DNA from: Acidobacteria bacterium 13_1_20CM_3_53_8
GTDB taxonomy: Bacteria > Acidobacteriota > Blastocatellia > Pyrinomonadales > Pyrinomonadaceae
Assembly (NCBI GenBank): GCA_001920415.1
Contig: MNJR01000017.1
Coordinates: 1 to 64,000, forward strand
Length of the DNA stretch: 64,000 bases
Direction: 5' to 3'
The notes below the pieces were generated by a model that worked only from the letters and a program-made list of their open reading frames with translations, did not search any database and was not told the DNA's origin. Numbering within the stretch: position 1 is the first letter of the stretch; every line of letters begins with the position of its first letter. Position numbers and translations under genes: made by a program. This document shows positions 1 to 64,000 of the stretch, piece by piece.

Positions 1-603
1 ATGATGAACAGCAGCCTCCGCAAAGACGCAGCCCCGCGCGTATAACTTGTGCACCATCTCCACACAGATGCCGCCGCTCGATGAACGAAGCTCTACGTCT
101 TGAATGGCGCTACGCCGTATCAGCCTGAAATCACAATCAACATCGCGTATGGGAAGCCGGAATAAGAGTCGAACCATCCTGTTATATATCTTTCCAAGTA
201 TGATCCGATCTGCTCTGTCCGCACGATTAATCTTATATCCGTTGACAACATCTGTTTCGTCAGTCATGAGCGGGAGTAAAGTTGCAAGCTCACGCACATC
301 ATATTGCCCGTCCCCATCTGTATAGAAAACCAGTTCTTTGCTCGACAGACGAAATCCGCTGCGAAGCGCAGCCCCATAGCCCCGATTGCTCTCATGATGA
401 AAGACTCTGAGGTGGGGACGCGTGCGCGACAATTCATCTAGCACATTGGCAGTCGCATCCGTGCTGCCGTCGTTGACGACGATTATTTCGTAATCGTCAG
501 TCACGAGCGAAAGCAGATCCTCGGCTTCCTCGACCAACGCTGCAATAGTAGCCTCGTCGTTGAAGGCTGGGAAGAAGACACTTATACTTGCTCCGTTACG
601 CAT
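1..603 (-). CDS. GT2 family glycosyltransferase (polyprenyl-phosphate sugar synthase-like), C-terminus cut by window edge
   Basis: Reading the minus strand from an ATG at 603 gives 201 uninterrupted codons that run off the window, so the C-terminus is missing. The protein opens with SVFFPAFNDEATI, then EIIVVNDGSTDAT, a NRGYGAALRSGF segment and YTDGDGQYD. This is the GT-A fold order of the dolichyl-phosphate-mannose-synthase-like GT2 group, including the metal/UDP-sugar acidic motifs. Family knowledge: these enzymes load a sugar onto a polyprenyl phosphate at the inner membrane face. A tgagg stretch lies directly before the ATG. The gene is divergent from the GT39-like gene at 654-2225. That pairing fits donor synthase plus membrane transferase, though the sugar and acceptor are not predictable. 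Confidence 0.85.
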   Translation of the reverse strand, partial: MRNGASISVFFPAFNDEATIAALVEEAEDLLSLVTDDYEIIVVNDGSTDATANVLDELSRTRPHLRVFHHESNRGYGAALRSGFRLSSKELVFYTDGDGQYDVRELATLLPLMTDETDVVNGYKINRADRADRIILGKIYNRMVRLLFRLPIRDVDCDFRLIRRSAIQDVELRSSSGGICVEMVHKLYARGCVFAEAAVHH

Positions 604-653
604 TTCCTCATAAGCTTAGCAGCTCAATACAATCAAGATTGCGAAATATTTCT

Positions 654-2225
654 ATGACAATAGAAACGGGAATGCCTGCGGAGTTTATACAACTGCCTGA
701 AGAAACTCAAGAAGGGAAGGAAGAGCAGGCGGGAAACTACAGTTTTCTGGCTTTTCTAAAAGCGCATAAATCGAAAATCCTTCTTCTACTTTCAATTGCA
801 TTCATCATACGCTTTACCTTTGCGGTAATTTCACCGCCAGCGGTTAATGATGCGCTCGGCAGGTATATCGCTACGGCAAATAACATTCTTGACGGACATG
901 GATTTTCCATTGATACGTCTGCTCCATACACACCCGGAGAAGCAACCGTTCCATTTTATCCACTCTTTGTCGCCGCCTGTTATGCAGTTTTCGGACGCCA
1001 TGAGATGGCAGTCAAGTTACCGCAAATCTTTATAGACCTTGCCAGTTGTCTACTGGTCGCTTTTATCTCTTTCACTATCGCTCCCATGAGATTGAAGCGG
1101 CGGGCTGCTGTTTATACGCTCATTATAAGCGGAGTCTTCTCCTGGTTCTCTTTCGTGTGGACATCTTATGTGTTAACCGAAACGCTGGCGATATTCCTGA
1201 CTCTGTCGGCGACAACGCTCTCGATTCTGGCTTTGAAAAGTGGTTCTAAGGAGAATCGTTATTGGTTCGGCGCGGGTGCGGTGTGCGGTCTGGCTCTTTT
1301 GACTCGCCCGGATTCCCTGCTGCTAACCGTAGCCATTATTCTATTCCTTCTGATTCCAGCCGCGCGACGACGCTTACGGCAAAGAGTTCTGAATATTTCT
1401 AGCTTCTGTCTGGCAGTTGCGCTCCTGCTCTCGCCCTGGGTTGTTCGCAACTACATCACTCTGGGAGAATTTCAGCCGCTCGCCTCTGAATATGGCTTCG
1501 CGCGCCCTGCCTTTATGCCTACGGGTTACCTGTGGTGGCTTCGCACATGGGTCGTAGATGAAAAATATGCTGAAAACATATTCGGCGCATCCTTTGCCCC
1601 TGATGCAAATGTTTTTTTCGACCCGGCGCAATTGCCTGATACAGCTTTCGATTCCGCAGAAGAGCACTCGCGCGTAAATGAATTGATAGCAAACTATAAC
1701 CGGCTTGGCCGCTTCACACCGGAGATTGATAGAGGATTTCGAGCGATTGCGTGGGAACGAATAAGGCGCGCCCCGGTCAGATTTCTTCTAATAGTGCCGT
1801 TTAAGCGCATTGCATCCATGTGGCTAACCGGCACTGTCACCAATCACCCGAATCAATATTTTCAACTGGGAAGCACGTTGCTCTACAGGCTACAGATAAG
1901 TAATTGGATGAATGAGCAGCAGACGCTGAATCTACTTTTAATTATCAAGACACTCTCCGTTCTACCGCTCATCTTATGCGGTTTAGTGGGCTTTGCTCTG
2001 TGCAGGAATAATCGCACTGTCCTTCTCTTAATATTATCAATCATAGGCATTCGTACAATCTTTATGGCCTACCACTACGCGCCGGAACCGCGCTACATGG
2101 TCGAGATTTATCCCTATCTGAGCGCTTCGTGCGGAGTGACTATGGCAGTTGTATGGGCACGTGCCCGTAGGCTAAAGCAGAAGAAATCCGATGGCGCACA
2201 CTTTGCTCTATTCAATAGTCAATGA
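654..2225 (+). CDS. GT39/ArnT-like multispanning membrane glycosyltransferase
   Basis: The frame is open from 588, but that start would overlap the divergent glycosyltransferase. I prefer the ATG at 654, and the ATG at 672 is also possible. About 520 residues. After a soluble N-terminal ~45 residues comes a hydrophobic segment, then a first periplasmic loop with NDALGRYIATANNILDG and PFYPLFVAACYAVFG, followed by roughly nine further membrane segments. This matches the dolichyl-phosphate-mannose protein mannosyltransferase/ArnT superfamily, which moves a sugar from a polyprenyl phosphate to a protein or lipid acceptor outside the cytoplasm. The expected acidic residue in the first loop is present (ND). 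Its neighbour likely makes its lipid-linked donor. The acceptor is unknown. Confidence 0.75.
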   Translation: MTIETGMPAEFIQLPEETQEGKEEQAGNYSFLAFLKAHKSKILLLLSIAFIIRFTFAVISPPAVNDALGRYIATANNILDGHGFSIDTSAPYTPGEATVPFYPLFVAACYAVFGRHEMAVKLPQIFIDLASCLLVAFISFTIAPMRLKRRAAVYTLIISGVFSWFSFVWTSYVLTETLAIFLTLSATTLSILALKSGSKENRYWFGAGAVCGLALLTRPDSLLLTVAIILFLLIPAARRRLRQRVLNISSFCLAVALLLSPWVVRNYITLGEFQPLASEYGFARPAFMPTGYLWWLRTWVVDEKYAENIFGASFAPDANVFFDPAQLPDTAFDSAEEHSRVNELIANYNRLGRFTPEIDRGFRAIAWERIRRAPVRFLLIVPFKRIASMWLTGTVTNHPNQYFQLGSTLLYRLQISNWMNEQQTLNLLLIIKTLSVLPLILCGLVGFALCRNNRTVLLLILSIIGIRTIFMAYHYAPEPRYMVEIYPYLSASCGVTMAVVWARARRLKQKKSDGAHFALFNSQ

Positions 2226-2246
2226 TTTTTCCAACGCTTGCTACTT

Positions 2247-2555
2247 AACGTGAATTCGATATAAGCCTTGAGGAGATAATAGTAAATGAACTGTTCACTA
2301 TAGCGGTTCTCACTTGGGTGCGACCACTCTGATCAAGGCATGCAGGTCAGTACCGCCTGCGGTAGCGGGCGGGTATCGGTGCGGCTACGACCCGCCCGCT
2401 ACCGCAGGCGGTACTGACATGAGTCGCATTCAAGTGAGAACCGCTATAAATCAGACGAAATAGCACGAAACGGTCTTTCTCTTCGTGTCGTTTGGTGTGA
2501 TGCGCGTGGACAGTTCTCTCCCTTTCTTCTTTCTCTCTTATATCGAACTCACGCT
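2247..2555. repeat. Dispersed palindromic repeat (CACACGAA family), interrupted by a MITE
   Basis: The outer arms 2247-2263 and 2539-2555 are inverted copies containing TCGATATA/TATATCGA. The inner right arm carries cacgaaac and gtgatgcgcgtgga, the same sequence as the palindrome at 40598-40760. The left inner arm is largely lost where the 146 bp element at 2301-2446 sits. This accounts for the gap between the GT39 gene and the comM fragment. No gene is seen in it. Confidence 0.8.
2301..2446. mobile_element. MITE-like element with TA target duplication
   Basis: A 146 bp near-perfect palindrome flanked by TA at 2299-2300 and 2447-2448. The terminal inverted repeats start tagcggttctcacttg and extend to about 24 bp with two mismatches. 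A second perfect pair of 29 bp arms lies at 2346-2374 and 2390-2418. There is no internal ORF. TA duplication plus short terminal repeats is the signature of IS630/Tc1-mariner-type MITEs, mobilised in trans. It is inserted inside another repeat. Confidence 0.75.
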
Positions 2556-2571
2556 GCTTAAGAATTTTGTC

Positions 2572-3057
2572 TTAAGTCCAGTAAGTCCGGTCAAGTGAAC
2601 GATAGCCCACAGCTTCCGCCACTTGCTGCGAGCCTATTTCGTCCGAGCCATCGAGGTCTGCGATGGTGCGGCTCACCTTTAGTATGCGGTCGTAGGCGCG
2701 AGCAGACAGACCGAGTCGCGCCATTGCACTTTCAAGCATCTGCTCGCTCTCCGTATCAATCGGGCAATAGCGTCTTATCTGTCGCGGCGACATCTGAGCG
2801 TTCGAGAAGATTCCTTCACCACGAAAACGATTCCGTTGTCGCTCGCGCGCCCTCTCGACACGCGCGCGAATATCTGCGGAACTTTCCGCGCCCGGCGGAT
2901 CCGTCCCAGTCAAATCTTTGAAGCGCACTGCCGGCACATCAATATGAATGTCTATACGGTCTAGCAAAGGGCCACTGATTCTTCCAACGTAACGTTGTAT
3001 CTGAAGCGGCGTGCACCGGCATTCACGAGTCGGATCATTCCAGAATCCGCAAGGGCA
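2572..3057 (-). pseudogene. comM: comM (YifB-family Mg-chelatase-like AAA ATPase), C-terminal fragment
   Basis: Reading from 3057 the fragment starts CPCGFWNDPTRECRCTP, then QRYVGRISGPLLDRIDIHIDVP, and ends with the Mg-chelatase C-terminal helical region (LSARAYDRILKVSRTIADL). It is exactly the piece missing from the fragment at 38700-39781. Codons upstream of 3057 belong to the island. ComM is a hexameric branch-migration helicase that helps incorporate DNA taken up by transformation. Split from its Walker motifs, this part cannot hydrolyse ATP. Confidence 0.93.
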
Positions 3058-3071
3058 TCCCTGCATTGCCT
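3044..3071. other. Left island attachment junction
   Basis: On the plus strand comM sequence ends at the CA dinucleotide 3056-3057. Island sequence then begins tccctgcattgcc. An arm TGCATTGC lies four bases inside the junction, and its mirror GCAACGCA lies four bases inside the right junction. The shared dinucleotide and symmetric arms are typical of serine-integrase sites. The crossover is deduced by comparing the two comM halves. Confidence 0.75.
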
Positions 3072-3491
3072 TTTTGCCATGTACGACTTCAAGCCATAAA
3101 ACCTAAACCTGAGGCATACCCCGTCGCATTAATTACCTATGGCGATCACCTGAGAGCAAGAAGGCTTGATCTAGGATTGCTTCAGAAACAGGTTGCCGTT
3201 GAGATCAGGGTAGATGAATGCAGCATCTACAACTGGGAGAGTAACCGCACTGAGCCTGCGGTATGGCTTATCCCTCAGATCGTCCGGTTCCTCGGCTATT
3301 GTCCTTACACGCCCAATCTGCCCACCTCAGAATGGCTCAAACTCATCCGTCAGAGCCTTGGGTATTCTCAAAAGAGGATGGCTCAGGCGCTTAGTGTTAA
3401 TGAGAGCACGCTGAGACGGTGGGAAGCCGGGAGGAGACAGCCTTCCGAGAAGTATGCAGAAATGATTCGAGCTTTTTTACTTTTGATGTAA
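3066..3491 (+). CDS. Tandem helix-turn-helix (XRE-like) protein, likely the stranded C-terminal part of the island recombinase frame
   Basis: Up to 141 residues. The only possible start before the first HTH is a TTG at 3066, nine bases inside the island, with no Shine-Dalgarno ahead. Residues ~22-78 form an HTH (GDHLRARRLDLGLLQKQVA, then YNWESNRTEP). Residues ~86-138 form a second one (LIRQSLGYSQKRMAQALS, TLRRWEAGRRQPS). The frame is open back to the junction and is in register with the recombinase at 37207-38727 when the island ends are joined. In the circular form the two would therefore be one protein of about 642 residues. In the integrated form this ORF may be silent, or expressed from a junction promoter. 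Confidence 0.7.
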   Translation: MPFCHVRLQAIKPKPEAYPVALITYGDHLRARRLDLGLLQKQVAVEIRVDECSIYNWESNRTEPAVWLIPQIVRFLGYCPYTPNLPTSEWLKLIRQSLGYSQKRMAQALSVNESTLRRWEAGRRQPSEKYAEMIRAFLLLM

Positions 3492-4220
3492 TCCTTACAG
3501 AGTAAACATAGCCCTTTTATCCGAATCTGCCAGTTATGTAATCTTCTATAAGTTTTTCATCCGGGTTCTCAACACGGCTGACCTCAATAGATATTGTTGC
3601 TAAAAAATATGCAAGGGGTGCTAAGTCTAATAAATAGCAATTCCAACTCTACAGAATTTTCTTGACAAACGGTTTCGCCCTGAAATAGATTCACGCTCGC
3701 TCGCACATAATTTTTTTCACCGTCGGTTCTCAATCCCCAAGATACCGGCTTAACAATTGCGCAAAACAGAGTTATGGAATTATCTCTAGCTCCAGACTTC
3801 TCTTCTACTCGCAAAGCCTTACTAGCTTTCTACGCTGAAGTCTTGTCTTTAGCTTTTGTTGATTCCCTGAGATTCTTAGAATTTGTGAAATAAGAAAGCC
3901 CTGTTCATCACCGACAAGTGATGAATAGGGCTTAATTGAACAACACAACCTCTGCCGCAAAAGAGCGCAGAAGATGTATCGCTTGACTAGCCCACATCTT
4001 AGCGCACCCCGCAGCATTGGTTCAAACTGAAAGGCATAAACGTTTGGATGCGCTTCCTTCTTTAGTTTCCACGAAGACCCGCGAACGACAACACAGCATA
4101 CAGGTTGGGCTGCGTAATGGCCCGGATGTGCATGTAATGAAGAGAAAATAGTTTCCAGGAAAGCAAGCATTGGAATAAATCCATGCCTCGAACGTTCTGA
4201 GTAAGAATCAGGAGCGAATC
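3492..4220. other. Noncoding interval, no supported gene
   Basis: Two minus-strand frames are open here (3584-3814 and 3805-4170), but both lack recognisable motifs and good ribosome-binding sites. The stretch contains a strong hairpin at 3896-3933 and, at its right end, the aggagcgaatc site of the next gene. Confidence 0.5.
3896..3933 (-). terminator. Strong hairpin, possible minus-strand terminator
   Basis: Arms 3896-3911 and 3918-3933 pair over 16 positions with one G-T wobble around a six-base loop. On the minus strand it is followed by a T-rich tctta-ttt stretch. No clear gene feeds into it. Confidence 0.4.
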
Positions 4221-5090
4221 ATGTCATTAAGAGAAAGAAAGATTTTTTGGCCGATTATTATTCTGGCCGTCTGCTCACTTACCGCTCTAGTCATAGCATC
4301 GGCGCGCACGAGATTATCTATTGCAAGAGTTCCATTAGCACAGGTTCCGTCGCCTCTGCAATCACCTTCGCAATCGCCTTCACCTATTGCTTCAGCCCCT
4401 CATGATCTGTCCAGCAGGCTAGCGCGACAGCCTGAAGCCTTCAGGCAAAGCCGCCTGTTAGGAAAGAGGTTTCTCTCCGCAAGAGGCGAGCAGTCTGTTC
4501 TGATTGGAACGCTGACCATCGGGCAACAGCAACAGGCGTTACAGGTTACTCGCCATCAGGATGCGACCGGCGAGCGCGTAGATATAACTGTGGCTAACGG
4601 AACGGTAGTTAGCGGCCCGTCCCTGCTTACTTGGAACGTTGCGGATGGCGCTCGCTCGTCAGCCAGTCCCGCCACCGGCGCAGAGCGCGCCCTGATTGAG
4701 CGAATCGTCCTGGACAGCCCGGACCAGTTCGTCCTGGCGCAACTGCGCGGTGCAAGCTACTACACAATTGCACGACAGGTTAGACCTGAAGAAGCAGGAA
4801 GCGCAGACAACTACACAGGCCCGGTGTGGGACATAGTGCGCGTGGGCGAGCCTGCGAGCAGCGGCCAGAGCAGCCCACAGAGTTCATGGCGGCTCTACTA
4901 CATCAACTCCAAGACCGGACTGATCGAAAAGGTGATCTCGGAAGAGCAGGGAGAACAGATCATTGCCGAGTTCTCCAACTGGGTGGATCAGAGCGGGGAG
5001 AAGATTCCAACGAGCATCGTCTGGAAGCGGCAGGGTCAGGTTGTAATGCGGTTTGACCTGACTGGTTTCTCACACTTAGCGCAGCAGTAG
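4221..5090 (+). CDS. Signal-anchored exported protein upstream of RHS toxin, unknown function
   Basis: 289 residues with a good aggag site before the ATG. Residues ~10-27 are a membrane segment (IFWPIIILAVCSLTALVIA). A Pro/Ser/Gln-rich linker follows (PSPLQSPSQSPSPIAS), then an extracytoplasmic region of mixed strands that ends VVMRFDLTGFSHLAQQ. I do not recognise a named domain. It lies 37 bp before the RHS gene on the same strand, so co-transcription and a role in export, anchoring or folding of the RHS shell are plausible inferences. No catalytic motif is visible. Confidence 0.7.
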   Translation: MSLRERKIFWPIIILAVCSLTALVIASARTRLSIARVPLAQVPSPLQSPSQSPSPIASAPHDLSSRLARQPEAFRQSRLLGKRFLSARGEQSVLIGTLTIGQQQQALQVTRHQDATGERVDITVANGTVVSGPSLLTWNVADGARSSASPATGAERALIERIVLDSPDQFVLAQLRGASYYTIARQVRPEEAGSADNYTGPVWDIVRVGEPASSGQSSPQSSWRLYYINSKTGLIEKVISEEQGEQIIAEFSNWVDQSGEKIPTSIVWKRQGQVVMRFDLTGFSHLAQQ

Positions 5091-5127
5091 AAAACAGTGG
5101 ATATACTCTTTCAGGAGTGATAGTACG

Positions 5128-8100
5128 ATGCCAGCAAACAGAACCCGGATTTTAGCTGCCCTCTTTCTCATTGCGCTTTTGAGCATAGCATCTTATGCGC
5201 AGACCACTCAGACTGGTGCACGTCCCGACCGAGGGATCAACAACGGAGGATCATACTCAGTATCGGACATTGAGAGCATCAGCCTCAACAACGGTAACAT
5301 CAACCTCTCTATCCCGCTCGCTTCGTTACCACCAATAGCAGGCGGCAAGCTCTCTTTCTCGCTTAGTGCAAACTACAACAGCAAGGTATGGGACGTTGCC
5401 CGGTATCAGCATGAGTACGGCAACCTCAGCAACACCATGTATGTCGTGGATGTGCCGCAGCCTGCCCCTATGGGAGGATGGACTTTCGGCGCGCGTTATG
5501 CCCTCTTTTTACGCGAGGCACACGATGATTTCTTCTACCTAATGCCACAGCAGAATCAGGTAACTTCAGACGAATGGGTGCAGATGCAGTACACCTACTA
5601 CAAGTGCGTCTTCGTACACTCATTCCTGCGCGGGTATTTCAGGACGACCCCCGACACTACGGGCGTGCCCATGAGGTACTTCTCCTTCGATGGCTCACAC
5701 ATATTCGCCATTGTTAACCCCAGCAGTAATCCCATCAGGGCGACAGTCTACATGCCAGACGGCACGCAGGTCATACAGTACAGCAACGGCATCGAGCGGA
5801 TCACAGATACAAACGGCAACAGCATAAAGATATTCGAGGACACAAACGGCACGCATTATCAGGATGAAGGAACAGGGCGCGAGATCAAGCTCACCTTAGA
5901 CCAGTCGGCTAACAACGGGCATGGACGATACCAAGCGTGGTATCAGACAGTAGGTGGTACATGGGAGCACGTAGACATCAATATGGGAACAACCAGCGTA
6001 CAGGGCGTGGTCTATGACATACAGGATTGGAACCCTTATGGCGGCGAGACGGGCGGTGGCACAGAATGCACACACCAGGATTATATCCAGACCAATCTCT
6101 GGGTCATACGCAGCATCGTGTATCCGGCTACGCAGCCCGGCTTCTCGCCGCAGTATACGTTCAATTACGACTCTGACACTTCGACTCAGGCGACCTCGGA
6201 GGTGAAGTTCGGCACATGCCAGGATCAGATGCAAAGCTACACACGTAATGTGTCGGACGGGATAGGCGAATTGAGCCAAGTAATGATGCCGTCTGGTGCG
6301 ACTGTTAGCTATACCTATTCAGGCTTCGGACCAACTATCGAACCAGCATTCTTCACCGATGCCAATGACATGGCACGACGTGTGGTCGCTACTAAGACTA
6401 TCGACCATGACGGAGCATCTGATATCTGGCGCTATACCTTCGCCTATTTGGGTGGCAATACTCAGGTTGAAGCCCCTGATGGATCATCAACAAGTGAAGA
6501 TTTCTATCCGCATGATCATGCTTACAGCCACTACTTCGGGATGACCGGCAAATCAGGACTCAGCTACCGCACCACACGCCCCGGCATAGTCGTCGAGAGG
6601 CACTGGTCGTTAATGACTTTTCAGGGTGCTGAAAATATGATGGCATCTGGGAGCATCTCTGACCTAGTGCCTTTTAACGTGGTGGTTGATGCAGAGTACA
6701 CGACTCTGGTTGGCACAGGTAGTAGCCCATCGAAGATGTCCGCTAAGACTTACCAGTACGATTACAATGGGAATCTCTTGCAAGAGACTGATTACGATTG
6801 GTTCGATCCATCGTCTGTGACGAGAGATGCTCAGAACATACCTACAGGTGTGCCTGCGGGGGCGACAGTTCTGCGCACAATCAACAGTAACTACTACAAC
6901 CAAGCGACGAGTGCTTCATCATCGAATGTTTATGCAAAGCGTTCGACGAGTGCTCTTCCGCTAATCCTTAATGCTCCACAGGAGACAATCGTTGGAGATA
7001 GCGATACTCAGTTCAGCTATGACGGGCAAGGTTATGGCATTGCGCCGACAGTCGGTAATGTCACACAGGTGAGCCGCCTGGATAATAAAGGGACTTCTGG
7101 CACAAACGATGATACATGGCTTAATACAGTCAATACATACGGGACTTACGGTAATCTCTCTACTACGACAGACCCGAAGGGTAACGTAACGCAACTATTC
7201 TATGACGATTCAACTCACGCTCTGCCTACCAGAGTAGTGGTTGATCCATTGAACAGCACAGGCCAGCAGACGACTACGACGGCTTACGACTGCTACACAG
7301 GACTGGTGACAAGCCAGACGGATGCAAATGGCAACACTTCCACTATTGATTATACCAATCAGTTACTAGGCACTGTTGACCCGTTCGGCAGACCCGGTAT
7401 TGCGACGGGGCCAGCCGTGACAATCAATGGTACGACACGGCACCGCAAGGTGAAGACAAGTTACTACGACAGCACCAGACAGGTTGAAGTGGCAGCGGAC
7501 TTGAACTCAGAAGGTGACGGGCTGCTGAAGAGTAGAGTGACTAGCGACCAATTAGGCCGAACTGTGCTTACAGAACAGAGCGAAGACGGCTCTAATTTCA
7601 CGTCCAATACTACTATTTCTGTACAGACAGTTTACGAGCAGATGGGAAAGATTACATATAGGTCTAATCCCAAGCGTTCGGCATCAACAGACGGGTGGAC
7701 TCGAATGACGCGCGATGTCTTGGGCAGAGTTATAGAGGTAGCTAACTTCTCTGGTGCTTCACAGCCGCCGAGTTCCGGTACTAATGCAAACTGGGACGGA
7801 AGTGTGTCCACGGCTTACGACTCTAACGTGACTACTGTCACAGACCAAGCAGGTAAAGTGAGACGCAGCGTTACAGACGCGCTGGGTAGACTCGTAAGAG
7901 TTGACGAACCTGACTTGAACGGAAATTTAGGTGCCGCCAGTAATCCCACGCAGCCTACAAGCTATACCTACGACGTGCTCGGCAATTTACGCATGGTGGC
8001 TCAAGGTAGCCAGCAACGTTTCTTCATGTACGATTCCCTCTCCCGGCTGATACGCGCCAAGAATCCTGAGCAGGCTGCTAATCCTAGTTTAGCTTTAACT

Positions 8101-11100
8101 GATCCTGTGAGCGGCAATAGTCAGTGGTCAATGAAGTACGATTATGACGCCGACGGCAACCTTACCTCCAGGATTGATGCGCTCGGTGTGACTACGATGT
8201 ACGCCTACGACGGGTTGAACCGAAACATTACCGTAGATTACTCAGATACGACGACCATCAACCCAGACATCACGCGCAAGTATGATGGGGCAATTCAGGG
8301 CAAAGGTCGTTTTTGGTATGAATTCGCTGGGGGCGATTACAATAACGGTTCTACTGTTAGCCACCGCGCAATAGATAGCTATGACGCTATGGGGCGTCCG
8401 CTCGTGCAACGTCAGCTTTTCAAGACTGCCAGCGGGTGGGGTTCTACATACCAGGTGCAGCGCACTTACGACCTGGCCGGGCACACACTCTCTGAAACAT
8501 ACCCTTCTGGACACACGGTTAGCTATTCATACGATGGAGCGGGACGCACTAACAGTTTCACAGGCACACTTGGCGACGGAGTTAATCGCACCTACTCAAC
8601 TGGAATCAAATACAATTCATGGAATTCGATGACCCAGGAGCAGTTCGGCACTACTACACCTATCTACAACAAGCTCTTCTACAATGTTCGAGGTCAGCTT
8701 TCGCAGATCAGGGAGAGCACTACACATGATGATGATTATTGGAATCGTGGGGCGATCATTAATCACTACAGTGACCAGAGTTGGGCCGGTAGCGGCACGG
8801 ACAACAATGGGAACCTGAAGCGGCAGGACGTGTACATCCCTGGCGACGACAACATCAGCAGCTACACGCGCTCAACTTTCTGGTACGACTACGACAGCCT
8901 CAATCGCCTCTCATCGGCGCGTGAAGACCGCGACGGGACGTGGCAGTGGGGTCAATATTATTCGTATGATCGATGGGGCAACCGCACTATTGACGCCACG
9001 CAGACATGGGGCAATGGCATTCCGAAGCCGCAGTTCACTGTTGATACGACAACGAATCGTTTGGGAGTCCCGTCAGGGCAATCAGGCGTGATGAGCTATG
9101 ACGCGAACGGCAATCTTTACAACGATACCTACACGGGCACAGGCAGTCGTACTTATGACGAAGAGAACCGCATGGTCACGGCTCAGGACATTAATGGACA
9201 GACCGCGCGCTATACCTACGACGCTAATGGAAACCGCGCGCGCAGGAGCATCCTCAACCAGGAGACTTGGCAAATCTATGGAATGGATGGAGAGTTATTG
9301 TCTGAGTACGCTGCAAACGCTTCGCCCTCTTCTCCGCAAAAGGAGTATGGCTACCGCAACGGGCAGCTTCTGGTTACGGCCAGCCCTACCAGTTCGTCCT
9401 CACGTACAAATGTCGCGCTCTCCTCGAACGGGTCAACTGCTACAGCCTCATCCACCTATGCGGGGTATTCATTCCCCGCGTCAAACGCCATTAATGGTGA
9501 GCATAAAGGGCTGAACTACTACAACGGCGGAACGTGGCACAGCGGGTCACCCACTTTTCCCCAATGGCTGCAAGTGGATTTCAACGGCACTAAGCTCATT
9601 GACGAGATTGATCTCTACACAGTGCAGGATAACTACACTAACCCGTCGGAGCCGACTGAGCAGATGACTTTCAGTATGTACGGGCTGACGGGCTATGAGG
9701 TGCAATACTGGAACGGAAGCGCGTGGGTTACTGTTACTGGCGGTAGTGTGACCGGGAATAACCTTGTCTGGAGGAAGTTTACATTCACGCCCATCACCAC
9801 CAGCAAGATAAGGGTAGTGACCAACGCCTCAGTTGATGGATGGAGCAGGATAGTGGAGGTGGAGGCTTATGGAACGGACGCCCCTCAGAGAAGCAACGTC
9901 GCATCAGCGTCGAACGGCTCGACGGCCAGCGCCTCTTCGACCTATCCATCGTACTCATTCCCAGCGTCAGCCGCCATCAACGGCGAGCATAAAGGGCTGG
10001 ACTATTATAACGGTGGAACGTGGCATAGCGGCGCGAGTAGTTTCCCTCAGTGGCTACAGGTGGATTTCCCAGGCAGTAAGACCATAGGCGAGATAGATGT
10101 CTTCACAGTTCAGGATAACTACTCGAATCCAAGTGAGCCAACAGAAAGCATGACGTTCAGTCTCTACGGGCTAACCTCCTTTGATGTGCAGTACTGGAAC
10201 GGAACAGCTTGGGTGACTATTCCATCGGGTAGTGTGAGTGGAAATAACTTGGTATGGAGAAAGTTCACATTCTCTCCCATTACAACTACGAAGATCAGAG
10301 TAGTGACGAATGCTTCCGTTGATGGATGGAGCAGGATAGTGGAGGTGGAAGCTTATCAGTCCTTACAAAATAGTGCAGATATTAGATGGATGGTTGCGGA
10401 TCAACTAGGCACGCCTAGAATGATAGTGGATCAGAGTGGAAGTTTATCAGGCATAAGCCGTCATGATTACTTACCGTTTGGTGAAGAGCTTTATGCTGGT
10501 GTGGGTGGACGCTCATCTCAGTTAGGTTATACAGGAAATGATTCACTTAGACAGAAGTTCACCCAAAAAGAGAGAGATGTTGAAACTGGATTGGATTATT
10601 TCGGGGCGAGATACTATTCGAGTGCACAAGGGCGATTTACTAGTCCTGATGAGCCGTTTGCTGATCAGGAAGAAAACGGTCCCCAGAGTTGGAATCTTTA
10701 TGCTTATACATCCAACAACCCACTAAATCGTGTAGATGCTGATGGACGTCGTTGGTTTACTAAAAGAGGTGAGCTGCCTGTGTGGGTGAATCCAAACGAG
10801 GATGGTACTTATACTTCGCCGGGAGAAGGATGGGAACCTTTTATTTCTACACCTGAACATCCATATCTTCTCATCTATAGTGAAGATGGTAATAGAGTTT
10901 TAGTACTTGGCGAAAATCAAGATGGTAGTCCTTATATTCGTGGACCTCTCTGGACAGGGCGGGTCGAAGAGCGACCGGGTGATATAATTGCGGCAGTTGA
11001 TATAGTTCGGAGTGTACTTGAAATAGGTAGAGCCGCGATTGCTTCATGGGCAGCTAGGACAGCTGAAAATGCTGCTGACGATGCTATCGAGACTGTTAGC

Positions 11101-11379
11101 CAGCAAGTAGCGAGGGCGAGCGGTACAAGGGCACCGTCTTCAGCAGCTGGGCGTTCTGTTCAAAGCCTAAGAGAATCTATTGCTTCTGGTAATGGGATAT
11201 GGCGACGGGTTAGTGCCCATGCTGAGAGAGCGGCAGGCAGAGCTTATAAAGGCGCGACAAGTATTGAGGAAGTATTCGTTAATAAGCAGACGGGTGAGCG
11301 AATCGTTCGTCATACTATAGTGCGGGGGAACAGCGTCCTTCACGAAACATTCAGATTATATGCAAAACATGGCAGATAA
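5128..11379 (+). CDS. Secreted RHS/YD-repeat polymorphic toxin with tandem discoidin-like domains
   Basis: 2083 residues. A Sec signal peptide (ILAALFLIALLSIASYAQ) is followed by an N-terminal shell region and many YD repeats from ~residue 560 to 1400 (for example YTYDANGNRARR, YSYDGAGRTNSF). Residues ~1425-1581 and ~1587-1743 are two near-duplicate F5/8 type C (discoidin-like) domains with NxINGEHKG, WLQVDF and IRVVTNASVDGWSRIVEVEAY. The RHS-core signature follows at ~1750-1873 (DQLGTPRMIVD, GLDYFGARYYSSAQGRFTSPD). The unique C-terminus after the core (~1875-2083) would be the toxin; it ends in a compact SIEEVFVNKQTGERIVRHT region. I cannot assign the activity; a small RNase-like fold is one guess. 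RHS shells wrap and self-cleave toxic C-termini. The stop overlaps the next gene, the likely immunity gene. Confidence 0.9.
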   Translation: MPANRTRILAALFLIALLSIASYAQTTQTGARPDRGINNGGSYSVSDIESISLNNGNINLSIPLASLPPIAGGKLSFSLSANYNSKVWDVARYQHEYGNLSNTMYVVDVPQPAPMGGWTFGARYALFLREAHDDFFYLMPQQNQVTSDEWVQMQYTYYKCVFVHSFLRGYFRTTPDTTGVPMRYFSFDGSHIFAIVNPSSNPIRATVYMPDGTQVIQYSNGIERITDTNGNSIKIFEDTNGTHYQDEGTGREIKLTLDQSANNGHGRYQAWYQTVGGTWEHVDINMGTTSVQGVVYDIQDWNPYGGETGGGTECTHQDYIQTNLWVIRSIVYPATQPGFSPQYTFNYDSDTSTQATSEVKFGTCQDQMQSYTRNVSDGIGELSQVMMPSGATVSYTYSGFGPTIEPAFFTDANDMARRVVATKTIDHDGASDIWRYTFAYLGGNTQVEAPDGSSTSEDFYPHDHAYSHYFGMTGKSGLSYRTTRPGIVVERHWSLMTFQGAENMMASGSISDLVPFNVVVDAEYTTLVGTGSSPSKMSAKTYQYDYNGNLLQETDYDWFDPSSVTRDAQNIPTGVPAGATVLRTINSNYYNQATSASSSNVYAKRSTSALPLILNAPQETIVGDSDTQFSYDGQGYGIAPTVGNVTQVSRLDNKGTSGTNDDTWLNTVNTYGTYGNLSTTTDPKGNVTQLFYDDSTHALPTRVVVDPLNSTGQQTTTTAYDCYTGLVTSQTDANGNTSTIDYTNQLLGTVDPFGRPGIATGPAVTINGTTRHRKVKTSYYDSTRQVEVAADLNSEGDGLLKSRVTSDQLGRTVLTEQSEDGSNFTSNTTISVQTVYEQMGKITYRSNPKRSASTDGWTRMTRDVLGRVIEVANFSGASQPPSSGTNANWDGSVSTAYDSNVTTVTDQAGKVRRSVTDALGRLVRVDEPDLNGNLGAASNPTQPTSYTYDVLGNLRMVAQGSQQRFFMYDSLSRLIRAKNPEQAANPSLALTDPVSGNSQWSMKYDYDADGNLTSRIDALGVTTMYAYDGLNRNITVDYSDTTTINPDITRKYDGAIQGKGRFWYEFAGGDYNNGSTVSHRAIDSYDAMGRPLVQRQLFKTASGWGSTYQVQRTYDLAGHTLSETYPSGHTVSYSYDGAGRTNSFTGTLGDGVNRTYSTGIKYNSWNSMTQEQFGTTTPIYNKLFYNVRGQLSQIRESTTHDDDYWNRGAIINHYSDQSWAGSGTDNNGNLKRQDVYIPGDDNISSYTRSTFWYDYDSLNRLSSAREDRDGTWQWGQYYSYDRWGNRTIDATQTWGNGIPKPQFTVDTTTNRLGVPSGQSGVMSYDANGNLYNDTYTGTGSRTYDEENRMVTAQDINGQTARYTYDANGNRARRSILNQETWQIYGMDGELLSEYAANASPSSPQKEYGYRNGQLLVTASPTSSSSRTNVALSSNGSTATASSTYAGYSFPASNAINGEHKGLNYYNGGTWHSGSPTFPQWLQVDFNGTKLIDEIDLYTVQDNYTNPSEPTEQMTFSMYGLTGYEVQYWNGSAWVTVTGGSVTGNNLVWRKFTFTPITTSKIRVVTNASVDGWSRIVEVEAYGTDAPQRSNVASASNGSTASASSTYPSYSFPASAAINGEHKGLDYYNGGTWHSGASSFPQWLQVDFPGSKTIGEIDVFTVQDNYSNPSEPTESMTFSLYGLTSFDVQYWNGTAWVTIPSGSVSGNNLVWRKFTFSPITTTKIRVVTNASVDGWSRIVEVEAYQSLQNSADIRWMVADQLGTPRMIVDQSGSLSGISRHDYLPFGEELYAGVGGRSSQLGYTGNDSLRQKFTQKERDVETGLDYFGARYYSSAQGRFTSPDEPFADQEENGPQSWNLYAYTSNNPLNRVDADGRRWFTKRGELPVWVNPNEDGTYTSPGEGWEPFISTPEHPYLLIYSEDGNRVLVLGENQDGSPYIRGPLWTGRVEERPGDIIAAVDIVRSVLEIGRAAIASWAARTAENAADDAIETVSQQVARASGTRAPSSAAGRSVQSLRESIASGNGIWRRVSAHAERAAGRAYKGATSIEEVFVNKQTGERIVRHTIVRGNSVLHETFRLYAKHGR

Positions 11380-11992
11380 TGATTTGTATAACCTTGGGGC
11401 CTTACTTCAGTGCCATCTACTTGATCTATTAATAGATGGGCCTTCATCTTTCGCTGCCTTATACGGCGCTCTCATACGTCACTGTGGCTATCCAGATACT
11501 TTAGAAGTACCTCTTGTTTTAAACGCACTCCTAGAAATGGAGCAGCAAGGATGGGTTAAGGCTCTACAGATAGACGAAGAAGGTTATTTTCATGTACCTA
11601 CAGACGAAGATCGAAAGAATAATCTCTATGCGTATTGTATGTGGTTACCACGGGCTAGTTTCGAGGAGCTTTCACTTGACGAGATAGGTCTGTGGTACGA
11701 ACTGACTTCGGAGGGCCGCGCTAGGTGGGAAGGTTTGCCTGATGATTCAGTAAATAGTTTACGTCAGTGGAAACTTGATGATTCCAGCGATACATCTACA
11801 ATTGTAATTCAAGCTGCAAATACTGAGATAGCTAAAGAAGCACTTCGATTTTGGCTGTTTTACAATCCCAAAATCAATATAGTAAACGGTAGTATGACCA
11901 TAGAGCCAATTTCTGATCTCAGTCTCAGCAATGGCACTAAAATAATTAATGGTGTGAAGGTGTCATGGCGCTATCAATTAACTCCGCATTGA
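11369..11992 (+). CDS. Candidate immunity protein for the RHS toxin
   Basis: 207 residues from the ATG at 11369, which overlaps the RHS stop by 11 bp (an ATG three codons earlier is also in frame). The protein is acidic and soluble, with no signal peptide. It has a helical N-terminus (LGALLQCHLLDLLIDGPSSF), a central EEGYFHVPTDEDRKNN segment and a C-terminal stretch of strands. I do not recognise the family. Position is the argument: toxin C-terminus followed by a small acidic cytosolic protein translated by overlap is the standard arrangement in polymorphic toxin loci. The N-terminal half is also compatible with a winged-helix-like fold. Confidence 0.7.
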   Translation: MADNDLYNLGALLQCHLLDLLIDGPSSFAALYGALIRHCGYPDTLEVPLVLNALLEMEQQGWVKALQIDEEGYFHVPTDEDRKNNLYAYCMWLPRASFEELSLDEIGLWYELTSEGRARWEGLPDDSVNSLRQWKLDDSSDTSTIVIQAANTEIAKEALRFWLFYNPKINIVNGSMTIEPISDLSLSNGTKIINGVKVSWRYQLTPH

Positions 11993-12104
11993 AACTCAAA
12001 TTTGCGCTAAAAGCACAAATAAGCAGAGTAGCAATTCACAAAGCTTAACCTACACGCCAGTAGAGACTGCTGACATAGACACTTCAACTAACCGATTCTC
12101 ATCA

Positions 12105-12302
12105 TTAGCAAATATTCACCCTCGACTTTTTCAAGCGCTCAGAGATTTTTCGGCTGTGCTTGTCTCGCTTGCGCGTGATCCTCTGCACGTAAACCCGCGT
12201 AGTCGAGCGGTTGCGATGGCCTAGAACCTCCTGCACTTCGTCAAGCGGGCGTTTAAGTTCTTCAGTTGTCAAATGATCTTTGAGTTCGATTCGTCTGTGC
12301 AT
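12105..12302 (-). pseudogene. Chimeric remnant: IS630-like N-terminus joined to tyrosine-recombinase C-terminus
   Basis: The 65-codon frame begins RRIELKDHLTTEELKR, which resembles the start of IS630-type transposase/winged-helix proteins. It continues VQEVLGHRNRSTTRVYVQR, the terminal catalytic His and Tyr region of tyrosine recombinases (LGHxxxxTTxxY). Neither part is complete. This looks like two dead mobile elements fused by deletion. The assignment of the first half is weaker than that of the second. It occupies most of the gap between the immunity gene and the next gene. Confidence 0.5.
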
Positions 12303-12378
12303 GACGAATTCTTACTCGACCTTAGTTATTTTTGCAATCTGGTAGTATTACTAGGATCATAGAATCAATTGCGCTGTC

Positions 12379-12684
12379 TTATCTAAATTGGCTCATGGCC
12401 GCTTTACTCTTTTTTCTAGCCAAAGATTGGTTGCAGTGAGGGCAGACTCTTTTCTTCTCGTTTTGAATAGTCCATGTGTACGAAGTTCTTTGCAGGACAT
12501 TTCCGCAGATGTCACAGCGTCTTGGACGAAGCGCATACCCGATTAACACCAGCGTCCCTACTGCTATTATTCCAAGTCCTACGCCCGCAATAGGATTCTT
12601 TTGTCCGAGCGAAACCGCCCCTCCGATTAGTCCTAAGAGAAGCAAACAGCCTAAAGTTAGCAACGGGTTGGCCTTTTTAGCCAT
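12379..12684 (-). CDS. Small membrane protein with C-terminal zinc ribbon
   Basis: 101 residues. Two hydrophobic segments at ~7-28 and ~32-53 (LLTLGCLLLLGLIGG, GVGLGIIAVGTLVLIGY) are followed by a cytoplasmic Cys4 ribbon, CDIC at ~57-60 and CPHC at ~81-84, and a basic tail. The function is unknown. It is the last gene of a minus-strand run with 12717-12965 and 12973-13956. Zinc ribbons on short membrane hairpins are common in uncharacterised bacterial proteins and do not give an activity. Confidence 0.65.
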   Translation of the reverse strand: MAKKANPLLTLGCLLLLGLIGGAVSLGQKNPIAGVGLGIIAVGTLVLIGYALRPRRCDICGNVLQRTSYTWTIQNEKKRVCPHCNQSLARKKSKAAMSQFR

Positions 12685-12716
12685 TGTGATAAGGCAATTC
12701 TATTCCTTTCAATTTT

Positions 12717-12965
12717 TTAGTTCGGAATATCTGATCGAAGCCACTCAGCCACACCTCCATGATGAGAACACGTTCCTCTTCTATGTTTACTGTAGCTGTA
12801 CGTCCCATCTCTGCATCTGGCAGTTGCGCCCTCGGGCGCGTTAGATCTACCTGAGGAAGTGGCGTTAGCTGATCCTGTCACCCTCGCCCTTCTGCGATGT
12901 TGGCTAAGCGCGGGCGCAACTGTCAGAAGTGCTATCAGGAATATTGTTAAGGGAGTTCTTTTCAT
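12717..12965 (-). CDS. DUF3761 small secreted protein
   Basis: 82 residues. A signal peptide (TIFLIALLTVAPALSQ) is followed by a basic spacer and the compact core ARCRDGTYSYSKHRRGTCSH-HGG ending in EWL. This core is the hallmark of DUF3761, with two conserved Cys and a His-rich stretch. The ATG at 12965 has an agaggtta ribosome site. It starts 7 bp after the stop of the upstream gene (12973-13956), so translation is probably coupled. Role unknown; exported. Confidence 0.8.
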   Translation of the reverse strand: MKRTPLTIFLIALLTVAPALSQHRRRARVTGSANATSSGRSNAPEGATARCRDGTYSYSKHRRGTCSHHGGVAEWLRSDIPN

Positions 12966-12972
12966 TTAACCT

Positions 12973-13956
12973 CTAAGGTGTCTCTGATGTTTCCCCGTAA
13001 GCTATCAGAGCCAGTGGGAACTCGACCTCAGTCCACTGGCTAGGTCTTAAAAAGTTTCCTTGCTCGTCAATCAGGGTGCCGATGATAGATTCCCAATCAT
13101 AGGTGAAAACTCCGTGCATGACTTTGCTCTGATTGAGGCCGCCCTGCCCGATGGCCTGCCCCAGCCACGTATCTGGGTCTGAGCCAGATAGGGTATAGAT
13201 GCCAAGCCCTCCATGCTGCCCATGGGCAGTAACATCCGCGAAGGTGTAATGCCCGCCGTCGAGAGCGAAAGACCAGTCCATATTTATACTGTTGATCCTG
13301 ACTACTGCGAAGTTACCGCAGGTGCCGCCTCCACTCTCCCGAAACTCGTAACGGTTATTCTTAAAGCGGACTTCGAGCTTTCGTTCCCTGATACATTGGG
13401 AAGCCGTCGAGGGAGAGATGTGTCTTAGATTGGGGAATGACCTGAGCATATCGCCGAAAGAGAATGTCTCGCCTGCACAGGTCATTGAGAGGGCTGGGTG
13501 GTACTCGTAGGCGTGGTTAGGGTTGGAGGCACCGCCACTGCCTTGGCAGTGCTCACAGAAGATGCGCAGGAACCCTTTAACATCACAGTTCTTATTCTGC
13601 ACGTTGCCAGTAAAGAAGCTGTTCCAGATACCAGAGAGACTATTGAAGCTCTGGCCGAGCTGGCCTTGCGGGTTGAACTTACACCAGTTAGGGAACTCTA
13701 CGACTATCGCTGAAGGCGTGCCCAGATTCGCGTTGAGAACAGTCCCGGCCATGTGCATCTCGCAGTCCGTATCTAGGCTGTGGAGCGGGCCGTTATGATT
13801 CATCCTGACTCGAAAGACTGGTTGGATTGTTTGACTCTGGAACATCGTCCGCAGGAAGCTTTCGTTCATAGTAAAGGTGTCGGCGGAGGCCGTCACCGAG
13901 GCGAGAAGAAGCGAAAGAAACACCGAGGCAGCAATAAATCTTCGTATGATGCGCAT
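12973..13956 (-). CDS. Secreted protein of unknown function
   Basis: 327 residues with a clear signal peptide (FIAASVFLSLLLASVTASA) and an aaaggaga site before the ATG. The mature part has several cysteines (LDTDCEMHM, NWCKF, NCDVKG, CEHCQG, MTCAGE, CIRERK, GTCGNF), suggesting disulfides outside the cytoplasm, and many aromatic and glycine residues. No family is recognised and no catalytic motif is evident. It leads the operon with the DUF3761 protein and the zinc-ribbon membrane protein, and is divergent from the secreted protein at 14226. Confidence 0.7.
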   Translation of the reverse strand: MRIIRRFIAASVFLSLLLASVTASADTFTMNESFLRTMFQSQTIQPVFRVRMNHNGPLHSLDTDCEMHMAGTVLNANLGTPSAIVVEFPNWCKFNPQGQLGQSFNSLSGIWNSFFTGNVQNKNCDVKGFLRIFCEHCQGSGGASNPNHAYEYHPALSMTCAGETFSFGDMLRSFPNLRHISPSTASQCIRERKLEVRFKNNRYEFRESGGGTCGNFAVVRINSINMDWSFALDGGHYTFADVTAHGQHGGLGIYTLSGSDPDTWLGQAIGQGGLNQSKVMHGVFTYDWESIIGTLIDEQGNFLRPSQWTEVEFPLALIAYGETSETP

Positions 13957-14225
13957 TGCTGGTCTCCTTTGAAGAAGGGTTAGAGGTTAAACTTAGCCGA
14001 TGAAGGCGTTGACCAGACCTGCTTATGAAGAACAGCCGAGACTCTATCGCCAAAATCGGGCTGAGTCAACAAAAATTGTATTCACCTTTTCAGCTCATTT
14101 GGGCATAATCTCCCGCAGGGTCGTGACGCCTCAAGTGGGCGTATGCGAAGAAGGGTCACCCTCAGCTTCGCGTTACTTCAATTGAAGACACGACCTAGAA
14201 ATTTTCTTTTAGGGAGGTCTTCAAG

Positions 14226-15149
14226 ATGTGGCGCTACCGATCCTTTTCAGCCGTTATTATTCTCGCCTCTCTTCTTAGCTTCTCACTGGCGCAGCAGCCT
14301 TGTAATCCTAATAACCTCAAGAAAATCCCTCTACAACTCGGAAAGCTTGCAAAGACGCGCTCAATTGATAGCTGCGCTTGTACTGGCGCTCCCAAAGGCG
14401 ATGCGGGCACTCCGATCAGAATAGCGAATGACCTTCAGAACACTATAAAGAATAACTTCCTTGCAAACGCTAAACACCCGAAGCAAATCACAGTAAGCGA
14501 CATGATAGAGTTGCAGAAGAAGGTAAATGCTTTTTCTATGGAAGAGTTCACTAGAGGTGATCGCTTTCACCTGCCTAGTCCGAGCCAGCGCACACTTATC
14601 AAAAATATGAAGCTGGGAAGCGGTAGAACTTTTAGCGAAGGTGAAGCTGTTACGCTAGTTGGCTTCATCTTAGGCGCGCATCACTCTGATGTTACGAGTG
14701 GTGAGAGCGTCAACTGCAACTTGCTAGGTTGCTCTTACAACGACATTCACATCGAAGTGGCCGCGCATCCGAATGACGCTAATAAAACCAAAGCTCAGCA
14801 GATGAATGAGGGGGGAGTCGTAGCAGAGATAAGCCCTCGTCATAGGCCGGATGAGTGGGATACATTCGACTCACCAGACTATACAAGCTTTTTACGTGAC
14901 CATCTGGTTATGTTCACCGGACAACTGTTCTACGATGCGAGCCATAGTCCAGGCGGAGGCCCAGATAGAGCTTCAGTGTGGGAGGTGCATCCTGTGTATG
15001 CTATCTGGGTCTGTCTCAACACTACGCTACAAGCTTGTCCAGCGAATAAGAAGAATAACAAGAAGGTGTGGCTACCGTTTGACGAGTTGAGAAATCATTT
15101 AGGGTTGACGAGTGTTAGAGTGACTAAGCTCTGCCAAGATCACCCCTGA
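14226..15149 (+). CDS. Secreted protein of unknown function
   Basis: 307 residues, preceded by agggaggt at a good distance. The signal peptide (FSAVIILASLLSFSLAQ) is followed by a Cys-containing N-terminal region (QPCNPNN, SIDSCACTGAP). A conserved-looking core carries VGFILGAHHSDVTSGESVNC and DIHIEVAAHP, both rich in His, Asp and Glu. Further on, VWEVHPVYAIWVC sits near the C-terminus. The spaced His/Asp/Glu residues could bind metal, but no peptidase or nuclease motif is certain. The C-terminal WEVHPVY motif resembles that of some extracytoplasmic nuclease-like proteins. I leave the function open. Confidence 0.7.
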   Translation: MWRYRSFSAVIILASLLSFSLAQQPCNPNNLKKIPLQLGKLAKTRSIDSCACTGAPKGDAGTPIRIANDLQNTIKNNFLANAKHPKQITVSDMIELQKKVNAFSMEEFTRGDRFHLPSPSQRTLIKNMKLGSGRTFSEGEAVTLVGFILGAHHSDVTSGESVNCNLLGCSYNDIHIEVAAHPNDANKTKAQQMNEGGVVAEISPRHRPDEWDTFDSPDYTSFLRDHLVMFTGQLFYDASHSPGGGPDRASVWEVHPVYAIWVCLNTTLQACPANKKNNKKVWLPFDELRNHLGLTSVRVTKLCQDHP

Positions 15150-15806
15150 GTACCTCCGCTTTCGGTAGTCTAGCGCTGAATTTTCGCAAGTAGCGGCGAT
15201 TTCTACTATCTTCGATGTGACAGCCCCCTAGCTCAATCTCTATTAACCTGCGTCATAACGTAGGTATACAACACAGGAATGACAAATCAATAATGAAGGA
15301 ATGCTATGGAACCATTTGGCTGCATGGGTTGCTAAATAACGTCAGAATATGATGCAACTTATAAATATTGTGCTTCCACAACGGAATCAAGCTACTACTA
15401 GAAAAGTCAGTTATGCGGAACTGAGACGATTTGGTTATACGTACCTGACGTTTAGGTGTAGTATTTCGATAATCCTCCCACAAATCTTGATACCAATGCT
15501 TCATTAACGAAAAATTAATAACGTGAATACAAACTTATTTTATAGGTGATGATGTCTCCATCCACTGAGTTTTGAAGAATATTTTGTAGCTGCAAAAATA
15601 ATGTTCCTCAATATATAGTATTCGATTCAAAATAGTGGGATAGTTTGGCGCGGGCTGCTCACAGGTTTATCCTCGCCAATATAAGCTTCATCAAATTCTG
15701 GCTTGCGTCTTGCTTTAATCTTAAAGAAGAGTAGTCATGACTCTTGTGATTACTCTAATTAGGTTAGCTCTCCCTGTGTAATAGACATTCATCTGGAGGT
15801 AATGCA
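15150..15806. other. AT-rich noncoding interval
   Basis: A 66-codon minus-strand frame (15304-15504) lacks a ribosome site and motifs, so I do not call it. Nothing else is recognisable except the ctggaggt site serving the gene at 15807. Confidence 0.5.
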
Positions 15807-16052
15807 ATGGGGCGGATGTTAAGTGCTATATGGGTCTTAATATTGCTGGGTTGCACTACATTCGCTACCAGTTTGCAAAATAGCTCTGACACTTCCGAGC
15901 GTCTACTTGCATGCAGAGAAAAAAATGGGAGTGTCCTCAATCAAATTACGGAGGATTATCAGCGTCCTGTACCAACTCCTGACCCTAGGCCAAATCCAAC
16001 TCCCCACCCTAATCCGACACCGCGTCCCAAACCGCGGACACCTCATGATTAA
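15807..16052 (+). CDS. Small proline-rich lipoprotein
   Basis: 81 residues with a ggaggt site seven bases before the ATG. The N-terminus MLSAIWVLILLGCTT ends in a lipobox-like LLGC, so lipidation at Cys16 is likely. The C-terminal ~25 residues are a Pro-Thr repeat (PTPDPRPNPTPHPNPTPRP), a spacer that could cross periplasm or wall. It lies 12 bp before the next gene and is probably co-transcribed. Phage spanin or lysis proteins have a similar layout, but nothing else here supports lysis. Confidence 0.65.
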   Translation: MGRMLSAIWVLILLGCTTFATSLQNSSDTSERLLACREKNGSVLNQITEDYQRPVPTPDPRPNPTPHPNPTPRPKPRTPHD

Positions 16053-16064
16053 AGGAGAATGAGC

Positions 16065-16685
16065 ATGGCAAAAAAATCTTCTTCACGCCATAATACCGAA
16101 CGTGGAGGAATGTCTAGACTCTGGAGTCCTGATTTTCTGAAATCGAGTGGCGGGGCCGCAGTAATTACGATTCTGTTAAGTGGCTTCTCATTAACAGGGT
16201 GGATACACAGCTTGATGAAGCACCATGAGTCTTTTCACGAAAATCAACGGCAAACTGTTCTTAATGCTCTAAAGCTAATTACTCAATGTAAGTATGCATC
16301 AGAGGACTTAATTGATTTGACAGGTCCCAATTTTGATCCCAATGTATACCCGGGAATTGATGATCAGCGTGCTTCAATGAAGGGTAATTATAATAACTGT
16401 GTCAAGCAATGGCAGGAGGAGGAAGATACCGCAGAATTATCTATCACTAAATATTTCCAAAGTGAGCCTACTGCTATTAATGATTGGCATAAGGCAAAGA
16501 AATCTGCGGTATCTTACATGAATTGCGCAAATCGTTGGTATTTATCTCATAACAGGCAAGTCACTGATACACAGTATGCATGCTTGGCGGAGAATGAGAG
16601 TCTTGAAAATGAAATAACTCGATTCAATGAGAGTACCCAAGTAGCACAACAATGCTGGTGGAATAGGTGGCTGTCGTTAGTTTAA
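16065..16685 (+). CDS. Single-pass membrane protein, unknown function
   Basis: 206 residues from the ATG at 16065, which has aaaggaga at proper spacing; the ATG six bases earlier sits against that site. A basic N-terminus precedes one membrane segment (~28-45, AVITILLSGFSLTGWIHSL). A long, probably extracytoplasmic helical region follows, with cysteines in a spaced pattern (TQCKYA, NNCVKQ, MNCANRW, YACLAE, QQCWWN) that could form disulfides. No recognised family. It forms a pair with the upstream lipoprotein. Confidence 0.6.
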   Translation: MAKKSSSRHNTERGGMSRLWSPDFLKSSGGAAVITILLSGFSLTGWIHSLMKHHESFHENQRQTVLNALKLITQCKYASEDLIDLTGPNFDPNVYPGIDDQRASMKGNYNNCVKQWQEEEDTAELSITKYFQSEPTAINDWHKAKKSAVSYMNCANRWYLSHNRQVTDTQYACLAENESLENEITRFNESTQVAQQCWWNRWLSLV

Positions 16686-16951
16686 TACAACCCATATCTT
16701 TATATTAAGTCATTTAACGCCGAATTAACTCGCGTCGAGTGAACAGCATTCACTCTGCGCCAGAGGGCTGGGATTGCATATTTTCGACTTCGATGAAACA
16801 ACACAGAAAAGCAGACGACTCCATCTAACCTTTACTGAGAATGGGAAGATAATGACACTATACATTTAGCCGCTTCACCGACACGAAATTTAACCAAATA
16901 GAAAAAGAGACTACTATTTCTAGCAGTCTCATTATACGCACAATTGTAGTC

Positions 16952-17158
16952 TCATTCGTTAGTGCCTAAATCTAAACCAATAGCATTGCTGATAAGTTCC
17001 TCCCAGATTATCTCCTCGTGAAAGACGGCATACGAAGTATTGTATGCTTCTCTGACTACTCGAAACAAACCTTCTTCGCCGCATTTCTCACAGAGTCCAT
17101 AATTTTCCGGGTCAAGACTTGCAATGTAGCCCTCGCAGTATTCGTGCAGCAAATTCAT
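16952..17158 (-). CDS. Small protein with CxxC motif
   Basis: 68 residues. A textbook taggag site lies six bases before the ATG, the best evidence that it is translated. Acidic and soluble, with one CEKCGEEG knuckle at ~23-30; a second Cys pair is absent. The C-terminus is EELISNAIGLDLGTNE. It could be an accessory protein of the DUF932 gene located just upstream on the same strand. Function unknown. Confidence 0.6.
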   Translation of the reverse strand: MNLLHEYCEGYIASLDPENYGLCEKCGEEGLFRVVREAYNTSYAVFHEEIIWEELISNAIGLDLGTNE

Positions 17159-17191
17159 ACTGTACTCCTAGAAAAGAGAGGGCATCTACCT

Positions 17192-17218
17192 GACACCCTC
17201 TCGTAGTTTAAGGGTGTC
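17192..17218 (-). terminator. Hairpin after the DUF932 gene
   Basis: Perfect eight-base arms (gacaccct/agggtgtc) around an 11-base loop, 20 bases beyond the stop of the 17238-17963 gene on its strand. No run of T follows directly, so it may be an attenuator rather than a full terminator. Confidence 0.4.
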
Positions 17219-17237
17219 GTGTAGGACGGAAATCAGA

Positions 17238-17963
17238 TCAGAATGCCTGCGTGTAAGGTTGAAGGAACTTGCCGAGTTTGGCAGCCGCTTCATATTGCTT
17301 GACAGGCTTTAGTTCTTTGAAGGCTGTCGTAAAGGCATTTTCCAAGCTCCAGATAGTCTGCGCCTTGAACTCTTCATGTGATGGCGCGATGAAGAACTCA
17401 CGATGGACAGTCTTTAGCAGCTTCAACGGTAAACGTTTCTCCGTGAACGCTTGGTAGATAAGAGAACGTGCCTCTTCTTCACGGAGTTGGTAGCCGCGCT
17501 TTGAGTCAATCGCCTCCCGCAACGGCTGGAAGCCTCTCTGAATCCGATCAACGCCTGTAGAGAGAGAATCTACAAGGTTAAAGTGTTTGGTGTGCTTGGC
17601 GAGCAATGGCTTGAAGTCGCCAGAGAGCGCCATGTTGTCGCATACGAAAACACGATAGCCTGCGACCATGCCGAGGCGCATTGATTTGTCGTTGGCATTG
17701 CGAAGCCCGATAGCGAATCGTACTCCCTCATACACGGCGTTGAGTTCTAATAGACCGAATAGCCGCATACTGTCCGGTGAGATGGCATACTCCTCGCGCA
17801 CGACGCTGATATGCCGGAACGCTAGCGAGCTTTCCAGTTCATCAATGAGCGCGGCGTGAGCGATAGGCTTAAACGTGTCGGTTGATGGCGGAGTTGGCAC
17901 AAGAGATAGTTCCTGCCTTGTTACCTTCCTTGCTCCTACGTGTGTCATGAGCGTTGCTTCCAT
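17238..17963 (-). CDS. DUF932 (phage/plasmid-like) protein
   Basis: 241 residues with an aaaggaga site before the ATG at 17963. The segment from ~85 to 115 reads RFAIGLRNANDKSMRLGMVAG then YRVFVCDNMALSG. This is the DUF932 core common on phages, plasmids and integrative elements. The C-terminal half is helical. Its biochemical role is not established. The start lies inside the upstream gene (overlap 95 bp). It is the last large gene of a minus-strand operon led by the HerA/TraG-like ATPase. Confidence 0.8.
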   Translation of the reverse strand: MEATLMTHVGARKVTRQELSLVPTPPSTDTFKPIAHAALIDELESSLAFRHISVVREEYAISPDSMRLFGLLELNAVYEGVRFAIGLRNANDKSMRLGMVAGYRVFVCDNMALSGDFKPLLAKHTKHFNLVDSLSTGVDRIQRGFQPLREAIDSKRGYQLREEEARSLIYQAFTEKRLPLKLLKTVHREFFIAPSHEEFKAQTIWSLENAFTTAFKELKPVKQYEAAAKLGKFLQPYTQAF

Positions 17964-18090
17964 GCTTTTTCTCCTTTGCCGCGACTACGGCACAGTTGGG
18001 ATGAAACGTTTCTTTGTTCAAGAAGACTTCTGTCCCCTTGAAGATTGGAAGATTGCACAGGTGGCAATCTGGTGGTGCGTTAGCATTCAT
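17869..18090 (-). CDS. Small zinc-finger-like protein overlapping two neighbours
   Basis: 73 residues. Its ATG overlaps the stop of the preceding gene as ATGA, and an aaggagga site lies just ahead. The frame was chosen because the N-terminal part reads CHLCNLPIFKGTEVFLNK then ETFHPNCAVV, a Cys-Cys-His-Cys pattern plausible for one zinc site. The last ~32 codons overlap the start of the DUF932 gene in another frame and include that gene's ribosome site. Translational coupling of all three genes is likely. Function unknown. Confidence 0.65.
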   Translation of the reverse strand: MNANAPPDCHLCNLPIFKGTEVFLNKETFHPNCAVVAAKEKKHGSNAHDTRRSKEGNKAGTISCANSAINRHV

Positions 18091-18335
18091 TTCTTCCTCC
18101 TTAACAGGGAAACGTTGCCTAACAGTTTTTGAAGGCTTTGCTCTCCTTCTTCTGTCAGGCTCCATTCGTTCCTGATGATCTCTATGGCTTCTTCGGGCAA
18201 GGCGGTGCCGAACAGCGTATGCCACGCCCGGTGTTTCGACACAGAGAACTTCCTTACATTGCCGGGAAAATTCGGTGGTATCCCCAGTTCTCGGCAGCGA
18301 ACGCGGGGAATCACGTGATGGCTGTCTTTTGCCAT
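18087..18335 (-). CDS. Small HNH-like or conserved mobile-element protein
   Basis: 82 residues from the ATG at 18335, which has ggaagga ahead; a longer frame to 18407 has no ribosome site. The protein opens MAKDSHHVIPRVRC and continues NVRKFSVSKHRAWHTLFG then ALPEEAIEIIRNEW. The spacing HHVIPR ... N ... KHRAWHTLF recalls HNH-type nucleases but the metal site is not complete to my eye. It ends in a four-base overlap with the next gene. Likely a conserved accessory gene of the island. Confidence 0.6.
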   Translation of the reverse strand: MAKDSHHVIPRVRCRELGIPPNFPGNVRKFSVSKHRAWHTLFGTALPEEAIEIIRNEWSLTEEGEQSLQKLLGNVSLLRRKK

Positions 18336-18360
18336 GTGTCGTTTCCTTCCGCATACAAGT

Positions 18361-18382
18361 AAGCTCGGCACATGCCGAGCTT
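18361..18382. promoter_or_regulatory. Palindrome upstream of the small-gene operon
   Basis: Ten-base perfect arms aagctcggca/tgccgagctt with two bases between them, 26 bases upstream of the ATG at 18335. No T-run follows on either strand, so an operator or mRNA hairpin fits better than a terminator. Confidence 0.35.
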
Positions 18383-18545
18383 GCGGTCTTCTTGCCGCAG
18401 TGGACAAAGCCTAATCAGCGATTACATTTCCTCCTTTTGATTTGTAGTCTGAGAGACTAGAACCCTCGCCTTACAAGCAGGCGAGAGCCACAATCTCCCA
18501 TCGAACCCTAGCGGCTGTTGCAGAAAGTAATTACGGCGAGTGCTT

Positions 18546-19721
18546 TTAGCGGGGCGGCAGTAAAGTTTCCGCACTGAAAGAATCCGATACTCTTCCATCA
18601 ATCATCATCTTTAGACAGATGAAATAATTAGGAAGGTTGAGAAGGTCGTTCATTGAGAACTGCGGGTAAAATTCTTGAGCGAGCAGTTCAGCGTCCATAA
18701 GGCCAATACGAAAGGCGACAATAGTTCCCACATTCCCTAAGATACCGTCGCGCACCTCTGGTACAAGCTGCGAGAGGTACTGATGGGCAAGCACGAGGCT
18801 TAAGCGATACTTGCGCAGGCTGGATAGCATCCCGGCTAATTCGATGGTGGTAAAGATTTGGAATTCATCGAGGTAGAAATAAAAATCCCTCCGCTCGGCC
18901 TCTGGCACATTCGTCCTGCTCAAGGCTGCCAGAGACATTCTGGCGACAAGCAAAGAACCAAGCAGCGCGGTTACGTCTTCGCCAACTTTCCCTTTCGAGA
19001 GATTAACTATGAGGATTTTGCCTTCATCAATTACTTGGCGCAGGCGGAATGAACTTTTCGGTTGGGTTAAGATTCGATTGAGGATCGGGTTTGATAGGAA
19101 CGCTCCAACCTTATTCTGGATTGGGGCGATGGCTTCGGCGCGAAAGCGGGATGGATAACCCTCGTATTCTCTAAGCCAGAAGTTACGCACCTGCTCATTT
19201 TGTACTTCGCGTGCCACACGCTCGCGGTACGACTTGTCATCAAGCAGCCGTAATACGTCAGCCAGTGTTGCTTGCTTCTGGTCGAGCAGGGCAAGCAGCG
19301 CGTTTCTGAGGATGTGTTCTAATCGCGGCCCCCAACAATCAGCCCAGATGCTTTTGAAGGCCAAAAGTATTCCTGAGGCTGCAAGGGAGCGGTGTTGCGG
19401 GGAAACAGCTTCAAGCGGATTAAAGCCCAAAGGATGTGCGCTATCGGGAACGTTGAAATAGATCAGATCGGTTTGTCTGCGCTCTGGTATTTGCCGTATG
19501 ACCTTCTCGACCAAATCGCCATGCGGATCAAGGAGCGCGAGGCCGTTTCCGTGCAGCGTGTCCTGTCGAATCATCGTCTCAAGAAGCGTAGACTTACCTG
19601 TGCCAGTCTTGCCGATGATGTAGATGTGAGCGCGGCGGTCTTTCTGCTTGATACCGAATGCCGTCCGCTTACCACGAAAATTAGTCGTGGCGAATATGGT
19701 GAGATCGTTATCGTGGGACAA
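18546..19721 (-). CDS. HerA/TraG-like (VirD4-related) DNA-translocase ATPase
   Basis: 391 residues, probably from a TTG at 19721 because no ATG precedes the core; the start is uncertain. Walker A is GKTGTGKST at ~37-45, followed by LALLDPHGDLVEKVI. Walker B is FYFYLDEFQIF at ~276-286, and a sensor-like LVLAHQYLSQL follows. The closing ILGNVGTIVAFRIG segment is typical of DUF87/TraD-TraG family motors that pump DNA or act as coupling proteins. It is much shorter than the paralogue at 33699-37115, lacking both its long N-terminal domain and nuclease-like tail. The downstream operon carries an HNH-like protein, a zinc-finger-like protein and DUF932. No membrane segment is visible, so a cytosolic ring is expected. 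Confidence 0.85.
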   Translation of the reverse strand: MSHDNDLTIFATTNFRGKRTAFGIKQKDRRAHIYIIGKTGTGKSTLLETMIRQDTLHGNGLALLDPHGDLVEKVIRQIPERRQTDLIYFNVPDSAHPLGFNPLEAVSPQHRSLAASGILLAFKSIWADCWGPRLEHILRNALLALLDQKQATLADVLRLLDDKSYRERVAREVQNEQVRNFWLREYEGYPSRFRAEAIAPIQNKVGAFLSNPILNRILTQPKSSFRLRQVIDEGKILIVNLSKGKVGEDVTALLGSLLVARMSLAALSRTNVPEAERRDFYFYLDEFQIFTTIELAGMLSSLRKYRLSLVLAHQYLSQLVPEVRDGILGNVGTIVAFRIGLMDAELLAQEFYPQFSMNDLLNLPNYFICLKMMIDGRVSDSFSAETLLPPR

Positions 19722-19861
19722 AGAAGAAATCGTTAAGGATAAAGCGAAGGTTAGTTACTGTATCCAGATTAGGATTAATCGAGTGATGCCGATAGTAGGA
19801 ACAATTAGCCAAACCGAAAAACCGCCTCAAACGAGGGTGAATTTAGCCTTCGAGCTACGGA

Positions 19862-21280
19862 TTACCGTATGCTGATTATTCCTTGATTACTTGTTATGTT
19901 ATGTGCGGTTATGCTGATAGATATGTCTCCTGGGCTAGCCAACCCGTTAGGCAGCTTTACAATTACCTGTTTCAGCCACGGTAGATTAGGCACGGGCAGC
20001 ACGCTTTCAACGGGAAGCTGTATTCCACCTTGCGTCTGCGCCGTGACCGCCGAGGCGGTCTCTCCGGGCTGTAAATCTAGGTTCATAGCAAACAGCATTA
20101 CCCGCGTATTGGTATCAGTACCGAGTGTAAGGTCATTGTGTAAGGGAAACGAACCCGCAGACATCGTTGGCGACTCGAAAGCGAGCGCGCGGTTTGAATT
20201 TGGCTCTGTCAGGAGTGCCAAAGTGGATGGCGGCGAGGCCATAGTCAGAGAGTTATACACATCAACTCTGCCATACCCTACCTTGCCGAAGAGATTGGGA
20301 AGCATCACTGCGCCCATCTTTAGGCGCAGGGCTGCTTTGAACGGGTCAGGTTCTTTGTACACCCGGATGAGTGCGTAAGCCGCCGCTGCTTCCGGGGCAG
20401 ACTCTGACGTGCCGCTGGCATTGGCAGAGCCATTAATCGGATCAAGCGTGGACACGACCGGCACGTTGACCCCGGGAGCGGCGACTGCAACAGTGTTGGG
20501 GCCAAAGTTAGAGTTAGCACTGATGCTGACGCCGTCAGTGTCAAGTGCGGCGACTGCGACGACATTGGAATCGAAGTCAGCGCCGTACTGCGCCGGATAC
20601 AGTTGCGTGTTCGTATCGAGGTTGCCGCCTCCGGCTTGCTGGCCTGCTGCGGCGAACACATAGATACCTTGCGCTTTGAGTCGCTGTAGCCATTGCCGCG
20701 TGGTAGCTGTGTCATCGCCACCGCCGCCAAAGGAGCAGTTGATGGCAACGACATTAACCCCTTGATTCTTGAGATCAAGGGCATACTGGAAGCCAGGGTA
20801 CGGTGAGCCGACCGTGCCGTTGGTTGCGCTGATCTTGACTGAGACAATCTTGACGTGACTAGAGAGTCCGGCCACGCTTGTCGGGCCGATGCCGTTGTTT
20901 GTTCCGGCGATTATGACGCTTGCGACTTGTGAGCCGTGATCGTGGTTCTGCTGCTCGTAGGTCGGCTCACCCGTGTAATCTACATTGTACTGCGTCAACA
21001 CGTGACCGCTTAGATCAGGGTGGCTGGCATTGATCCAACCGTCAAAGACAAGCACCACCGCATCAGGTCCAACCGGGCCGGTAGTCTGCTCAATCCTCTG
21101 CATCTCAGCCCACGCCAGAGGTAAGTCTAGTTGATGCGCCCAGGTGCTACTATACTTCGGGTCATTGGGTACAAATTCCTGTAGGCCCTGCGCAGTTACT
21201 TTCGGAATACGGACTACCAACAAAAAAGCAATTAGCAATAATGCGATGAAGACGACGAGGTTTGAAATTCTTTTCAGCAT
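19862..21280 (-). CDS. Membrane-anchored or exported S8 subtilase with altered motifs
   Basis: 472 residues from the ATG at 21280, six bases after aggaaag. An N-terminal hydrophobic segment (~8-23, LVVFIALLLIAFLLVV) ends in TAQG and may be cleaved. Catalytic residues are visible: Asp80 in VLVFDGWINASHPDL, His115 in NHDHGSQVAS, Ser292 in GTSESAPEAA. Two deviations stand out. The usual DTG/DSG is DGW, and the oxyanion Asn motif AAGN is AAGQ (Gln214). Activity may be reduced or specialised. A C-terminal ~120-residue domain of strands follows the catalytic part. It is divergent from the XRE regulator at 21490 across a hairpin-rich region. The substrate is unknown. Confidence 0.85.
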   Translation of the reverse strand: MLKRISNLVVFIALLLIAFLLVVRIPKVTAQGLQEFVPNDPKYSSTWAHQLDLPLAWAEMQRIEQTTGPVGPDAVVLVFDGWINASHPDLSGHVLTQYNVDYTGEPTYEQQNHDHGSQVASVIIAGTNNGIGPTSVAGLSSHVKIVSVKISATNGTVGSPYPGFQYALDLKNQGVNVVAINCSFGGGGDDTATTRQWLQRLKAQGIYVFAAAGQQAGGGNLDTNTQLYPAQYGADFDSNVVAVAALDTDGVSISANSNFGPNTVAVAAPGVNVPVVSTLDPINGSANASGTSESAPEAAAAYALIRVYKEPDPFKAALRLKMGAVMLPNLFGKVGYGRVDVYNSLTMASPPSTLALLTEPNSNRALAFESPTMSAGSFPLHNDLTLGTDTNTRVMLFAMNLDLQPGETASAVTAQTQGGIQLPVESVLPVPNLPWLKQVIVKLPNGLASPGDISISITAHNITSNQGIISIR

Positions 21281-21370
21281 CAAAAACTTTCCTATTGTTG
21301 TCAGAGCGTCCTAAAGGCATAATCCGCGTTGGCAATGACTAAGGCTGGGGCACATCTAGAATGATGTGCA

Positions 21371-21445
21371 GTGCCGACAAGCTGCTTTATGCGTTGTCGG
21401 CACCAATAACAAGCGCCGCTATTTCACACCGAATTGGGTGTGAAA
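21371..21445. promoter_or_regulatory. Two palindromes between divergent subtilase and XRE genes
   Basis: Arms gtgccgacaa at 21371-21380 and 21394-21403 are a perfect inverted pair, as are tttcacacc at 21422-21430 and 21437-21445. They lie in the only shared upstream region of the two divergent genes. They could be operators for the XRE protein or hairpins in the leader mRNA. Confidence 0.45.
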
Positions 21446-21489
21446 ATCAAGCGGAAATATACGACCCATCAGGAGGGAGGTAACTTCTG

Positions 21490-21780
21490 ATGGGTAGTAA
21501 ACGACGTGCTCAGCCTCGACGTATGGCTGCAAAGCTGTTACAGATTAGGAAGAGTCTTGATCTATCGCAGGAGAAGATGGCTAAGAGGCTGGATGTAGTG
21601 CGCTCGCCTGTCTATCCAACTCACATTTCCGAATTTGAGAGAGGACTACGGGAACCCTCCTTGTTGGTGCTACTCCGTTACGCTAGGATCACAGGAATCT
21701 ATGTGGATGTCCTTATTGATGATGAACTAGATTTGCCCAAGCATCTGCCAAGCAAAAGTCAGGGAAGAAACCGATCATGA
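21490..21780 (+). CDS. XRE-family helix-turn-helix regulator
   Basis: 96 residues with a strong aggagggagg site. The HTH spans ~14-72: LLQIRKSLDLSQEKMAKRL, then HISEFERGLREPSLLVLLRY, with the usual closing ARITGIYVDVLIDDEL. The insertion of VRSPVYPT between helices is a little longer than standard. The basic N- and C-termini may add DNA contacts. It probably regulates itself and the divergent subtilase through the palindromes at 21371-21445, and possibly the TIR gene 110 bp downstream. Confidence 0.85.
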   Translation: MGSKRRAQPRRMAAKLLQIRKSLDLSQEKMAKRLDVVRSPVYPTHISEFERGLREPSLLVLLRYARITGIYVDVLIDDELDLPKHLPSKSQGRNRS

Positions 21781-21890
21781 AAACCGCGCGCCGACTACGC
21801 GGCGAATATGAAGTTGAATAATATGTCCATCAAGAAATGCTTTGTTAGTCGTGTAGGTATTACAAATGATGAAATTTCGGGAGAAGTATT

Positions 21891-23015
21891 ATGTCGAGTA
21901 TAGCAGTGACTGATATTAATAAAGCTATATTGCAATGGCTAAAAACTAAATATCATGGAGATTATAAGGGCAACATAATTGGAACCGGCGAGCTACCAGG
22001 CACGTCGCCAGTTGAACATTCATTGGGTGTTGTTTTTAATGCTGACCAAAGGCACTTAGCCAGCCAGTGCTTTGACCAACTTAAAGCAAAAGATTTGATT
22101 AGGTCAACGCATTCAAGTAACAGAGACCCGGAGAATTGGGTGAAAATTACCGATGTTGGTTTAAGATGGATCGAAAGTAACGAGCAAGTGATTAAAGAGT
22201 ATCCTGCAAGTATAGATATAGGTAATCCAATGAGAAGTAATGCTGATCGTCTATTGCGAATCTTCTTATGTCATGCCTCTTGTGATAAGCCGATAGTACG
22301 TGAGTTATATCAACTATTAAAGCGTGATGGTTTTGATCCTTGGTTAGACGAAGAGAATCTATTACCAGGTCAAGATTGGAATTATGAGATACCAATAGCA
22401 GTACGAAATAGTGATGTGGTTGTAGTTTGTCTTTCCCAAAGTTCCGTTACCAAGGCAGGCTATGTTCAGAAAGAAATTAAGTTCGCGTTGGATGTAGCAG
22501 ATGAGCAGCCCGAAGGCGCAATTTTTATAATCCCGACAAAATTAGAAGACTGTACTGTGCCTGTTAGACTACGTCGCTGGCATTGGGTTAATTTATATGA
22601 AGCCAATGGTTATGAACGATTGCTTGCATCCTTGCTGCGGCGCGCCAATGATCTTGGCATAGGCATAACAACTGCAATTAATGATGATGACGCTATTGAA
22701 AAAAGCTTATACGATGAAGAGGAAACTTTGGAAGGCAATACTCACATCATCTTTCCCTGCGATCTTGAGGAAGGCGAGAGAATAAATATTGATTTAATAA
22801 GTAACGAAACAGTTGATGTGCTAATAATGGATGAGGGAGATTATCAGCAATGGAAGAAAAAGGGAGAGGTCAATCTTTTATATAAAGAGTTTTCAGATAG
22901 AGAACAATTACATGCTTTCTTTACTGCGCCGGTCTCTGATAAATATCTTGTTATAGTTCGCAATAACACAGGTGATGAAGTTGGAGTAGAGGTGAAAATC
23001 CGTTACGCGGATTAA
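21891..23015 (+). CDS. TIR-domain protein with N-terminal winged-helix-like and C-terminal beta domains
   Basis: 374 residues. The ATG has gggagaag eight bases upstream. Residues ~1-105 look like a winged helix (HLASQCFDQLKAKDLIRST, WVKITDVGLRWIES). Residues ~120-250 are a TIR domain: RIFLCHASCDKPIVRELYQL, FDPWLDEENLLPGQDW, SDVVVVCLSQSSV, and GYVQKEIKFALD, in which Glu195 occupies the catalytic glutamate position of TIR NADases. The C-terminal ~105 residues form a strand-rich domain (LEEGERINIDLIS, KYLVIVRNNTGDEV). Bacterial TIR proteins often deplete NAD or make cyclic ADP-ribose signals during phage attack. A role in defence is inferred from domain and island context only. Confidence 0.85.
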   Translation: MSSIAVTDINKAILQWLKTKYHGDYKGNIIGTGELPGTSPVEHSLGVVFNADQRHLASQCFDQLKAKDLIRSTHSSNRDPENWVKITDVGLRWIESNEQVIKEYPASIDIGNPMRSNADRLLRIFLCHASCDKPIVRELYQLLKRDGFDPWLDEENLLPGQDWNYEIPIAVRNSDVVVVCLSQSSVTKAGYVQKEIKFALDVADEQPEGAIFIIPTKLEDCTVPVRLRRWHWVNLYEANGYERLLASLLRRANDLGIGITTAINDDDAIEKSLYDEEETLEGNTHIIFPCDLEEGERINIDLISNETVDVLIMDEGDYQQWKKKGEVNLLYKEFSDREQLHAFFTAPVSDKYLVIVRNNTGDEVGVEVKIRYAD

Positions 23016-23095
23016 ATTCTCATCTCTGTTGATTTAATTTCAAGAATCAAGCGCGATCATTTCAACTATCCAGACGCCGTGTTAAATAAATTATT

Positions 23096-23722
23096 ATGCT
23101 GCGTCAGTCAGTCAATGAATCCTCGTGGGCTATATCTACAACACGATTCAACTCCATCAACGAGTTTGAATATTTTGGGAACAAGCTCCCAGACAATGCG
23201 GGGTTGAAAGCTATTGATAGGACAGAGCTGATTTCTTTCTCTATCAAGAGATTATCTGATCTTATCGCTGCCAATCCACAGGTGATGCGTAACCTCGCTA
23301 AGATGTTAGTTACAAAGATAAATATATGTAACTTTCATTTAGAAGTAGTTAGCCAAACACAAAGGGGCAGAAAAATCGCAACACTGCTCTCAGGGTTTAT
23401 AAAAATTTCAGAATGGAAACCTTCATATTATCAGGATATTCAACGCAAAGCTCCGATGTCTCTATCTATCGCGTGGGATATTGAACTCCTTACCAGATTC
23501 TTATCGTGTGACTCTAGGACGATAAGAGATGGGTTAAGAGATTTACTAGAAGAAAACCTTATTGAAATAGAATGGCTTGATGACAGGCTAGCAGCAATTC
23601 AGAATGTAACTATGAATGACATAATAGACCTTGGGAAAAAAAGCAGTAAAATTGACGAGAAAACCAATTTCAGATTAACAATAAAGAACCCTAATAAGTT
23701 AGAAGATTATTGTGCTGATTAA
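23096..23722 (+). CDS. CRP/FNR-like regulator, apparently N-terminally truncated
   Basis: 208 residues. The first ~60 residues (NEFEYFGNKLPDNAGLKAID, then ELISFSIKRLSDLIAANPQV) resemble only the end of a cyclic-nucleotide-binding-type beta barrel. The dimerisation helix follows (NLAKMLVTKINICNFHLEVV), then a winged-helix domain (~140-178, LLTRFLSCDSRTIRDGLRDL). The front half of the effector domain is missing, and the ATG at 23096 has no ribosome site. The gene is thus either a 5-prime-truncated relic or a minimal variant. A tyrosine-recombinase fragment lies 37 bp downstream, so local rearrangement is likely. Confidence 0.55.
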   Translation: MLRQSVNESSWAISTTRFNSINEFEYFGNKLPDNAGLKAIDRTELISFSIKRLSDLIAANPQVMRNLAKMLVTKINICNFHLEVVSQTQRGRKIATLLSGFIKISEWKPSYYQDIQRKAPMSLSIAWDIELLTRFLSCDSRTIRDGLRDLLEENLIEIEWLDDRLAAIQNVTMNDIIDLGKKSSKIDEKTNFRLTIKNPNKLEDYCAD

Positions 23723-23758
23723 AAATATTAATGACGTTTATTCAATTATACCTGCAAG

Positions 23759-23902
23759 ACTCATCTACTTGAGACCGACTACGATCTTCGCTTTGTACAG
23801 AACTGGTTAGGTCATTCCAATACCATAATCTATATATATTTGGTTTCAGCCTCGCGCGCCGAGAAAGCGCACAAGCATTTTTCAAAGCCAGCAAAATTTT
23901 AA
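23759..23902 (+). pseudogene. Tyrosine recombinase C-terminal remnant
   Basis: This short frame reads THLLETDYDLRFVQNWLGHS then NTIIYIYLVSASRAEKAHKH and stops at 23902. It carries the HLLExxxDLRxVQxxLGH block of tyrosine recombinases and a candidate Tyr. The TT before the Tyr is replaced, and everything upstream, including the first catalytic Arg, is gone. It has no start codon of its own. Confidence 0.7.
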
Positions 23903-23927
23903 GCCGTGGATAGGTGAAATAAGAGGA

Positions 23928-25154
23928 ATGAAAAAGGAGCGGTGGACTGAAGATGAGGTATTAAGTCTCCCCTTGGGAGAGCTGGATTACTTTGATAGGA
24001 AAAGCGGAGTGATCCTACAAGACTCGAACTTTTTGAACAAGCTGGCAAAACACCTTTCCGCTTTTGCCAACTCTGGTGGCGGCCATTTATTGCTAGGCGT
24101 TAAGGATGACGGAGCGATAGATGGAGTGCCTAAAATTTACAAAGGCAGAACTAGCACTAGAGAGTGGTTAGAGCAGATCATACCGGAATTACTTAGTTAT
24201 CCGCTGCAAGACTTTCGTGTCCATGAGGCTGAGCCTGCATCACCTTCAACAATTCCAAGCGGTAGCATGGTAATAGTGATTGACGTAGGCGATAGTATGC
24301 TCGCGCCTCACCAAGATACTTTTTCCAAGATTTATTATCACCGATCAGGCGGCCATTCTGTTCCCACTACCCATGTATACTTAGAATCCCTCAGGGGGCG
24401 TGAAAAGTATCCGAGCAAGGAGATTGTTTGCGCGTGGCGTGATTATGTAATTAATCCCCTACTCTCAACAGCTACAAGTGAGCAAAACTACTTAAAGCAA
24501 AAGAAGTGGACATGGGATAGGTGGAAGAGTGATCGTACAGGACTAAAAGAACTACATTACATCAGCGACCGCTCCACATATTCAGGTAATCAGAAGCAGT
24601 TCCTTGAATCTCATCCAGAGATACAAGAGGTTATGGACGAGCACGATAAGGCGGTTCAAGAAGTGCAAACTCGCTGTAAGCGGCTTTTTAGAGAAATTAA
24701 GCGTGGCAGTCACCTGCTAGATATTTATAAAAAAACAACTATCCTAAAGTCACTTCAGAGTTTTAACCCTGAAAACTCTTACGACTTAAGAAATTGCAAA
24801 ACTAGGAAAGACTTTTTAGAGTTTTCGTTCGGTAGTAATAAACGTGAAGCTCACCTTGCCGCCTTAGCTGAATACATTATGAATCAATCAGGGCCTTTTC
24901 ATATTGCTAACAACCACGCAGCACTTATCTGGAACCCGAATAGAGAAAAGTATCTTGAAATATTAGACTATCCACCGCTTAGTAACTACTGGGCAGCCGC
25001 GGAAGCAGCTAGAGAAGATTTGTTACGTCAACTTGAGCGTTTGATTGGTCTGTTAGAGAAAACGCGAGCAGAGCTTACCCAAAAACATGGTGTGCCCGTT
25101 GAGGTTCACAAAGAACCTACAGTGATTTTCAAAGACCCCCGCCTTCCTTTCTAG
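23928..25154 (+). CDS. Schlafen/AlbA_2-domain protein
   Basis: 408 residues. The N-terminal ~150 residues carry an AlbA_2 (Slfn-like) domain: GELDYFDRKSG at ~17-27 with the conserved acidic/Lys residues, AKHLSAFANSGGGHLLLGVK then DDGAIDGV, and YYHRSGGHSVPTTH. The middle region is helical. A coiled-coil-like C-terminus follows (AREDLLRQLERLIGLLEKTR). AlbA_2 proteins bind nucleic acid and some cleave RNA; several lie in phage-defence loci. Adjacent TIR and recombinase debris make a defence role a reasonable but unproven inference. The start sits after an aagagga. Confidence 0.8.
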   Translation: MKKERWTEDEVLSLPLGELDYFDRKSGVILQDSNFLNKLAKHLSAFANSGGGHLLLGVKDDGAIDGVPKIYKGRTSTREWLEQIIPELLSYPLQDFRVHEAEPASPSTIPSGSMVIVIDVGDSMLAPHQDTFSKIYYHRSGGHSVPTTHVYLESLRGREKYPSKEIVCAWRDYVINPLLSTATSEQNYLKQKKWTWDRWKSDRTGLKELHYISDRSTYSGNQKQFLESHPEIQEVMDEHDKAVQEVQTRCKRLFREIKRGSHLLDIYKKTTILKSLQSFNPENSYDLRNCKTRKDFLEFSFGSNKREAHLAALAEYIMNQSGPFHIANNHAALIWNPNREKYLEILDYPPLSNYWAAAEAAREDLLRQLERLIGLLEKTRAELTQKHGVPVEVHKEPTVIFKDPRLPF

Positions 25155-25307
25155 GCCCTTCTAAGGTTCTACCATGCGATAGCACGGTAGCTTAGGCAAA
25201 GAGATCATACTTTTTGACTGGGTTGACTTTTGGATAGTCTGCTGAAGTTTAGACACTCAAAGCTGATATTTACAGAATTCCTACTTCATCAGACCTTTTG
25301 AATTTCA

Positions 25308-26300
25308 CTATCTAACAAGGAGTTTGCGTTCTAACCATTCTTTAAAGCTTGATGGTAAGTCCGTTACTCTTACAGATTCTCTTTGAATTGTCAGTCTGTA
25401 AAAACTATCGAAATTAATATCCGTTATTGGATCGGCATTTTTCCATAGATCATCAAAATGACCTTGGTATTGTTCGTATGGGCATTCAGGATTCAGTTTC
25501 TTATCCACGATGAAAAACGGACTTGCCCCGCCTGTTCTTATGTTAAGTATAGGCGTTACCATAGCCCTATAGCTATCTATAATCATTGATAGTGATGGAA
25601 TCGTATCATATAGACGTACGTCGAACCGCGCTGGCCCCACCTTTTCAGTTCTCAGTTTCTCACACAGGTCATGCAAAAATTGATATACAGACCAAACCGA
25701 CCGCAAGAATTCGGGCTGGCTCTTATAACATTTAGCTTCAGAGCGCCGTTGTGCCATGAGCGACCATGGATTGATAATTAATATTTTTACGGAAAACTCA
25801 CGCTCAGTTTTCAGACGCTCAGTGACAAAATAAATATTCGGAGGGGAGAGGATGTCGTTGGCATTAAAGCCAATTATTTTAAGATAACCAGGGGCATTTT
25901 GAGCAATAGAGCTAAAGTCCAAGGAAGTACGGTTAACTTGAAATTCAACCAAGCCAGCAGCAGAAAACGAGCTTTCTACTGTTAGATTAGGCGGTAGAAC
26001 GCTGGTAACTTTTGTAGTCATAAAGTCCACTACATCAAGTCTCATGAACAACTCAAAGAGAAGAGAAACCGTAGAAGTTGTTAAAAGTGTGGCACCTAAA
26101 GCTAAGAAAATACCCTTGAATGGTGAAGGCGGCGAAGTAGGAGTATAGGGAAAGATAAGAGCGTCTATTAGAATTAATACAATTCCGATTAAAGCTACTA
26201 CAATTATGAGATAGAAGGTCTTAAAGGTAACGACCTTCTTAAGGTCTTCTAATGAAGGGAGCCTTCTTTTAGTAGGAGTGAGGTTGTTTGATTCGGCCAT
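25308..26300 (-). CDS. Two-TM membrane protein with PLD-like/DUF5919-type soluble domain
   Basis: 330 residues. After a basic N-terminus come two membrane segments, ~31-50 (YLIIVVALIGIVLILIDAL) and ~63-86 (GIFLALGATLLTTSTVSLLF). The cytosolic part includes LKIIGFNANDILSPPN, FSVKILIINPWS, DVRLYDTIPSLSMIIDSYRA, TPILNIRTGGASPFFIVD and a closing YEQYQGHFDDLWKNAD. The ordering matches proteins whose C-terminus resembles a phospholipase D fold without clear HKD motifs. A membrane-bound sensor or effector in stress or defence is possible. A monocistronic minus-strand gene, convergent with the AlbA_2 gene, with an aaggac site. Confidence 0.65.
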   Translation of the reverse strand: MAESNNLTPTKRRLPSLEDLKKVVTFKTFYLIIVVALIGIVLILIDALIFPYTPTSPPSPFKGIFLALGATLLTTSTVSLLFELFMRLDVVDFMTTKVTSVLPPNLTVESSFSAAGLVEFQVNRTSLDFSSIAQNAPGYLKIIGFNANDILSPPNIYFVTERLKTEREFSVKILIINPWSLMAQRRSEAKCYKSQPEFLRSVWSVYQFLHDLCEKLRTEKVGPARFDVRLYDTIPSLSMIIDSYRAMVTPILNIRTGGASPFFIVDKKLNPECPYEQYQGHFDDLWKNADPITDINFDSFYRLTIQRESVRVTDLPSSFKEWLERKLLVR

Positions 26301-26406
26301 TGAGTTTTGTAAGTCCTTTCAGCATCAGATCATCATACCTTTGGTAGTTACACTAAACCTTACAAAACGCCTTGGGAAAATAACACAATACTTCTTGAAT
26401 ATTCCT

Positions 26407-26592
26407 TTATTCAATTCTATCAGGCAACCTCTTCCTGAATTGAGTAGCTAGCGATTTATATTCTTCTTCAGACAAATGCTTTTTGGGGTGAGGCCATGGT
26501 GCTTTACCTTCTAAATAGCCGCCAGCTAATCGAGGAATTATATGCCACATAAGATTCCTGAATGGCTTGCTACTGGCACAATATGGACGCAA
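26407..26592 (-). pseudogene. Possible HIT-family fragment
   Basis: The frame contains LMWHIIPRLAGG followed by APWPHPKKHLSEEEYKSLAT, which resembles the C-terminal end of HIT-family dinucleotide hydrolases (HWHLIPRY then a closing helix). The upstream half with the remaining histidines is not present in any frame nearby. It is probably a decayed fragment rather than a working enzyme. Confidence 0.35.
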
Positions 26593-26759
26593 TAAATTCC
26601 TGAATTGGCTTACCCATTGAGCGTGACTTGTACTTTACGCCTGCGCCAATTTCTGAGGTCTTACGGCGCGAAGAACACGAGCAGGGTTAGGCCCCCTGCT
26701 CACCCTTTTGACGGTTTCAGCCTATTTGTTAAGCTGATAAATCATTAATTTTCATATCT

Positions 26760-26975
26760 ATGAAAAAACCTAAAACTAATAGGAAGTGGTATCCCTATGA
26801 AGAACATGGTTCATACTATAAGCTAGAAGATGGTGCGCTTATGAGTTGCGCTATGTTAATTGACGGCTCACGCGAAGATGACGAAGGTGGTGAGGTAGAT
26901 TTTTACCGTGGTGTTGAACCAGAAGAGCTACCAATGTTTCGAGCTATTATTAAAGAATTAGAATCGAAACCATAA
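26760..26975 (+). CDS. Small acidic hypothetical protein
   Basis: 71 residues: basic start (KKPKTNRKWYPYEEHGSYY), then acidic (GSREDDEGGEVDFYRGV). There is no ribosome-binding site; the ATG follows ttcatatct. A terminator at 27090-27110 follows the gene, which supports transcription. The function is unknown. It shares the lack of Shine-Dalgarno with the two next plus-strand genes. Confidence 0.5.
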   Translation: MKKPKTNRKWYPYEEHGSYYKLEDGALMSCAMLIDGSREDDEGGEVDFYRGVEPEELPMFRAIIKELESKP

Positions 26976-27089
26976 GCTTATCTTCTGAGCCTCATTAAAG
27001 AACACTTTACCAAAGCTTTCGGCAACTCATACAGAATCTTCTTAGCACACTAGCAAGCCATACAGAGTATAGAAAAGCATCAAAGCAAG

Positions 27090-27110
27090 AGAGCAGGTTA
27101 CTCCTGCTCT
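27090..27110 (+). terminator. Intrinsic terminator
   Basis: Eight-base perfect arms agagcagg/cctgctct with a five-base loop, directly followed by ttttgttt. It ends the small gene at 26760-26975. Confidence 0.8.
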
Positions 27111-27208
27111 TTTTGTTTGCTTGACTAATTCCCCCCGCTTGCTACGCTTATATCACTTATCACTGGGAGCATAATTTCTTGCTCCTCTAATCAATAACTC
27201 TCATAACT

Positions 27209-27649
27209 ATGTCTACCGAACAAAGAGGAATCCCTAGCTCTTCCGAGCATGAAAGTAAGCAGCGAGAACAAGAGGCGACTCGTGAACTCAATAGTAAATA
27301 TCCTCTTTATCCAGGCGATATTGCCGAGCGCAGCTACGCTCCCTATCCTCCGAATCCTAATAGTAAATTTCCCGAAAATGAAAAACGAGCCGAGAGTATC
27401 CGACCCATTTTAAGGCAACTAGATCGGCTTATACCGTCCATTGCCGAATACCTTGACAGTTCTCATCGTGAGACTGTTCTTAACCTAGCGCTTGCTATGA
27501 GGGAACTATTAGGACAGGAGCATCACAATCTGGAAAACGCTGATAGACTTCCAAAAGATTTTGTCGGCTACGAGCTTCGCGGAGCACTCTCTACCGCGCA
27601 TGATTCCCTTAACCATACTATTTCTGAGCTTGATATTGACAAGCCTTAA
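27209..27649 (+). CDS. Hypothetical helical protein
   Basis: 146 residues. The N-terminus is charged and low in structure (SSSEHESKQREQEATRELNS), then Pro/Tyr-rich (APYPPNPNSKFP). The C-terminal ~80 residues are helical (SIRPILRQLDRLIPSIAEYL, LNLALAMRELLGQEHHNL). No Shine-Dalgarno lies before the ATG. A hairpin at 27781-27807 could terminate it. No family is recognised. Confidence 0.5.
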   Translation: MSTEQRGIPSSSEHESKQREQEATRELNSKYPLYPGDIAERSYAPYPPNPNSKFPENEKRAESIRPILRQLDRLIPSIAEYLDSSHRETVLNLALAMRELLGQEHHNLENADRLPKDFVGYELRGALSTAHDSLNHTISELDIDKP

Positions 27650-27998
27650 CTAAGCTCAGCTTGAGTCTGTATCAGCAAAGCATACTTGAGGATGGGCTAC
27701 AAACTCTCTTATATCGACGGTACTATACTCTCATACGCGCAGAGCTTTAGGTAAAGATATTAATTGCCTATTAGCACTAGGAAAGACCGCTATATAGTGG
27801 GTCTTTCTTAACTAAGAACCTAAGAATCCCAATGAAGTGTCAATGCTGGTAAATTCTCCAGCTAACGATATTTCTGAGTAATCTAAACCTGTAATTTTAT
27901 AACGTTACAGCCCATTGACGAATTTTGAGGTTAAGCTATTCTTTATATAAGTCCGCCAATTTATTGGCTAAATATTTCTACAATTAACTATCAATAAT
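27650..27998. other. Noncoding interval with one terminator-like hairpin
   Basis: Arms gaaagacc at 27781-27788 and ggtctttc at 27800-27807 are perfect, followed by ttaactaag. The rest is AT-rich and holds no supported gene. The gene at 27999 starts without a ribosome-binding site. Confidence 0.5.
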
Positions 27999-28265
27999 AT
28001 GGGAGAAAAATCGCCCCAAGAACAAAATCAAGGAGAACCGTTCGAGTTCAAACCGATAGACAATATAGAAAGAGATTTGGGAGTTATGCTAGCCAAGTCA
28101 ATAAAGGCCGGAGACATTCCTATCGAGGAGCTTGGTAAGGATGAGGATGGGAATTATATATTCTATGGAAGTGCTTGGCTTGAGCAACGCCCAGAGATTA
28201 AGAAGAAAATAGATGAGATAATTAACGCAGTGCTTAGGGAAGCCGAAGCCAAGAATGATATGTAG
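27999..28265 (+). CDS. Small acidic hypothetical protein
   Basis: 88 residues, strongly acidic and soluble, with a low-complexity start (GEKSPQEQNQGEPFEFKP) and a helical end (IKKKIDEIINAVLREAEAK). No ribosome-binding site precedes the ATG. It ends at the bidirectional terminator shared with the recombinase gene. Small acidic proteins beside recombinases can be directionality factors or DNA mimics. I have no sequence evidence for either. Confidence 0.5.
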   Translation: MGEKSPQEQNQGEPFEFKPIDNIERDLGVMLAKSIKAGDIPIEELGKDEDGNYIFYGSAWLEQRPEIKKKIDEIINAVLREAEAKNDM

Positions 28266-28270
28266 TAAAT

Positions 28271-28297
28271 AAAAACAACCCATGCTGGGTTGTTTTT
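28271..28297. terminator. Bidirectional intrinsic terminator
   Basis: Arms aaaaacaaccca (28271-28282) and tgggttgttttt (28286-28297) are a perfect 12-base pair with a three-base loop, giving a T-run on both strands. It separates the convergent genes ending at 28265 and 28296. Confidence 0.9.
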
Positions 28298-30293
28298 ATT
28301 TAGCCCTCGGCCCTATCTTGATTCTTGAGAGATTGAGCCTCTTTAGCGCCCTTCCTATATGAGATATGTTTACTTTAACGCCAATTTCTTGTTCTACTCG
28401 GTCGGATAATTCCTTTAGAGTAGAGTCAACGAGTTCTTCTTTGAGTCGCCGGATGAGGGCCAGCCCTTGTTCACTCAGGATAGAAAATGGTGGCTCTGGT
28501 AAAGATTTAGTAAGTTCAAAGCTCGCATAGTCAAGGTAGTCTTCTCCCCTAGACACGAGTTGTTTTGATGGGTATATAAGTACCGAATTGTGACCATCAT
28601 GATACATTGTTGTGGTCGCAATCCCACCTGACCCGTCCGAATTGTGACCATCATGATAGTTTGTTGTGGTCGCAAATCCGCCAGATGATTCTAATATTTG
28701 CTCCCCTGTATTAAGAAATAAGGAGTTCGAGCTATCTATTCCATCCTTAGATAAGGGAATGATTCCCTTGATTCTAACCTGCTGTCCTTCATATATGATC
28801 TTATTGACTATTAACCGTAGGAAACGTTGACGCTCTTCAAAAGTAAAATGCTTTAGACGCTGTGCTGCTCTCTTACAGTAATCAAGAATAGTGGCCTTCA
28901 CATTTGAAGATTTTAGTGATTGTGTATTTTCGTTAAGATGCGCTTTCCTATTTTCCAAAGCACTTTTTCTTGCATTAATTTTCTGCAACTCCTGTCCTAG
29001 TTGGGCAGGAGAAAGGATACTTAACCTATAGGCTTCTAAGATACGCGACTCCTCTTTCTTAAGCTTGTTGAGAAGTTTTTCTACTTCGATATACTCGCTC
29101 TGCCACTGATGCCCGTTTTCTTCTTCTCGTTCCTTATGCTTAGCAACCTGTTCAACAATAATAGTGGGATTCAATACTGCCTTTTCTACAGCAGACCAGA
29201 CTGCCTCATCTAGAGTATGCTCAATGATTGATGGAAACATTTTGCAACGCTTGCTGCACCGATAACAGAACTTACCTTTGCCTGGGTCACCAACGTAAGC
29301 AGCACTACATCCTCCGCAGCTAATGAGACCTCGCAAGAGATAGAGATGTCGGGTGTTACGCAAAGAAAATACTATGTTGCTATCAATTTGGCGTTGCACC
29401 TTCAACCATTGCTCTCGCTCAATGATTCTTAATTCAAGTGGTAAGACAACAGGAATCCACTCTTCACGGGCGCGCAAACGAGTGCTGCTTTTGAGCGAAT
29501 GTTTGTACTTTTTTATAAGTACGGGCTTTGTAGGTTCACAACTGTATAGTTTGTTGTAGTACCATACGCCTGCATAAATTTCGCTTCGTAAAATCCTCGT
29601 AACTGAAGATTTCGCCCATGGGTTACCTTTCCGTGCAAGCGCCTTTGCCTCGTTCAACCGTTTCATTACTTTATGGATTGAAAGCCCTTCCTCACTCACC
29701 CACGAATACATCTGCCGCACTACAGCAGCTTCCGCCGGGACAATTTCTAAATAACCGTCCTTACGTGCAACCCGATCTTTTAATACATAATGGTAGCCAT
29801 AAGCTGGTCGGGTTCCAATGAACTGCTGTCGCACTTCTACTTTGTGTCGCCTGCCTCGGCGCATGCGATCAGAGATCATCTCCCGTTCAAATTCTGCGAA
29901 GCTCCCCAAGATATTAACCATCAGGTTATAGGTAGGACTTTTTTCTGCGGGTAATTTTCGGAAGATGACTTGAATTCCGTTGCGCTCAAGGTCGCGTTTG
30001 ATTATTCCGAGGTGTGTAACATCACGAGCTAGCCGATCCACGTCGTTGAGAAGCACAATGTCGAATTTTCGCTTTGAGGCATCATCTCTAAGGCGATCTA
30101 GCTCTGGCCTAGCAAGAAGGCTTCCACTCCATCCTTCATCCTTATAAGTAGTAACAAGCGTCCACTGCTTCTCTCTCGCATACCGTTCGAGTTCTGCTAT
30201 TTGAGAATCAATGGTCTGTCCTTCGCGCTGTTCTTCCGACGAAACGCGGGCATAGATAGCTACCCGCAAACCATCGGATACATTATCCGGCAT
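28296..30293 (-). CDS. Large serine recombinase (second in island)
   Basis: 665 residues. The resolvase domain starts RVAIYARVSSEEQREGQTID with the nucleophile Ser in YARVSS (~18-19), followed by LLNDVDRLARDV and EFEREMISDRM. The recombinase domain runs to ~300, then a zinc ribbon (CGGCSAAYVG, CYRCSKRCKMF at ~330-350) and a long coiled coil (~375-450). The C-terminus holds an 18-residue tandem repeat, ATTTxYHDGHNS, encoded by a 54 bp DNA duplication. It is the last gene of a six-gene minus-strand operon and is 159 residues longer than the recombinase at 37207. It presumably integrates or excises its own element. No ribosome site is seen. Confidence 0.93.
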   Translation of the reverse strand: MPDNVSDGLRVAIYARVSSEEQREGQTIDSQIAELERYAREKQWTLVTTYKDEGWSGSLLARPELDRLRDDASKRKFDIVLLNDVDRLARDVTHLGIIKRDLERNGIQVIFRKLPAEKSPTYNLMVNILGSFAEFEREMISDRMRRGRRHKVEVRQQFIGTRPAYGYHYVLKDRVARKDGYLEIVPAEAAVVRQMYSWVSEEGLSIHKVMKRLNEAKALARKGNPWAKSSVTRILRSEIYAGVWYYNKLYSCEPTKPVLIKKYKHSLKSSTRLRAREEWIPVVLPLELRIIEREQWLKVQRQIDSNIVFSLRNTRHLYLLRGLISCGGCSAAYVGDPGKGKFCYRCSKRCKMFPSIIEHTLDEAVWSAVEKAVLNPTIIVEQVAKHKEREEENGHQWQSEYIEVEKLLNKLKKEESRILEAYRLSILSPAQLGQELQKINARKSALENRKAHLNENTQSLKSSNVKATILDYCKRAAQRLKHFTFEERQRFLRLIVNKIIYEGQQVRIKGIIPLSKDGIDSSNSLFLNTGEQILESSGGFATTTNYHDGHNSDGSGGIATTTMYHDGHNSVLIYPSKQLVSRGEDYLDYASFELTKSLPEPPFSILSEQGLALIRRLKEELVDSTLKELSDRVEQEIGVKVNISHIGRALKRLNLSRIKIGPRAK
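28583..28686. repeat. Two tandem 54 bp repeats inside the recombinase gene
   Basis: Copies start at 28583 and 28637. Each contains a 34 bp imperfect palindrome with arms ttgtgacca/tggtcgcaa (28588-28621 and 28642-28675). They stay in frame and encode the repeated ATTTxYHDGHNS peptide. Confidence 0.85.
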
Positions 30294-30370
30294 ATATAAG
30301 CTTTTTTTGTTAATTGAAAGGGGGGTCGAGGGTGAGCTTCTCAGTGGGATTTTAGGCAGGGAAATAAGCT

Positions 30371-30541
30371 CTATATTTGATCATTGCCCGTTGCTGGCTC
30401 ACTGTCAAGAGCCTTATCGTCAGCATCAGATGAAGACGGAGGCTCACGTAAAAGCATATCGAATGCGGATGCAAGACGTTCTAGGGCATCGGGTACAGGG
30501 TCGTGCTCCCAAATGGTTGTGGGTCTTATCCAGTTCTTCAT
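30371..30541 (-). CDS. Small conserved-looking protein between RuvC-like nuclease and recombinase
   Basis: 56 residues, reading MKNWIRPTTIWEHDPVPDAL then ERLASAFDMLLREPPSSSDA and ending ATGNDQI. The composition (WIRPTTIWEHDPVPDALERL) is protein-like, unlike a random frame, and the gene fits between the RuvC-like gene (41 bp upstream) and the recombinase (77 bp downstream). There is no strong ribosome site. It may be a recombination directionality factor or a coupling peptide; that is inference from size and position. The overlapping plus-strand frame at 30307-30567 lacks such features. Confidence 0.55.
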   Translation of the reverse strand: MKNWIRPTTIWEHDPVPDALERLASAFDMLLREPPSSSDADDKALDSEPATGNDQI

Positions 30542-30581
30542 TTGTAAGCAATAATCTCATTAATTAATAGCTCTACTCTGC

Positions 30582-31085
30582 CTATTCGGATGAATCTATA
30601 GACCCATAACAACAAGTAAGCCCGACCGCAATAGCGTCAAACAGTTTGCCGTAATACAACACTTCCCATTTGCTTTGGCCTTTAAGGTAGCGCGTTAGCT
30701 CAACGTACTGCGATGCAATCCTTTCGGCCAGTTGTCGCTTCGTTGCCTTGTCTGTACCGCAAATAAATTGACGGACAATTTTAGGAGCAAACTCGTAAAC
30801 GGTCACTCCCTCTTGCTGTGAAGTCTTTTTGATTTCACGGATTACTTGGGCCAGAGACACAGCGCTTTGCTGGATGATTAGTGGCTGCTTGATGGCTAAA
30901 ATATCTGGCTGATGTTCTCTAATCAGTTCCCTGATAGTATGGACAACACCACCGCAGCCCTCCTGAAACGTCCTTCTAGTTCTAATTATTTTAACTGCGT
31001 AGTAGGTAAGCTCTCCGGCGACTAACACTGCTACTCCAATATTTCGTGTACCGGGATCAATGGACAGTATTGTGGTTTCTTTCAT
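30582..31085 (-). CDS. RuvC-like Holliday-junction resolvase
   Basis: 167 residues from the ATG at 31085; the frame is open to 31184 but that would overlap the upstream gene more. The start ILSIDPGTRNIGVAVL is the first acidic-residue strand of the RuvC/RNase H fold. DILAIKQPLI gives the second strand, without the usual Glu, and KLFDAIAVGLTCC near the end gives the final Asp. The Lys-rich segment KATKRQLAERIASQYVEL is also typical. Family role: cutting four-way junctions during recombination or replication. In this operon it probably processes the mobile element's DNA. The Glu-to-Lys/Gln change in AIKQPL is a departure that could affect catalysis. Confidence 0.75.
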   Translation of the reverse strand: MKETTILSIDPGTRNIGVAVLVAGELTYYAVKIIRTRRTFQEGCGGVVHTIRELIREHQPDILAIKQPLIIQQSAVSLAQVIREIKKTSQQEGVTVYEFAPKIVRQFICGTDKATKRQLAERIASQYVELTRYLKGQSKWEVLYYGKLFDAIAVGLTCCYGSIDSSE

Positions 31086-31314
31086 GTGCGTACTTTTTAA
31101 GTAAGTAAAAGAAAAGCGCTTGACGTGACTTCCTAATTTGTTCGGTAGGCATGGCTTTAGCCTCCGCATAAGCTCGATAAACAATAAAGTGTGGGTATTT
31201 CTTGCAGCACTGGAGATAGCGAGTGACGTGTTCTAAATCCTTGAACTCCTGAGCGATTGTCTGTGCCAAGAGTTCCCGCTTAGAGGATTTGGCGATTTGA
31301 TTATTAGTTTGCAC
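31057..31314 (-). CDS. Small helical protein of the inner element operon
   Basis: 85 residues from a GTG at 31314. All helical and charged: SSKRELLAQTIAQEFKDLEH, then IVYRAYAEAKAMPTEQIRKS and ALFFYLLKKYAHE. It overlaps the start of the RuvC-like gene by 29 bp, which suggests coupled translation. I do not recognise the family. The pattern resembles helical accessory proteins located next to replication or recombination genes in integrative elements. Confidence 0.6.
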   Translation of the reverse strand: MQTNNQIAKSSKRELLAQTIAQEFKDLEHVTRYLQCCKKYPHFIVYRAYAEAKAMPTEQIRKSRQALFFYLLKKYAHERNHNTVH

Positions 31315-31460
31315 AATGTTTTTAACTTTCTCTTTAATCTCTTTTTTTACTAACTCCGAAAAGCGCCATTCATGGTTTAGATGAGCGGATTACTAGCTTA
31401 ATAGCACTACTCCTAATGACCGCATCTTGCCCCTCTGAGTGGTGAGTCTATGACACGCTA

Positions 31461-31799
31461 CTATCTCTTTTGTGACACTCTAGGAAGCGTAGCTATGCTT
31501 CTCCACTTTTGTATGTGGATAATTAGGGAGCGGCCTGTGTAGTCCACCTCAACGTATTTATATTGGCGCAGTATGAGTAGCCATCTGCGAATCGTCCTGG
31601 CAGCTATCCCCATATCGCCAGCAATGGTTTGGTACTTTCTGATAAGCGTTCCCGATTTTCTATCAGCATGGATGATGAGATACAGAAAGAGCCAGATGGC
31701 GCTTTTCACCCTTCGGTAATGGTGCGCTTCCCTGTCAACCACCAAACCACGCCACACTGGCCCCCACCACGTTTGTGCCTTAAATTGTCTGTGAGTCAT
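31461..31799 (-). CDS. Winged-helix, replication-initiator-like protein
   Basis: 112 residues. The core KSAIWLFLYLIIHADRKSG, YQTIAGDMGIAARTIRRWLL and YKYVEVDYTGRSLIIHI is a winged-helix DNA-binding fold of the kind found in small Rep-like and primosomal proteins. The ATG overlaps the stop of the XRE gene as ATGA, so the two are translationally coupled. Either a replication starter for the excised circle or a regulator would fit. The sequence alone does not decide. Confidence 0.65.
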   Translation of the reverse strand: MTHRQFKAQTWWGPVWRGLVVDREAHHYRRVKSAIWLFLYLIIHADRKSGTLIRKYQTIAGDMGIAARTIRRWLLILRQYKYVEVDYTGRSLIIHIQKWRSIATLPRVSQKR

Positions 31800-32230
31800 A
31801 GTTTTTTAGTAAAAAACTCAGTTAATTTGTTAGATAGCTGGATAATATGTTTACGTACTCGGTCAAGGTCAGTCGGCGTTGGAGAAAGCTTGCGCAGCAG
31901 TTCCGCATACGGGCAGTATGCTTCAAAGCCGCTTTGTTCGGCTTGGTCAAAGATACGCTTTAGGCTCGGACTCGAAGCGATTTTCTGCCGTATATCATCT
32001 TCAAGCTGCTTATAGAGGTCTGGTAATAGCACTCGGATCGGTATGCCAAAGATGATCTCCAGACACAACGCGGTTTCAAGGTTCGGAATTCTTAAACCCT
32101 TCTCGTACCGAGAGACTTGATCTACCGTCTGGTGATTGAGCAATGCGGCAATTTGTTTTTGTTGAAGCCCACTACGCTTTCGCGCGAACCAGAGTCGGTT
32201 ATGGGTTTTGGTTTTCCCTCCACCTGTCAT
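31796..32230 (-). CDS. XRE-family regulator leading the inner element operon
   Basis: 144 residues. The HTH at ~12-66 reads WFARKRSGLQQKQIAALLNH then QVSRYEKGLRIPNLETALCL and FGIPIRVLLPDL. The C-terminal ~70 residues are helical (LEDDIRQKIASSPSLKRIF, DLDRVRKHIIQLSNKL) and may dimerise. The first gene of the minus-strand operon that ends in the 665-residue recombinase, and probably its repressor. No Shine-Dalgarno precedes the ATG. The 260 bp upstream hold the promoter region and nothing else recognisable. Confidence 0.8.
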   Translation of the reverse strand: MTGGGKTKTHNRLWFARKRSGLQQKQIAALLNHQTVDQVSRYEKGLRIPNLETALCLEIIFGIPIRVLLPDLYKQLEDDIRQKIASSPSLKRIFDQAEQSGFEAYCPYAELLRKLSPTPTDLDRVRKHIIQLSNKLTEFFTKKL

Positions 32231-32490
32231 TTTGTTTCGAGTGATTAATGATTGTATTTCTACAGTAGCAAGACAATCGAAAGGATTAAAGTAGGAATAA
32301 TTAGCCGAAAAAGGCTACCGTAGTGAGGTTTTGTAAAGAAAGGATAAAAATATGTTGTGGATAAATAATGCTGTTCCCCGTTTTGTTAGGCAGACTGTCT
32401 TTAAGATCATTTTTACAAAAGCAGCCAATGAGTGCTGTACAGAATTTCAAACCCTTCATAACTAACGAACCCTAAGATGCGTATTTCCTT

Positions 32491-33162
32491 TTATTCTGCA
32501 AGTAAGCTGGGGTCTATTCTTCTGATTACCTCTTCTAAATGATGAGCATACCGGGACGAATCTTTATCAAGCCCCGGTATCGGGTGGGTTTTGCGGTAAT
32601 TAATGTAAGGTTTGTAGGACAGGTAACAACGACGAAATGTATGCTTTAAAAAATTACGGATAAGTTTCTCAGGCACATGTTCAGTGTTTATAAGGTAGGC
32701 AATATCATTAAGGCTGTTCAATACTAAATCCACTTCGTGTAAGTTGAATTTTTCTTTGCTTGCGCTTCGTACTTTATTATCAATAATCGGCCATCCTTCT
32801 TCGAGCGGCACATCAGGTAGGTCATTAAATATTATGGGATGATTGTGATAAACAAACCAACGCACTTTACGTAAACCGGGATCTTCAATATACCTAAAGA
32901 CAGTCAAAATAGACTCAAGTTCGTTTGCTTTCGTCATTGTTCTAAGTTGATTACCATAGATGTATACAGTGAGAGCAATACCAAAAACGCCAGCGGCGGT
33001 AGCTAGACTCCCAAAAATTATGCTGTACTTCTCTAATGAGTCTAAATCAGCTTTTAGTTGAAACGCGTAAATGATGGCGGCGGCGGCGCTAATTAGCGCC
33101 GCGACACCAACTGCTACGTGCAGGAATATTTTGCTACCTTTCAGTAACTGGCTTGCATCCAT
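32491..33162 (-). CDS. Two-TM membrane protein with DUF4760-like cytosolic part
   Basis: 223 residues; ggag lies before the ATG. Hydrophobic segments at ~13-33 (FLHVAVGVAALISAAAAII) and ~47-68 (IIFGSLATAAGVFGIALTVY) form a hairpin. The cytosolic part starts NQLRTMTKANELESILTVFR and continues VDLVLNSLNDIAYLINTEHV, then ends with a helical RRIDPSLL. This topology and the FRYIEDPGLRKVRWFVY region resemble DUF4760-type proteins, whose function is unknown. It follows the small membrane gene at 33245 on the same strand, beyond a terminator. Confidence 0.6.
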   Translation of the reverse strand: MDASQLLKGSKIFLHVAVGVAALISAAAAIIYAFQLKADLDSLEKYSIIFGSLATAAGVFGIALTVYIYGNQLRTMTKANELESILTVFRYIEDPGLRKVRWFVYHNHPIIFNDLPDVPLEEGWPIIDNKVRSASKEKFNLHEVDLVLNSLNDIAYLINTEHVPEKLIRNFLKHTFRRCYLSYKPYINYRKTHPIPGLDKDSSRYAHHLEEVIRRIDPSLLAE

Positions 33163-33182
33163 AACAACGCTCCAAAAGAAAA

Positions 33183-33218
33183 TCGCTGACGAGTCTAGTT
33201 CAATAGACTCGTCAGCGA
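33183..33218 (-). terminator. Intrinsic terminator
   Basis: Perfect 15-base arms (33183-33197 and 33204-33218) with a six-base loop. On the minus strand the hairpin is followed by ttttctttt. It ends the small membrane gene at 33245-33439 and lies just before the start of the 33162 gene. Confidence 0.85.
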
Positions 33219-33244
33219 CAAGGCGTGATTATTCCTGCAATTCG

Positions 33245-33439
33245 CTAGTTAGCTATAAGGTTGAGCATTGCCAGAACCCACAATGCAAATCCAACCAACC
33301 CACAGGCGAGCGAAAGGGCAATAACGACGGGAGATTGAAGGAACACTACTCCTATTGCTGTCCCAAAGATGCTAATGCCCATCAGTCCTGCTCCGAGAAC
33401 AGCGAACAATTTCTCTATTCCTTTTGATAACGGAAACAT
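33245..33439 (-). CDS. Small two-TM membrane protein
   Basis: 64 residues, nearly all hydrophobic: segments ~11-33 and ~37-60 (VLGAGLMGISIFGTAIGVVF, VVIALSLACGLVGFALWVLA). An ideal aaggaggt site lies seven bases before the ATG, and a strong terminator follows, so it is very likely expressed. No family assignment. Short hydrophobic proteins of this kind may be holin-like, toxin-like or structural partners of the adjacent membrane protein. Confidence 0.65.
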   Translation of the reverse strand: MFPLSKGIEKLFAVLGAGLMGISIFGTAIGVVFLQSPVVIALSLACGLVGFALWVLAMLNLIAN

Positions 33440-33698
33440 AAACTACCTCCTTCTGCTACTCGTGAACAACAAGAAAGTCTCCGCATAGAGCACGGTACTT
33501 TGCTTTGACCTTCCCGCTATACGCGAATATGTGAATGGAGGCTTATTGAGGTAGGGCCATTATAGTTACCGATGACCACGTAGCGTAGCAAACCTACGCA
33601 TTCTGTCAAGATTGGTTATAAATCTTTGCATGAAGAAATGAGAGGCATATACTTGCTGCCCGTATGTATGCACCAGCCTTCAGGAGTACATATTCTTA

Positions 33699-36600
33699 AT
33701 GTCACTTTTTTACTCACTAACTTACTGGTTTAGAGCGCGGAATTTCCCACTGATTCCCCATAGTCCAAATGACCCAAGCTTGTACCCTGCGATTTATCAG
33801 CAGGTGCTCATTCCAGCACAAGAAGTAGTTAAACGGCTTGGGAACGAGGTGCTGAAATTACCGAATCTAGGGATAGCTCCACCTAAACAAGAAATCGGAT
33901 TACATATTGATCCGCTCCCGCATGTTCGCAAGCCAGACCGCCTCGTAGCGATATGCTTTTACCTGCCAAAGTTTTCTTTTCCCCCTCATATACTTTTACA
34001 ACTGCGTAATCCAAAACAAAACACCGGAAATCGGCAGCCTTCAAATCCACCTATTTTCTATTATCTTTCTCAACCCGACGCAGAAGCGGAGCTTGCAACG
34101 AAAGGATTAGCATACGTTGTCTCTACCTATGGTGGGATTTGGCTTAACCGTGACCCATATGAATTCTTTAGAAACGTCAATAACAGAAACTCTTTTACCG
34201 CTTACGGACCAATTCTGAAAAAAGACCCCGATAAGGTAAAGATGTACGATAAGTGGCCGGATGAGCCGCCACCGCTACAAACTACCGAAGGTTATTCTAT
34301 TGATCTGCTCAATGAGATGCAGCGTAGGCTTACCTTTTGTTCTAGGCTGACCTCGGGCGTACTGCCCGCACGGGCGCTGGCAGAGGTATTAAGCGCGAAG
34401 ACTTATCCCGTATCCGACGACCTGATCAATCACCTCGCGCTTCCAGACGAAACATTTGCTGATAACCCGGTCACAATCAAAATCCTTCCCGATAACAGTG
34501 CGCAACGAGGGGTTTCAAAGCAGTTTTTAGATAGCTTAAGAAGTGTGAAAAAACCGTTAGCCTTTGAGGTGGTAGCTGAAGGAGAAACCATCTACTTTCA
34601 ACTGTCTTTCGCTCCAGAAGACAGGGAACTTGTTGAGCGACAGCTTCAACTTTACTTTGAGGACTATGTGACAATTGAGCGTCCCGGATTCTTTGCTTCT
34701 AAGAAGCCTCTCCATGTTTTAGTAAGTTTACCTAGCCAAGTTTCCAACACCTCAAAGACACTTCGGGATTTTGCTGTTGACCCGTATAACCAACTCTTTA
34801 GCATTCTCTCTGGAATTACCTCAGCCGATACTGCCTGCGCCCAAATTTTGTTCGTTCCTCTTTCTAACGGGGCGGTCAATCAGGTTGCCCTTTACTTGGA
34901 AAACCACCTACCATTCGATAGTGAAGAAGCGGCAAATAAGCGTGTACGCGATCTGGAAAGAAAGCTTCCTTCTTGGTTTACAGCGGTGCGCTTGTTTAGC
35001 TCCAAGCCCGAATTACTAACGAAACTACACACCAGCTTTATTGGTCAGTACGAAACTCCTGAACAGACGTGGACTGTTGCCGAAGAATCAACGGTTCCAC
35101 AACTTGATCGGAACTTTACGGAGTGGACAATTCTTTCTACGGAAGAATTAGCCGCACTGGTTCACTTTCCGGGATCCGACATCAACTGTGACCGCTTGGA
35201 GACCGCAAGCATGAAATCAAAACTTCCTCCCGCGTTATTCACAACTGGCGAAGTGACGCTTGGCATAAGCGAGGTTCGCGGCGAGACAAAGCTCGTTACC
35301 CTTCCCGACCAAGTTCGGGATAAGCACCTCTATATTGTCGGGAAAACGGGAATGGGCAAATCCACTCTGCTCTTTAACCTCGCACTGCAAGATATTCAGC
35401 GAGGTGCTGGCATTGCGGTAATTGACCCTCACGGTGATTTAGTCGAAGAGTTACTTACCCATATCCCAAGCGAGCGCATTAACGATGCCATCTATTTTGA
35501 TGCCGCAGACCGGGAGCACCCAATCGCACTTAATATTATGAACGCCGACGGCGACGAAGAAATTGGTCGCCTTGCTGATGATTTACTGACCACGTTCAAA
35601 CGCCTGTCAAAAGATACCGGGGACAAGATGGAGTATGTCCTTACGATGACGTTTTACACGCTTCTGAGTATTCCGGGCAGCACCTTCTTGGATATTGAAT
35701 CAATGCTCTCTGACAGTGAGTTTCGAGAGAGGGTGATTGCCAAGTTGCAATCACCGCGACTGGTGCGGTTCTGGCAACAGCAATTCCACGGACTCCGGGA
35801 CGCCGTGCAACCAATCCTGACGCGCATGAGTAAGTTCTCCATGTCTCCGACTATAAGCGGGCTGCTATCCCAATCAGGAAGCGCGCTTGATTTCTATGAT
35901 GTCATTCAGGAGAAGAAAATACTGTTAGTCAATCTAGCTTCAGGCAAGATAGGTGAGCATAGCAGTATGCTTCTAGGTTCATTATTGGTCTCGCAACTGC
36001 AACTAGCGGTAATGCGGCGGGCGTACCTTGCCAAAGGTGCGCGCCATCCCTATTACCTCTACGTCGATGAGTTCCAGAATTTCACCAGCACCGCCTTTGA
36101 AAAGATTCTTTCCGAAGCTCGTAAATATCAGTTATGCCTGACACTCGCCCATCAGTTTGTTTCGCAGCTTGATGAGTCGCAACGGAAAGCAATTTTCGGC
36201 AATGTCGGGACAGCCATCATGTTCTCGCTTGGGGCCGAAGATGCTAATGCCTTGAAATACCAGATCGGAAATTACGAACCTACTGACCTGATTAACTTGC
36301 CTGAATTTGAAGCCCTATGCCGACCGGCAACCTCAGTTGCGGACACCTTCAATTTTATAACCCTCCCTCCGCCAGCACAGGCGCAGGGATTTGCCGATGA
36401 CATCATCAAGCAGACCCGCGAGAGATACGCTGCGGCCTCAGGACATCCTCATGATGCTTTAGCTTCGCAAACCAATCCCGTGCAGGTAGCTACTCCCTCA
36501 TCCGTGGAATATGCATCCTCATCAGCAGTCGATGTACCGATAAGGAAAACGAGACTACGCCCAGAGAAATCAGTTGCTAAAGAAAGCCCATCGCTAGGTC

Positions 36601-37115
36601 GCGGAGGCCAACAGCACAAGTACCTACAAGACCTAATAAAGCGAATAGCTGAATCGAAAGGATACCGAGCAATCATCGAGCAGCAGGTTCTTGGCGGTGC
36701 AGGCAGCGTAGACGTATCCCTAGAGAAAGACGAGGTGAAAATAGCTTGCGAAATATCAGTCACTTCAACTGCTGAACAGGAGGTTAAGAACGTTCAGAAG
36801 TGTCTCGCATCAGGGTATGACAAAGTGATCCTCCTTGCCCCAGATCAAAAGGCGCTTACCAAATTAAGGAAGGTAGTTGAAGGCCAGATAGAGTCGGAAA
36901 GCATGGATAATGTTATGTTCTTCCATCCCAAAGATTTTGTGGACTTCTTAGAGAAGGAAGAGGCCGAAGGATCAAACAAAGAAGAAACCGTTCGGGGCTA
37001 CAAGGTGAGAGTGAAATATACAACTCTAACTGATACTGATAAGCAAGCGCGCAAGAAAGCGATCTCGCAAGTCATTATGCAAGCGTTGCGACGTATGAAG
37101 AAGCAGGAAGAGTGA
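33699..37115 (+). CDS. Large HerA/TraG-like ATPase with C-terminal nuclease-like domain
   Basis: 1138 residues with a caggag site. Residues ~1-520 are an N-terminal domain with mixed strands and no recognised motif. The ATPase begins with HLYIVGKTGMGKSTLLFN (Walker A ~546-554) and AVIDPHGDLVEEL. Walker B is YYLYVDEFQNF (~785-795), followed by LTLAHQFVSQL. This motor core matches the 391-residue paralogue at 18546. After a linker, residues ~976-1080 look like a PD-(D/E)XK fold: GAGSVDVSL, then KIACEISVT and YDKVILLAPDQ. The usual Lys of ExK is Ser here. A DNA pump fused to a nuclease fits conjugative transfer or DNA-targeting defence. No relaxase is nearby. Confidence 0.85.
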   Translation: MSLFYSLTYWFRARNFPLIPHSPNDPSLYPAIYQQVLIPAQEVVKRLGNEVLKLPNLGIAPPKQEIGLHIDPLPHVRKPDRLVAICFYLPKFSFPPHILLQLRNPKQNTGNRQPSNPPIFYYLSQPDAEAELATKGLAYVVSTYGGIWLNRDPYEFFRNVNNRNSFTAYGPILKKDPDKVKMYDKWPDEPPPLQTTEGYSIDLLNEMQRRLTFCSRLTSGVLPARALAEVLSAKTYPVSDDLINHLALPDETFADNPVTIKILPDNSAQRGVSKQFLDSLRSVKKPLAFEVVAEGETIYFQLSFAPEDRELVERQLQLYFEDYVTIERPGFFASKKPLHVLVSLPSQVSNTSKTLRDFAVDPYNQLFSILSGITSADTACAQILFVPLSNGAVNQVALYLENHLPFDSEEAANKRVRDLERKLPSWFTAVRLFSSKPELLTKLHTSFIGQYETPEQTWTVAEESTVPQLDRNFTEWTILSTEELAALVHFPGSDINCDRLETASMKSKLPPALFTTGEVTLGISEVRGETKLVTLPDQVRDKHLYIVGKTGMGKSTLLFNLALQDIQRGAGIAVIDPHGDLVEELLTHIPSERINDAIYFDAADREHPIALNIMNADGDEEIGRLADDLLTTFKRLSKDTGDKMEYVLTMTFYTLLSIPGSTFLDIESMLSDSEFRERVIAKLQSPRLVRFWQQQFHGLRDAVQPILTRMSKFSMSPTISGLLSQSGSALDFYDVIQEKKILLVNLASGKIGEHSSMLLGSLLVSQLQLAVMRRAYLAKGARHPYYLYVDEFQNFTSTAFEKILSEARKYQLCLTLAHQFVSQLDESQRKAIFGNVGTAIMFSLGAEDANALKYQIGNYEPTDLINLPEFEALCRPATSVADTFNFITLPPPAQAQGFADDIIKQTRERYAAASGHPHDALASQTNPVQVATPSSVEYASSSAVDVPIRKTRLRPEKSVAKESPSLGRGGQQHKYLQDLIKRIAESKGYRAIIEQQVLGGAGSVDVSLEKDEVKIACEISVTSTAEQEVKNVQKCLASGYDKVILLAPDQKALTKLRKVVEGQIESESMDNVMFFHPKDFVDFLEKEEAEGSNKEETVRGYKVRVKYTTLTDTDKQARKKAISQVIMQALRRMKKQEE

Positions 37116-37206
37116 ACCGCAACTATGTCGCCCTGCATCATAGTATCGGCGGACATCAGGAACTCATAGGGACAGCATCTCATAACTCAAGGATGGAGGA
37201 AGTGAC

Positions 37207-38727
37207 ATGTCGGTCAAGAAGTTTGTAGCCCCAGAAGGAAAGCGCGTCGGCATCTGGATTCGTGTCTCCACGGAAGATCAGGCAACAGGAGATAGCCCCG
37301 AGCACCATGAGCAGCGCGCCCGTTATTATGCTGAAGTGAAGAGTTGGCAGGTTGTTGAAGTCTATCACCTTGAAGCCGTGAGCGGTAAGGCAGTCATTGA
37401 ACTTCCTGAAGCGCGGCGAATGCTCACCGACATTAAGTCAGGTCACATCACTGGCCTTATCTTTTCCAAGCTCGCGCGGCTTGCGAGGAATACTAGAGAG
37501 CTTTTGGACTTTGCAGACATCTTCCGACAATACGACGCAGACTTGATCTCTCTTCAAGAATCTATTGACACTTCCACTCCTGCCGGACGCCTGTTCTACA
37601 CCATGATTGCGGCGATGGCGCAGTGGGAGCGCGAAGAGATCGCGGAGCGTGTTGCAGCAAGCGTCCCCATTCGAGCAAAACTCGGAAAGCCCCTGGGAGG
37701 AGCAGCTCCCTTCGGCTATGAATGGAAAGACCGGAAGCTCGTGCCGCACCCCGAGGAAGCGCCGATTAGAAAGCGCATCTATGATCTCTTCCTAGAGCAC
37801 CGAAGGAAGAAGACCGTAGCACGACTCTTGAACGACGCGGGCTATCGGACGCGTACCGGAGCACACTTTTCCGACACGACTGTTGACCGTCTGCTTCGTG
37901 ACCCGATTGCCAAAGGACAGCGGCGCACAAATTATACAAAGAGTCTGGGCGATAAGAGGCGCTGGGTCTTGAAGGACAAAGAGGATTGGGTATGGAGCGA
38001 GGTCGAGCCGATCATCTCCGATGAGATATGGAAGCAGTGCAACTATATCCTCGACCAGCAAAAGCAGAGTCCGCGGCATTCGGCTAAAAAGCCAGTGCAG
38101 CTATTCGCGGGGGTCGCGTACTGTCATTGCGGCTCAAAGATGTACGTTCCGTCGAACACGCCGAAATACGTTTGCTTCACCTGCCGCAACAAACTGCCAA
38201 TCACCGATCTTGAAAGTATCTTTCACGAGCAGCTCAAGGGATTCTTTTTCTCAACGGACGACCTTACACATTGTATTCAGGAAACTGACCGTACGATTCA
38301 GGAGAAACGAGAATTGCTCCAAACACTCGAAGGCAAGCACCGGAAGCTCAAAGGCGATATGGACAGAGTGATGCGGCTCTACCTTGACGGCAACATCAGC
38401 GGCGAGGGGTTCCGTCTCCAGTACCAGCCGCTCGAAGAGCAGGTCAAACAGCTTGAAGACCAAATACCGCAGATTCAAGGTGAGGTGGATTTCTTGACCA
38501 TTCAATACCTGTCGAGCGATCAAATCCTAACTGACGCCCGGGACATCTATTCGAGGTGGCAAGAGCTTGAACAGAACGAGAAGCGGCAGATCATCGAAAA
38601 CACTGTAGAAAAGATAGTTATCGGCAAAGACGATGTTACGATTGAACTCGGTTACCTTCCTCCTTCCCTCGAATTAGTGGCAAATGAGCAACGCAACTTC
38701 AAGGATTCATCGCGGCGGCGAGCATAA
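37207..38727 (+). CDS. Large serine recombinase at the island edge (probable island integrase)
   Basis: 506 residues. Ser nucleophile in [14 protein letters not shown] (~20); [20 protein letters not shown] and [12 protein letters not shown] complete the catalytic domain. The recombinase domain follows (~155-280). The zinc ribbon is CHCGSKMYV and CFTCRNK, then a coiled coil (~365-440) and a closing strand region [17 protein letters not shown]. The crossover dinucleotide lies in codons 498-499. The last eight residues are comM antisense sequence and cannot be native. Joined to the left end of the island, the frame runs on into the HTH ORF at 3066. It is the natural integrase of the comM insertion. 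Whether the truncated form is active is unknown. Confidence 0.93.
38682..38716. other. Right island attachment junction
   Basis: Island sequence ends gagcaacgcaactt and meets comM at CA 38700-38701 (aaggattcat follows). The arm GCAACGCA is the inverted counterpart of the left arm. The recombinase gene crosses the junction. Confidence 0.75.
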
Positions 38728-39781
38728 ACGATGCCGGAAAGGTGAGCGACATTGAAGCACGGCTTATAGTCACGCGCTGGTCTTCAAGCGGCTGGCGCAA
38801 AACTTCCAGGACGCTTCTATCAAACTCCGGCAACTCGTCTAAAAAGAGAACGCCGTGATGAGCGAGTGAGACTTCGCCGGGACGGGGCACAGCGCCTCCG
38901 CCTATCAAACCCGCGTCGCTGATTGTGTGATGAGGCGAGCGAAAAGGTCTTTCGGTGACAAGCCCCGTGCGCCCTGTCAACCCTGCGACCGAATGAATCT
39001 TTGTTAATTCAAGCGCGGCCTCGAATTCCAGTGGAGGCAAGATGGTCGGCAATCGTTTCGCAAGCATGGTCTTGCCCGATCCGGGCGGGCCTATAAGAAG
39101 AATGTTATGACTGCCTGCGCTCGCAACTTCGAGCGCGCGTTTCGCTGTCAACTGCCCGCGCACTTCACGAAAATCAACAGCGTGGTGATCGTCGTGCTTG
39201 AGCAGTTCGGACGGATCAACCGTGATAGGCGCGGGCGCAATCTGCGAACGCAAAGCCGCAATCAAATCAACCGCGCCGCGCAAATCCGCGACCCCATAAA
39301 CGCTCACGCCCGCGACGACCGCAGCCTCTTTCGCGTTCTCTTCAGGAAGCAGCAGAAATTTTATGCCAGAGTTTCGGGCAAGTATTGCTATCGAAAGTGC
39401 TCCGCGAATCGCTCGCACGCGACCGTCCAGCGATAACTCTCCGACCGATAGCATGTCCGTCAAATTTTCCGCTTCGCTCAAATCGCCGTTCGCGCCCAGG
39501 ATGCCGAGCGCGATTGGCAGATCGAAACTAGCGCCCTCTTTCCTGATGTCTGCGGGCGCTAAATTTATAGTGGTCTTGTGAAACGGGAAGAAGAAGGCGC
39601 AGTTGGTTATCGCCGCTCGTATTCGCTCGCGCGATTCGCGCACGGCCAGATCGGGCAGGCCGACGATTGTTACTGACGATGGCGAGTCGGATTCTCCGCG
39701 CGCCGGTGTCAGGTCAACTTCAATGTCAACCAGGTCTGCGTCAATGCCGTAAACGGCTGCCGACTGTGTTCTAAACAGCAT
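38700..39781 (-). pseudogene. comM: comM (YifB-family Mg-chelatase-like AAA ATPase), N-terminal fragment
   Basis: About 360 codons from the ATG at 39781 end at a stop created by the insertion just after FMLAAAMNP. The N-terminal ChlI domain ([20 protein letters not shown] with near matches, [17 protein letters not shown]) and the Walker A ([18 protein letters not shown]) plus Walker B region ([11 protein letters not shown]) remain. The missing C-terminal third is at 2572-3057. Known role of ComM: hexameric helicase for branch migration in natural transformation. The gene is interrupted here. comM is also a known island insertion hotspot in other bacteria, such as AbaR islands in Acinetobacter. 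Confidence 0.93.
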
Positions 39782-39849
39782 GAGGCCGCTCCAAAAATTA
39801 GGATTGGAGAGAAGAGGGTGAGTGTCTCAATGAAAAAGCTGATGAGACG

Positions 39850-40449
39850 TTAATGAGGGTTGCTGCTTCTGTTTGTCTCAGGCGCGAAATCCAGCCCGTG
39901 ATGATCGGCTCTGATTCTGGTACGGCCTCGCTCCGTACCGTTAATCACTAGGACGATTTCGCAGGTCAGGCTCTCGCCCTGATTCATCTCGATTGTGAAA
40001 GGGAGAACTGCTCCCTTCTTCTTTAATGAGATTGTTTGCGTGTTGCCGAGTTGTGTGGGACTAACCGCGTGCCCGTCCTGCTCTATGGCGAACACTTTTA
40101 TTTCGAGCGTCTGGTCTTCTGCGAACGGTTTTAGTTGAAATGCAAGATAGCTCTCGAACTTCTGCTCCTGATGGTTGTTGAAGATAGCCAGATGAAGGTC
40201 TTGGCCGACGACGCGCACGGCTGTGGGCGGCAACGTCCTGTTTCTCTGCGGAGCAAGGTTGCTCCACTCGCCTTCTGGCATGCCTACATGAGACAGGTTG
40301 ATGTTAGTGACCGCAGGGTTCGTTATAGGGTTAGGCTGAAGGATACTCATCCCATCGCTGCTGGGATGGGTGATGCTTTGCCCAAGTGCCAAGCCCGCGC
40401 ACAGAAAGAGCGTTGACAAAATAGAGATCAGGAAAACAGCACGGGGCAT
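39850..40449 (-). CDS. Secreted beta-rich protein of unknown function
   Basis: 199 residues from the ATG at 40449, which follows aaggagga; the longer frame to 40542 lacks a site. A signal peptide (FLISILSTLFLCAGLALGQ) is followed by a Ser/Pro-rich stretch and an extracytoplasmic domain of strands (LHLAIFNNHQEQKFESYLAF, TLEIKVFAIEQDG, CEIVLVINGTERGRTRI). No family is recognised. It follows comM on the same strand and lies upstream of a palindromic repeat. Confidence 0.7.
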   Translation of the reverse strand: MPRAVFLISILSTLFLCAGLALGQSITHPSSDGMSILQPNPITNPAVTNINLSHVGMPEGEWSNLAPQRNRTLPPTAVRVVGQDLHLAIFNNHQEQKFESYLAFQLKPFAEDQTLEIKVFAIEQDGHAVSPTQLGNTQTISLKKKGAVLPFTIEMNQGESLTCEIVLVINGTERGRTRIRADHHGLDFAPETNRSSNPH

Positions 40450-40597
40450 GAGGGCTTCCTCCTTTGACCTTGGACTCGCGCTCGGAAGTCTAACAAAGAA
40501 ACCGTATAGAAATAAATCTTTTTTGAGAGAGCGCGGCCACACCTCTCGTCAAACTTGAAATTTCGAGAGAAGCGCCATTGGCCGCTATTCATTAACA

Positions 40598-40760
40598 AAC
40601 GTGAGTTCGATATAAGCCAAAGGAAAGATAAGAGAACGAATTATCCACGCGCATCACACGAAGCTGCACGAAAAGAGCTAATCGTTTCGTGTGGTTTAGT
40701 GTGATGCGCGTGGATGATTCATTTCTTTCATCTCTTCCTCTCCTATATCGAACTCATGTT
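40598..40760. repeat. Dispersed palindromic repeat (CACACGAA family), intact copy
   Basis: Outer arms 40598-40614 and 40744-40760 (TCGATATA core) and inner arms around tccacgcgcatcacac and its mirror gtgatgcgcgtgga. Same family as 2247-2555 and 58936-59006. Together with the terminator at 40790-40833 it fills most of the gap between the secreted-protein gene and mltD. No gene. Confidence 0.85.
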
Positions 40761-40789
40761 AACAAAGGCTCGACTGCTCTAAGAAAAAG

Positions 40790-40833
40790 AGAGCGGGCGC
40801 ACTTTCGATTTCGGTTGAAAGCGCGCCCGCTCT
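40790..40833 (-). terminator. Intrinsic terminator of the mltD-like gene
   Basis: GC-rich arms (agagcgggcgc and mirror, extending to 40806 and 40817) with a 10-base loop, followed on the minus strand by tttttctta. Confidence 0.8.
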
Positions 40834-40869
40834 TCTCTCTAAATAAAACCCGCTTGGGGCTTCTTACTT

Positions 40870-42681
40870 TTATCTGCGACGGCGCGGCGCAGGCGCGCTC
40901 TGCTGTTGTTGCGGCGCAGACGCTGGAAGGATTATTACCTGCCCGGCCTGCAATGTCGTGTCGGGCGTCATGCCATTCAAGCGAGCGACTTCATCCGCAG
41001 AAACACGATTGGCTTGAGCTATCTTCGCAATCGTGTCGCCCGCGCGCGCTTTCACTGTACGCGGCCCAGACTGTGCAGTTGCATCTGTGTTCGCATGAGC
41101 GCGCGTGTAAATCGTTGAACGTACATTGTTGTTAGGCACGACCACTCTGTTAGTAGCACTTGTGTCCGCACCGCCGTTCATCTGCTGAAGCACGGCTAGG
41201 CTTGTGCCAGTGCGCTCGGCCACTGCCTGCAAATCTTCGCCCGGCGCAATCGTCATCATGCGCGCGGTCTCGCGCCTATCAAGCGGCACGCGACGCAATA
41301 GAGCCTGAAGCTGTCTGGCTTTGCCAGCCGGAATCAGAATGTTGGCAGCCTCTCCGCGCGGCGTGATGTCGCGCCTGAGTTGCGGGTTGAGTTCGCGCAA
41401 AGCCGCGACGCTCGTATCCGCTATGTCTGCAATCAACTGCAAGCTCGTTGCCGAAGGAACTTTCACCACATCGTAAGCGAGCGGCGAGTCTGGGCGTATG
41501 CCTCGGAAGCCATAACGATCCGGCTGCTTCGCAATCAATATGGTCGCCAGAATGTTCGGCACATAGTTGCGCGTCTCCTGCGCTATGTACGGATAGATAG
41601 CCCAGAAGCTTGCAGTGCCCGCCTGCTGAATGGCTCGGTCAACGTTGCCCTCGCCAGTGTTGTAAGCGGCCATGGCAAGTTCCCAGTTGCCGTTGTAGCG
41701 ATTGGCTAGCCACTTCAAATAGTGTGCGGATGCGCGCGTAGATTGCTCTATGCTGTTGCGCTCGTCAACCCAGGCAGTCTGGCGAAGACCGTACTGGCGG
41801 CCAGTGCCGGGCACGAACTGCCACAGGCCGGAAGCTGCCGCCGATGAAAACGCCATAGGACGCCACGCGCTCTCTACCTGACCCAGCCAAGCTATATCTT
41901 CGGGCACGCCCTCTTCGCGGAAAATTCTTCGCGCCATTCTCATGTAGCGACCCGAACGGCGAAGACCCGTCTCCATAGTGGAGCGACCGCGACCCTGATA
42001 GTAGTTTATGAACTGCTGTATGAGCGGGTTGATCGTGAAGTTGAAATCAATGGCGCTTCTGGCCTGACCAAGCGCGGCCAAATCTTCTGGATTGACGTTC
42101 TGCTCTTCAGGTGTCAGGACGAGTTTTGCCAGATCGTCTAGCGGCGATGGCTCAAACTTTTGTTGACGGAAGCCAGCCTCGCGCGGCTGCTGCGTCGTCT
42201 GCTCTGAAGTTCTTATACGTCCAGTGCCAGTTGTGCCGGGCGCTGGCTGTTGCTGCGTGCTCGCAGCATTGTTCTGCGCGATGAGCGCGGTTGTGTTCAC
42301 AGCAGTCTGCGCCACAGTGGATTGCGCAGTCGGAACTTCAAGACGATAGATTCTTTCGACGAGTTCCAGGTAGTAAGTCTGAAGGCGCTGGCTTGAGCGC
42401 ACGTCCAAACCGGATTCAAGGATTGAATCAACGGCCTTGTCAAATTCGTCGCGAGCCTGATCCAGGCGATTGTCATCAAGGTTAAGCTGACCTTGCTTGA
42501 AATGGCGCTCGGCACTCTCGATTATCTGAGTGACGCGCGGGTCGTTTCGCTCAATCTCGTTGGGCGTGTTGCGCAAAGAGGGAGCGGCTGGAACCTGCGC
42601 ACGAATGGAAGCTGCGGGCGCGACTAAAGTTATAAATAAGATGGCGCGGAATAATGAACGGGGGAAGCTCGTTGTCATCAA
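40870..42681 (-). CDS. mltD: MltD-like membrane-bound lytic transglycosylase
   Basis: 603 residues with a signal peptide (SLFRAILFITLVAPAASIRA). A helical, Gln-rich region precedes the SLT domain at ~250-380: EDIAWLGQVESAWRPMAFS carries the catalytic Glu (~269), then AASGLWQFVPGTGRQYGL and LAMAAYNTGEGNVDRAI. Two or three LysM-type repeats follow (DLQAVAERTGTSLAVLQQMN; VKARAGDTIAKIAQANRVSA, plus VILPAS). The C-terminus is Arg-rich (PAPRRRR). It cleaves peptidoglycan glycan strands to form anhydro-muropeptides. Homologues act in wall turnover. No lipobox is clear, so it may be soluble in the periplasm. Confidence 0.9.
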   Translation of the reverse strand: MMTTSFPRSLFRAILFITLVAPAASIRAQVPAAPSLRNTPNEIERNDPRVTQIIESAERHFKQGQLNLDDNRLDQARDEFDKAVDSILESGLDVRSSQRLQTYYLELVERIYRLEVPTAQSTVAQTAVNTTALIAQNNAASTQQQPAPGTTGTGRIRTSEQTTQQPREAGFRQQKFEPSPLDDLAKLVLTPEEQNVNPEDLAALGQARSAIDFNFTINPLIQQFINYYQGRGRSTMETGLRRSGRYMRMARRIFREEGVPEDIAWLGQVESAWRPMAFSSAAASGLWQFVPGTGRQYGLRQTAWVDERNSIEQSTRASAHYLKWLANRYNGNWELAMAAYNTGEGNVDRAIQQAGTASFWAIYPYIAQETRNYVPNILATILIAKQPDRYGFRGIRPDSPLAYDVVKVPSATSLQLIADIADTSVAALRELNPQLRRDITPRGEAANILIPAGKARQLQALLRRVPLDRRETARMMTIAPGEDLQAVAERTGTSLAVLQQMNGGADTSATNRVVVPNNNVRSTIYTRAHANTDATAQSGPRTVKARAGDTIAKIAQANRVSADEVARLNGMTPDTTLQAGQVIILPASAPQQQQSAPAPRRRR

Positions 42682-43047
42682 TCGTCGTTCTCCTTAACGA
42701 AATCTCAGGGCGAAACCACGACGCCGACTCAAACCGACTGAGCCTCGGCAAGCGGCCTCCGAAAATCACAACGCGAGGGATATTGAAAAGTTCCTTTATT
42801 AGGTTGACTCCGCGCGTGGCGACAAGCTAGAAAGCTTGGCAGAGCCAACAGTTAGCGGAGATTATCACACGCTTTCGCGGGGTGTCAAACCGTTCTCTAC
42901 CTGAAATAGAGGGCGAAGCAGTGAGGTTTTCCACTGAAAACCGTTTCGCGTCAAAAGATAAAGATGCTCGGAAAGGGCAGCGGGTTGCGCCCCTCTGTGA
43001 AGAAAATCGAGCCGCCTAACTGTTGAAATAGTTAATGAAAGCGTCCC
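42682..43047. other. Noncoding interval, mltD promoter side
   Basis: About 366 bp between the mltD start and the lon stop. I see no gene, RNA gene or strong hairpin. The stretch next to 42682 should hold the mltD promoter. Confidence 0.4.
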
Positions 43048-45501
43048 TCACATGCTGCGCCCGGAAGCGGCCTGCGGTACTCTGGCGGGGCGAGTGCCGG
43101 AGGTTACGGGCGGAATTATTTTATCCCTCAAAGCCTCGCGGAAGACTTGGCGTACGTTGTCCACAAAAACGAACTTGATGTCGTGGAAAAGTTCTTTGGG
43201 AACTTCGTCCATATCACGCCGGTTCTGCTGCGGCAGGATGATCATAGAAACACGAGCGCGCCGAGCAGCCAGAACCTTCTCTTTCACACCGCCAACGGGA
43301 AGAACATTGCCGCGCAAAGTTATCTCGCCCGTCATCGCCACGTCTTTTCGCACGGGTCGCTGCGATAGCACGGAGACCATAGCGGTCGCCAGAGTAATTC
43401 CGGCTGACGGGCCATCTTTCGGTATTGCGCCTTCGGGGATATGAATATGTATATCGTATTTTTCGAAATCCTCTGCGGGAATCTCCAGTTCTTGCGCGCG
43501 CGACTTGGCATAGGAGTATGCGGCCTGTGCTGACTCGCGCATCACCTCTCCAATCTGTCCTGTGAGGACAAGACCGCCCTTGCCCTTCATGCGCAGCGCT
43601 TCTATGAAGAGCACGTCGCCGCCCGCAATAGTCCAGGCAAGTCCAGTCGCAACGCCCACCTGATCCTTCTTCAACACTTCGTCGGGCAGAATCTTGGGCG
43701 CGCCCAGAAACTCGTGAAGATTTTTGAGCGAGACGTTCACAGCTCCATCCTTCCCTTCGGCTCGTCGTCGCGCGACCTTGCGACAGATTCTGCCTATCTC
43801 GCGCTCAAGCTGACGAAGACCAGCCTCGTGCGTGTACTGTTGAATGATTGCCAAAAGAGCTTTTTTGGAGATGTGCACGTCGCGCGCGGTGATTCCGTTC
43901 TCCTCCATCTGTTTCGGCATCAGGTGGCGTACAGCAATCTCGCGCTTCTCTTCTTCCGTGTAGCCCGCGAGCCTTATGACCTCCATGCGGTCTCGAAGCG
44001 CTGGCTGAACCGTGTCTAGTACGTTCGCCGTAGTCATGAACATCACGTTCGAGAGATCAAACGTGACGCCCAAGTAGTTATCGCGGAAACTGTTGTTCTG
44101 CTCCGGGTCTAGAACTTCCAGTAAAGCGGACGATGGGTCGCCACGAAAATCAGCGCCCACTTTATCAATCTCGTCCAGCATAATGAGTGGGTTATTTGTG
44201 CCCGCCTGCTGTAGAGCCTGAACGATTCGACCGGGCATAGCGCCTACGTAAGTTCTGCGATGACCGCGAACCTCAGCTTCATCATGCACGCCGCCTAAAC
44301 TAAGTCGCACGAACTTTCGGTCTAGAGCGCGAGCAATCGAGCGACCAAGAGAAGTTTTTCCAACTCCCGGCGGGCCAACAAGACAGAGAATCGGCCCCTT
44401 GGGTTTCTCTTTCAGTTTGCGAACGGCCAGAGCTTCAATGATTCTGTCTTTAACCTTTTCAAGCCCATAATGATCCTCGTTCAAGATTTTTTCGGCTTTT
44501 ATCAGATCAAGATTATCAACCGATGCTTTAGACCATGGCAGGTCTGTCATTATCTCCATCCAGTTGCGCAAGGTCGCAGTCTCCGCCGCATCCGGGTGCA
44601 TGCGCTCCAATTTCTTCAACTGGCGAAGAGATTCCTCTTCAGCAGCTTTCGGCATGCGCGACGCTTCTATCTTTTCGCGAAACTGCGCTATCTCTTCAGC
44701 AAGCTCGTTGCCTTCGCCCAATTCGGTCTGAATCGCCTTCATCTGCTGGCGCAGATAGAACTCGCGCTGCGAGCGATCAATATCTGCGCGCGCCTGCGTG
44801 TTAATCTCCTGCTGTACTGTAAGAACTTCAATCTCCTTGTTCAGAAGCTCGTTCACGCGACGAAGCCTGGCGGTCGTGTCAGCGATTTCCAGAACGCTCT
44901 GCGCGTCTTCCACTTTCAGTTCAAGATTTGAAGCGGACAGATCAGCAAGTCGCCCCGAATCATCCAGATTTGCAATGATAGCCAGAACTTCAGGCGAGAT
45001 GTTCTTGCCAAGATTGGCGGCCTTCTCCATGGAAGCGCGCACGTTGCGAATGAGCGCTTCGACTTCGAGCGAGCGCTCCGGCGCAGGGATTTCCTGCACC
45101 ACATGAAGATGCGCCTTCAAGTATTCGCCACCAACTTCGACCGATTCCAGAGCGGCGCGCGCCAATCCTTGGACCAGAATTCTTATTCTACCGTCGGGCA
45201 ATTTCAGCATACGCATGATTACCGCGACCGTCCCGATTGAATAAAGGTCTTCGCCCGCAGGTTCTTCCTTGTCCAAATCCTTCTGCGAGGCTAGCAGTAT
45301 CATTCGGTTCTCGCCCAGCGCCTCGTCAACCGCGCGAATGGATTTCTCGCGCGAGATAAACAGCGGCACGATCATGAACGGGTAGATGACAATATCGCGC
45401 AACGGCAATAGCGGCAACGAGGACGGAATCTGCAACTGCTGCTCGCCTTCGCCCGCGTCTTCCAGACTTTCTAAAGCTTCTTCGTGTTCCATGTTAGCCA
45501 T
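43048..45501 (-). CDS. lon: ATP-dependent Lon protease
   Basis: 817 residues from the ATG at 45501; the frame is open to 45588 but that part runs into a palindromic repeat. The N-terminal LON substrate-binding domain is [20 protein letters not shown]. The AAA+ module has Walker [16 protein letters not shown], Walker [14 protein letters not shown], then a sensor domain. The protease domain holds the Ser-Lys dyad: [14 protein letters not shown] (Ser) and a Lys in [12 protein letters not shown]. It degrades misfolded and regulatory proteins as a hexamer in the cytoplasm. Hsp20 lies directly upstream on the same strand, a sensible heat-shock neighbourhood. Confidence 0.97.
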
Positions 45502-45509
45502 AGAAATAA

Positions 45510-45664
45510 AGGGATGAGGGACGATGGAAGGGATGAGGGCGGAGGGATGAGGGATGAATAGGAATTGAGCCAACTGCATGTTGACCAATTCATTCCGTCT
45601 TATTCATCCCTCATCCCTTATCCCTTATCCCTTGTTTCATCCCTCATCCCTCATCCCTCATCCC
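45510..45664. repeat. Imperfect palindrome of agggatgaggg units
   Basis: Left arm ~45510-45557 and right arm ~45603-45664 are inverted runs of agggatgaggg/catccctcatccct. The right arm forms the last codons of hsp20 (ERDEG and stop) and the left arm sits at the lon start. Confidence 0.85.
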
Positions 45665-46121
45665 TTTCTTTAATCGGTACTTTAAACTCTGCGCCTCGAC
45701 GGTCTTTGCGTTTTGGCAGCCGCACTACGAGCAGGCCATTGATTAATTCTGCGGTCGCATCTGTGACGTTGATAGTCCAGCGCAGCGGCAACGTGCGGCT
45801 GAAGCGACCGTAGCTGCGCTCCGAACATAGATGCGCGACGGCGCGACCGCGTGGCACGTTCCTCTTCTTCTCGCCGCAGATGCGCAGTTGCGTGTTCGTC
45901 AATCCGACCTTAATCTGCGAAGCCGCCATTCCGGGCAGTTCCACACGAACAGTCACGGCGTCTTCAGCCTCGCACACATCAACCGGCGGCGACCACGCGC
46001 CCGGCTCCGCAGGAGCATCCGTTAATGTCGCCTCCTGCAACGCCGCGAACAATCGTCCAACACGGTCACGAAGGCGCTCAAGCTCCAAACGCTCAAGACC
46101 TGTGACGGCAGCAACTTTCAT
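45651..46121 (-). CDS. Hsp20/alpha-crystallin small heat-shock protein
   Basis: 156 residues. The helical N-terminal ~35 residues lead into the alpha-crystallin domain (~48-140): WSPPVDVCEAEDAVTVRVEL with PGM next, RICGEKKRNV, YGRFSRTLPLRWTINVTD and INGLLVVRLPKR. It ends FKVPIKERDEG, with the VPI motif in the I-x-I/V position. It is an ATP-independent holdase that keeps unfolding proteins soluble. The last five codons come from a palindromic repeat, so the native tail may have differed. It sits just upstream of lon. The start codon also abuts another palindrome. Confidence 0.93.
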   Translation of the reverse strand: MKVAAVTGLERLELERLRDRVGRLFAALQEATLTDAPAEPGAWSPPVDVCEAEDAVTVRVELPGMAASQIKVGLTNTQLRICGEKKRNVPRGRAVAHLCSERSYGRFSRTLPLRWTINVTDATAELINGLLVVRLPKRKDRRGAEFKVPIKERDEG

Positions 46122-46129
46122 AAGTGATA

Positions 46130-46219
46130 AGTGATAAGTGATGAGTGATAAGTGATAAGAAAAAGAAGAAGCTTTTGACTCCAGACTCTCTTATCACTTA
46201 TCACTCATCACTTATCACT
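46130..46219. repeat. Perfect palindrome of agtgataagtgatga units
   Basis: Arms 46130-46160 and 46189-46219 are 31 bp exact inverted copies with a 28 bp loop. It lies between the hsp20 start and the nrdR stop and itself consists of short tandem units. Confidence 0.95.
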
Positions 46220-46224
46220 GCTTT

Positions 46225-46707
46225 TCAAGCTCTTCTCGCAGGGGCGCTGCCCGAGCGGGCGCGCACCAGGTGTTTGAGTTCATTCATGAACTCGGATACA
46301 TCCTCGAATTCCAGATAAACGGAGGCGAAGCGCACGTAGGCCACTTTGTCCAGCTCTTTCAATCTGCGCATGATTATCTCGCCTATCTTGCTAGTGGGGC
46401 GCTCGCGCTCCGGCGATTCCTGAACGTACTTCTCTACCGAATTAACAATCGCCTCAAGCTTGGCCGAAGGGACTGGTCGCTTTTCGCATGCGCGAAGAAG
46501 GCCAGCCATGACCTTGTTGCGATCAAAAATCTCGCGCTGCCCATTCTTCTTAATCACCATGTGGGGGATTTCGTCTATGCGCTCGTAGGAGGTGAAACGG
46601 CGCTCGCAGCGAAGACACTCGCGGCGCCGCCGTATCGAATCCCCTTCACGCGACTCGCGCGAGTCAACAACCTTGTCTTCGATATAACCGCAGAAGGGAC
46701 ACTTCAT
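46225..46707 (-). CDS. nrdR: NrdR transcriptional repressor of ribonucleotide reductases
   Basis: 160 residues from the ATG at 46707, which starts MKCPFCGYIEDKVVDSRES; a longer frame to 46734 is not needed. The zinc ribbon is CPFC/CLRC with the RRRRECLRCERRFTSYERID stretch, then the ATP-cone domain (IKKNGQREIFDRNKVMAGLL, YVRFASVYLEFEDVSEF). Family length is about 150-160, as here. NrdR binds ATP/dATP and represses nrd operons at NrdR boxes. The only odd part is the tail (LVRARSGSAPARRA). Confidence 0.97.
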   Translation of the reverse strand: MKCPFCGYIEDKVVDSRESREGDSIRRRRECLRCERRFTSYERIDEIPHMVIKKNGQREIFDRNKVMAGLLRACEKRPVPSAKLEAIVNSVEKYVQESPERERPTSKIGEIIMRRLKELDKVAYVRFASVYLEFEDVSEFMNELKHLVRARSGSAPARRA

Positions 46708-46816
46708 AACGTCTCCAAAAGGGTAAAGGGTCACGAGTTAGAAAATCACTCAATAGTCTTCACTTCGCAGTTTCGCGCCGCACTACCTGCGCTCAACTTC
46801 CCCGAAGTTTCAATCT

Positions 46817-47956
46817 TCACGCATGAGAAAGTTCTATATCTTCGTCTTCGACCACATGCTCTACGGCCTCGGCTGAAGTGAGACGGCGCAGTTGCTTTAG
46901 ATCAATATCGCCTCGCAGCAAGTAATAGAGAGCGACTAGGAATCCAGGCCCGAAGATAACCAGCGGAGAGATTATCGAGATGGCCGCCGCTCGCTCCAAA
47001 GCCACTCCCAGAAATATCAAGCCCGCCGAGGTCGTCGCCTGAAACGCGCCCGCAGCCGCGCCCGGCGTAGGCACTAACGAACCGACCAGCGCAAAGCCCA
47101 TCACGAAGACTGTTTCTGCGAACCCGAATGGAAGATGAAAAGCTCGCAACAGTAACCAATCTGCAAGCACTATCACCAGCCAGATGGCGGCAGTCCAGCC
47201 TATGACTATGCCCAATTCGCGCGCGTCAACGAGTATCCTGAGCGCAGTGGCCAACTGCTCAAGCGTATGCGTGACGCCGTGCGAAAGGCGCTTTGGAATG
47301 AAAGAGCTATGCGAGAGCTTCTTATCGAGCCAGCCGATTGCGCTCTTTGAACGTCGCTTGAACCATGCAAGACCCGCGATTCCAAGAGCCGAAAGCGCCA
47401 AGAGGGCAACGCCAGCCAAGCGCACTTTCCCGAACGTGGCTTCTTCTCCCGCAGGCGGTGTAATCCACAGAAGGCAGAGCGCGAACAGAACCACTACGGC
47501 CATAGAATCACACAACCGCTCGATCATAATGGTCACGAACGATGCTGCCGGGCGTACGCGCGAATCCCGCATAGGCAGCACAACGGGTCTAACGACTTCG
47601 CCCGCGCGCCCCAAAAGAAAGACAGCGCCGAAGCCTACAGTCGTTGCTACGAAAAGCTCTCTCAGGTGTGCGGGCGTGAGCGGCAACAGAAGCGCACGCC
47701 AGCGAAAGGAGCGCAAGCCATAGGTCAAGACCACAGTCAGCCCGGCAAAAATCAGCAGCCAAACGTTCGCCTGACTGATTGCCTTTCGCACCTCGGCCCA
47801 GTCTAGCTTGCGCCCCAGCCACCACAGCATGAGCACCGCCAGAAGAATAAGCGCGATGAACTTCAAATGTTTACGCAAACGTTCGAGAGCCTCAATCTGA
47901 AATACTGAATCGGGCACTGAAACTGCGAACCTTGACTTCCGTGCGCCCGAAACCAC
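46817..47956 (-). CDS. Flippase-like (UPF0104/LPG synthase TM) membrane protein
   Basis: 379 residues with about eight membrane segments. The start could be an internal Met. It carries the features of the lysylphosphatidylglycerol synthetase TM-region family: LILLAVLMLWWLGRKLDWAE, FVATTVGFGAVFLLGRAGEV with VRP, SFVTIMIERLCDSMAVV, and GSLVPTPGAAAGAFQATT. Proteins of this family move lipids or glycolipids across membranes. Here no transferase domain is attached. Substrate unknown. It is followed by nrdR on the same strand but with a 110 bp gap. Confidence 0.8.
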   Translation of the reverse strand: MVSGARKSRFAVSVPDSVFQIEALERLRKHLKFIALILLAVLMLWWLGRKLDWAEVRKAISQANVWLLIFAGLTVVLTYGLRSFRWRALLLPLTPAHLRELFVATTVGFGAVFLLGRAGEVVRPVVLPMRDSRVRPAASFVTIMIERLCDSMAVVVLFALCLLWITPPAGEEATFGKVRLAGVALLALSALGIAGLAWFKRRSKSAIGWLDKKLSHSSFIPKRLSHGVTHTLEQLATALRILVDARELGIVIGWTAAIWLVIVLADWLLLRAFHLPFGFAETVFVMGFALVGSLVPTPGAAAGAFQATTSAGLIFLGVALERAAAISIISPLVIFGPGFLVALYYLLRGDIDLKQLRRLTSAEAVEHVVEDEDIELSHA

Positions 47957-48009
47957 AAGATATAGTATAGCGAAGCCAGCCTACAATAATTTGCTGAGCA
48001 GGTGCAAGG

Positions 48010-48108
48010 AGAGACGCGGAGATGGGGAGACGCGGAGACACGGGATAAAAAACCCAAAAGCATTTTTCTTTTTCGCCGTGTCGCCGCGTCTCCGTGTCCC
48101 CGCGTCCG
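48010..48108. repeat. Palindrome of gacgcggagacac units
   Basis: Left arm 48010-48044 and right arm 48074-48108 are imperfect inverted copies, GC-rich, with an AT-rich loop. It lies between the divergent flippase-like and sigma-factor genes. Confidence 0.8.
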
Positions 48109-48228
48109 TATTAACGGGAACTTTCGTAAATCGCTTGTCGTAATTCGTGCCGGGCAAGGGGTTTTACGGACTCTGCGCATGGGTGGCTTTCTCGGGCGCG
48201 AGCGATTAGAAAATCGGAGAGGCATCAG

Positions 48229-48825
48229 GTGGGGGCTGCAAAGAGTTTGGCTGCCAGCGACGGAGCCGAGTTAGTCAGAAGGTGTCGCGCGGGCGATGGC
48301 GCGGCGTGGGAGGAGATTGTACAGACCTACTCGCGCCGTATATACAATCTGGCCTATCGCTTCACCTCGCGCGCAGACTCGGCGGAGGATTTGACTCAGG
48401 AAGTTTTCATACGCGTCTATCGTTCGCTGGAGCAGTACGACCCTAAACAGGGCGACTTACAAAACTGGTTGATGCGGCTTGCGCGTAATTTGATAATTGA
48501 TGATTACCGGCGACGCCAGCGCACTCCGCACGACACGCATGCTGATGATCTTGAAGATCACACTTATCATCTGCGCTCTGCTACGAACTCCGTGCAGAAG
48601 GAGATGGAGCGGCGCGAGTTGGGGCAGCAGGTACAAGCAGCGATTGATAAGTTGTCGCCAGATTTGCGCACGTGCGTAATCTTGCGCGACATTGAAGAGT
48701 TGAGCTATCAGGAGATAGTTGATCTTTTGAAAATCCCGGAGGGCACTGTGAAATCGCGCATCAATCGTGGGCGGATTGAACTGGCGAAGATTCTGAAACG
48801 CATGCGCGTCGCCGCGATGGCGTAA
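48229..48825 (+). CDS. ECF-type RNA polymerase sigma factor
   Basis: 198 residues from a GTG at 48229. Region 2 is AWEEIVQTYSRRIYNLAYRF then DSAEDLTQEVFIRVYRSLE and LMRLARNLIIDDYRRRQ; region 4 is LSPDLRTCVILRDIEELSYQ followed by VKSRINRGRIELAKIL. It is of the RpoE-like group 4, with no region 3 or 1.1. It directs transcription of a stress regulon. The zinc-binding anti-sigma protein at 48993 lies downstream. The pair is separated by a palindromic repeat. Confidence 0.95.
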   Translation: MGAAKSLAASDGAELVRRCRAGDGAAWEEIVQTYSRRIYNLAYRFTSRADSAEDLTQEVFIRVYRSLEQYDPKQGDLQNWLMRLARNLIIDDYRRRQRTPHDTHADDLEDHTYHLRSATNSVQKEMERRELGQQVQAAIDKLSPDLRTCVILRDIEELSYQEIVDLLKIPEGTVKSRINRGRIELAKILKRMRVAAMA

Positions 48826-48827
48826 GG

Positions 48828-48961
48828 CAAGTCAAAAGTAAAAAGGTAAAAGGCAAAATGAAGACAGAAGGAAAAAGTAGAAAGGCAAAAGCAGGGACAA
48901 GCAATTTTATGGAGATGCCTTCGTCCTAACTTTTGCTTTTTACCTTTTTACTTTTGACTTG
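48828..48961. repeat. Palindrome starting two bases after the sigma-factor stop
   Basis: Arms 48828-48858 and 48931-48961 are 31 bp inverted copies with one mismatch (caagtcaaaagtaaaaaggt). It separates the sigma gene from the anti-sigma gene and could reduce read-through. Confidence 0.9.
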
Positions 48962-48992
48962 AATTTCAAGAGGGGAAGAAACGAGAAACAAG

Positions 48993-49808
48993 ATGCTTTG
49001 TGCAGAGTTTGAAGATCGCTTGACCGATTACCTTGACGGCTCGCTCGTGGGCGAGACGATGCAGGCTTTCGGCGAGCACGCGCTTCGCTGCCCCGTCTGT
49101 CACGACCTTTTGGGCGAAGTTAAAAACAGCTTGCAGGCTTTGAGCAAGGCTGAAGTTCCATCGCCTCCACCCGCCGAACTCGAAGCGAGAATTCTTCTGA
49201 GGACGATGCCTGCGTCGGCTATGACCTGCGAAGATTTTGAAGAATATTTGACAGATTATCTGGACGGATTCCTCCCAGCCAACCTTTACCACAGATGGGA
49301 ACGGCACGCCGCTCTTTGCGAGCAATGCACAGAGTTGCCCGGCCAGGTCGTTCGCGCCATAGGCGCTTGCTACACTTACATAAATGAAGAGATGCCTGTG
49401 CCTCTGGGCATGCATGAAAAGATTTTGCAGGCCACACTCGGCACAACCGAGGCAGAAGAGGTTCGCGCGCCCCTCTCTGCTCGTCTTGTTTCCTGGCTGC
49501 GCGATTTGCTAGACCCAATAGTCTCTCCGCAATTTGCCACCGTAGCAACGATGCTGCTCGTCGCCGTGCTTGTCTTAACCAGCACAGTTTCTGCTGACGG
49601 CTCAATCGGCGGGATGTACAGCGCCAGCGTACATCTGGCCGAGCGCACTTACGCGCAGGGCGCTAACGCGGCTGTCGCAGATGGCCTGAAGCAAATTTCC
49701 GATGGCATCACTACTGCGTTTGACAATAATGGTGCTGCGGACGAGAACAAGAACAAGCCGCAGCCGAACGATCAGAATCAAAAACAGAATCAGCAGGAGC
49801 AGAGGTAG
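48993..49808 (+). CDS. Membrane anti-sigma factor with two zf-HC2 domains
   Basis: 271 residues. Two zinc-binding modules in tandem: EFEDRLTDYLDGSL with H...CPVC at ~31-37, and DFEEYLTDYLDGFL with HAALCEQC at ~103-110. A single membrane segment lies at ~180-197 (VATMLLVAVLVLTSTV). The outside region ends in a disordered NKPQPNDQNQKQNQQ tail. This is a ZAS-type anti-sigma: the N-terminal zinc domain binds the ECF factor in the cytoplasm. The tandem arrangement is uncommon. It presumably controls the sigma factor at 48229. Confidence 0.9.
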   Translation: MLCAEFEDRLTDYLDGSLVGETMQAFGEHALRCPVCHDLLGEVKNSLQALSKAEVPSPPPAELEARILLRTMPASAMTCEDFEEYLTDYLDGFLPANLYHRWERHAALCEQCTELPGQVVRAIGACYTYINEEMPVPLGMHEKILQATLGTTEAEEVRAPLSARLVSWLRDLLDPIVSPQFATVATMLLVAVLVLTSTVSADGSIGGMYSASVHLAERTYAQGANAAVADGLKQISDGITTAFDNNGAADENKNKPQPNDQNQKQNQQEQR

Positions 49809-49865
49809 TAGAATCAAGTCGAGAGAGAGCGCTATTTTAATCGCGCCGAAACCAGAGCGAAACTG

Positions 49866-50654
49866 ATGAATTGTGCTTTTCATACAAGAAACGTTGCGAC
49901 CGTGCAGTGCAACCGCTGCTCGCGTGGTCTTTGCCCAGCTTGCGACCACCGCATACGCGGCTTCCCCTATTGCCAGGATTGTATTGTAACGGGCGTTGAG
50001 ATGCTGCAATTGCGCGAGCACTCGCGCTCATCGCTCGCGCCCATTGTGCGACGCAACACTTCGCCTCTAGTAGCCACGCTTCTTTCATTCATACCGGGCA
50101 TGGGCGCGGCCTACAACGGCCAGACTTCAAAGGCTATAGTCCACTTCGCAGTCTTCGCAAGCTTCTTCCAGATGGCGAACATGACTTCGGGCGAGCCTTT
50201 CTTCGTGCTGGGCGTTTTCGGCACGTGGCTCTTTTCAGCAATTGATGCCTGTCGAACGGCGCGGCTAATACGCGAAGGACTCGCGCCGGATGCTGAAGAG
50301 GACGTAATCATGCGACGGCTCTACGGCAACCCGTTGGCGTGGAGCGTGATAATGGTCGTGCTGGGAGTGATATTCCTGTTGCACATGGTCTTCGGTTTCA
50401 CGTTGGCCGTGCGCGAGCTTCTGCCCGTGGCTCTGGTTGCGCTAGGCGTCTTCATGCTGGTTGACTACCTGCGGCGTCGGCGTAAAATTGATCGCGCGGG
50501 GGCTACACAAACTTATGATGCATTCGATGCTACGAATCCTCCGCCCTCTGTGGTCACAGGCTCGCTCGAGGCGCAGAAGTTTCGAGCCAGCGATTTCGTG
50601 AAACAGGTTGGCGGGCGCGACATCGAAGCGCTTCCCTTCAAGTCGCAATCATAG
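49866..50654 (+). CDS. Zinc B-box-like membrane protein
   Basis: 262 residues. The N-terminus is a B-box-like zinc finger: CAFHTRNVATVQCNRCSRGL, CPACDHRI, YCQDCI (~3-40). Hydrophobic helices follow: LVATLLSFIPGMGAAYNG (~60-75), IVHFAVFASFFQMAN, VIMVVLGVIFLLHMVFGFTL and LPVALVALGVFMLVDYLRRR. The second half resembles LiaF-TM-type modules. It is the third gene of the sigma/anti-sigma cluster and may be part of the response regulon. Role unknown. Confidence 0.8.
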   Translation: MNCAFHTRNVATVQCNRCSRGLCPACDHRIRGFPYCQDCIVTGVEMLQLREHSRSSLAPIVRRNTSPLVATLLSFIPGMGAAYNGQTSKAIVHFAVFASFFQMANMTSGEPFFVLGVFGTWLFSAIDACRTARLIREGLAPDAEEDVIMRRLYGNPLAWSVIMVVLGVIFLLHMVFGFTLAVRELLPVALVALGVFMLVDYLRRRRKIDRAGATQTYDAFDATNPPPSVVTGSLEAQKFRASDFVKQVGGRDIEALPFKSQS

Positions 50655-50674
50655 AAAGAAAAGGTATTAGAATC

Positions 50675-50896
50675 ATGACAGCTTTTCTTAAAATATTCAG
50701 TCGTTGGGGCGGAATCTTGACGCTCATAGCGCTTCTCATAGTGCTCGTGCGCCAACTTATCGCGCTCATCAGTTTCCTTCTGTTCGCGCTGAAAGTCGGA
50801 ATCGTAGTAGCCTTCGTAGGCCTTATGCTTCTCATCGTCATCTCTATGTTTCGCGGGCGCGCTCGCCGCCGACGCGAAGAGGCCGGAGAGATTTGA
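50675..50896 (+). CDS. Small membrane protein
   Basis: 73 residues, with hydrophobic segments ~11-31 and ~35-58 (LIALISFLLFALKVGIVVAF) and an Arg-rich tail (FRGRARRRREEAGEI). It starts 20 bp after the preceding gene's stop and shares its direction, and the whole cluster ends at the terminator at 50927-50974. No family assigned. Confidence 0.65.
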   Translation: MTAFLKIFSRWGGILTLIALLIVLVRQLIALISFLLFALKVGIVVAFVGLMLLIVISMFRGRARRRREEAGEI

Positions 50897-50926
50897 GTTT
50901 GGCGATTAGCTGAATTTATCCACATG

Positions 50927-50974
50927 AAAGCTCACGCGCTCGGTCTGCTATTAGGCTCCATGCGCGTGAGCTTT
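50927..50974 (+). terminator. Intrinsic terminator of the sigma/anti-sigma cluster
   Basis: Perfect 13-base arms (aaagctcacgcgc, 50927-50939 and 50962-50974), followed by ctattttcttt on the plus strand. Confidence 0.85.
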
Positions 50975-51262
50975 CTATTTTCTTTGCAATCAGCTTTAAG
51001 ACTCTCCAGACGGTTGCAATCTCGCCGCTCATGTGATAGTTTGCCACTCCCTTGCGATGGTGGATGACGGTTTTACCGGTTTGCGGCACTTCTCGAGGGG
51101 TAATTCATCCGCCGTCTTCTTCGGTAGGTTTCAAGAAACCTTCCAAATAAGTTTAAGTTTTTTTTGCACCGTTCGCCCTCGTCGGCAGACTGTGCACTTA
51201 GCGCGCTAGCACGTGTCCCCGGAGCTTTACCTTCACGTGCTATACGCTCGAAGGAGCACATC

Positions 51263-52129
51263 ATGATAGACAGAGACGACCGCTTTTACGCTTTCATCGT
51301 CGCCCACACTTCGCGTTCCCGTTCACAAATTCGCCGTATCTGTGTCCATAAGCGCTGGCTCAAAGTCTCGGCCTTAGTTACAGCCGTATTTTTCTGCGCC
51401 GCGCTCTACGGTTTTTACGGACTGACGCAGCAGGCCATGCATCTTCGCATAGAGCGCGAGAACGAGCGCCTGCGCGTGGAGAATGAGAGGCAGAAGCAGC
51501 AGCTCAATCAATTGAACCAGCGGGTCGAGGCAGTTGAAGACCAGTCGCGCCGCTTCGCAGAGATGAGCGGAGTGGCTCATGAAGAACAGCATCAATCGCA
51601 GCAACAGACGAACACGCACGGGTCTGGCGGCCCCGCCTGGCCTATGGATAGTATTACAGAGATTGAAACGAAGGCCGCGCAACTTGAACATGATTTGCAG
51701 ATTTACGAAGCTCGCCTTCGTGAGCGCGATGTGACGCCGAACATCTGGCCTGTCACAGGAAATTTGACAGACAGCTTCGGCGGTCGTCACAACCCATTCG
51801 GCGGCTTTTCCTATGAATTCCACACAGGGCAAGACATAGCGACAGCGTGGGGCACGTCCGTCGTAGCCACAGCCAACGGCACTGTTATCTTCGCCGGATG
51901 TCAGAGCGGCTACGGTCAGGTCGTCGTCATAGATCACGGCGGCGGACTCACCACGCGCTACGGCCATCTTTCGCACATAGACGTCGTGCAGGGACAGACA
52001 ATCACGCGCGGCGAGCAAGTTGGCTGCGTAGGCTCAACGGGGCGCTCTACAGGCCCGCACCTTCACTACGAAGTGCGAATCAACGATGAGCCTGTTGACC
52101 CGTGGGAATACCTTCCGCACGGCGAATAG
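51263..52129 (+). CDS. M23-family peptidase (LytM domain) with membrane anchor and coiled coil
   Basis: 288 residues from the ATG at 51263, which follows aaggagc; the longer frame to 51164 lacks a site. A membrane segment at ~34-52 (VSALVTAVFFCAALYGFYGL) is followed by a coiled coil (RIERENERLRVENERQKQQL). The M23 domain starts with FGGRHNPFGG, then FHTGQDIAT for the metal-binding His and Asp, and HLHYEVR for the HxH motif. All expected zinc ligands are present, so an active peptidoglycan endopeptidase or an EnvC-type activator is possible. A terminator follows at 52149-52190. Confidence 0.9.
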   Translation: MIDRDDRFYAFIVAHTSRSRSQIRRICVHKRWLKVSALVTAVFFCAALYGFYGLTQQAMHLRIERENERLRVENERQKQQLNQLNQRVEAVEDQSRRFAEMSGVAHEEQHQSQQQTNTHGSGGPAWPMDSITEIETKAAQLEHDLQIYEARLRERDVTPNIWPVTGNLTDSFGGRHNPFGGFSYEFHTGQDIATAWGTSVVATANGTVIFAGCQSGYGQVVVIDHGGGLTTRYGHLSHIDVVQGQTITRGEQVGCVGSTGRSTGPHLHYEVRINDEPVDPWEYLPHGE

Positions 52130-52148
52130 AACGGAAGAATAAGTTAAG

Positions 52149-52190
52149 AGATGAAGGCAGCGAGCAATCCATGTTCGCTGCCTTTCATCT
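52149..52190 (+). terminator. Terminator of the M23 gene
   Basis: Arms agatgaaggcagcga (52149-52163) and tcgctgcctttcatct (52175-52190) pair with one bulge; ttatt follows. Confidence 0.75.
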
Positions 52191-52219
52191 TTATTAGCGC
52201 ACATTTCAAAATCTTCTTA

Positions 52220-52334
52220 GCGAGCTTAAGCATTTCCCTTTGCGCCTTTGCGAGAAACTTCAACACTCTCTATCTTGAGCATTAATAGAATTGCATGTTC
52301 ACGCAAAGGCGCAAAGTTAAAAACTTAAGCTCGC
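52220..52334. repeat. Palindrome, gcgagcttaagc family, copy 1
   Basis: Left arm 52220-52252 has agcgagcttaagc and tttgcgcctttgcg; right arm 52302-52334 is its inverse. The same family recurs at 61056-61170 with nearly identical left arms. It lies between the M23 and S46 genes. Confidence 0.9.
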
Positions 52335-52438
52335 AAAGCGATTGAGTTGCTCTTACTGATTCTGAAATAGCCTCTCAAGTCTGGACTCTGTTAATATCGC
52401 GCCAGTTCGCTCTTAATTTCGCCAAAGGATTTTTTCGT

Positions 52439-54655
52439 ATGTCTTTCGGATTCTCGCGCGTGGCTCTGCGGTTTGCGCTCGCAGCGCTAATGCTGGTTTC
52501 GCTCACGCTCCTTCCAGCTTTCGGCGATGAAGGATTGTTCCTGCCGGACTCGATTGCGTCGCTGCCTATGGACAGGCTGGCCCAGCGCGGGCTGAAGATT
52601 AAAGCCTCGGACATTTACAACCCTGCGGGCGGCGGTCTTGCAGACGCGGTTGTTATCTTGCCGGGCGGCACCGGCGAATTCGTCTCTGCCGAAGGCTTGA
52701 TATTAACGAACCATCACATAGCTTTCGACGCGCTCGTCGCCGCCTCTACTCCGCAGCACGACTACGGCACAGACGGCTACGTCGCGCACTCGCGCGCAGA
52801 AGAGATGAAAGCTGAGGATTTTACGGTTCAAATTCTTCAGAGTATGAGCGACGTGACGAACGAGGTGAAGAGCGTCGTTAAAGTAGACATGCCGACGGAG
52901 GAACGCAACCGCGCCATAGAACAGAAGATTCATCAAATAGAGTTCGAGGCCACAAACGGGCATCAGTCGGAAGGAATCAGCGCGCAAGTTTTACCCATGA
53001 ACGAAGGTCTATCCTATTATCGTTCCATCTATCAGGTCTTGCGCGACGTGCGCGTAGTTTACGCGCCGCCCAAGAACATAGGCTTCTTCGGCGGTGATCC
53101 AGACAACTTCGAGTGGCCGCGCCACTGCGGCGACTTCACTTTCCTGCGCGCCTATGTTGGCCCTGATGGGAAGCCCGCAGACTATTCAGCGCAGAACGTT
53201 CCGTACAAGCCAAAAAAATTTCTATCGCTTTCAATGGCCGGAGTGCGCGAGGGCGATTTCGTTTTCGCGTTAGGCTATCCGGGCACGACAACGCGCTACC
53301 GCGAGAGCTATTCGGTCACATACAATCAAGATATTTATCAACCATTCGTCGTTGACCTTTTCACTAGCCAGGTCGAAGCGCTCGAAGAGATTGGGCGCAA
53401 CGACCCTGCGCAACGTGTGAAATTGCAGGGCAAGATTTTTGAACTGACGAACACTATAAAGGATTATGAAGGCTCAATTCTGGCGCTTCGCCGCACAAAT
53501 CTGGTCGAGCAGAAAAGGGCGCAAGAGGCAGCGTTCACACGCTGGGCGGGCGAGAACACTGTGCGAACAGCAAAGTACGGACAGGTTCTTCCCTCTCTTG
53601 CGCAAGCCTATCAGAACTATCAAACAACTGCGCTGCGCGATCTGATTGTTACGCAGATATGGAATGCTAGCGATCTTTTCGCCATAGCCAACTTTGCGCA
53701 GAGAGTCGCAGAAGCTAGAGAAAGACCCAACCCCAATCCCAACCTCAATCAGATAGTTCAGCGTGTACGAGCGCAAGCGGTCGCCGCGCTCGCACAGCGC
53801 AACTCTGTGGTCGAGCGAACCGTGCTCACATTGCTTTTCAGAAAAGCCGCAGAGCTTCCCGCAACGCAAAGAATCGCAGCGCTTGAGAACCGATTCGGCA
53901 ATCTTCCAATGGATGCGCGCCGCCGCGCCGAAAGTGAGTTCGCGCGCCAGTTAGTAGAAAGCCAACGATTCTCAAGCACAGAATCGGTCATACACCTTTT
54001 GGAGATGACGAGCGCGCAACTGCGCGACATGCACGAACCGCTTCTGGATTTCACTTCTGCATTTGCCTCCGAAGACGATCAGGCCGAAGAGCGCACCGAA
54101 AGATTCAACAACACGCTAGCGCGATGGCGTCCTCTGCTTATCGAAGGCATGAGCGAGATGCGCGGAGTTAAATTCTACCCGGACGGCAACCGTACGCTCC
54201 GTTTCACATACGGCGAGGTGCGCGGCTACGTCCCGCGCGAAGCAATCCTTTATCAACCCTTCACTACTCTTTCCGGCGTGATTGAGAAAGACACAGGGCG
54301 CGAGCCTTACGACGTTCCCGAACGATTGAAGCAGCTTTACAAAGCGCGAGACTTTGGCCCATACGCATTGGCCGACCGCGCGGACGTGCCCGTTGATTTT
54401 CTTTCAACTCTGGACATTATAGGCGGCAATTCCGGCAGCCCAATTATGAACGGACAAGGGCTTCAGGTCGGCATAGTTTTTGACGGAAACTATGAAGGAC
54501 TTGGGAACGAATTCTTCTATAACGAAACAAAGCAGCGCGCCATCTCCGTTGACATACGCTACGTTCTCTTCATTGTGGACAAGTTCGGCGGCGCTGGCTA
54601 CATCCTGCGCGAACTGGACATTCACGACATGCCCGCACAACGCGCTGCGGCTTGA
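52439..54655 (+). CDS. S46-family dipeptidyl peptidase (DPP7/DPP11-like)
   Basis: 738 residues. Signal peptide (LAALMLVSLTLLPAFGDEG); the mature start EGLFLPDSIASLPMDRLAQR is typical of S46. The catalytic His lies in LILTNHHIAFDAL (92/93), and the Ser in GGNSGSPIMNGQGLQVGIVF (Ser667). FGGDPDNFEWPRHCGDFTFL is a further family block. The usual CTGSFVS before the His is GGTGEFVS here. S46 enzymes are exported exopeptidases that cut dipeptides from peptide N-termini. Acidic (DPP11) or hydrophobic (DPP7) preference cannot be settled here. Length fits the family (~720). Confidence 0.93.
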   Translation: MSFGFSRVALRFALAALMLVSLTLLPAFGDEGLFLPDSIASLPMDRLAQRGLKIKASDIYNPAGGGLADAVVILPGGTGEFVSAEGLILTNHHIAFDALVAASTPQHDYGTDGYVAHSRAEEMKAEDFTVQILQSMSDVTNEVKSVVKVDMPTEERNRAIEQKIHQIEFEATNGHQSEGISAQVLPMNEGLSYYRSIYQVLRDVRVVYAPPKNIGFFGGDPDNFEWPRHCGDFTFLRAYVGPDGKPADYSAQNVPYKPKKFLSLSMAGVREGDFVFALGYPGTTTRYRESYSVTYNQDIYQPFVVDLFTSQVEALEEIGRNDPAQRVKLQGKIFELTNTIKDYEGSILALRRTNLVEQKRAQEAAFTRWAGENTVRTAKYGQVLPSLAQAYQNYQTTALRDLIVTQIWNASDLFAIANFAQRVAEARERPNPNPNLNQIVQRVRAQAVAALAQRNSVVERTVLTLLFRKAAELPATQRIAALENRFGNLPMDARRRAESEFARQLVESQRFSSTESVIHLLEMTSAQLRDMHEPLLDFTSAFASEDDQAEERTERFNNTLARWRPLLIEGMSEMRGVKFYPDGNRTLRFTYGEVRGYVPREAILYQPFTTLSGVIEKDTGREPYDVPERLKQLYKARDFGPYALADRADVPVDFLSTLDIIGGNSGSPIMNGQGLQVGIVFDGNYEGLGNEFFYNETKQRAISVDIRYVLFIVDKFGGAGYILRELDIHDMPAQRAAA

Positions 54656-54869
54656 GAGATCAAATCTGGCCCTGTTGCTATTTAGTGGTCAGCCTTTTCG
54701 ACATCTCTACTTTGCGCAAATAGGTGACATCTCTACTTGGGGTTTACAGCGAGAAAATAATGGTTGACTTCTAAAAAAAAGGGATTAGGATAGTCGCGTT
54801 CTCAGTCAAGGTAAGAGCCTCGCTCCCTCGCTTAATCCACATTGCAATATAGACTGTTAAGGAACAAAC

Positions 54870-55184
54870 CATGAAAACCTCAAAAAATTCTCTCATCCCA
54901 CTTCAAATTCGAGTTATGCTGATTTTAGGGATTGTGTTATCGGCTTGCTTTATCTTAGGGCGTGGAATTGGAATCATTTCAAGTAAAGCCCAAGCCCCAC
55001 AGCAGGAGAGCGCAGACTTACCTCCGGGACAACAGAAACAGCTTGAGAATAATATCCCTCGCCATCTGCCAATTAAAGTTAATGTGAAGAACTTGAATAA
55101 TAAGAAATGGGTGGATGACTTAGAGATTGAGGTGACGAATACTTCTACTAAGCCCATATACTTCTTGCTTTTCTACGTAGCTTT
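54870..55184 (+). repeat. 315 bp direct repeat, copy 1
   Basis: Identical to 56515-56829. It starts one base before the ATG of the first gene and ends inside its YFLLFYVAF coding region. The flanks on both sides differ, so the duplication is recent or kept identical by gene conversion. Confidence 0.95.
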
Positions 55185-56469
55185 TCCTGAGGTCAGATCC
55201 CCGCCTGAAGCCAACTCCCCTACCGGCCATATAATAGTTTTCCAGATGAAATACGGGAGGATGGATCTTATAAGGCTTACGGCTCCGCTCATACCGACCG
55301 ACGTGCCGATTCAACCGGGAGAGACTTACGTTTTCAAGACTCATAAAACTACGGAGGATTGGGAACATTTTAGGGCTGTAACGAACAACCCTGATCCTAG
55401 AATAGTCCAGCTTGTGTTCTCCAACCTGAACTTCGGTGATGGCACGGGTTACCTCGGCACGGACGGAAGGCCGAAGAACATCCACAGCACAAGTAACCTC
55501 AACAGAAATTGTATGCCGCCAAACCGTTCACCTGCCTCTCTCACACAACAGACAGTTTCTTTCTTACCGGCAAGCTTCCTGCCGGTAAATTTTTCTTCGG
55601 CAGAGGTTCTTAAATCGCTTTCAAGCAGAAGTCCGCCTCAATCAGGGCTATGCTGCCCCGGCACATCCTGTGACTTTGTAAAACCTAGCACCTATACTTG
55701 CGGAAGAACCTGTGACGATGATCCCAATAAACCCTCCTCCCAATCCGTAGGCTGTCAAGACCCTGAAGGTGAGTGTGGTACTATTACCATCTACTATGAC
55801 TCCTGTATAGACCCTGATAGCGGCCTTCCACTTTATTGCGCAAATACCATTTTAGAGTCTTGTAGCGGAGGATGCACGAGTAATGATGACTGCCGTGCAG
55901 GCTATTTCTGCGTAGATGGACTTTGCAGCAGAGACACACCGATCCTAATAGATGTCACAGGCGAAGGCTTCAACCTGACAGATGCTCAGCATGGAGTCCT
56001 CTTCAACTTCAATGGCAGCGGCCACAAGATATTACTGTCTTGGACATCAACAGGGTCAACCAATGCCTTTCTTACCTTAGATAGAAACGGCAACGGTGTG
56101 GTTGATGACGGAACGGAACTATTCGGCAACTTCACTGCTCAGCCTCAATCAGACGAACCTAATGGATTCCTAGCTTTGGCTGAATATGATAAGCCAGTTC
56201 ACGGAGGCAATTCGGACGGAGTGATTGACAACCATGATTCTATCTACTCAAGTTTACGATTGTGGCAGGACACAAACCATAACGGAATCTCTGAGCCTAA
56301 TGAGTTGCATACGCTCTCTGAGTTAGGAGTTGAAACTATTTCTCTGGATTTCAGAGAGGCAGGACGAACAGATCAGTACGGGAATCTTTTCCGCTACAGG
56401 GCTAAAGTTTATGGGGCGCATCATAATCAACTAGGTCGTTGGGCTTACGACGTGTTCCTCCAACATTGA
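54871..56469 (+). CDS. Exported protein with Cys-rich segment and EF-hand-like C-terminal domain
   Basis: 532 residues. A signal anchor (~11-31, [20 protein letters not shown]) is followed by a beta-rich domain shared with its neighbour (~50-230) that includes [18 protein letters not shown]. Then comes a Cys-rich region ([40 protein letters not shown]). The C-terminal ~170 residues have Ca-binding-like loops [37 protein letters not shown] and [14 protein letters not shown]. Such domains are frequent in acidobacterial exported proteins. Function unknown; likely cell surface. The first 105 residues are identical to those of the gene at 56516. Confidence 0.75.
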
Positions 56470-56514
56470 TCTTGATTAACCCGGCATTGTAAAAATAGCG
56501 TTCTAGGAGCAGAT

Positions 56515-56829
56515 CATGAAAACCTCAAAAAATTCTCTCATCCCACTTCAAATTCGAGTTATGCTGATTTTAGGGATTGTGTTATCGGCTTGCTTTATCT
56601 TAGGGCGTGGAATTGGAATCATTTCAAGTAAAGCCCAAGCCCCACAGCAGGAGAGCGCAGACTTACCTCCGGGACAACAGAAACAGCTTGAGAATAATAT
56701 CCCTCGCCATCTGCCAATTAAAGTTAATGTGAAGAACTTGAATAATAAGAAATGGGTGGATGACTTAGAGATTGAGGTGACGAATACTTCTACTAAGCCC
56801 ATATACTTCTTGCTTTTCTACGTAGCTTT
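56515..56829 (+). repeat. 315 bp direct repeat, copy 2
   Basis: Identical to 54870-55184 (see there). Divergence after the repeat is partial, so the paralogues remain similar for the rest of the shared domain. Confidence 0.95.
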
Positions 56830-57235
56830 CCCAGAGGTCAAATCTACCTCCGGTATTACAACAGCTTTCCCGATGATGTACGGGAGAATTGATCTTATTG
56901 ATCTTACAACTGCCCTTGAGCCGAGCGACACAGCGATTCAGCCCGGAGACACTTACGTCTTCAAAACTAATAAAAACATGGAGGATTGGGAAAACTTTAT
57001 AGCTACAACAAACAATCATGAACCTAAAAAAGTCCAGCTTGTATTTTCAAATCTAAACTTCGGAGACGGCACTGGGTTTATTGGTACGAACGCAAGACCC
57101 GTAGACATCCACAGGAGAATTAGTCTCAACAAAAATTGTGCGCCGCCAAATCGTCCGCCTGACTCTCTTATACAGCCTAGGGTTTCCTTCTTACCGGCAA
57201 GCTTCCTGCCGGTAAATTTTTCTTTGGGCAAGTAA
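56516..57235 (+). CDS. Short paralogue of the upstream exported protein
   Basis: 239 residues. The same signal anchor and first domain as 54871-56469, identical through residue ~105 and then related ([20 protein letters not shown]). It ends soon after [13 protein letters not shown], a segment present in both that is encoded by a ttaccggcaag palindrome. The Cys-rich and Ca-binding-like parts are missing. aggagc precedes the ATG. Either it is a natural short form or a truncated duplicate. It could modulate or coassemble with the longer protein. Confidence 0.75.
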   Translation: MKTSKNSLIPLQIRVMLILGIVLSACFILGRGIGIISSKAQAPQQESADLPPGQQKQLENNIPRHLPIKVNVKNLNNKKWVDDLEIEVTNTSTKPIYFLLFYVAFPEVKSTSGITTAFPMMYGRIDLIDLTTALEPSDTAIQPGDTYVFKTNKNMEDWENFIATTNNHEPKKVQLVFSNLNFGDGTGFIGTNARPVDIHRRISLNKNCAPPNRPPDSLIQPRVSFLPASFLPVNFSLGK

Positions 57236-57325
57236 CCGCTTCAGAAACCAACAAAGATATTTGCTGTTCATTAGCTAATGAATGGCCTTATCTCTCTTAA
57301 TTTCAGCTTTTGTGAGTTTTTTCGC

Positions 57326-57355
57326 TTGACAGGGCGAAAACGTTTCGCTTAGTAT
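57326..57355 (+). promoter_or_regulatory. Promoter of the cold-shock gene with internal palindrome
   Basis: TTGACA at 57326-57331 and TAGTAT at 57350-57355, spaced 18 bp. Between them is a perfect palindrome gcgaaa-acg-tttcgc (57335-57349), a possible operator. Transcription starting soon after would give a leader of ~290 nt, as is usual for cold-shock mRNAs. Confidence 0.65.
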
Positions 57356-57655
57356 TCGCGTTCGTTTTGTAATGCAGGGCACACCAAAACTGCTCGCCCC
57401 CGCATGTCGAACTGCAAACGCTAACAAGTCATGAGTTTCAGTTTTTTGTTGTAACGCCGTGTTCGGGTGATTTCGCGTCTCGCGCGAACTTCACTCGGCG
57501 CGGTTTTGTCTTAGCTGGTGAAGTTTTCGGTTTAGCGCCCCAACAGTAAAGCGCGTCCGGCTCACAAGCATTAACCCTAAAAGTCGGCGCGGAAGTTCTC
57601 CGAAAAAGAGTTTCCCGCCTTAGCTTTTTCGAATCGTTAGGAGGATTCGTTTGTT

Positions 57656-57862
57656 ATGTCTAGAATAACCGGCAAGGTCAAGTGGTTTAATAACTCGAAG
57701 GGCTACGGCTTCATAGAACAGCCAGGCTCTTCGGACATCTTCGTTCACTACAGCGCCATTCAGGGCGACGGCTTCAAGACTTTGGAAGAAGGCCAGACGG
57801 TCGAATTCGAAGTCACGCAGGGACCGAAAGGCCCTCAGGCCGAAAAAGTGATAAAGGTGTAA
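57656..57862 (+). CDS. Cold-shock protein (CspA family)
   Basis: 68 residues, the normal CSD length. RNP1 is KGYGFIE and RNP2 is DIFVHYSAI; the start [13 protein letters not shown] is typical. A taggagga site precedes the ATG. It binds single-stranded RNA/DNA and melts mRNA structure at low temperature. The long leader from the promoter at 57326 probably gives temperature control. A strong terminator at 57921-57959 ends the transcript. Confidence 0.97.
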
Positions 57863-57920
57863 TCTCCCCAGGCTTCGCGCCACTGACCGCTTCCGGTATT
57901 GGCCGGAAAGCGCAATAACA

Positions 57921-57959
57921 TGAAAGGCGACCTCTTGAAATCTAAGAGGTCGCCTTTCA
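57921..57959 (+). terminator. Intrinsic terminator of the cold-shock gene
   Basis: 16-base perfect arms (57921-57936, 57944-57959) with a seven-base loop, followed by aaatttt. Confidence 0.9.
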
Positions 57960-57981
57960 AATTTTAGAGAAGAAAGTGATA

Positions 57982-58073
57982 AGAGCAGTTTACAGTTTTT
58001 AGTTTTCAGTTTTCAGCTAAAAGCCGGTTCGCTTCTTTCTGAAAACTGAAAACTAAAAACTGTAAACTGCTCT
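57982..58073. repeat. Palindrome, ttttcagttttcag family, copy 1
   Basis: 35 bp perfect arms, 57982-58016 and 58039-58073, with a 22 bp loop containing aaagccggttcgct. It ends one base before the stop codon of the 58074 gene. The same arms and loop, with the loop reversed, occur at 63413-63493. Confidence 0.95.
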
Positions 58074-58709
58074 TTACTTTTCCCCCTTAGCTTTGAACTT
58101 AACGCGCCCGTCCGTGATGTCAACTGAAAAGCGCACACGCTCGCAGTTCAGCCGCTCTTTCAAGCTGTCCGTCTTTGTCGCAATCAGATGATGAAAGCGC
58201 GGGAACGAGAGGTCTTCCGTAGGCTCGCCGCATTTCATCTTCGCCTCGACCAGCGCATCGAAAAGGCTTCTGACTGTCTCAACATCCGTGTACGCGTTGT
58301 CGCAGACGAAGACCGATGGAGAGCGCGTTCGCGCAGCTTCCGCATGGGCAGCAGCGCGAGCAGCCGAAACCGCGTCGCGCCCTTCCTCGCGTCCCTGAAG
58401 CGTTCTACGCCACAACTCACGAAACGCAGTGAAGCGCGAGGCCAGAGTGTTGTAGCGATAACGCTGCGCGAAGTTCAAAGTGCGGTCATCACCCAAACGC
58501 TTGATGATAGTCTCTACGCGATTCTTCGTGTCGTAGGGCGGGCGTTTCGCCGCGCCGTTGAAATAGATGTCGAACTCTATCTTGAGTCGGCGTATGTCGT
58601 CTTCAAGGCGCGTCAATTGCTCGTCTATGGTCGGCGGCACGTCAACGCCTATAACATTCTTATTCCTCAGTTGCGCCAAGCGAATTAATTTGTTGTCGCG
58701 TATTCCCAC
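58074..58709 (-). CDS. MXAN_5187-like conserved protein
   Basis: 211 residues. The N-terminal coiled coil (PTIDEQLTRLEDDIRRLKIE) continues with FDIYFNGAAKRPPYDTKNRV and LNFAQRYRYNTLASRFTAFR then ELWRRTLQGREEGRD, a block I associate with the MXAN_5187 C-terminal family. The middle is Ala/Arg-rich (AARAAAHAEAARTR). The last ~80 residues form a separate domain with VRSLFDALVEAKMKCG and VRFSVDITDGRVKFKAK. No catalytic residues are evident. Function unknown; the protein is cytosolic. Confidence 0.75.
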   Translation of the reverse strand: MGIRDNKLIRLAQLRNKNVIGVDVPPTIDEQLTRLEDDIRRLKIEFDIYFNGAAKRPPYDTKNRVETIIKRLGDDRTLNFAQRYRYNTLASRFTAFRELWRRTLQGREEGRDAVSAARAAAHAEAARTRSPSVFVCDNAYTDVETVRSLFDALVEAKMKCGEPTEDLSFPRFHHLIATKTDSLKERLNCERVRFSVDITDGRVKFKAKGEK

Positions 58710-58861
58710 TAAAACTCAAGCTCCTTTTCGCAAACAGCCGCCGAACGAGCAGCCTCAAGTTTGAGTCTAGGCGGTTTCAGAACTCCGTGTCAACAAAGTT
58801 TTTCAAAGGCAAACTAGATTTTCCCGACAACTCTCTACCTGCAAAGCTCAGGCGGCGATGA

Positions 58862-59068
58862 AGAGCAAGGCGGAAGTAAGTAAGAAGGATGAAGGCGGAA
58901 AGGTAAGGAACGATTCATGACAGAGAAGACAATTATCCACGAAGCCACACGAAACAACACGAAAACCTTTTAACTTCTTTCGTGTTGTTTCGTGTGGCTT
59001 CGTGGACGGCTATCCTGTTTGACTTTGAATAGTTATTCTTTCCGCCTTCATCCTTCCGCCTTGCTCTT
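58862..59068. repeat. Nested palindrome including a CACACGAA-family copy
   Basis: Outer arms ~58862-58892 and ~59039-59068 (agagcaaggcgga ... aaggatgaaggcggaaag). Inner arms 58936-58964 and 58978-59006 are 29 bp perfect inverted copies of tccacgaagccacacgaaac, the family seen at 2247 and 40598. It occupies the gap before selA. Confidence 0.9.
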
Positions 59069-59144
59069 CTTCTCCTTCTTCGCGTTGATTCTTCGGGGCG
59101 AAAAAGAATATGCTGCGTTGAGGTTGATCTAATCCCGTAATTCT

Positions 59145-60575
59145 ATGACCAATCAAGTTTCGTCAAAACAGAATCTACTGCGTGCGCTGCCTTCTGTTGA
59201 TGCGCTGTTGCGCACGCCCGCAGCACGTGCTCTGCTTGAATCCATAGGGTCGCAGAGGCTAACGAAACTTGCGCGTGCGGTCACTGATGAATTGCGCGCA
59301 AAACTTCTGGCAGAGTCGCTCGATGAAGAGACGAACGGCGACCATTCGCGCGCGTCTCTGCTGGCTGAAGCCGAGAGCAAGCTTGAAGAAGCGTATGCGA
59401 AGGAGAAAGCTCTTGGGCTTAGGCGCGTTATCAACGCGAGCGGAGTTATACTGCATACGAATCTGGGGCGTGCGCCGCTCGCCGAGTCCGCGCGTCGCGC
59501 CATCGCGGAAGAGGCCGCAGGATACTGCACGCTCGAATACGACCTGGCGACAGGCTCGCGCGGGCGACGCGGCGCTCGCGTAGAAAGCGCGCTCGCCGAA
59601 CTCGCTGGCGCTGAGAGCGCTATAGTCGTCAACAACTGCGCTGCGGCTGCGCTACTCGTATTGACAGTATTGGCCCAGGGCGGCGAGACGATAATTTCGC
59701 GCGGCGAGTTGGTTGAAATCGGCGGAGACTTTCGCGTGCCTGACGTGATGGCGCAGTCCGGCACACGGCTCGTAGAAACGGGGACAACCAACCGAACGAA
59801 GCTTGCAGATTACGAACGCGCTATCACGGAGAACACGCGTCTATTGATGCGCGTTCACCCGTCGAACTATCGCATAGTAGGTTTTACTGCGAATCCTTCG
59901 CTCGCTGAGCTTGCCAATCTTGCGCACAACGCAGGACTTCTGCTCTACGAAGACGCAGGCTCAGGCGCGCTCATTGATCTTGAGCCGCACGGACTCGCGG
60001 GCGAACCCGTCATACGCGAATCAATCAGCGACGGAGCCGACGTTGTGACCTTCAGCGGCGACAAGCTTCTAGGCGCTGTGCAGGCAGGACTAATCGTAGG
60101 CCGACGCGCGGTCATAGAAAGACTGCGACGCCATCCGCTCTACAGGGCTTTGCGTGCGGACAAACTTGCGCTTGCCGCTCTTGAAGCGACGCTCGAAATC
60201 TACCGTCGCGGCAGAGCCATGGAAGAGATTCCGACGCTGCGTATGCTGGCAATGACGAAGGAAGAGACTGAGAGGCGTGCGCGCGTCTTTCTGAAGAGAT
60301 TGAAGAAGTTGAATCCGACCGCGCTGCGATTCGAGATAACAGAAGGCGCGTCGGCCATAGGCGGAGGCTCTGCTCCCACAACGCACCCGCAGACCGCGCT
60401 CATAGCGCTCACGCACACAAAACTTTCCGCAGATGAAATTGAAGAACGCCTGCGAGCCAGCATGCCTCCCGTCATCGCGCGCATAGCGTATGACAGAGTG
60501 CTGTTAGATCTTCGAACTGTCGCTGAAGAGGAAGAAGGAGAGCTTCTGAACGTTCTCGCGGCTTTACCGGCGTAA
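59145..60575 (+). CDS. selA: L-seryl-tRNA(Sec) selenium transferase
   Basis: 476 residues. The N-terminal start LPSVDALLRTPAARALLES and RRVINASGVILHTNLGRAPL, LEYDLATGSRGRR, and TGTTNRTKLADY followed by MRVHPSNYRIVGF are SelA signatures. The PLP Lys sits in FSGDKLLGAVQAG (~307). SelA converts Ser-tRNA(Sec) to Sec-tRNA(Sec) using selenophosphate. Homologous SelA-like proteins exist, but the length and full motif set favour true SelA. No selB, selC or selD is in the window. Its presence predicts selenoproteins in the genome. Confidence 0.95.
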   Translation: MTNQVSSKQNLLRALPSVDALLRTPAARALLESIGSQRLTKLARAVTDELRAKLLAESLDEETNGDHSRASLLAEAESKLEEAYAKEKALGLRRVINASGVILHTNLGRAPLAESARRAIAEEAAGYCTLEYDLATGSRGRRGARVESALAELAGAESAIVVNNCAAAALLVLTVLAQGGETIISRGELVEIGGDFRVPDVMAQSGTRLVETGTTNRTKLADYERAITENTRLLMRVHPSNYRIVGFTANPSLAELANLAHNAGLLLYEDAGSGALIDLEPHGLAGEPVIRESISDGADVVTFSGDKLLGAVQAGLIVGRRAVIERLRRHPLYRALRADKLALAALEATLEIYRRGRAMEEIPTLRMLAMTKEETERRARVFLKRLKKLNPTALRFEITEGASAIGGGSAPTTHPQTALIALTHTKLSADEIEERLRASMPPVIARIAYDRVLLDLRTVAEEEEGELLNVLAALPA

Positions 60576-60600
60576 GCGATCAAGCGCAGAGTATAGAGTT

Positions 60601-61017
60601 GTGAAAAAGGATCGCTCACTAACCCGCACGCTTTCGCGCTGTGCTCGCCTTCTATGCCCCGTCTGCGGTCGCTCCTCAATCGTCGAAACTCCTTTCCATA
60701 TTAGACTCTACTGCCCTTCTTGCGATGCCCTCTTCAAGCGCGAAGAAGGCTTCTTCGTAGGAGCCATAGCGGTCAACGTCGTCACAACTGAGTTGGTGAT
60801 TCTGATTGCTTACCTCGCAAGTCTTCCGCTGATTAGCTCTCACTACGAAACAATCATAACGATTCTCTTGGCGCTCGCCATCGTTTTCCCCGTTGCCTTC
60901 TATCATCACAGTTGGAGCATCTGGCTCAGCCTGGATCATTTCATAGAATCGCTACCGAAGTTTAGCGGGCAAGACCATGCGCATTTGAAAAGCGATGGGC
61001 GGAACACCCGGAACTGA
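60601..61017 (+). CDS. DUF983 membrane protein
   Basis: 138 residues from a GTG at 60601. The Cys4 ribbon CPVCGRSSI and YCPSCDALF (~19-43) is followed by two membrane segments (~55-80 VTTELVILIAYLASLPL; ~85-105 IITILLALAIVFPVAFYH) and HHSWSIWLSLDHFIE, which are the DUF983 features. Function unknown, often membrane-associated. It starts 25 bp after selA and probably shares its transcript. Confidence 0.88.
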   Translation: MKKDRSLTRTLSRCARLLCPVCGRSSIVETPFHIRLYCPSCDALFKREEGFFVGAIAVNVVTTELVILIAYLASLPLISSHYETIITILLALAIVFPVAFYHHSWSIWLSLDHFIESLPKFSGQDHAHLKSDGRNTRN

Positions 61018-61055
61018 AATCCTGCGAAATCTGGAGCTTGATTCAAAATCCCTCT

Positions 61056-61170
61056 GCGAGCTTAAGCATTTCTCTTTGCGCCTTTGCGAGAACCATCAAT
61101 TCACATAAAGCTCAAGATTCATGTGAATTATAGTTTCTCGCAAAGGCGCAAAGATAAGAGATAAGCTCGC
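61056..61170. repeat. Palindrome, gcgagcttaagc family, copy 2
   Basis: Left arm 61056-61090 contains gcgagcttaagcattt and tttgcgcctttgcgag; the right arm to 61170 is its inverse. The central ~25 bp hold a second small palindrome (aattcacat/atgtgaatt). Same family as 52220-52334. It fills the DUF983-kinase gap, about 375 bp with no gene. Confidence 0.9.
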
Positions 61171-61394
61171 TAACGGGTTGAGCGATTGTTAGTAGATCAG
61201 TTGAAGATAAAGCCCAATGTTTTACTGCTCTTATTCTCAAATTGAGCAACAGCCCCGAAATTTCCTGTAAAAGCGAGTGCCTTTTGTTGTATATTATTTA
61301 TGCCCCTAGCGCATGGAGGGCATTACCACCTCAAGCGCGTTCAACTTAATCCTCAGTAGAAGTTTCCGAAAATCTCTCGTTTCTTCTTCCGACT

Positions 61395-63410
61395 TTGAAA
61401 AATCTTAGCTCTTATTTCCGCTCACTTTCTGTCTCTCTGGGTCTGGCGTTCTGCGCATCGCTCGTAGTCTGGGCCACGTGGAGCGCCGGGCTGCTCGCTT
61501 CGCTTCAGGCTGCGTTCGTTCTCTCGGAGCCTAACGAAACCTTAGTGCCGCAGTCTTGGCTCGGCGCGCTCCTTATCGTAGGCGCCGGGTTAAGCGCCGG
61601 TTTCATAGTCGAGCGCGTGGGCGCGCGGCGCGGGCTGCCCCTCTTGGGTGGCGGATTCATACTGGGCTGCGCGTTATCGCTTCTAGTCTCGCGCTTCCGG
61701 CAGATTGATATTGCGTTCGCGCCTATGGCGCTGGCGGTTGTGGCGTCCGTCGCAGCCGTTCAACTCAGAAAACTTTGGGACGTTGATCTGAATCTCACGC
61801 GAAACATCAGCCACGCGGCGGCGCACGTCTCTGCGCTCGAAGGCGGCGAGGCCAGCGCGCGACTCATGGGTGGACTGAAACTCTTGCAGACGATGTTGCC
61901 GCTAGATGAGGCCGTAGTCTTTCAGCCTGACGAATCGGAAGCGCTCTCTCCAATCGCTCGTCTTCGCTCGGATTCAACTCCTCTGTCGCCTAACTCTTCA
62001 CATCTGCAAATATGGCGCGAGGGCGTCGTGCTATGTGAACGCGCGATGACGCGAGGCGAAGTTATTGCCGCTAAACCGCCGGGCGAAACGGACGGGAAGG
62101 GGACGGTCGCGCTTCCTTTGAAGCATGAGGGTAGAGCGGTTGGCGCTCTGCTCTTGCGTCTGCGCGAGGAGTTTGATGAAGAGGACAGGCCGCTCCTAAT
62201 CGCAGTGGGCGCACAACTCGCGCGCAACCTTCAACGCGACAAGGCCCGACGCCGTCTTGATGAGAAAGAGTTTCTGACATTCCTCTCGTACAGGGCTGCG
62301 GAGACTCGTCTTGCTTCGTTCGATGTTGTGAGCGGTCTTCTGACCGAACAGAGATTCGGCGCGGCGGTTCTGGCAGAAGCTTTTCATGGCTACGCCGTCG
62401 CGTACCTGGATGGAACGCTTGCTTCTGTGAATCCGCCTATGCTTCACGCTGCACATCTTAGTGAAGAAGAGGCGCGCAATCTGGACATCTTCGGCCTGCT
62501 GGATCGTTTTCGCGGCGGCGTATTCGACGAGCCTTCGATTGCAGTCCGAAGAGTTCTACAAACGGGCGAGGCTTACGAGCGCGATCTATATTTTACTGAC
62601 AGAAACCAGACGCTCGCATTGCGCATAGCGCTCGTGGCATCGCGCGATGCAATCGCCAGCCCCGCGCTAGAGCCGCTGTGCCTGACCGTACGCGTCTGCG
62701 ACGTGACCGAGAAGAAGGAGTACGAGAAATTGAAGAGCGACATGATCTCGCTCATGTCGCACGAACTGCGAACCCCCATTACCAGCATCAACGGTTTCGC
62801 GGAACTTCTTGCAATGGACGACACATTGCCTGAGCAGACGCGCGAATTCCTGACAATCATACGCAACGAGTCGCAGCGATTGACGCGCATGATTAACACG
62901 TTCCTCGCCGTCACTCAATTAGAGCGCGGCGACAAGCAAGAGGTTTTGAAGATTCCCCTAAAACTTGACGACGTTGTGCGCGAGACCGTCAACAGCCTTC
63001 AGCCCGTAGCCAAAAAGAAGCGCATACGCCTGGTCGAACACACGCCCGTTCGCCTGCCTCCCATCGCGGCGGATAGAAGTTTGATAACGCAGGCAGTCAC
63101 AAACCTTGTTGACAACGCCATCAAGTACAGCCCCGAACGCACGGCCATAACAATCTCGACCGCGCTTGAAGCAGACTCCGTGCGCGTGTCCGTAGAAGAT
63201 CGCGGCTTCGGCATTCCGCCCGAATCAATTGACCGCATCTGGGAGAAGTTCTACCGCGTCGCGCGCGACGGGCAGGAGAAGGATAAAGCTTCAACTGGCC
63301 TAGGGTTATCTTTCGTGCGCGAAGTCGTAGAGCAGCACGGCGGCAACGTCGCCGTCGAATCCGAAGTCGGTCGCGGCTCGAAATTCAGCTTCACACTACC
63401 GAGGCTATAA
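61395..63410 (+). CDS. Hybrid-input sensor histidine kinase (TM, GAF, PAS, HisKA, HATPase)
   Basis: 671 residues, probable TTG start. Three or four membrane segments (~12-35, ~48-70, ~78-98, ~105-120) are followed by a GAF-like region (~150-290, GGLKLLQTMLPLDEAVVFQP and later AVGAQLARNLQRD). A PAS-like domain follows (~310-440), then HisKA with His456 in LMSHELRTPITSINGFAE. The HATPase_c has NLVDNAIKYSPE, VEDRGFGIPPESIDRIWEKF and TGLGLSFVREV. The kinase lacks a receiver domain and its cognate regulator is not adjacent. Input is likely membrane plus cytosolic small-molecule sensing. A palindromic repeat starts two bases after the stop. Confidence 0.93.
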   Translation: MKNLSSYFRSLSVSLGLAFCASLVVWATWSAGLLASLQAAFVLSEPNETLVPQSWLGALLIVGAGLSAGFIVERVGARRGLPLLGGGFILGCALSLLVSRFRQIDIAFAPMALAVVASVAAVQLRKLWDVDLNLTRNISHAAAHVSALEGGEASARLMGGLKLLQTMLPLDEAVVFQPDESEALSPIARLRSDSTPLSPNSSHLQIWREGVVLCERAMTRGEVIAAKPPGETDGKGTVALPLKHEGRAVGALLLRLREEFDEEDRPLLIAVGAQLARNLQRDKARRRLDEKEFLTFLSYRAAETRLASFDVVSGLLTEQRFGAAVLAEAFHGYAVAYLDGTLASVNPPMLHAAHLSEEEARNLDIFGLLDRFRGGVFDEPSIAVRRVLQTGEAYERDLYFTDRNQTLALRIALVASRDAIASPALEPLCLTVRVCDVTEKKEYEKLKSDMISLMSHELRTPITSINGFAELLAMDDTLPEQTREFLTIIRNESQRLTRMINTFLAVTQLERGDKQEVLKIPLKLDDVVRETVNSLQPVAKKKRIRLVEHTPVRLPPIAADRSLITQAVTNLVDNAIKYSPERTAITISTALEADSVRVSVEDRGFGIPPESIDRIWEKFYRVARDGQEKDKASTGLGLSFVREVVEQHGGNVAVESEVGRGSKFSFTLPRL

Positions 63411-63412
63411 AA

Positions 63413-63493
63413 ACAGTTTTCAGTTCTTAGTTTTCAGAAAGGAGCGAACCGGCTTTTAGCTGAAAACTGAAAACTAAGAACTGAAAACTGTTC
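63413..63493. repeat. Palindrome, ttttcagttttcag family, copy 2
   Basis: Arms 63413-63438 and 63468-63493 are 26 bp perfect inverted copies; the loop holds the reversed aaccggctttt segment. It lies between two convergent genes and supplies the last codons and stop of the SET-domain gene. Confidence 0.95.
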
Positions 63494-63911
63494 TTGTCAC
63501 TTTATTTATCGTTCCCCGACAATTCGGCGCGCCGCACGTGCACCTTTTTTTGTCTGAATGAAGCGTGATGATGTAGTCGAGTGTTATCTCTTCGCCGGGA
63601 TGTATGTCTCTGAGCGCGAAGAAGAGTACGTGGCCGTATAGAATTTTCATGTAGCAGTTGGGCTGGCAGGAATGGTTCATGTAGTGCGTGCCGTTGCCGC
63701 CGCGCGAGCCGTCAATGCTCCAATGCTCGTCAACGTCGCAGATGCGTAGCTTCCTGCGCCCCGCGCGCCTACGAGATTCGCGGCTAGTGATACGCTCGCC
63801 CTCATACTCCGCTATCTTTCGACCGCGCGGGAAGAAGCGCGTGGCGAAACAGCCTTTGCCGTCAATCGGCGAATCCTTGATCGTTAAGCCATCGGTGAGT
63901 TTCAGTCTCAT
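63474..63911 (-). CDS. SET-domain protein (lysine methyltransferase-like)
   Basis: 145 residues. SET motifs are complete: IDGKGCFATRFFPRGRKIAE (SAM site start), GTHYMNHSCQPNCYMKI, ALRDIHPGEEITLDYIITLH with its Tyr, and a post-SET Cys cluster CTCGAPNCRGTI. Single-domain SET proteins occur patchily in bacteria. Substrates may be ribosomal or nucleoid proteins rather than histones. The last five codons (TVFSS) and stop are encoded by a palindrome, so the original C-terminus may have been altered. Not part of an operon. Confidence 0.9.
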   Translation of the reverse strand: MRLKLTDGLTIKDSPIDGKGCFATRFFPRGRKIAEYEGERITSRESRRRAGRRKLRICDVDEHWSIDGSRGGNGTHYMNHSCQPNCYMKILYGHVLFFALRDIHPGEEITLDYIITLHSDKKRCTCGAPNCRGTINKVTRTVFSS

Positions 63912-64000
63912 GTCAGCACAGATAATAAGAGCCGCTCGCGTCCCTCTTCGGATGCAAGCGGCTGTTAACTCAAAAATCTATTTTCATCAAATTACTTCAG

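Follow-up and report, generated by a model that had tools for sequence, protein, structure and literature searches.

The window, a stretch of 64,000 nucleotides of acidobacterial DNA, carries the gene of a DNA motor with a nuclease-fold tail (P0001; 33699..37115, plus strand, an open reading frame of 1138 codons for amino acids), and this gene lies in an integrated element of 35,644 bp that is inserted in comM, directly upstream of a large serine recombinase. The long motor is very probably part of the mobility core of the element, and it probably translocates the element's own DNA. On the fuller reading, that it is a relaxase-free dsDNA pump of the mobility module with its tail as the DNA-recognition part, we regard the case as evenly balanced. 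The split comM, the adjacent serine recombinase and the presence of two motors in one comM-inserted element all go beyond the initial annotation of this DNA.

The element and its insertion in comM

The comM gene is present in the window in two parts, both on the minus strand. The 5' part (YifB, 38699..39781) is interrupted after codon ~360, and the 3' part (Mg_chelatase_C, 2572..3066) contains the sole Mg_chelatase_C domain of the genome (2599-2886), which shares its strand with the comM start and lies 36 kb from it. Both junctions have a TG core. At the right junction (38700..38701) the comM strand reads AATCCT, then TG, then AAGTTGCGTTGC (first letters AAGTTG), and at the left junction (3056..3057) it reads GCAGGGA, then TG, then CCCTTGCGG. 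When the flanks were rejoined at TG we obtained a single open comM frame of 522 codons including the stop, and the 20 residues across the joint read as in the intact comM of relatives. The split gene, the TG cores and the restored frame therefore delimit an element of 35,644 bp (3057..38700) containing both motors. With a large recombinase at one end, an interrupted target and matching short cores, it has the features of a serine-recombinase integrative element. A prophage was rejected, as no capsid or terminase was detected among the element proteins scanned.

The recombinase at the right end of the element (37207..38727, plus strand, 506 aa), directly downstream of the long motor, has Resolvase and Recombinase domains and matches the XisF profile, scoring below the NCBIfam cut-offs for XisF and CcrB. 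Its reading frame runs 27 bp past the TG core (window 38700-38727), so its last codons are host comM DNA. The same motor–recombinase end at the same comM site was found in two further genomes (G045 and G413), together with a common GCGTTGC motif a few bases inward from the core, and tail fragments adjoining comM are retained in another two (G086 and G231). In one genome (G002, L174:8811-11424) this comM position is occupied by a different, prophage-like element whose serine recombinase is unrelated; it appears to be a distinct prophage that uses another recombinase.

Several other genes of the element have counterparts in related elements. The RuvC-like resolvase (30582..31184, minus strand) has an HTH gene and a serine recombinase as neighbours both there and here; in the window this recombinase is the second one of the element (28296..30293, minus strand, 665 aa). 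The HTH_3 regulator (31796..32230, minus strand) is divergent from the long motor here and in related elements alike, and the HTH_36/DnaD-like protein (31461..31799, minus strand) corresponds to the first gene of the short-motor operon in relatives. The element also holds defence-like cargo, a TIR-domain protein and a Schlafen AlbA_2 protein (window 21891-25154). Near its left end an RHS/YD-repeat-like protein of 2083 aa is followed by a 210-aa protein (window 5128-11992), and a 65-aa reading frame inside the element (window 12105-12302) resembles a tyrosine recombinase fragment.

Motor and nuclease-fold tail of the long protein

The initial annotation had called the 1138-residue protein a HerA/TraG-like motor with Walker A near residue 546, and this was borne out. 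Walker A (IVGKTGMGKST, residues 546-556) and Walker B (YLYVDEFQNF, residues 786-795) are both intact, and Pfam matches above cut-off were obtained for TrwB_AAD_bind (residues 533-857, E 1.7e-7), TraG-D_C (785-851) and DUF87 (541-585). An AlphaFold model built with 41 sequences as input was confident for a VirB4-like N-domain (~250-510) and a VirD4/VirB4 motor (~520-910) and very confident for a PD-(D/E)XK-fold tail (~968-1090), and the N-terminus (1-207) was not reliably predicted. Searches with Foldseek and VIA-align matched the motor to TrwB (Z 31), VirB4 (Z 30), DndH (Z 29) and HerA (Z ~24), with FtsK as a weaker fold match (Z 19); from residue 250 onward the protein aligned with full-length VirB4/TrwK. 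The FtsK profile PF01580 was not among the Pfam matches at E 0.1. A hydropathy scan detected no transmembrane stretch in the long motor (maximum 1.43) or in 11 long homologues.

Classical conjugation was rejected for this element, in line with the initial annotation, which had noted the missing relaxase. No relaxase was matched by Pfam among the element proteins scanned, the genome of the window (G000) gave no match to the VirB4 and relaxase profiles PF03135, PF19044, PF03432 and PF08751, and type IV secretion genes were not beside the tail-bearing homologues in the neighbourhoods examined. The element might instead be mobilisable, with the long motor as a coupling protein that hands it to the type IV secretion system of a helper, as in some integrative mobilisable elements. 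TrwB as the closest motor fold would agree with this, as would the relaxases and VirB4-like ATPases (PF19044 matches) present elsewhere in some of ten carrier genomes. Such a role is nevertheless improbable in our judgement, given the relaxase searches above, the absence of the VirB4 profile PF03135 from all ten carriers and a motor that is devoid of a membrane anchor.

The tail (residues 966-1138; 36594..37112, plus strand) was also folded alone. The prediction, made with 5 sequences, gave the order a-b-b-b-a-b (helix, three strands, helix, strand) at a pLDDT of ~90, and the top matches in Foldseek and VIA-align were restriction-endonuclease-fold proteins: EcoT38I, Can2, Bax1, FokI, Hjc, EndoMS and XisH. 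The XisH structures matched at Z ~8, level with dozens of other nuclease folds. In the model the tail is a PD-(D/E)XK core with its acidic pair on two core strands, D1005 in the motif VDVS and E1018 in ACEIS (E1018, I1019, S1020). Since the fold and the structural matches agree, the earlier description of a PD-(D/E)XK-like tail with D and E, and with Ser (S1020) at the place of Lys, was right. Alignment of 11 homologues showed E985, E994, D1005, A1016, E1028, N1031 and K1034 to be invariant and E1018 to be kept in 10 of the 11 tails. The canonical Lys two residues past the second acid is missing from every one of these 11 sequences, which have Ser, Ala or Cys instead. Judging by the alignment, the invariant K1034 on the next helix is a possible relocated Lys replacing the missing one. 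Among the matches listed from phage and plasmid collections, the motor part alone was matched and the tail was not.

A motor joined to a nuclease fold could also serve in defence or exclusion, where the motor would scan DNA and the tail would cut competing phages or elements, much as in HerA–nuclease or MADS systems. The motor is indeed matched by the PADLOC mad8 profile (7.5e-19), which may be a general motor match, the structural relatives include HerA-Sir2, HerA-DUF4297 and DndH, and the TIR and Schlafen-type cargo lies in the same element. Despite the mad8 match, the defence reading is weakened by the core position of the gene and by the loss of the catalytic Lys in all aligned homologues, and we consider it quite improbable. 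No other mad genes were detected among ten window proteins scanned, eight of them non-motor, and NurA had no match in the ORFs scanned. Of the two roles that the initial annotation had offered, transfer agrees with a gene that is constantly present in an integrative element and adjoins its recombinase, and DNA-targeting defence is not supported, because the gene belongs to the conserved mobility core and not to the variable cargo.

Recombinase linkage and motor pairing among relatives

The tail profile matched in 14 of 396 genomes from the window's phylum, and a search of a genome collection added tail-bearing members from Bacteroidota and Verrucomicrobiota. A recombinase was the next gene in 15 of the 18 tail-bearing homologues that had enough downstream sequence, counts that are not phylogenetically independent; it was mostly of the serine type and in one clade of the tyrosine type. 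In two of the other three homologues at most five genes precede the recombinase, and in the third (L032) none is in reach. Four of the 15 direct followers are serine recombinases lacking the catalytic domain (L113:8501-9469, L115:7991-8917, L006:2971-3942 and L156:8999-9979). These consist of a Recombinase domain and HTH_17, with a Zn ribbon in some, and in L115 and L006 their start overlaps the motor end by 8 bp. They may form a split recombinase together with the ~510-aa recombinase of the same element. In the tyrosine-recombinase clade (L118, L129 and L114) the motor carries an excisionase-like HTH_17 as a C-terminal fusion; the motor therefore persists when the recombinase is exchanged. 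The protein of the window is a long-branch member of the family tree, so its exact place is unsure. Genes divergent from the long motor in relatives encode an HTH regulator, a RuvC-like protein and another serine recombinase, and the usual upstream neighbour is a small, often hydrophobic protein, for which tblastn gave no credible match in the window.

The recombinase linkage would also be compatible with a role in recombination or segregation. The motor and its tail could steer excision or integration, or act at the att sites to resolve forms of the element, as an accessory to the recombinase comparable to XisH, which aids XisF. Consistent with this are the immediate linkage (in some relatives the two reading frames overlap), an HTH_17 domain within the motor or the gene that follows it, the match of the window recombinase to the XisF profile and XisH among the fold matches of the tail. 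We still regard it as unlikely: the motor stays when serine and tyrosine recombinases are swapped, and XisH is tied with many other nuclease folds. Nor is such steering known to require an ATP-driven motor.

The pump reading draws in addition on the pairing of the long motor with a short one. The 391-residue paralogue at 18546 that the initial annotation had described as lacking both extensions (P0002; 18546..19721, minus strand) does comprise the motor core only, and aligns with residues 524-894 of the long motor at 38% identity. It is 55-64% identical to the short motors of related elements and ~50% identical to motors of many Patescibacteria. Among 97 relatives the short motor was present in 7/7 with a long motor (Fisher p 2.6e-8) and occurred without the long one in four. 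The two lie on one contig, ~4-18 kb apart, in five genomes (G000, which is that of the window, G016, G037, G038 and G310); the genomes are drafts, and some co-occurrences are on different contigs. In relatives the short motor is accompanied, in varying combinations, by an HTH_36 protein, an N6/N4 methyltransferase, a Zn-ribbon protein, ParB and a DUF932-like protein. The window has a DUF932-like gene with a weak Pfam match (17238..17963, minus strand), of the kind that accompanies the short motor in related elements, and its HTH_36 gene is placed away from the short motor; a methyltransferase and ParB were not seen in the window. The initial annotation had proposed to examine co-occurrence with the small operon at 17.2-19.7 kb; the short motor of that region does co-occur with the long one, and the genes there appear to belong to a maintenance operon of the plasmid type, not to one for defence.

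The ~50%-identical short motors of Patescibacteria (L045, L089 and L111) occupy a chromosomal locus in which an unnamed ~430-aa gene and a sigma70_r4/HARE-HTH gene often precede the motor. The neighbours scanned in Patescibacteria include SecD/SecF, a sigma70_r4/HARE-HTH protein, a tRNA synthetase and phosphoglycerate kinase; type IV secretion genes were not among them.

Proposed role and comparison with known systems

The recombinase linkage, the motor pairing and the negative profile searches in the genome of the window point to a mobility-module gene that does not belong to classical conjugation and probably not to defence. In the mechanism that we propose, the downstream serine recombinase would carry the 35.6-kb element into and out of comM. 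The long motor, probably a hexameric ring, would then bind the excised double-stranded circle of the element via its PD-(D/E)XK-fold tail and pump it with neither a relaxase nor a type IV secretion channel. The tail would be the DNA-recognition part, and possibly a cutter if K1034 replaces the missing Lys. The most likely outcome would be the passing of DNA to another cell, or else some other movement of the excised copy. That the translocation is a transfer of dsDNA between cells is suggested by analogy with the single FtsK-type protein of the actinomycete elements known as AICEs, and we give it a low probability. Similarly doubtful is the wider proposal of an undescribed family of non-actinomycete elements, spread over several phyla, in which one VirD4/VirB4-type pump with a nuclease-fold recognition tail would transfer dsDNA between cells without a relaxase or a type IV secretion system. 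Against the pump reading stand the lack of both a transmembrane stretch and the upstream partner gene, which leaves no evident way for DNA to cross an envelope, and the lack of a tandem recognition repeat array, as we found no convincing candidate near the gene in a search that could miss short dispersed motifs.

The literature searched contained no description of a nuclease-tailed pump beside a serine recombinase, nor of such elements in Acidobacteriota. What had been a lone odd protein now belongs to an element family that is defined by its known ends, by comM as a recurrent target and by a conserved core with two motors, which makes excision, transfer and the part played by the tail directly testable. 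If the pump alone moves dsDNA, conjugation-like transfer free of type IV secretion would extend beyond actinomycetes.

The long motor has the RecA-like motor fold in common with TrwB/VirD4 and VirB4, to which it is closer than to HerA, and its N-domain is likewise of the VirB4/TrwK kind. It differs from these proteins in having no membrane anchor, no adjoining type IV secretion genes or relaxase, an extra PD-(D/E)XK tail and a tie to a recombinase. HerA-NurA, HerA-Sir2, HerA-DUF4297 and DndH similarly combine a translocase with a nuclease-type part and matched structurally at Z 20-29, whereas in the long motor this part is fused C-terminally, lacks the canonical Lys and is encoded by a core gene of the element. 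The window recombinase is a large serine recombinase of the XisF/CcrB type, as in the fdxN XisF/XisH/XisI and SCC CcrB systems, and XisH is an accessory nuclease-fold protein; here, in contrast, motor and nuclease fold form one protein, and the recombinase stays below the family cut-offs. In AICEs one FtsK-type protein moves double-stranded DNA and suffices for transfer (PMC3218068). The AICE TraB systems likewise combine an integrase and one DNA pump with no type IV secretion system, but the motor studied here is VirD4/VirB4-type and not FtsK by Pfam, its tail has a nuclease fold, no clt-like repeats were seen near its gene and its family occurs in other phyla. AbaR islands also interrupt comM, and their curing raises transformation (PMC7508600); by comparison, the insertion in the window should blunt natural transformation, although the element is unrelated to AbaR and carries a serine recombinase and DNA pumps.
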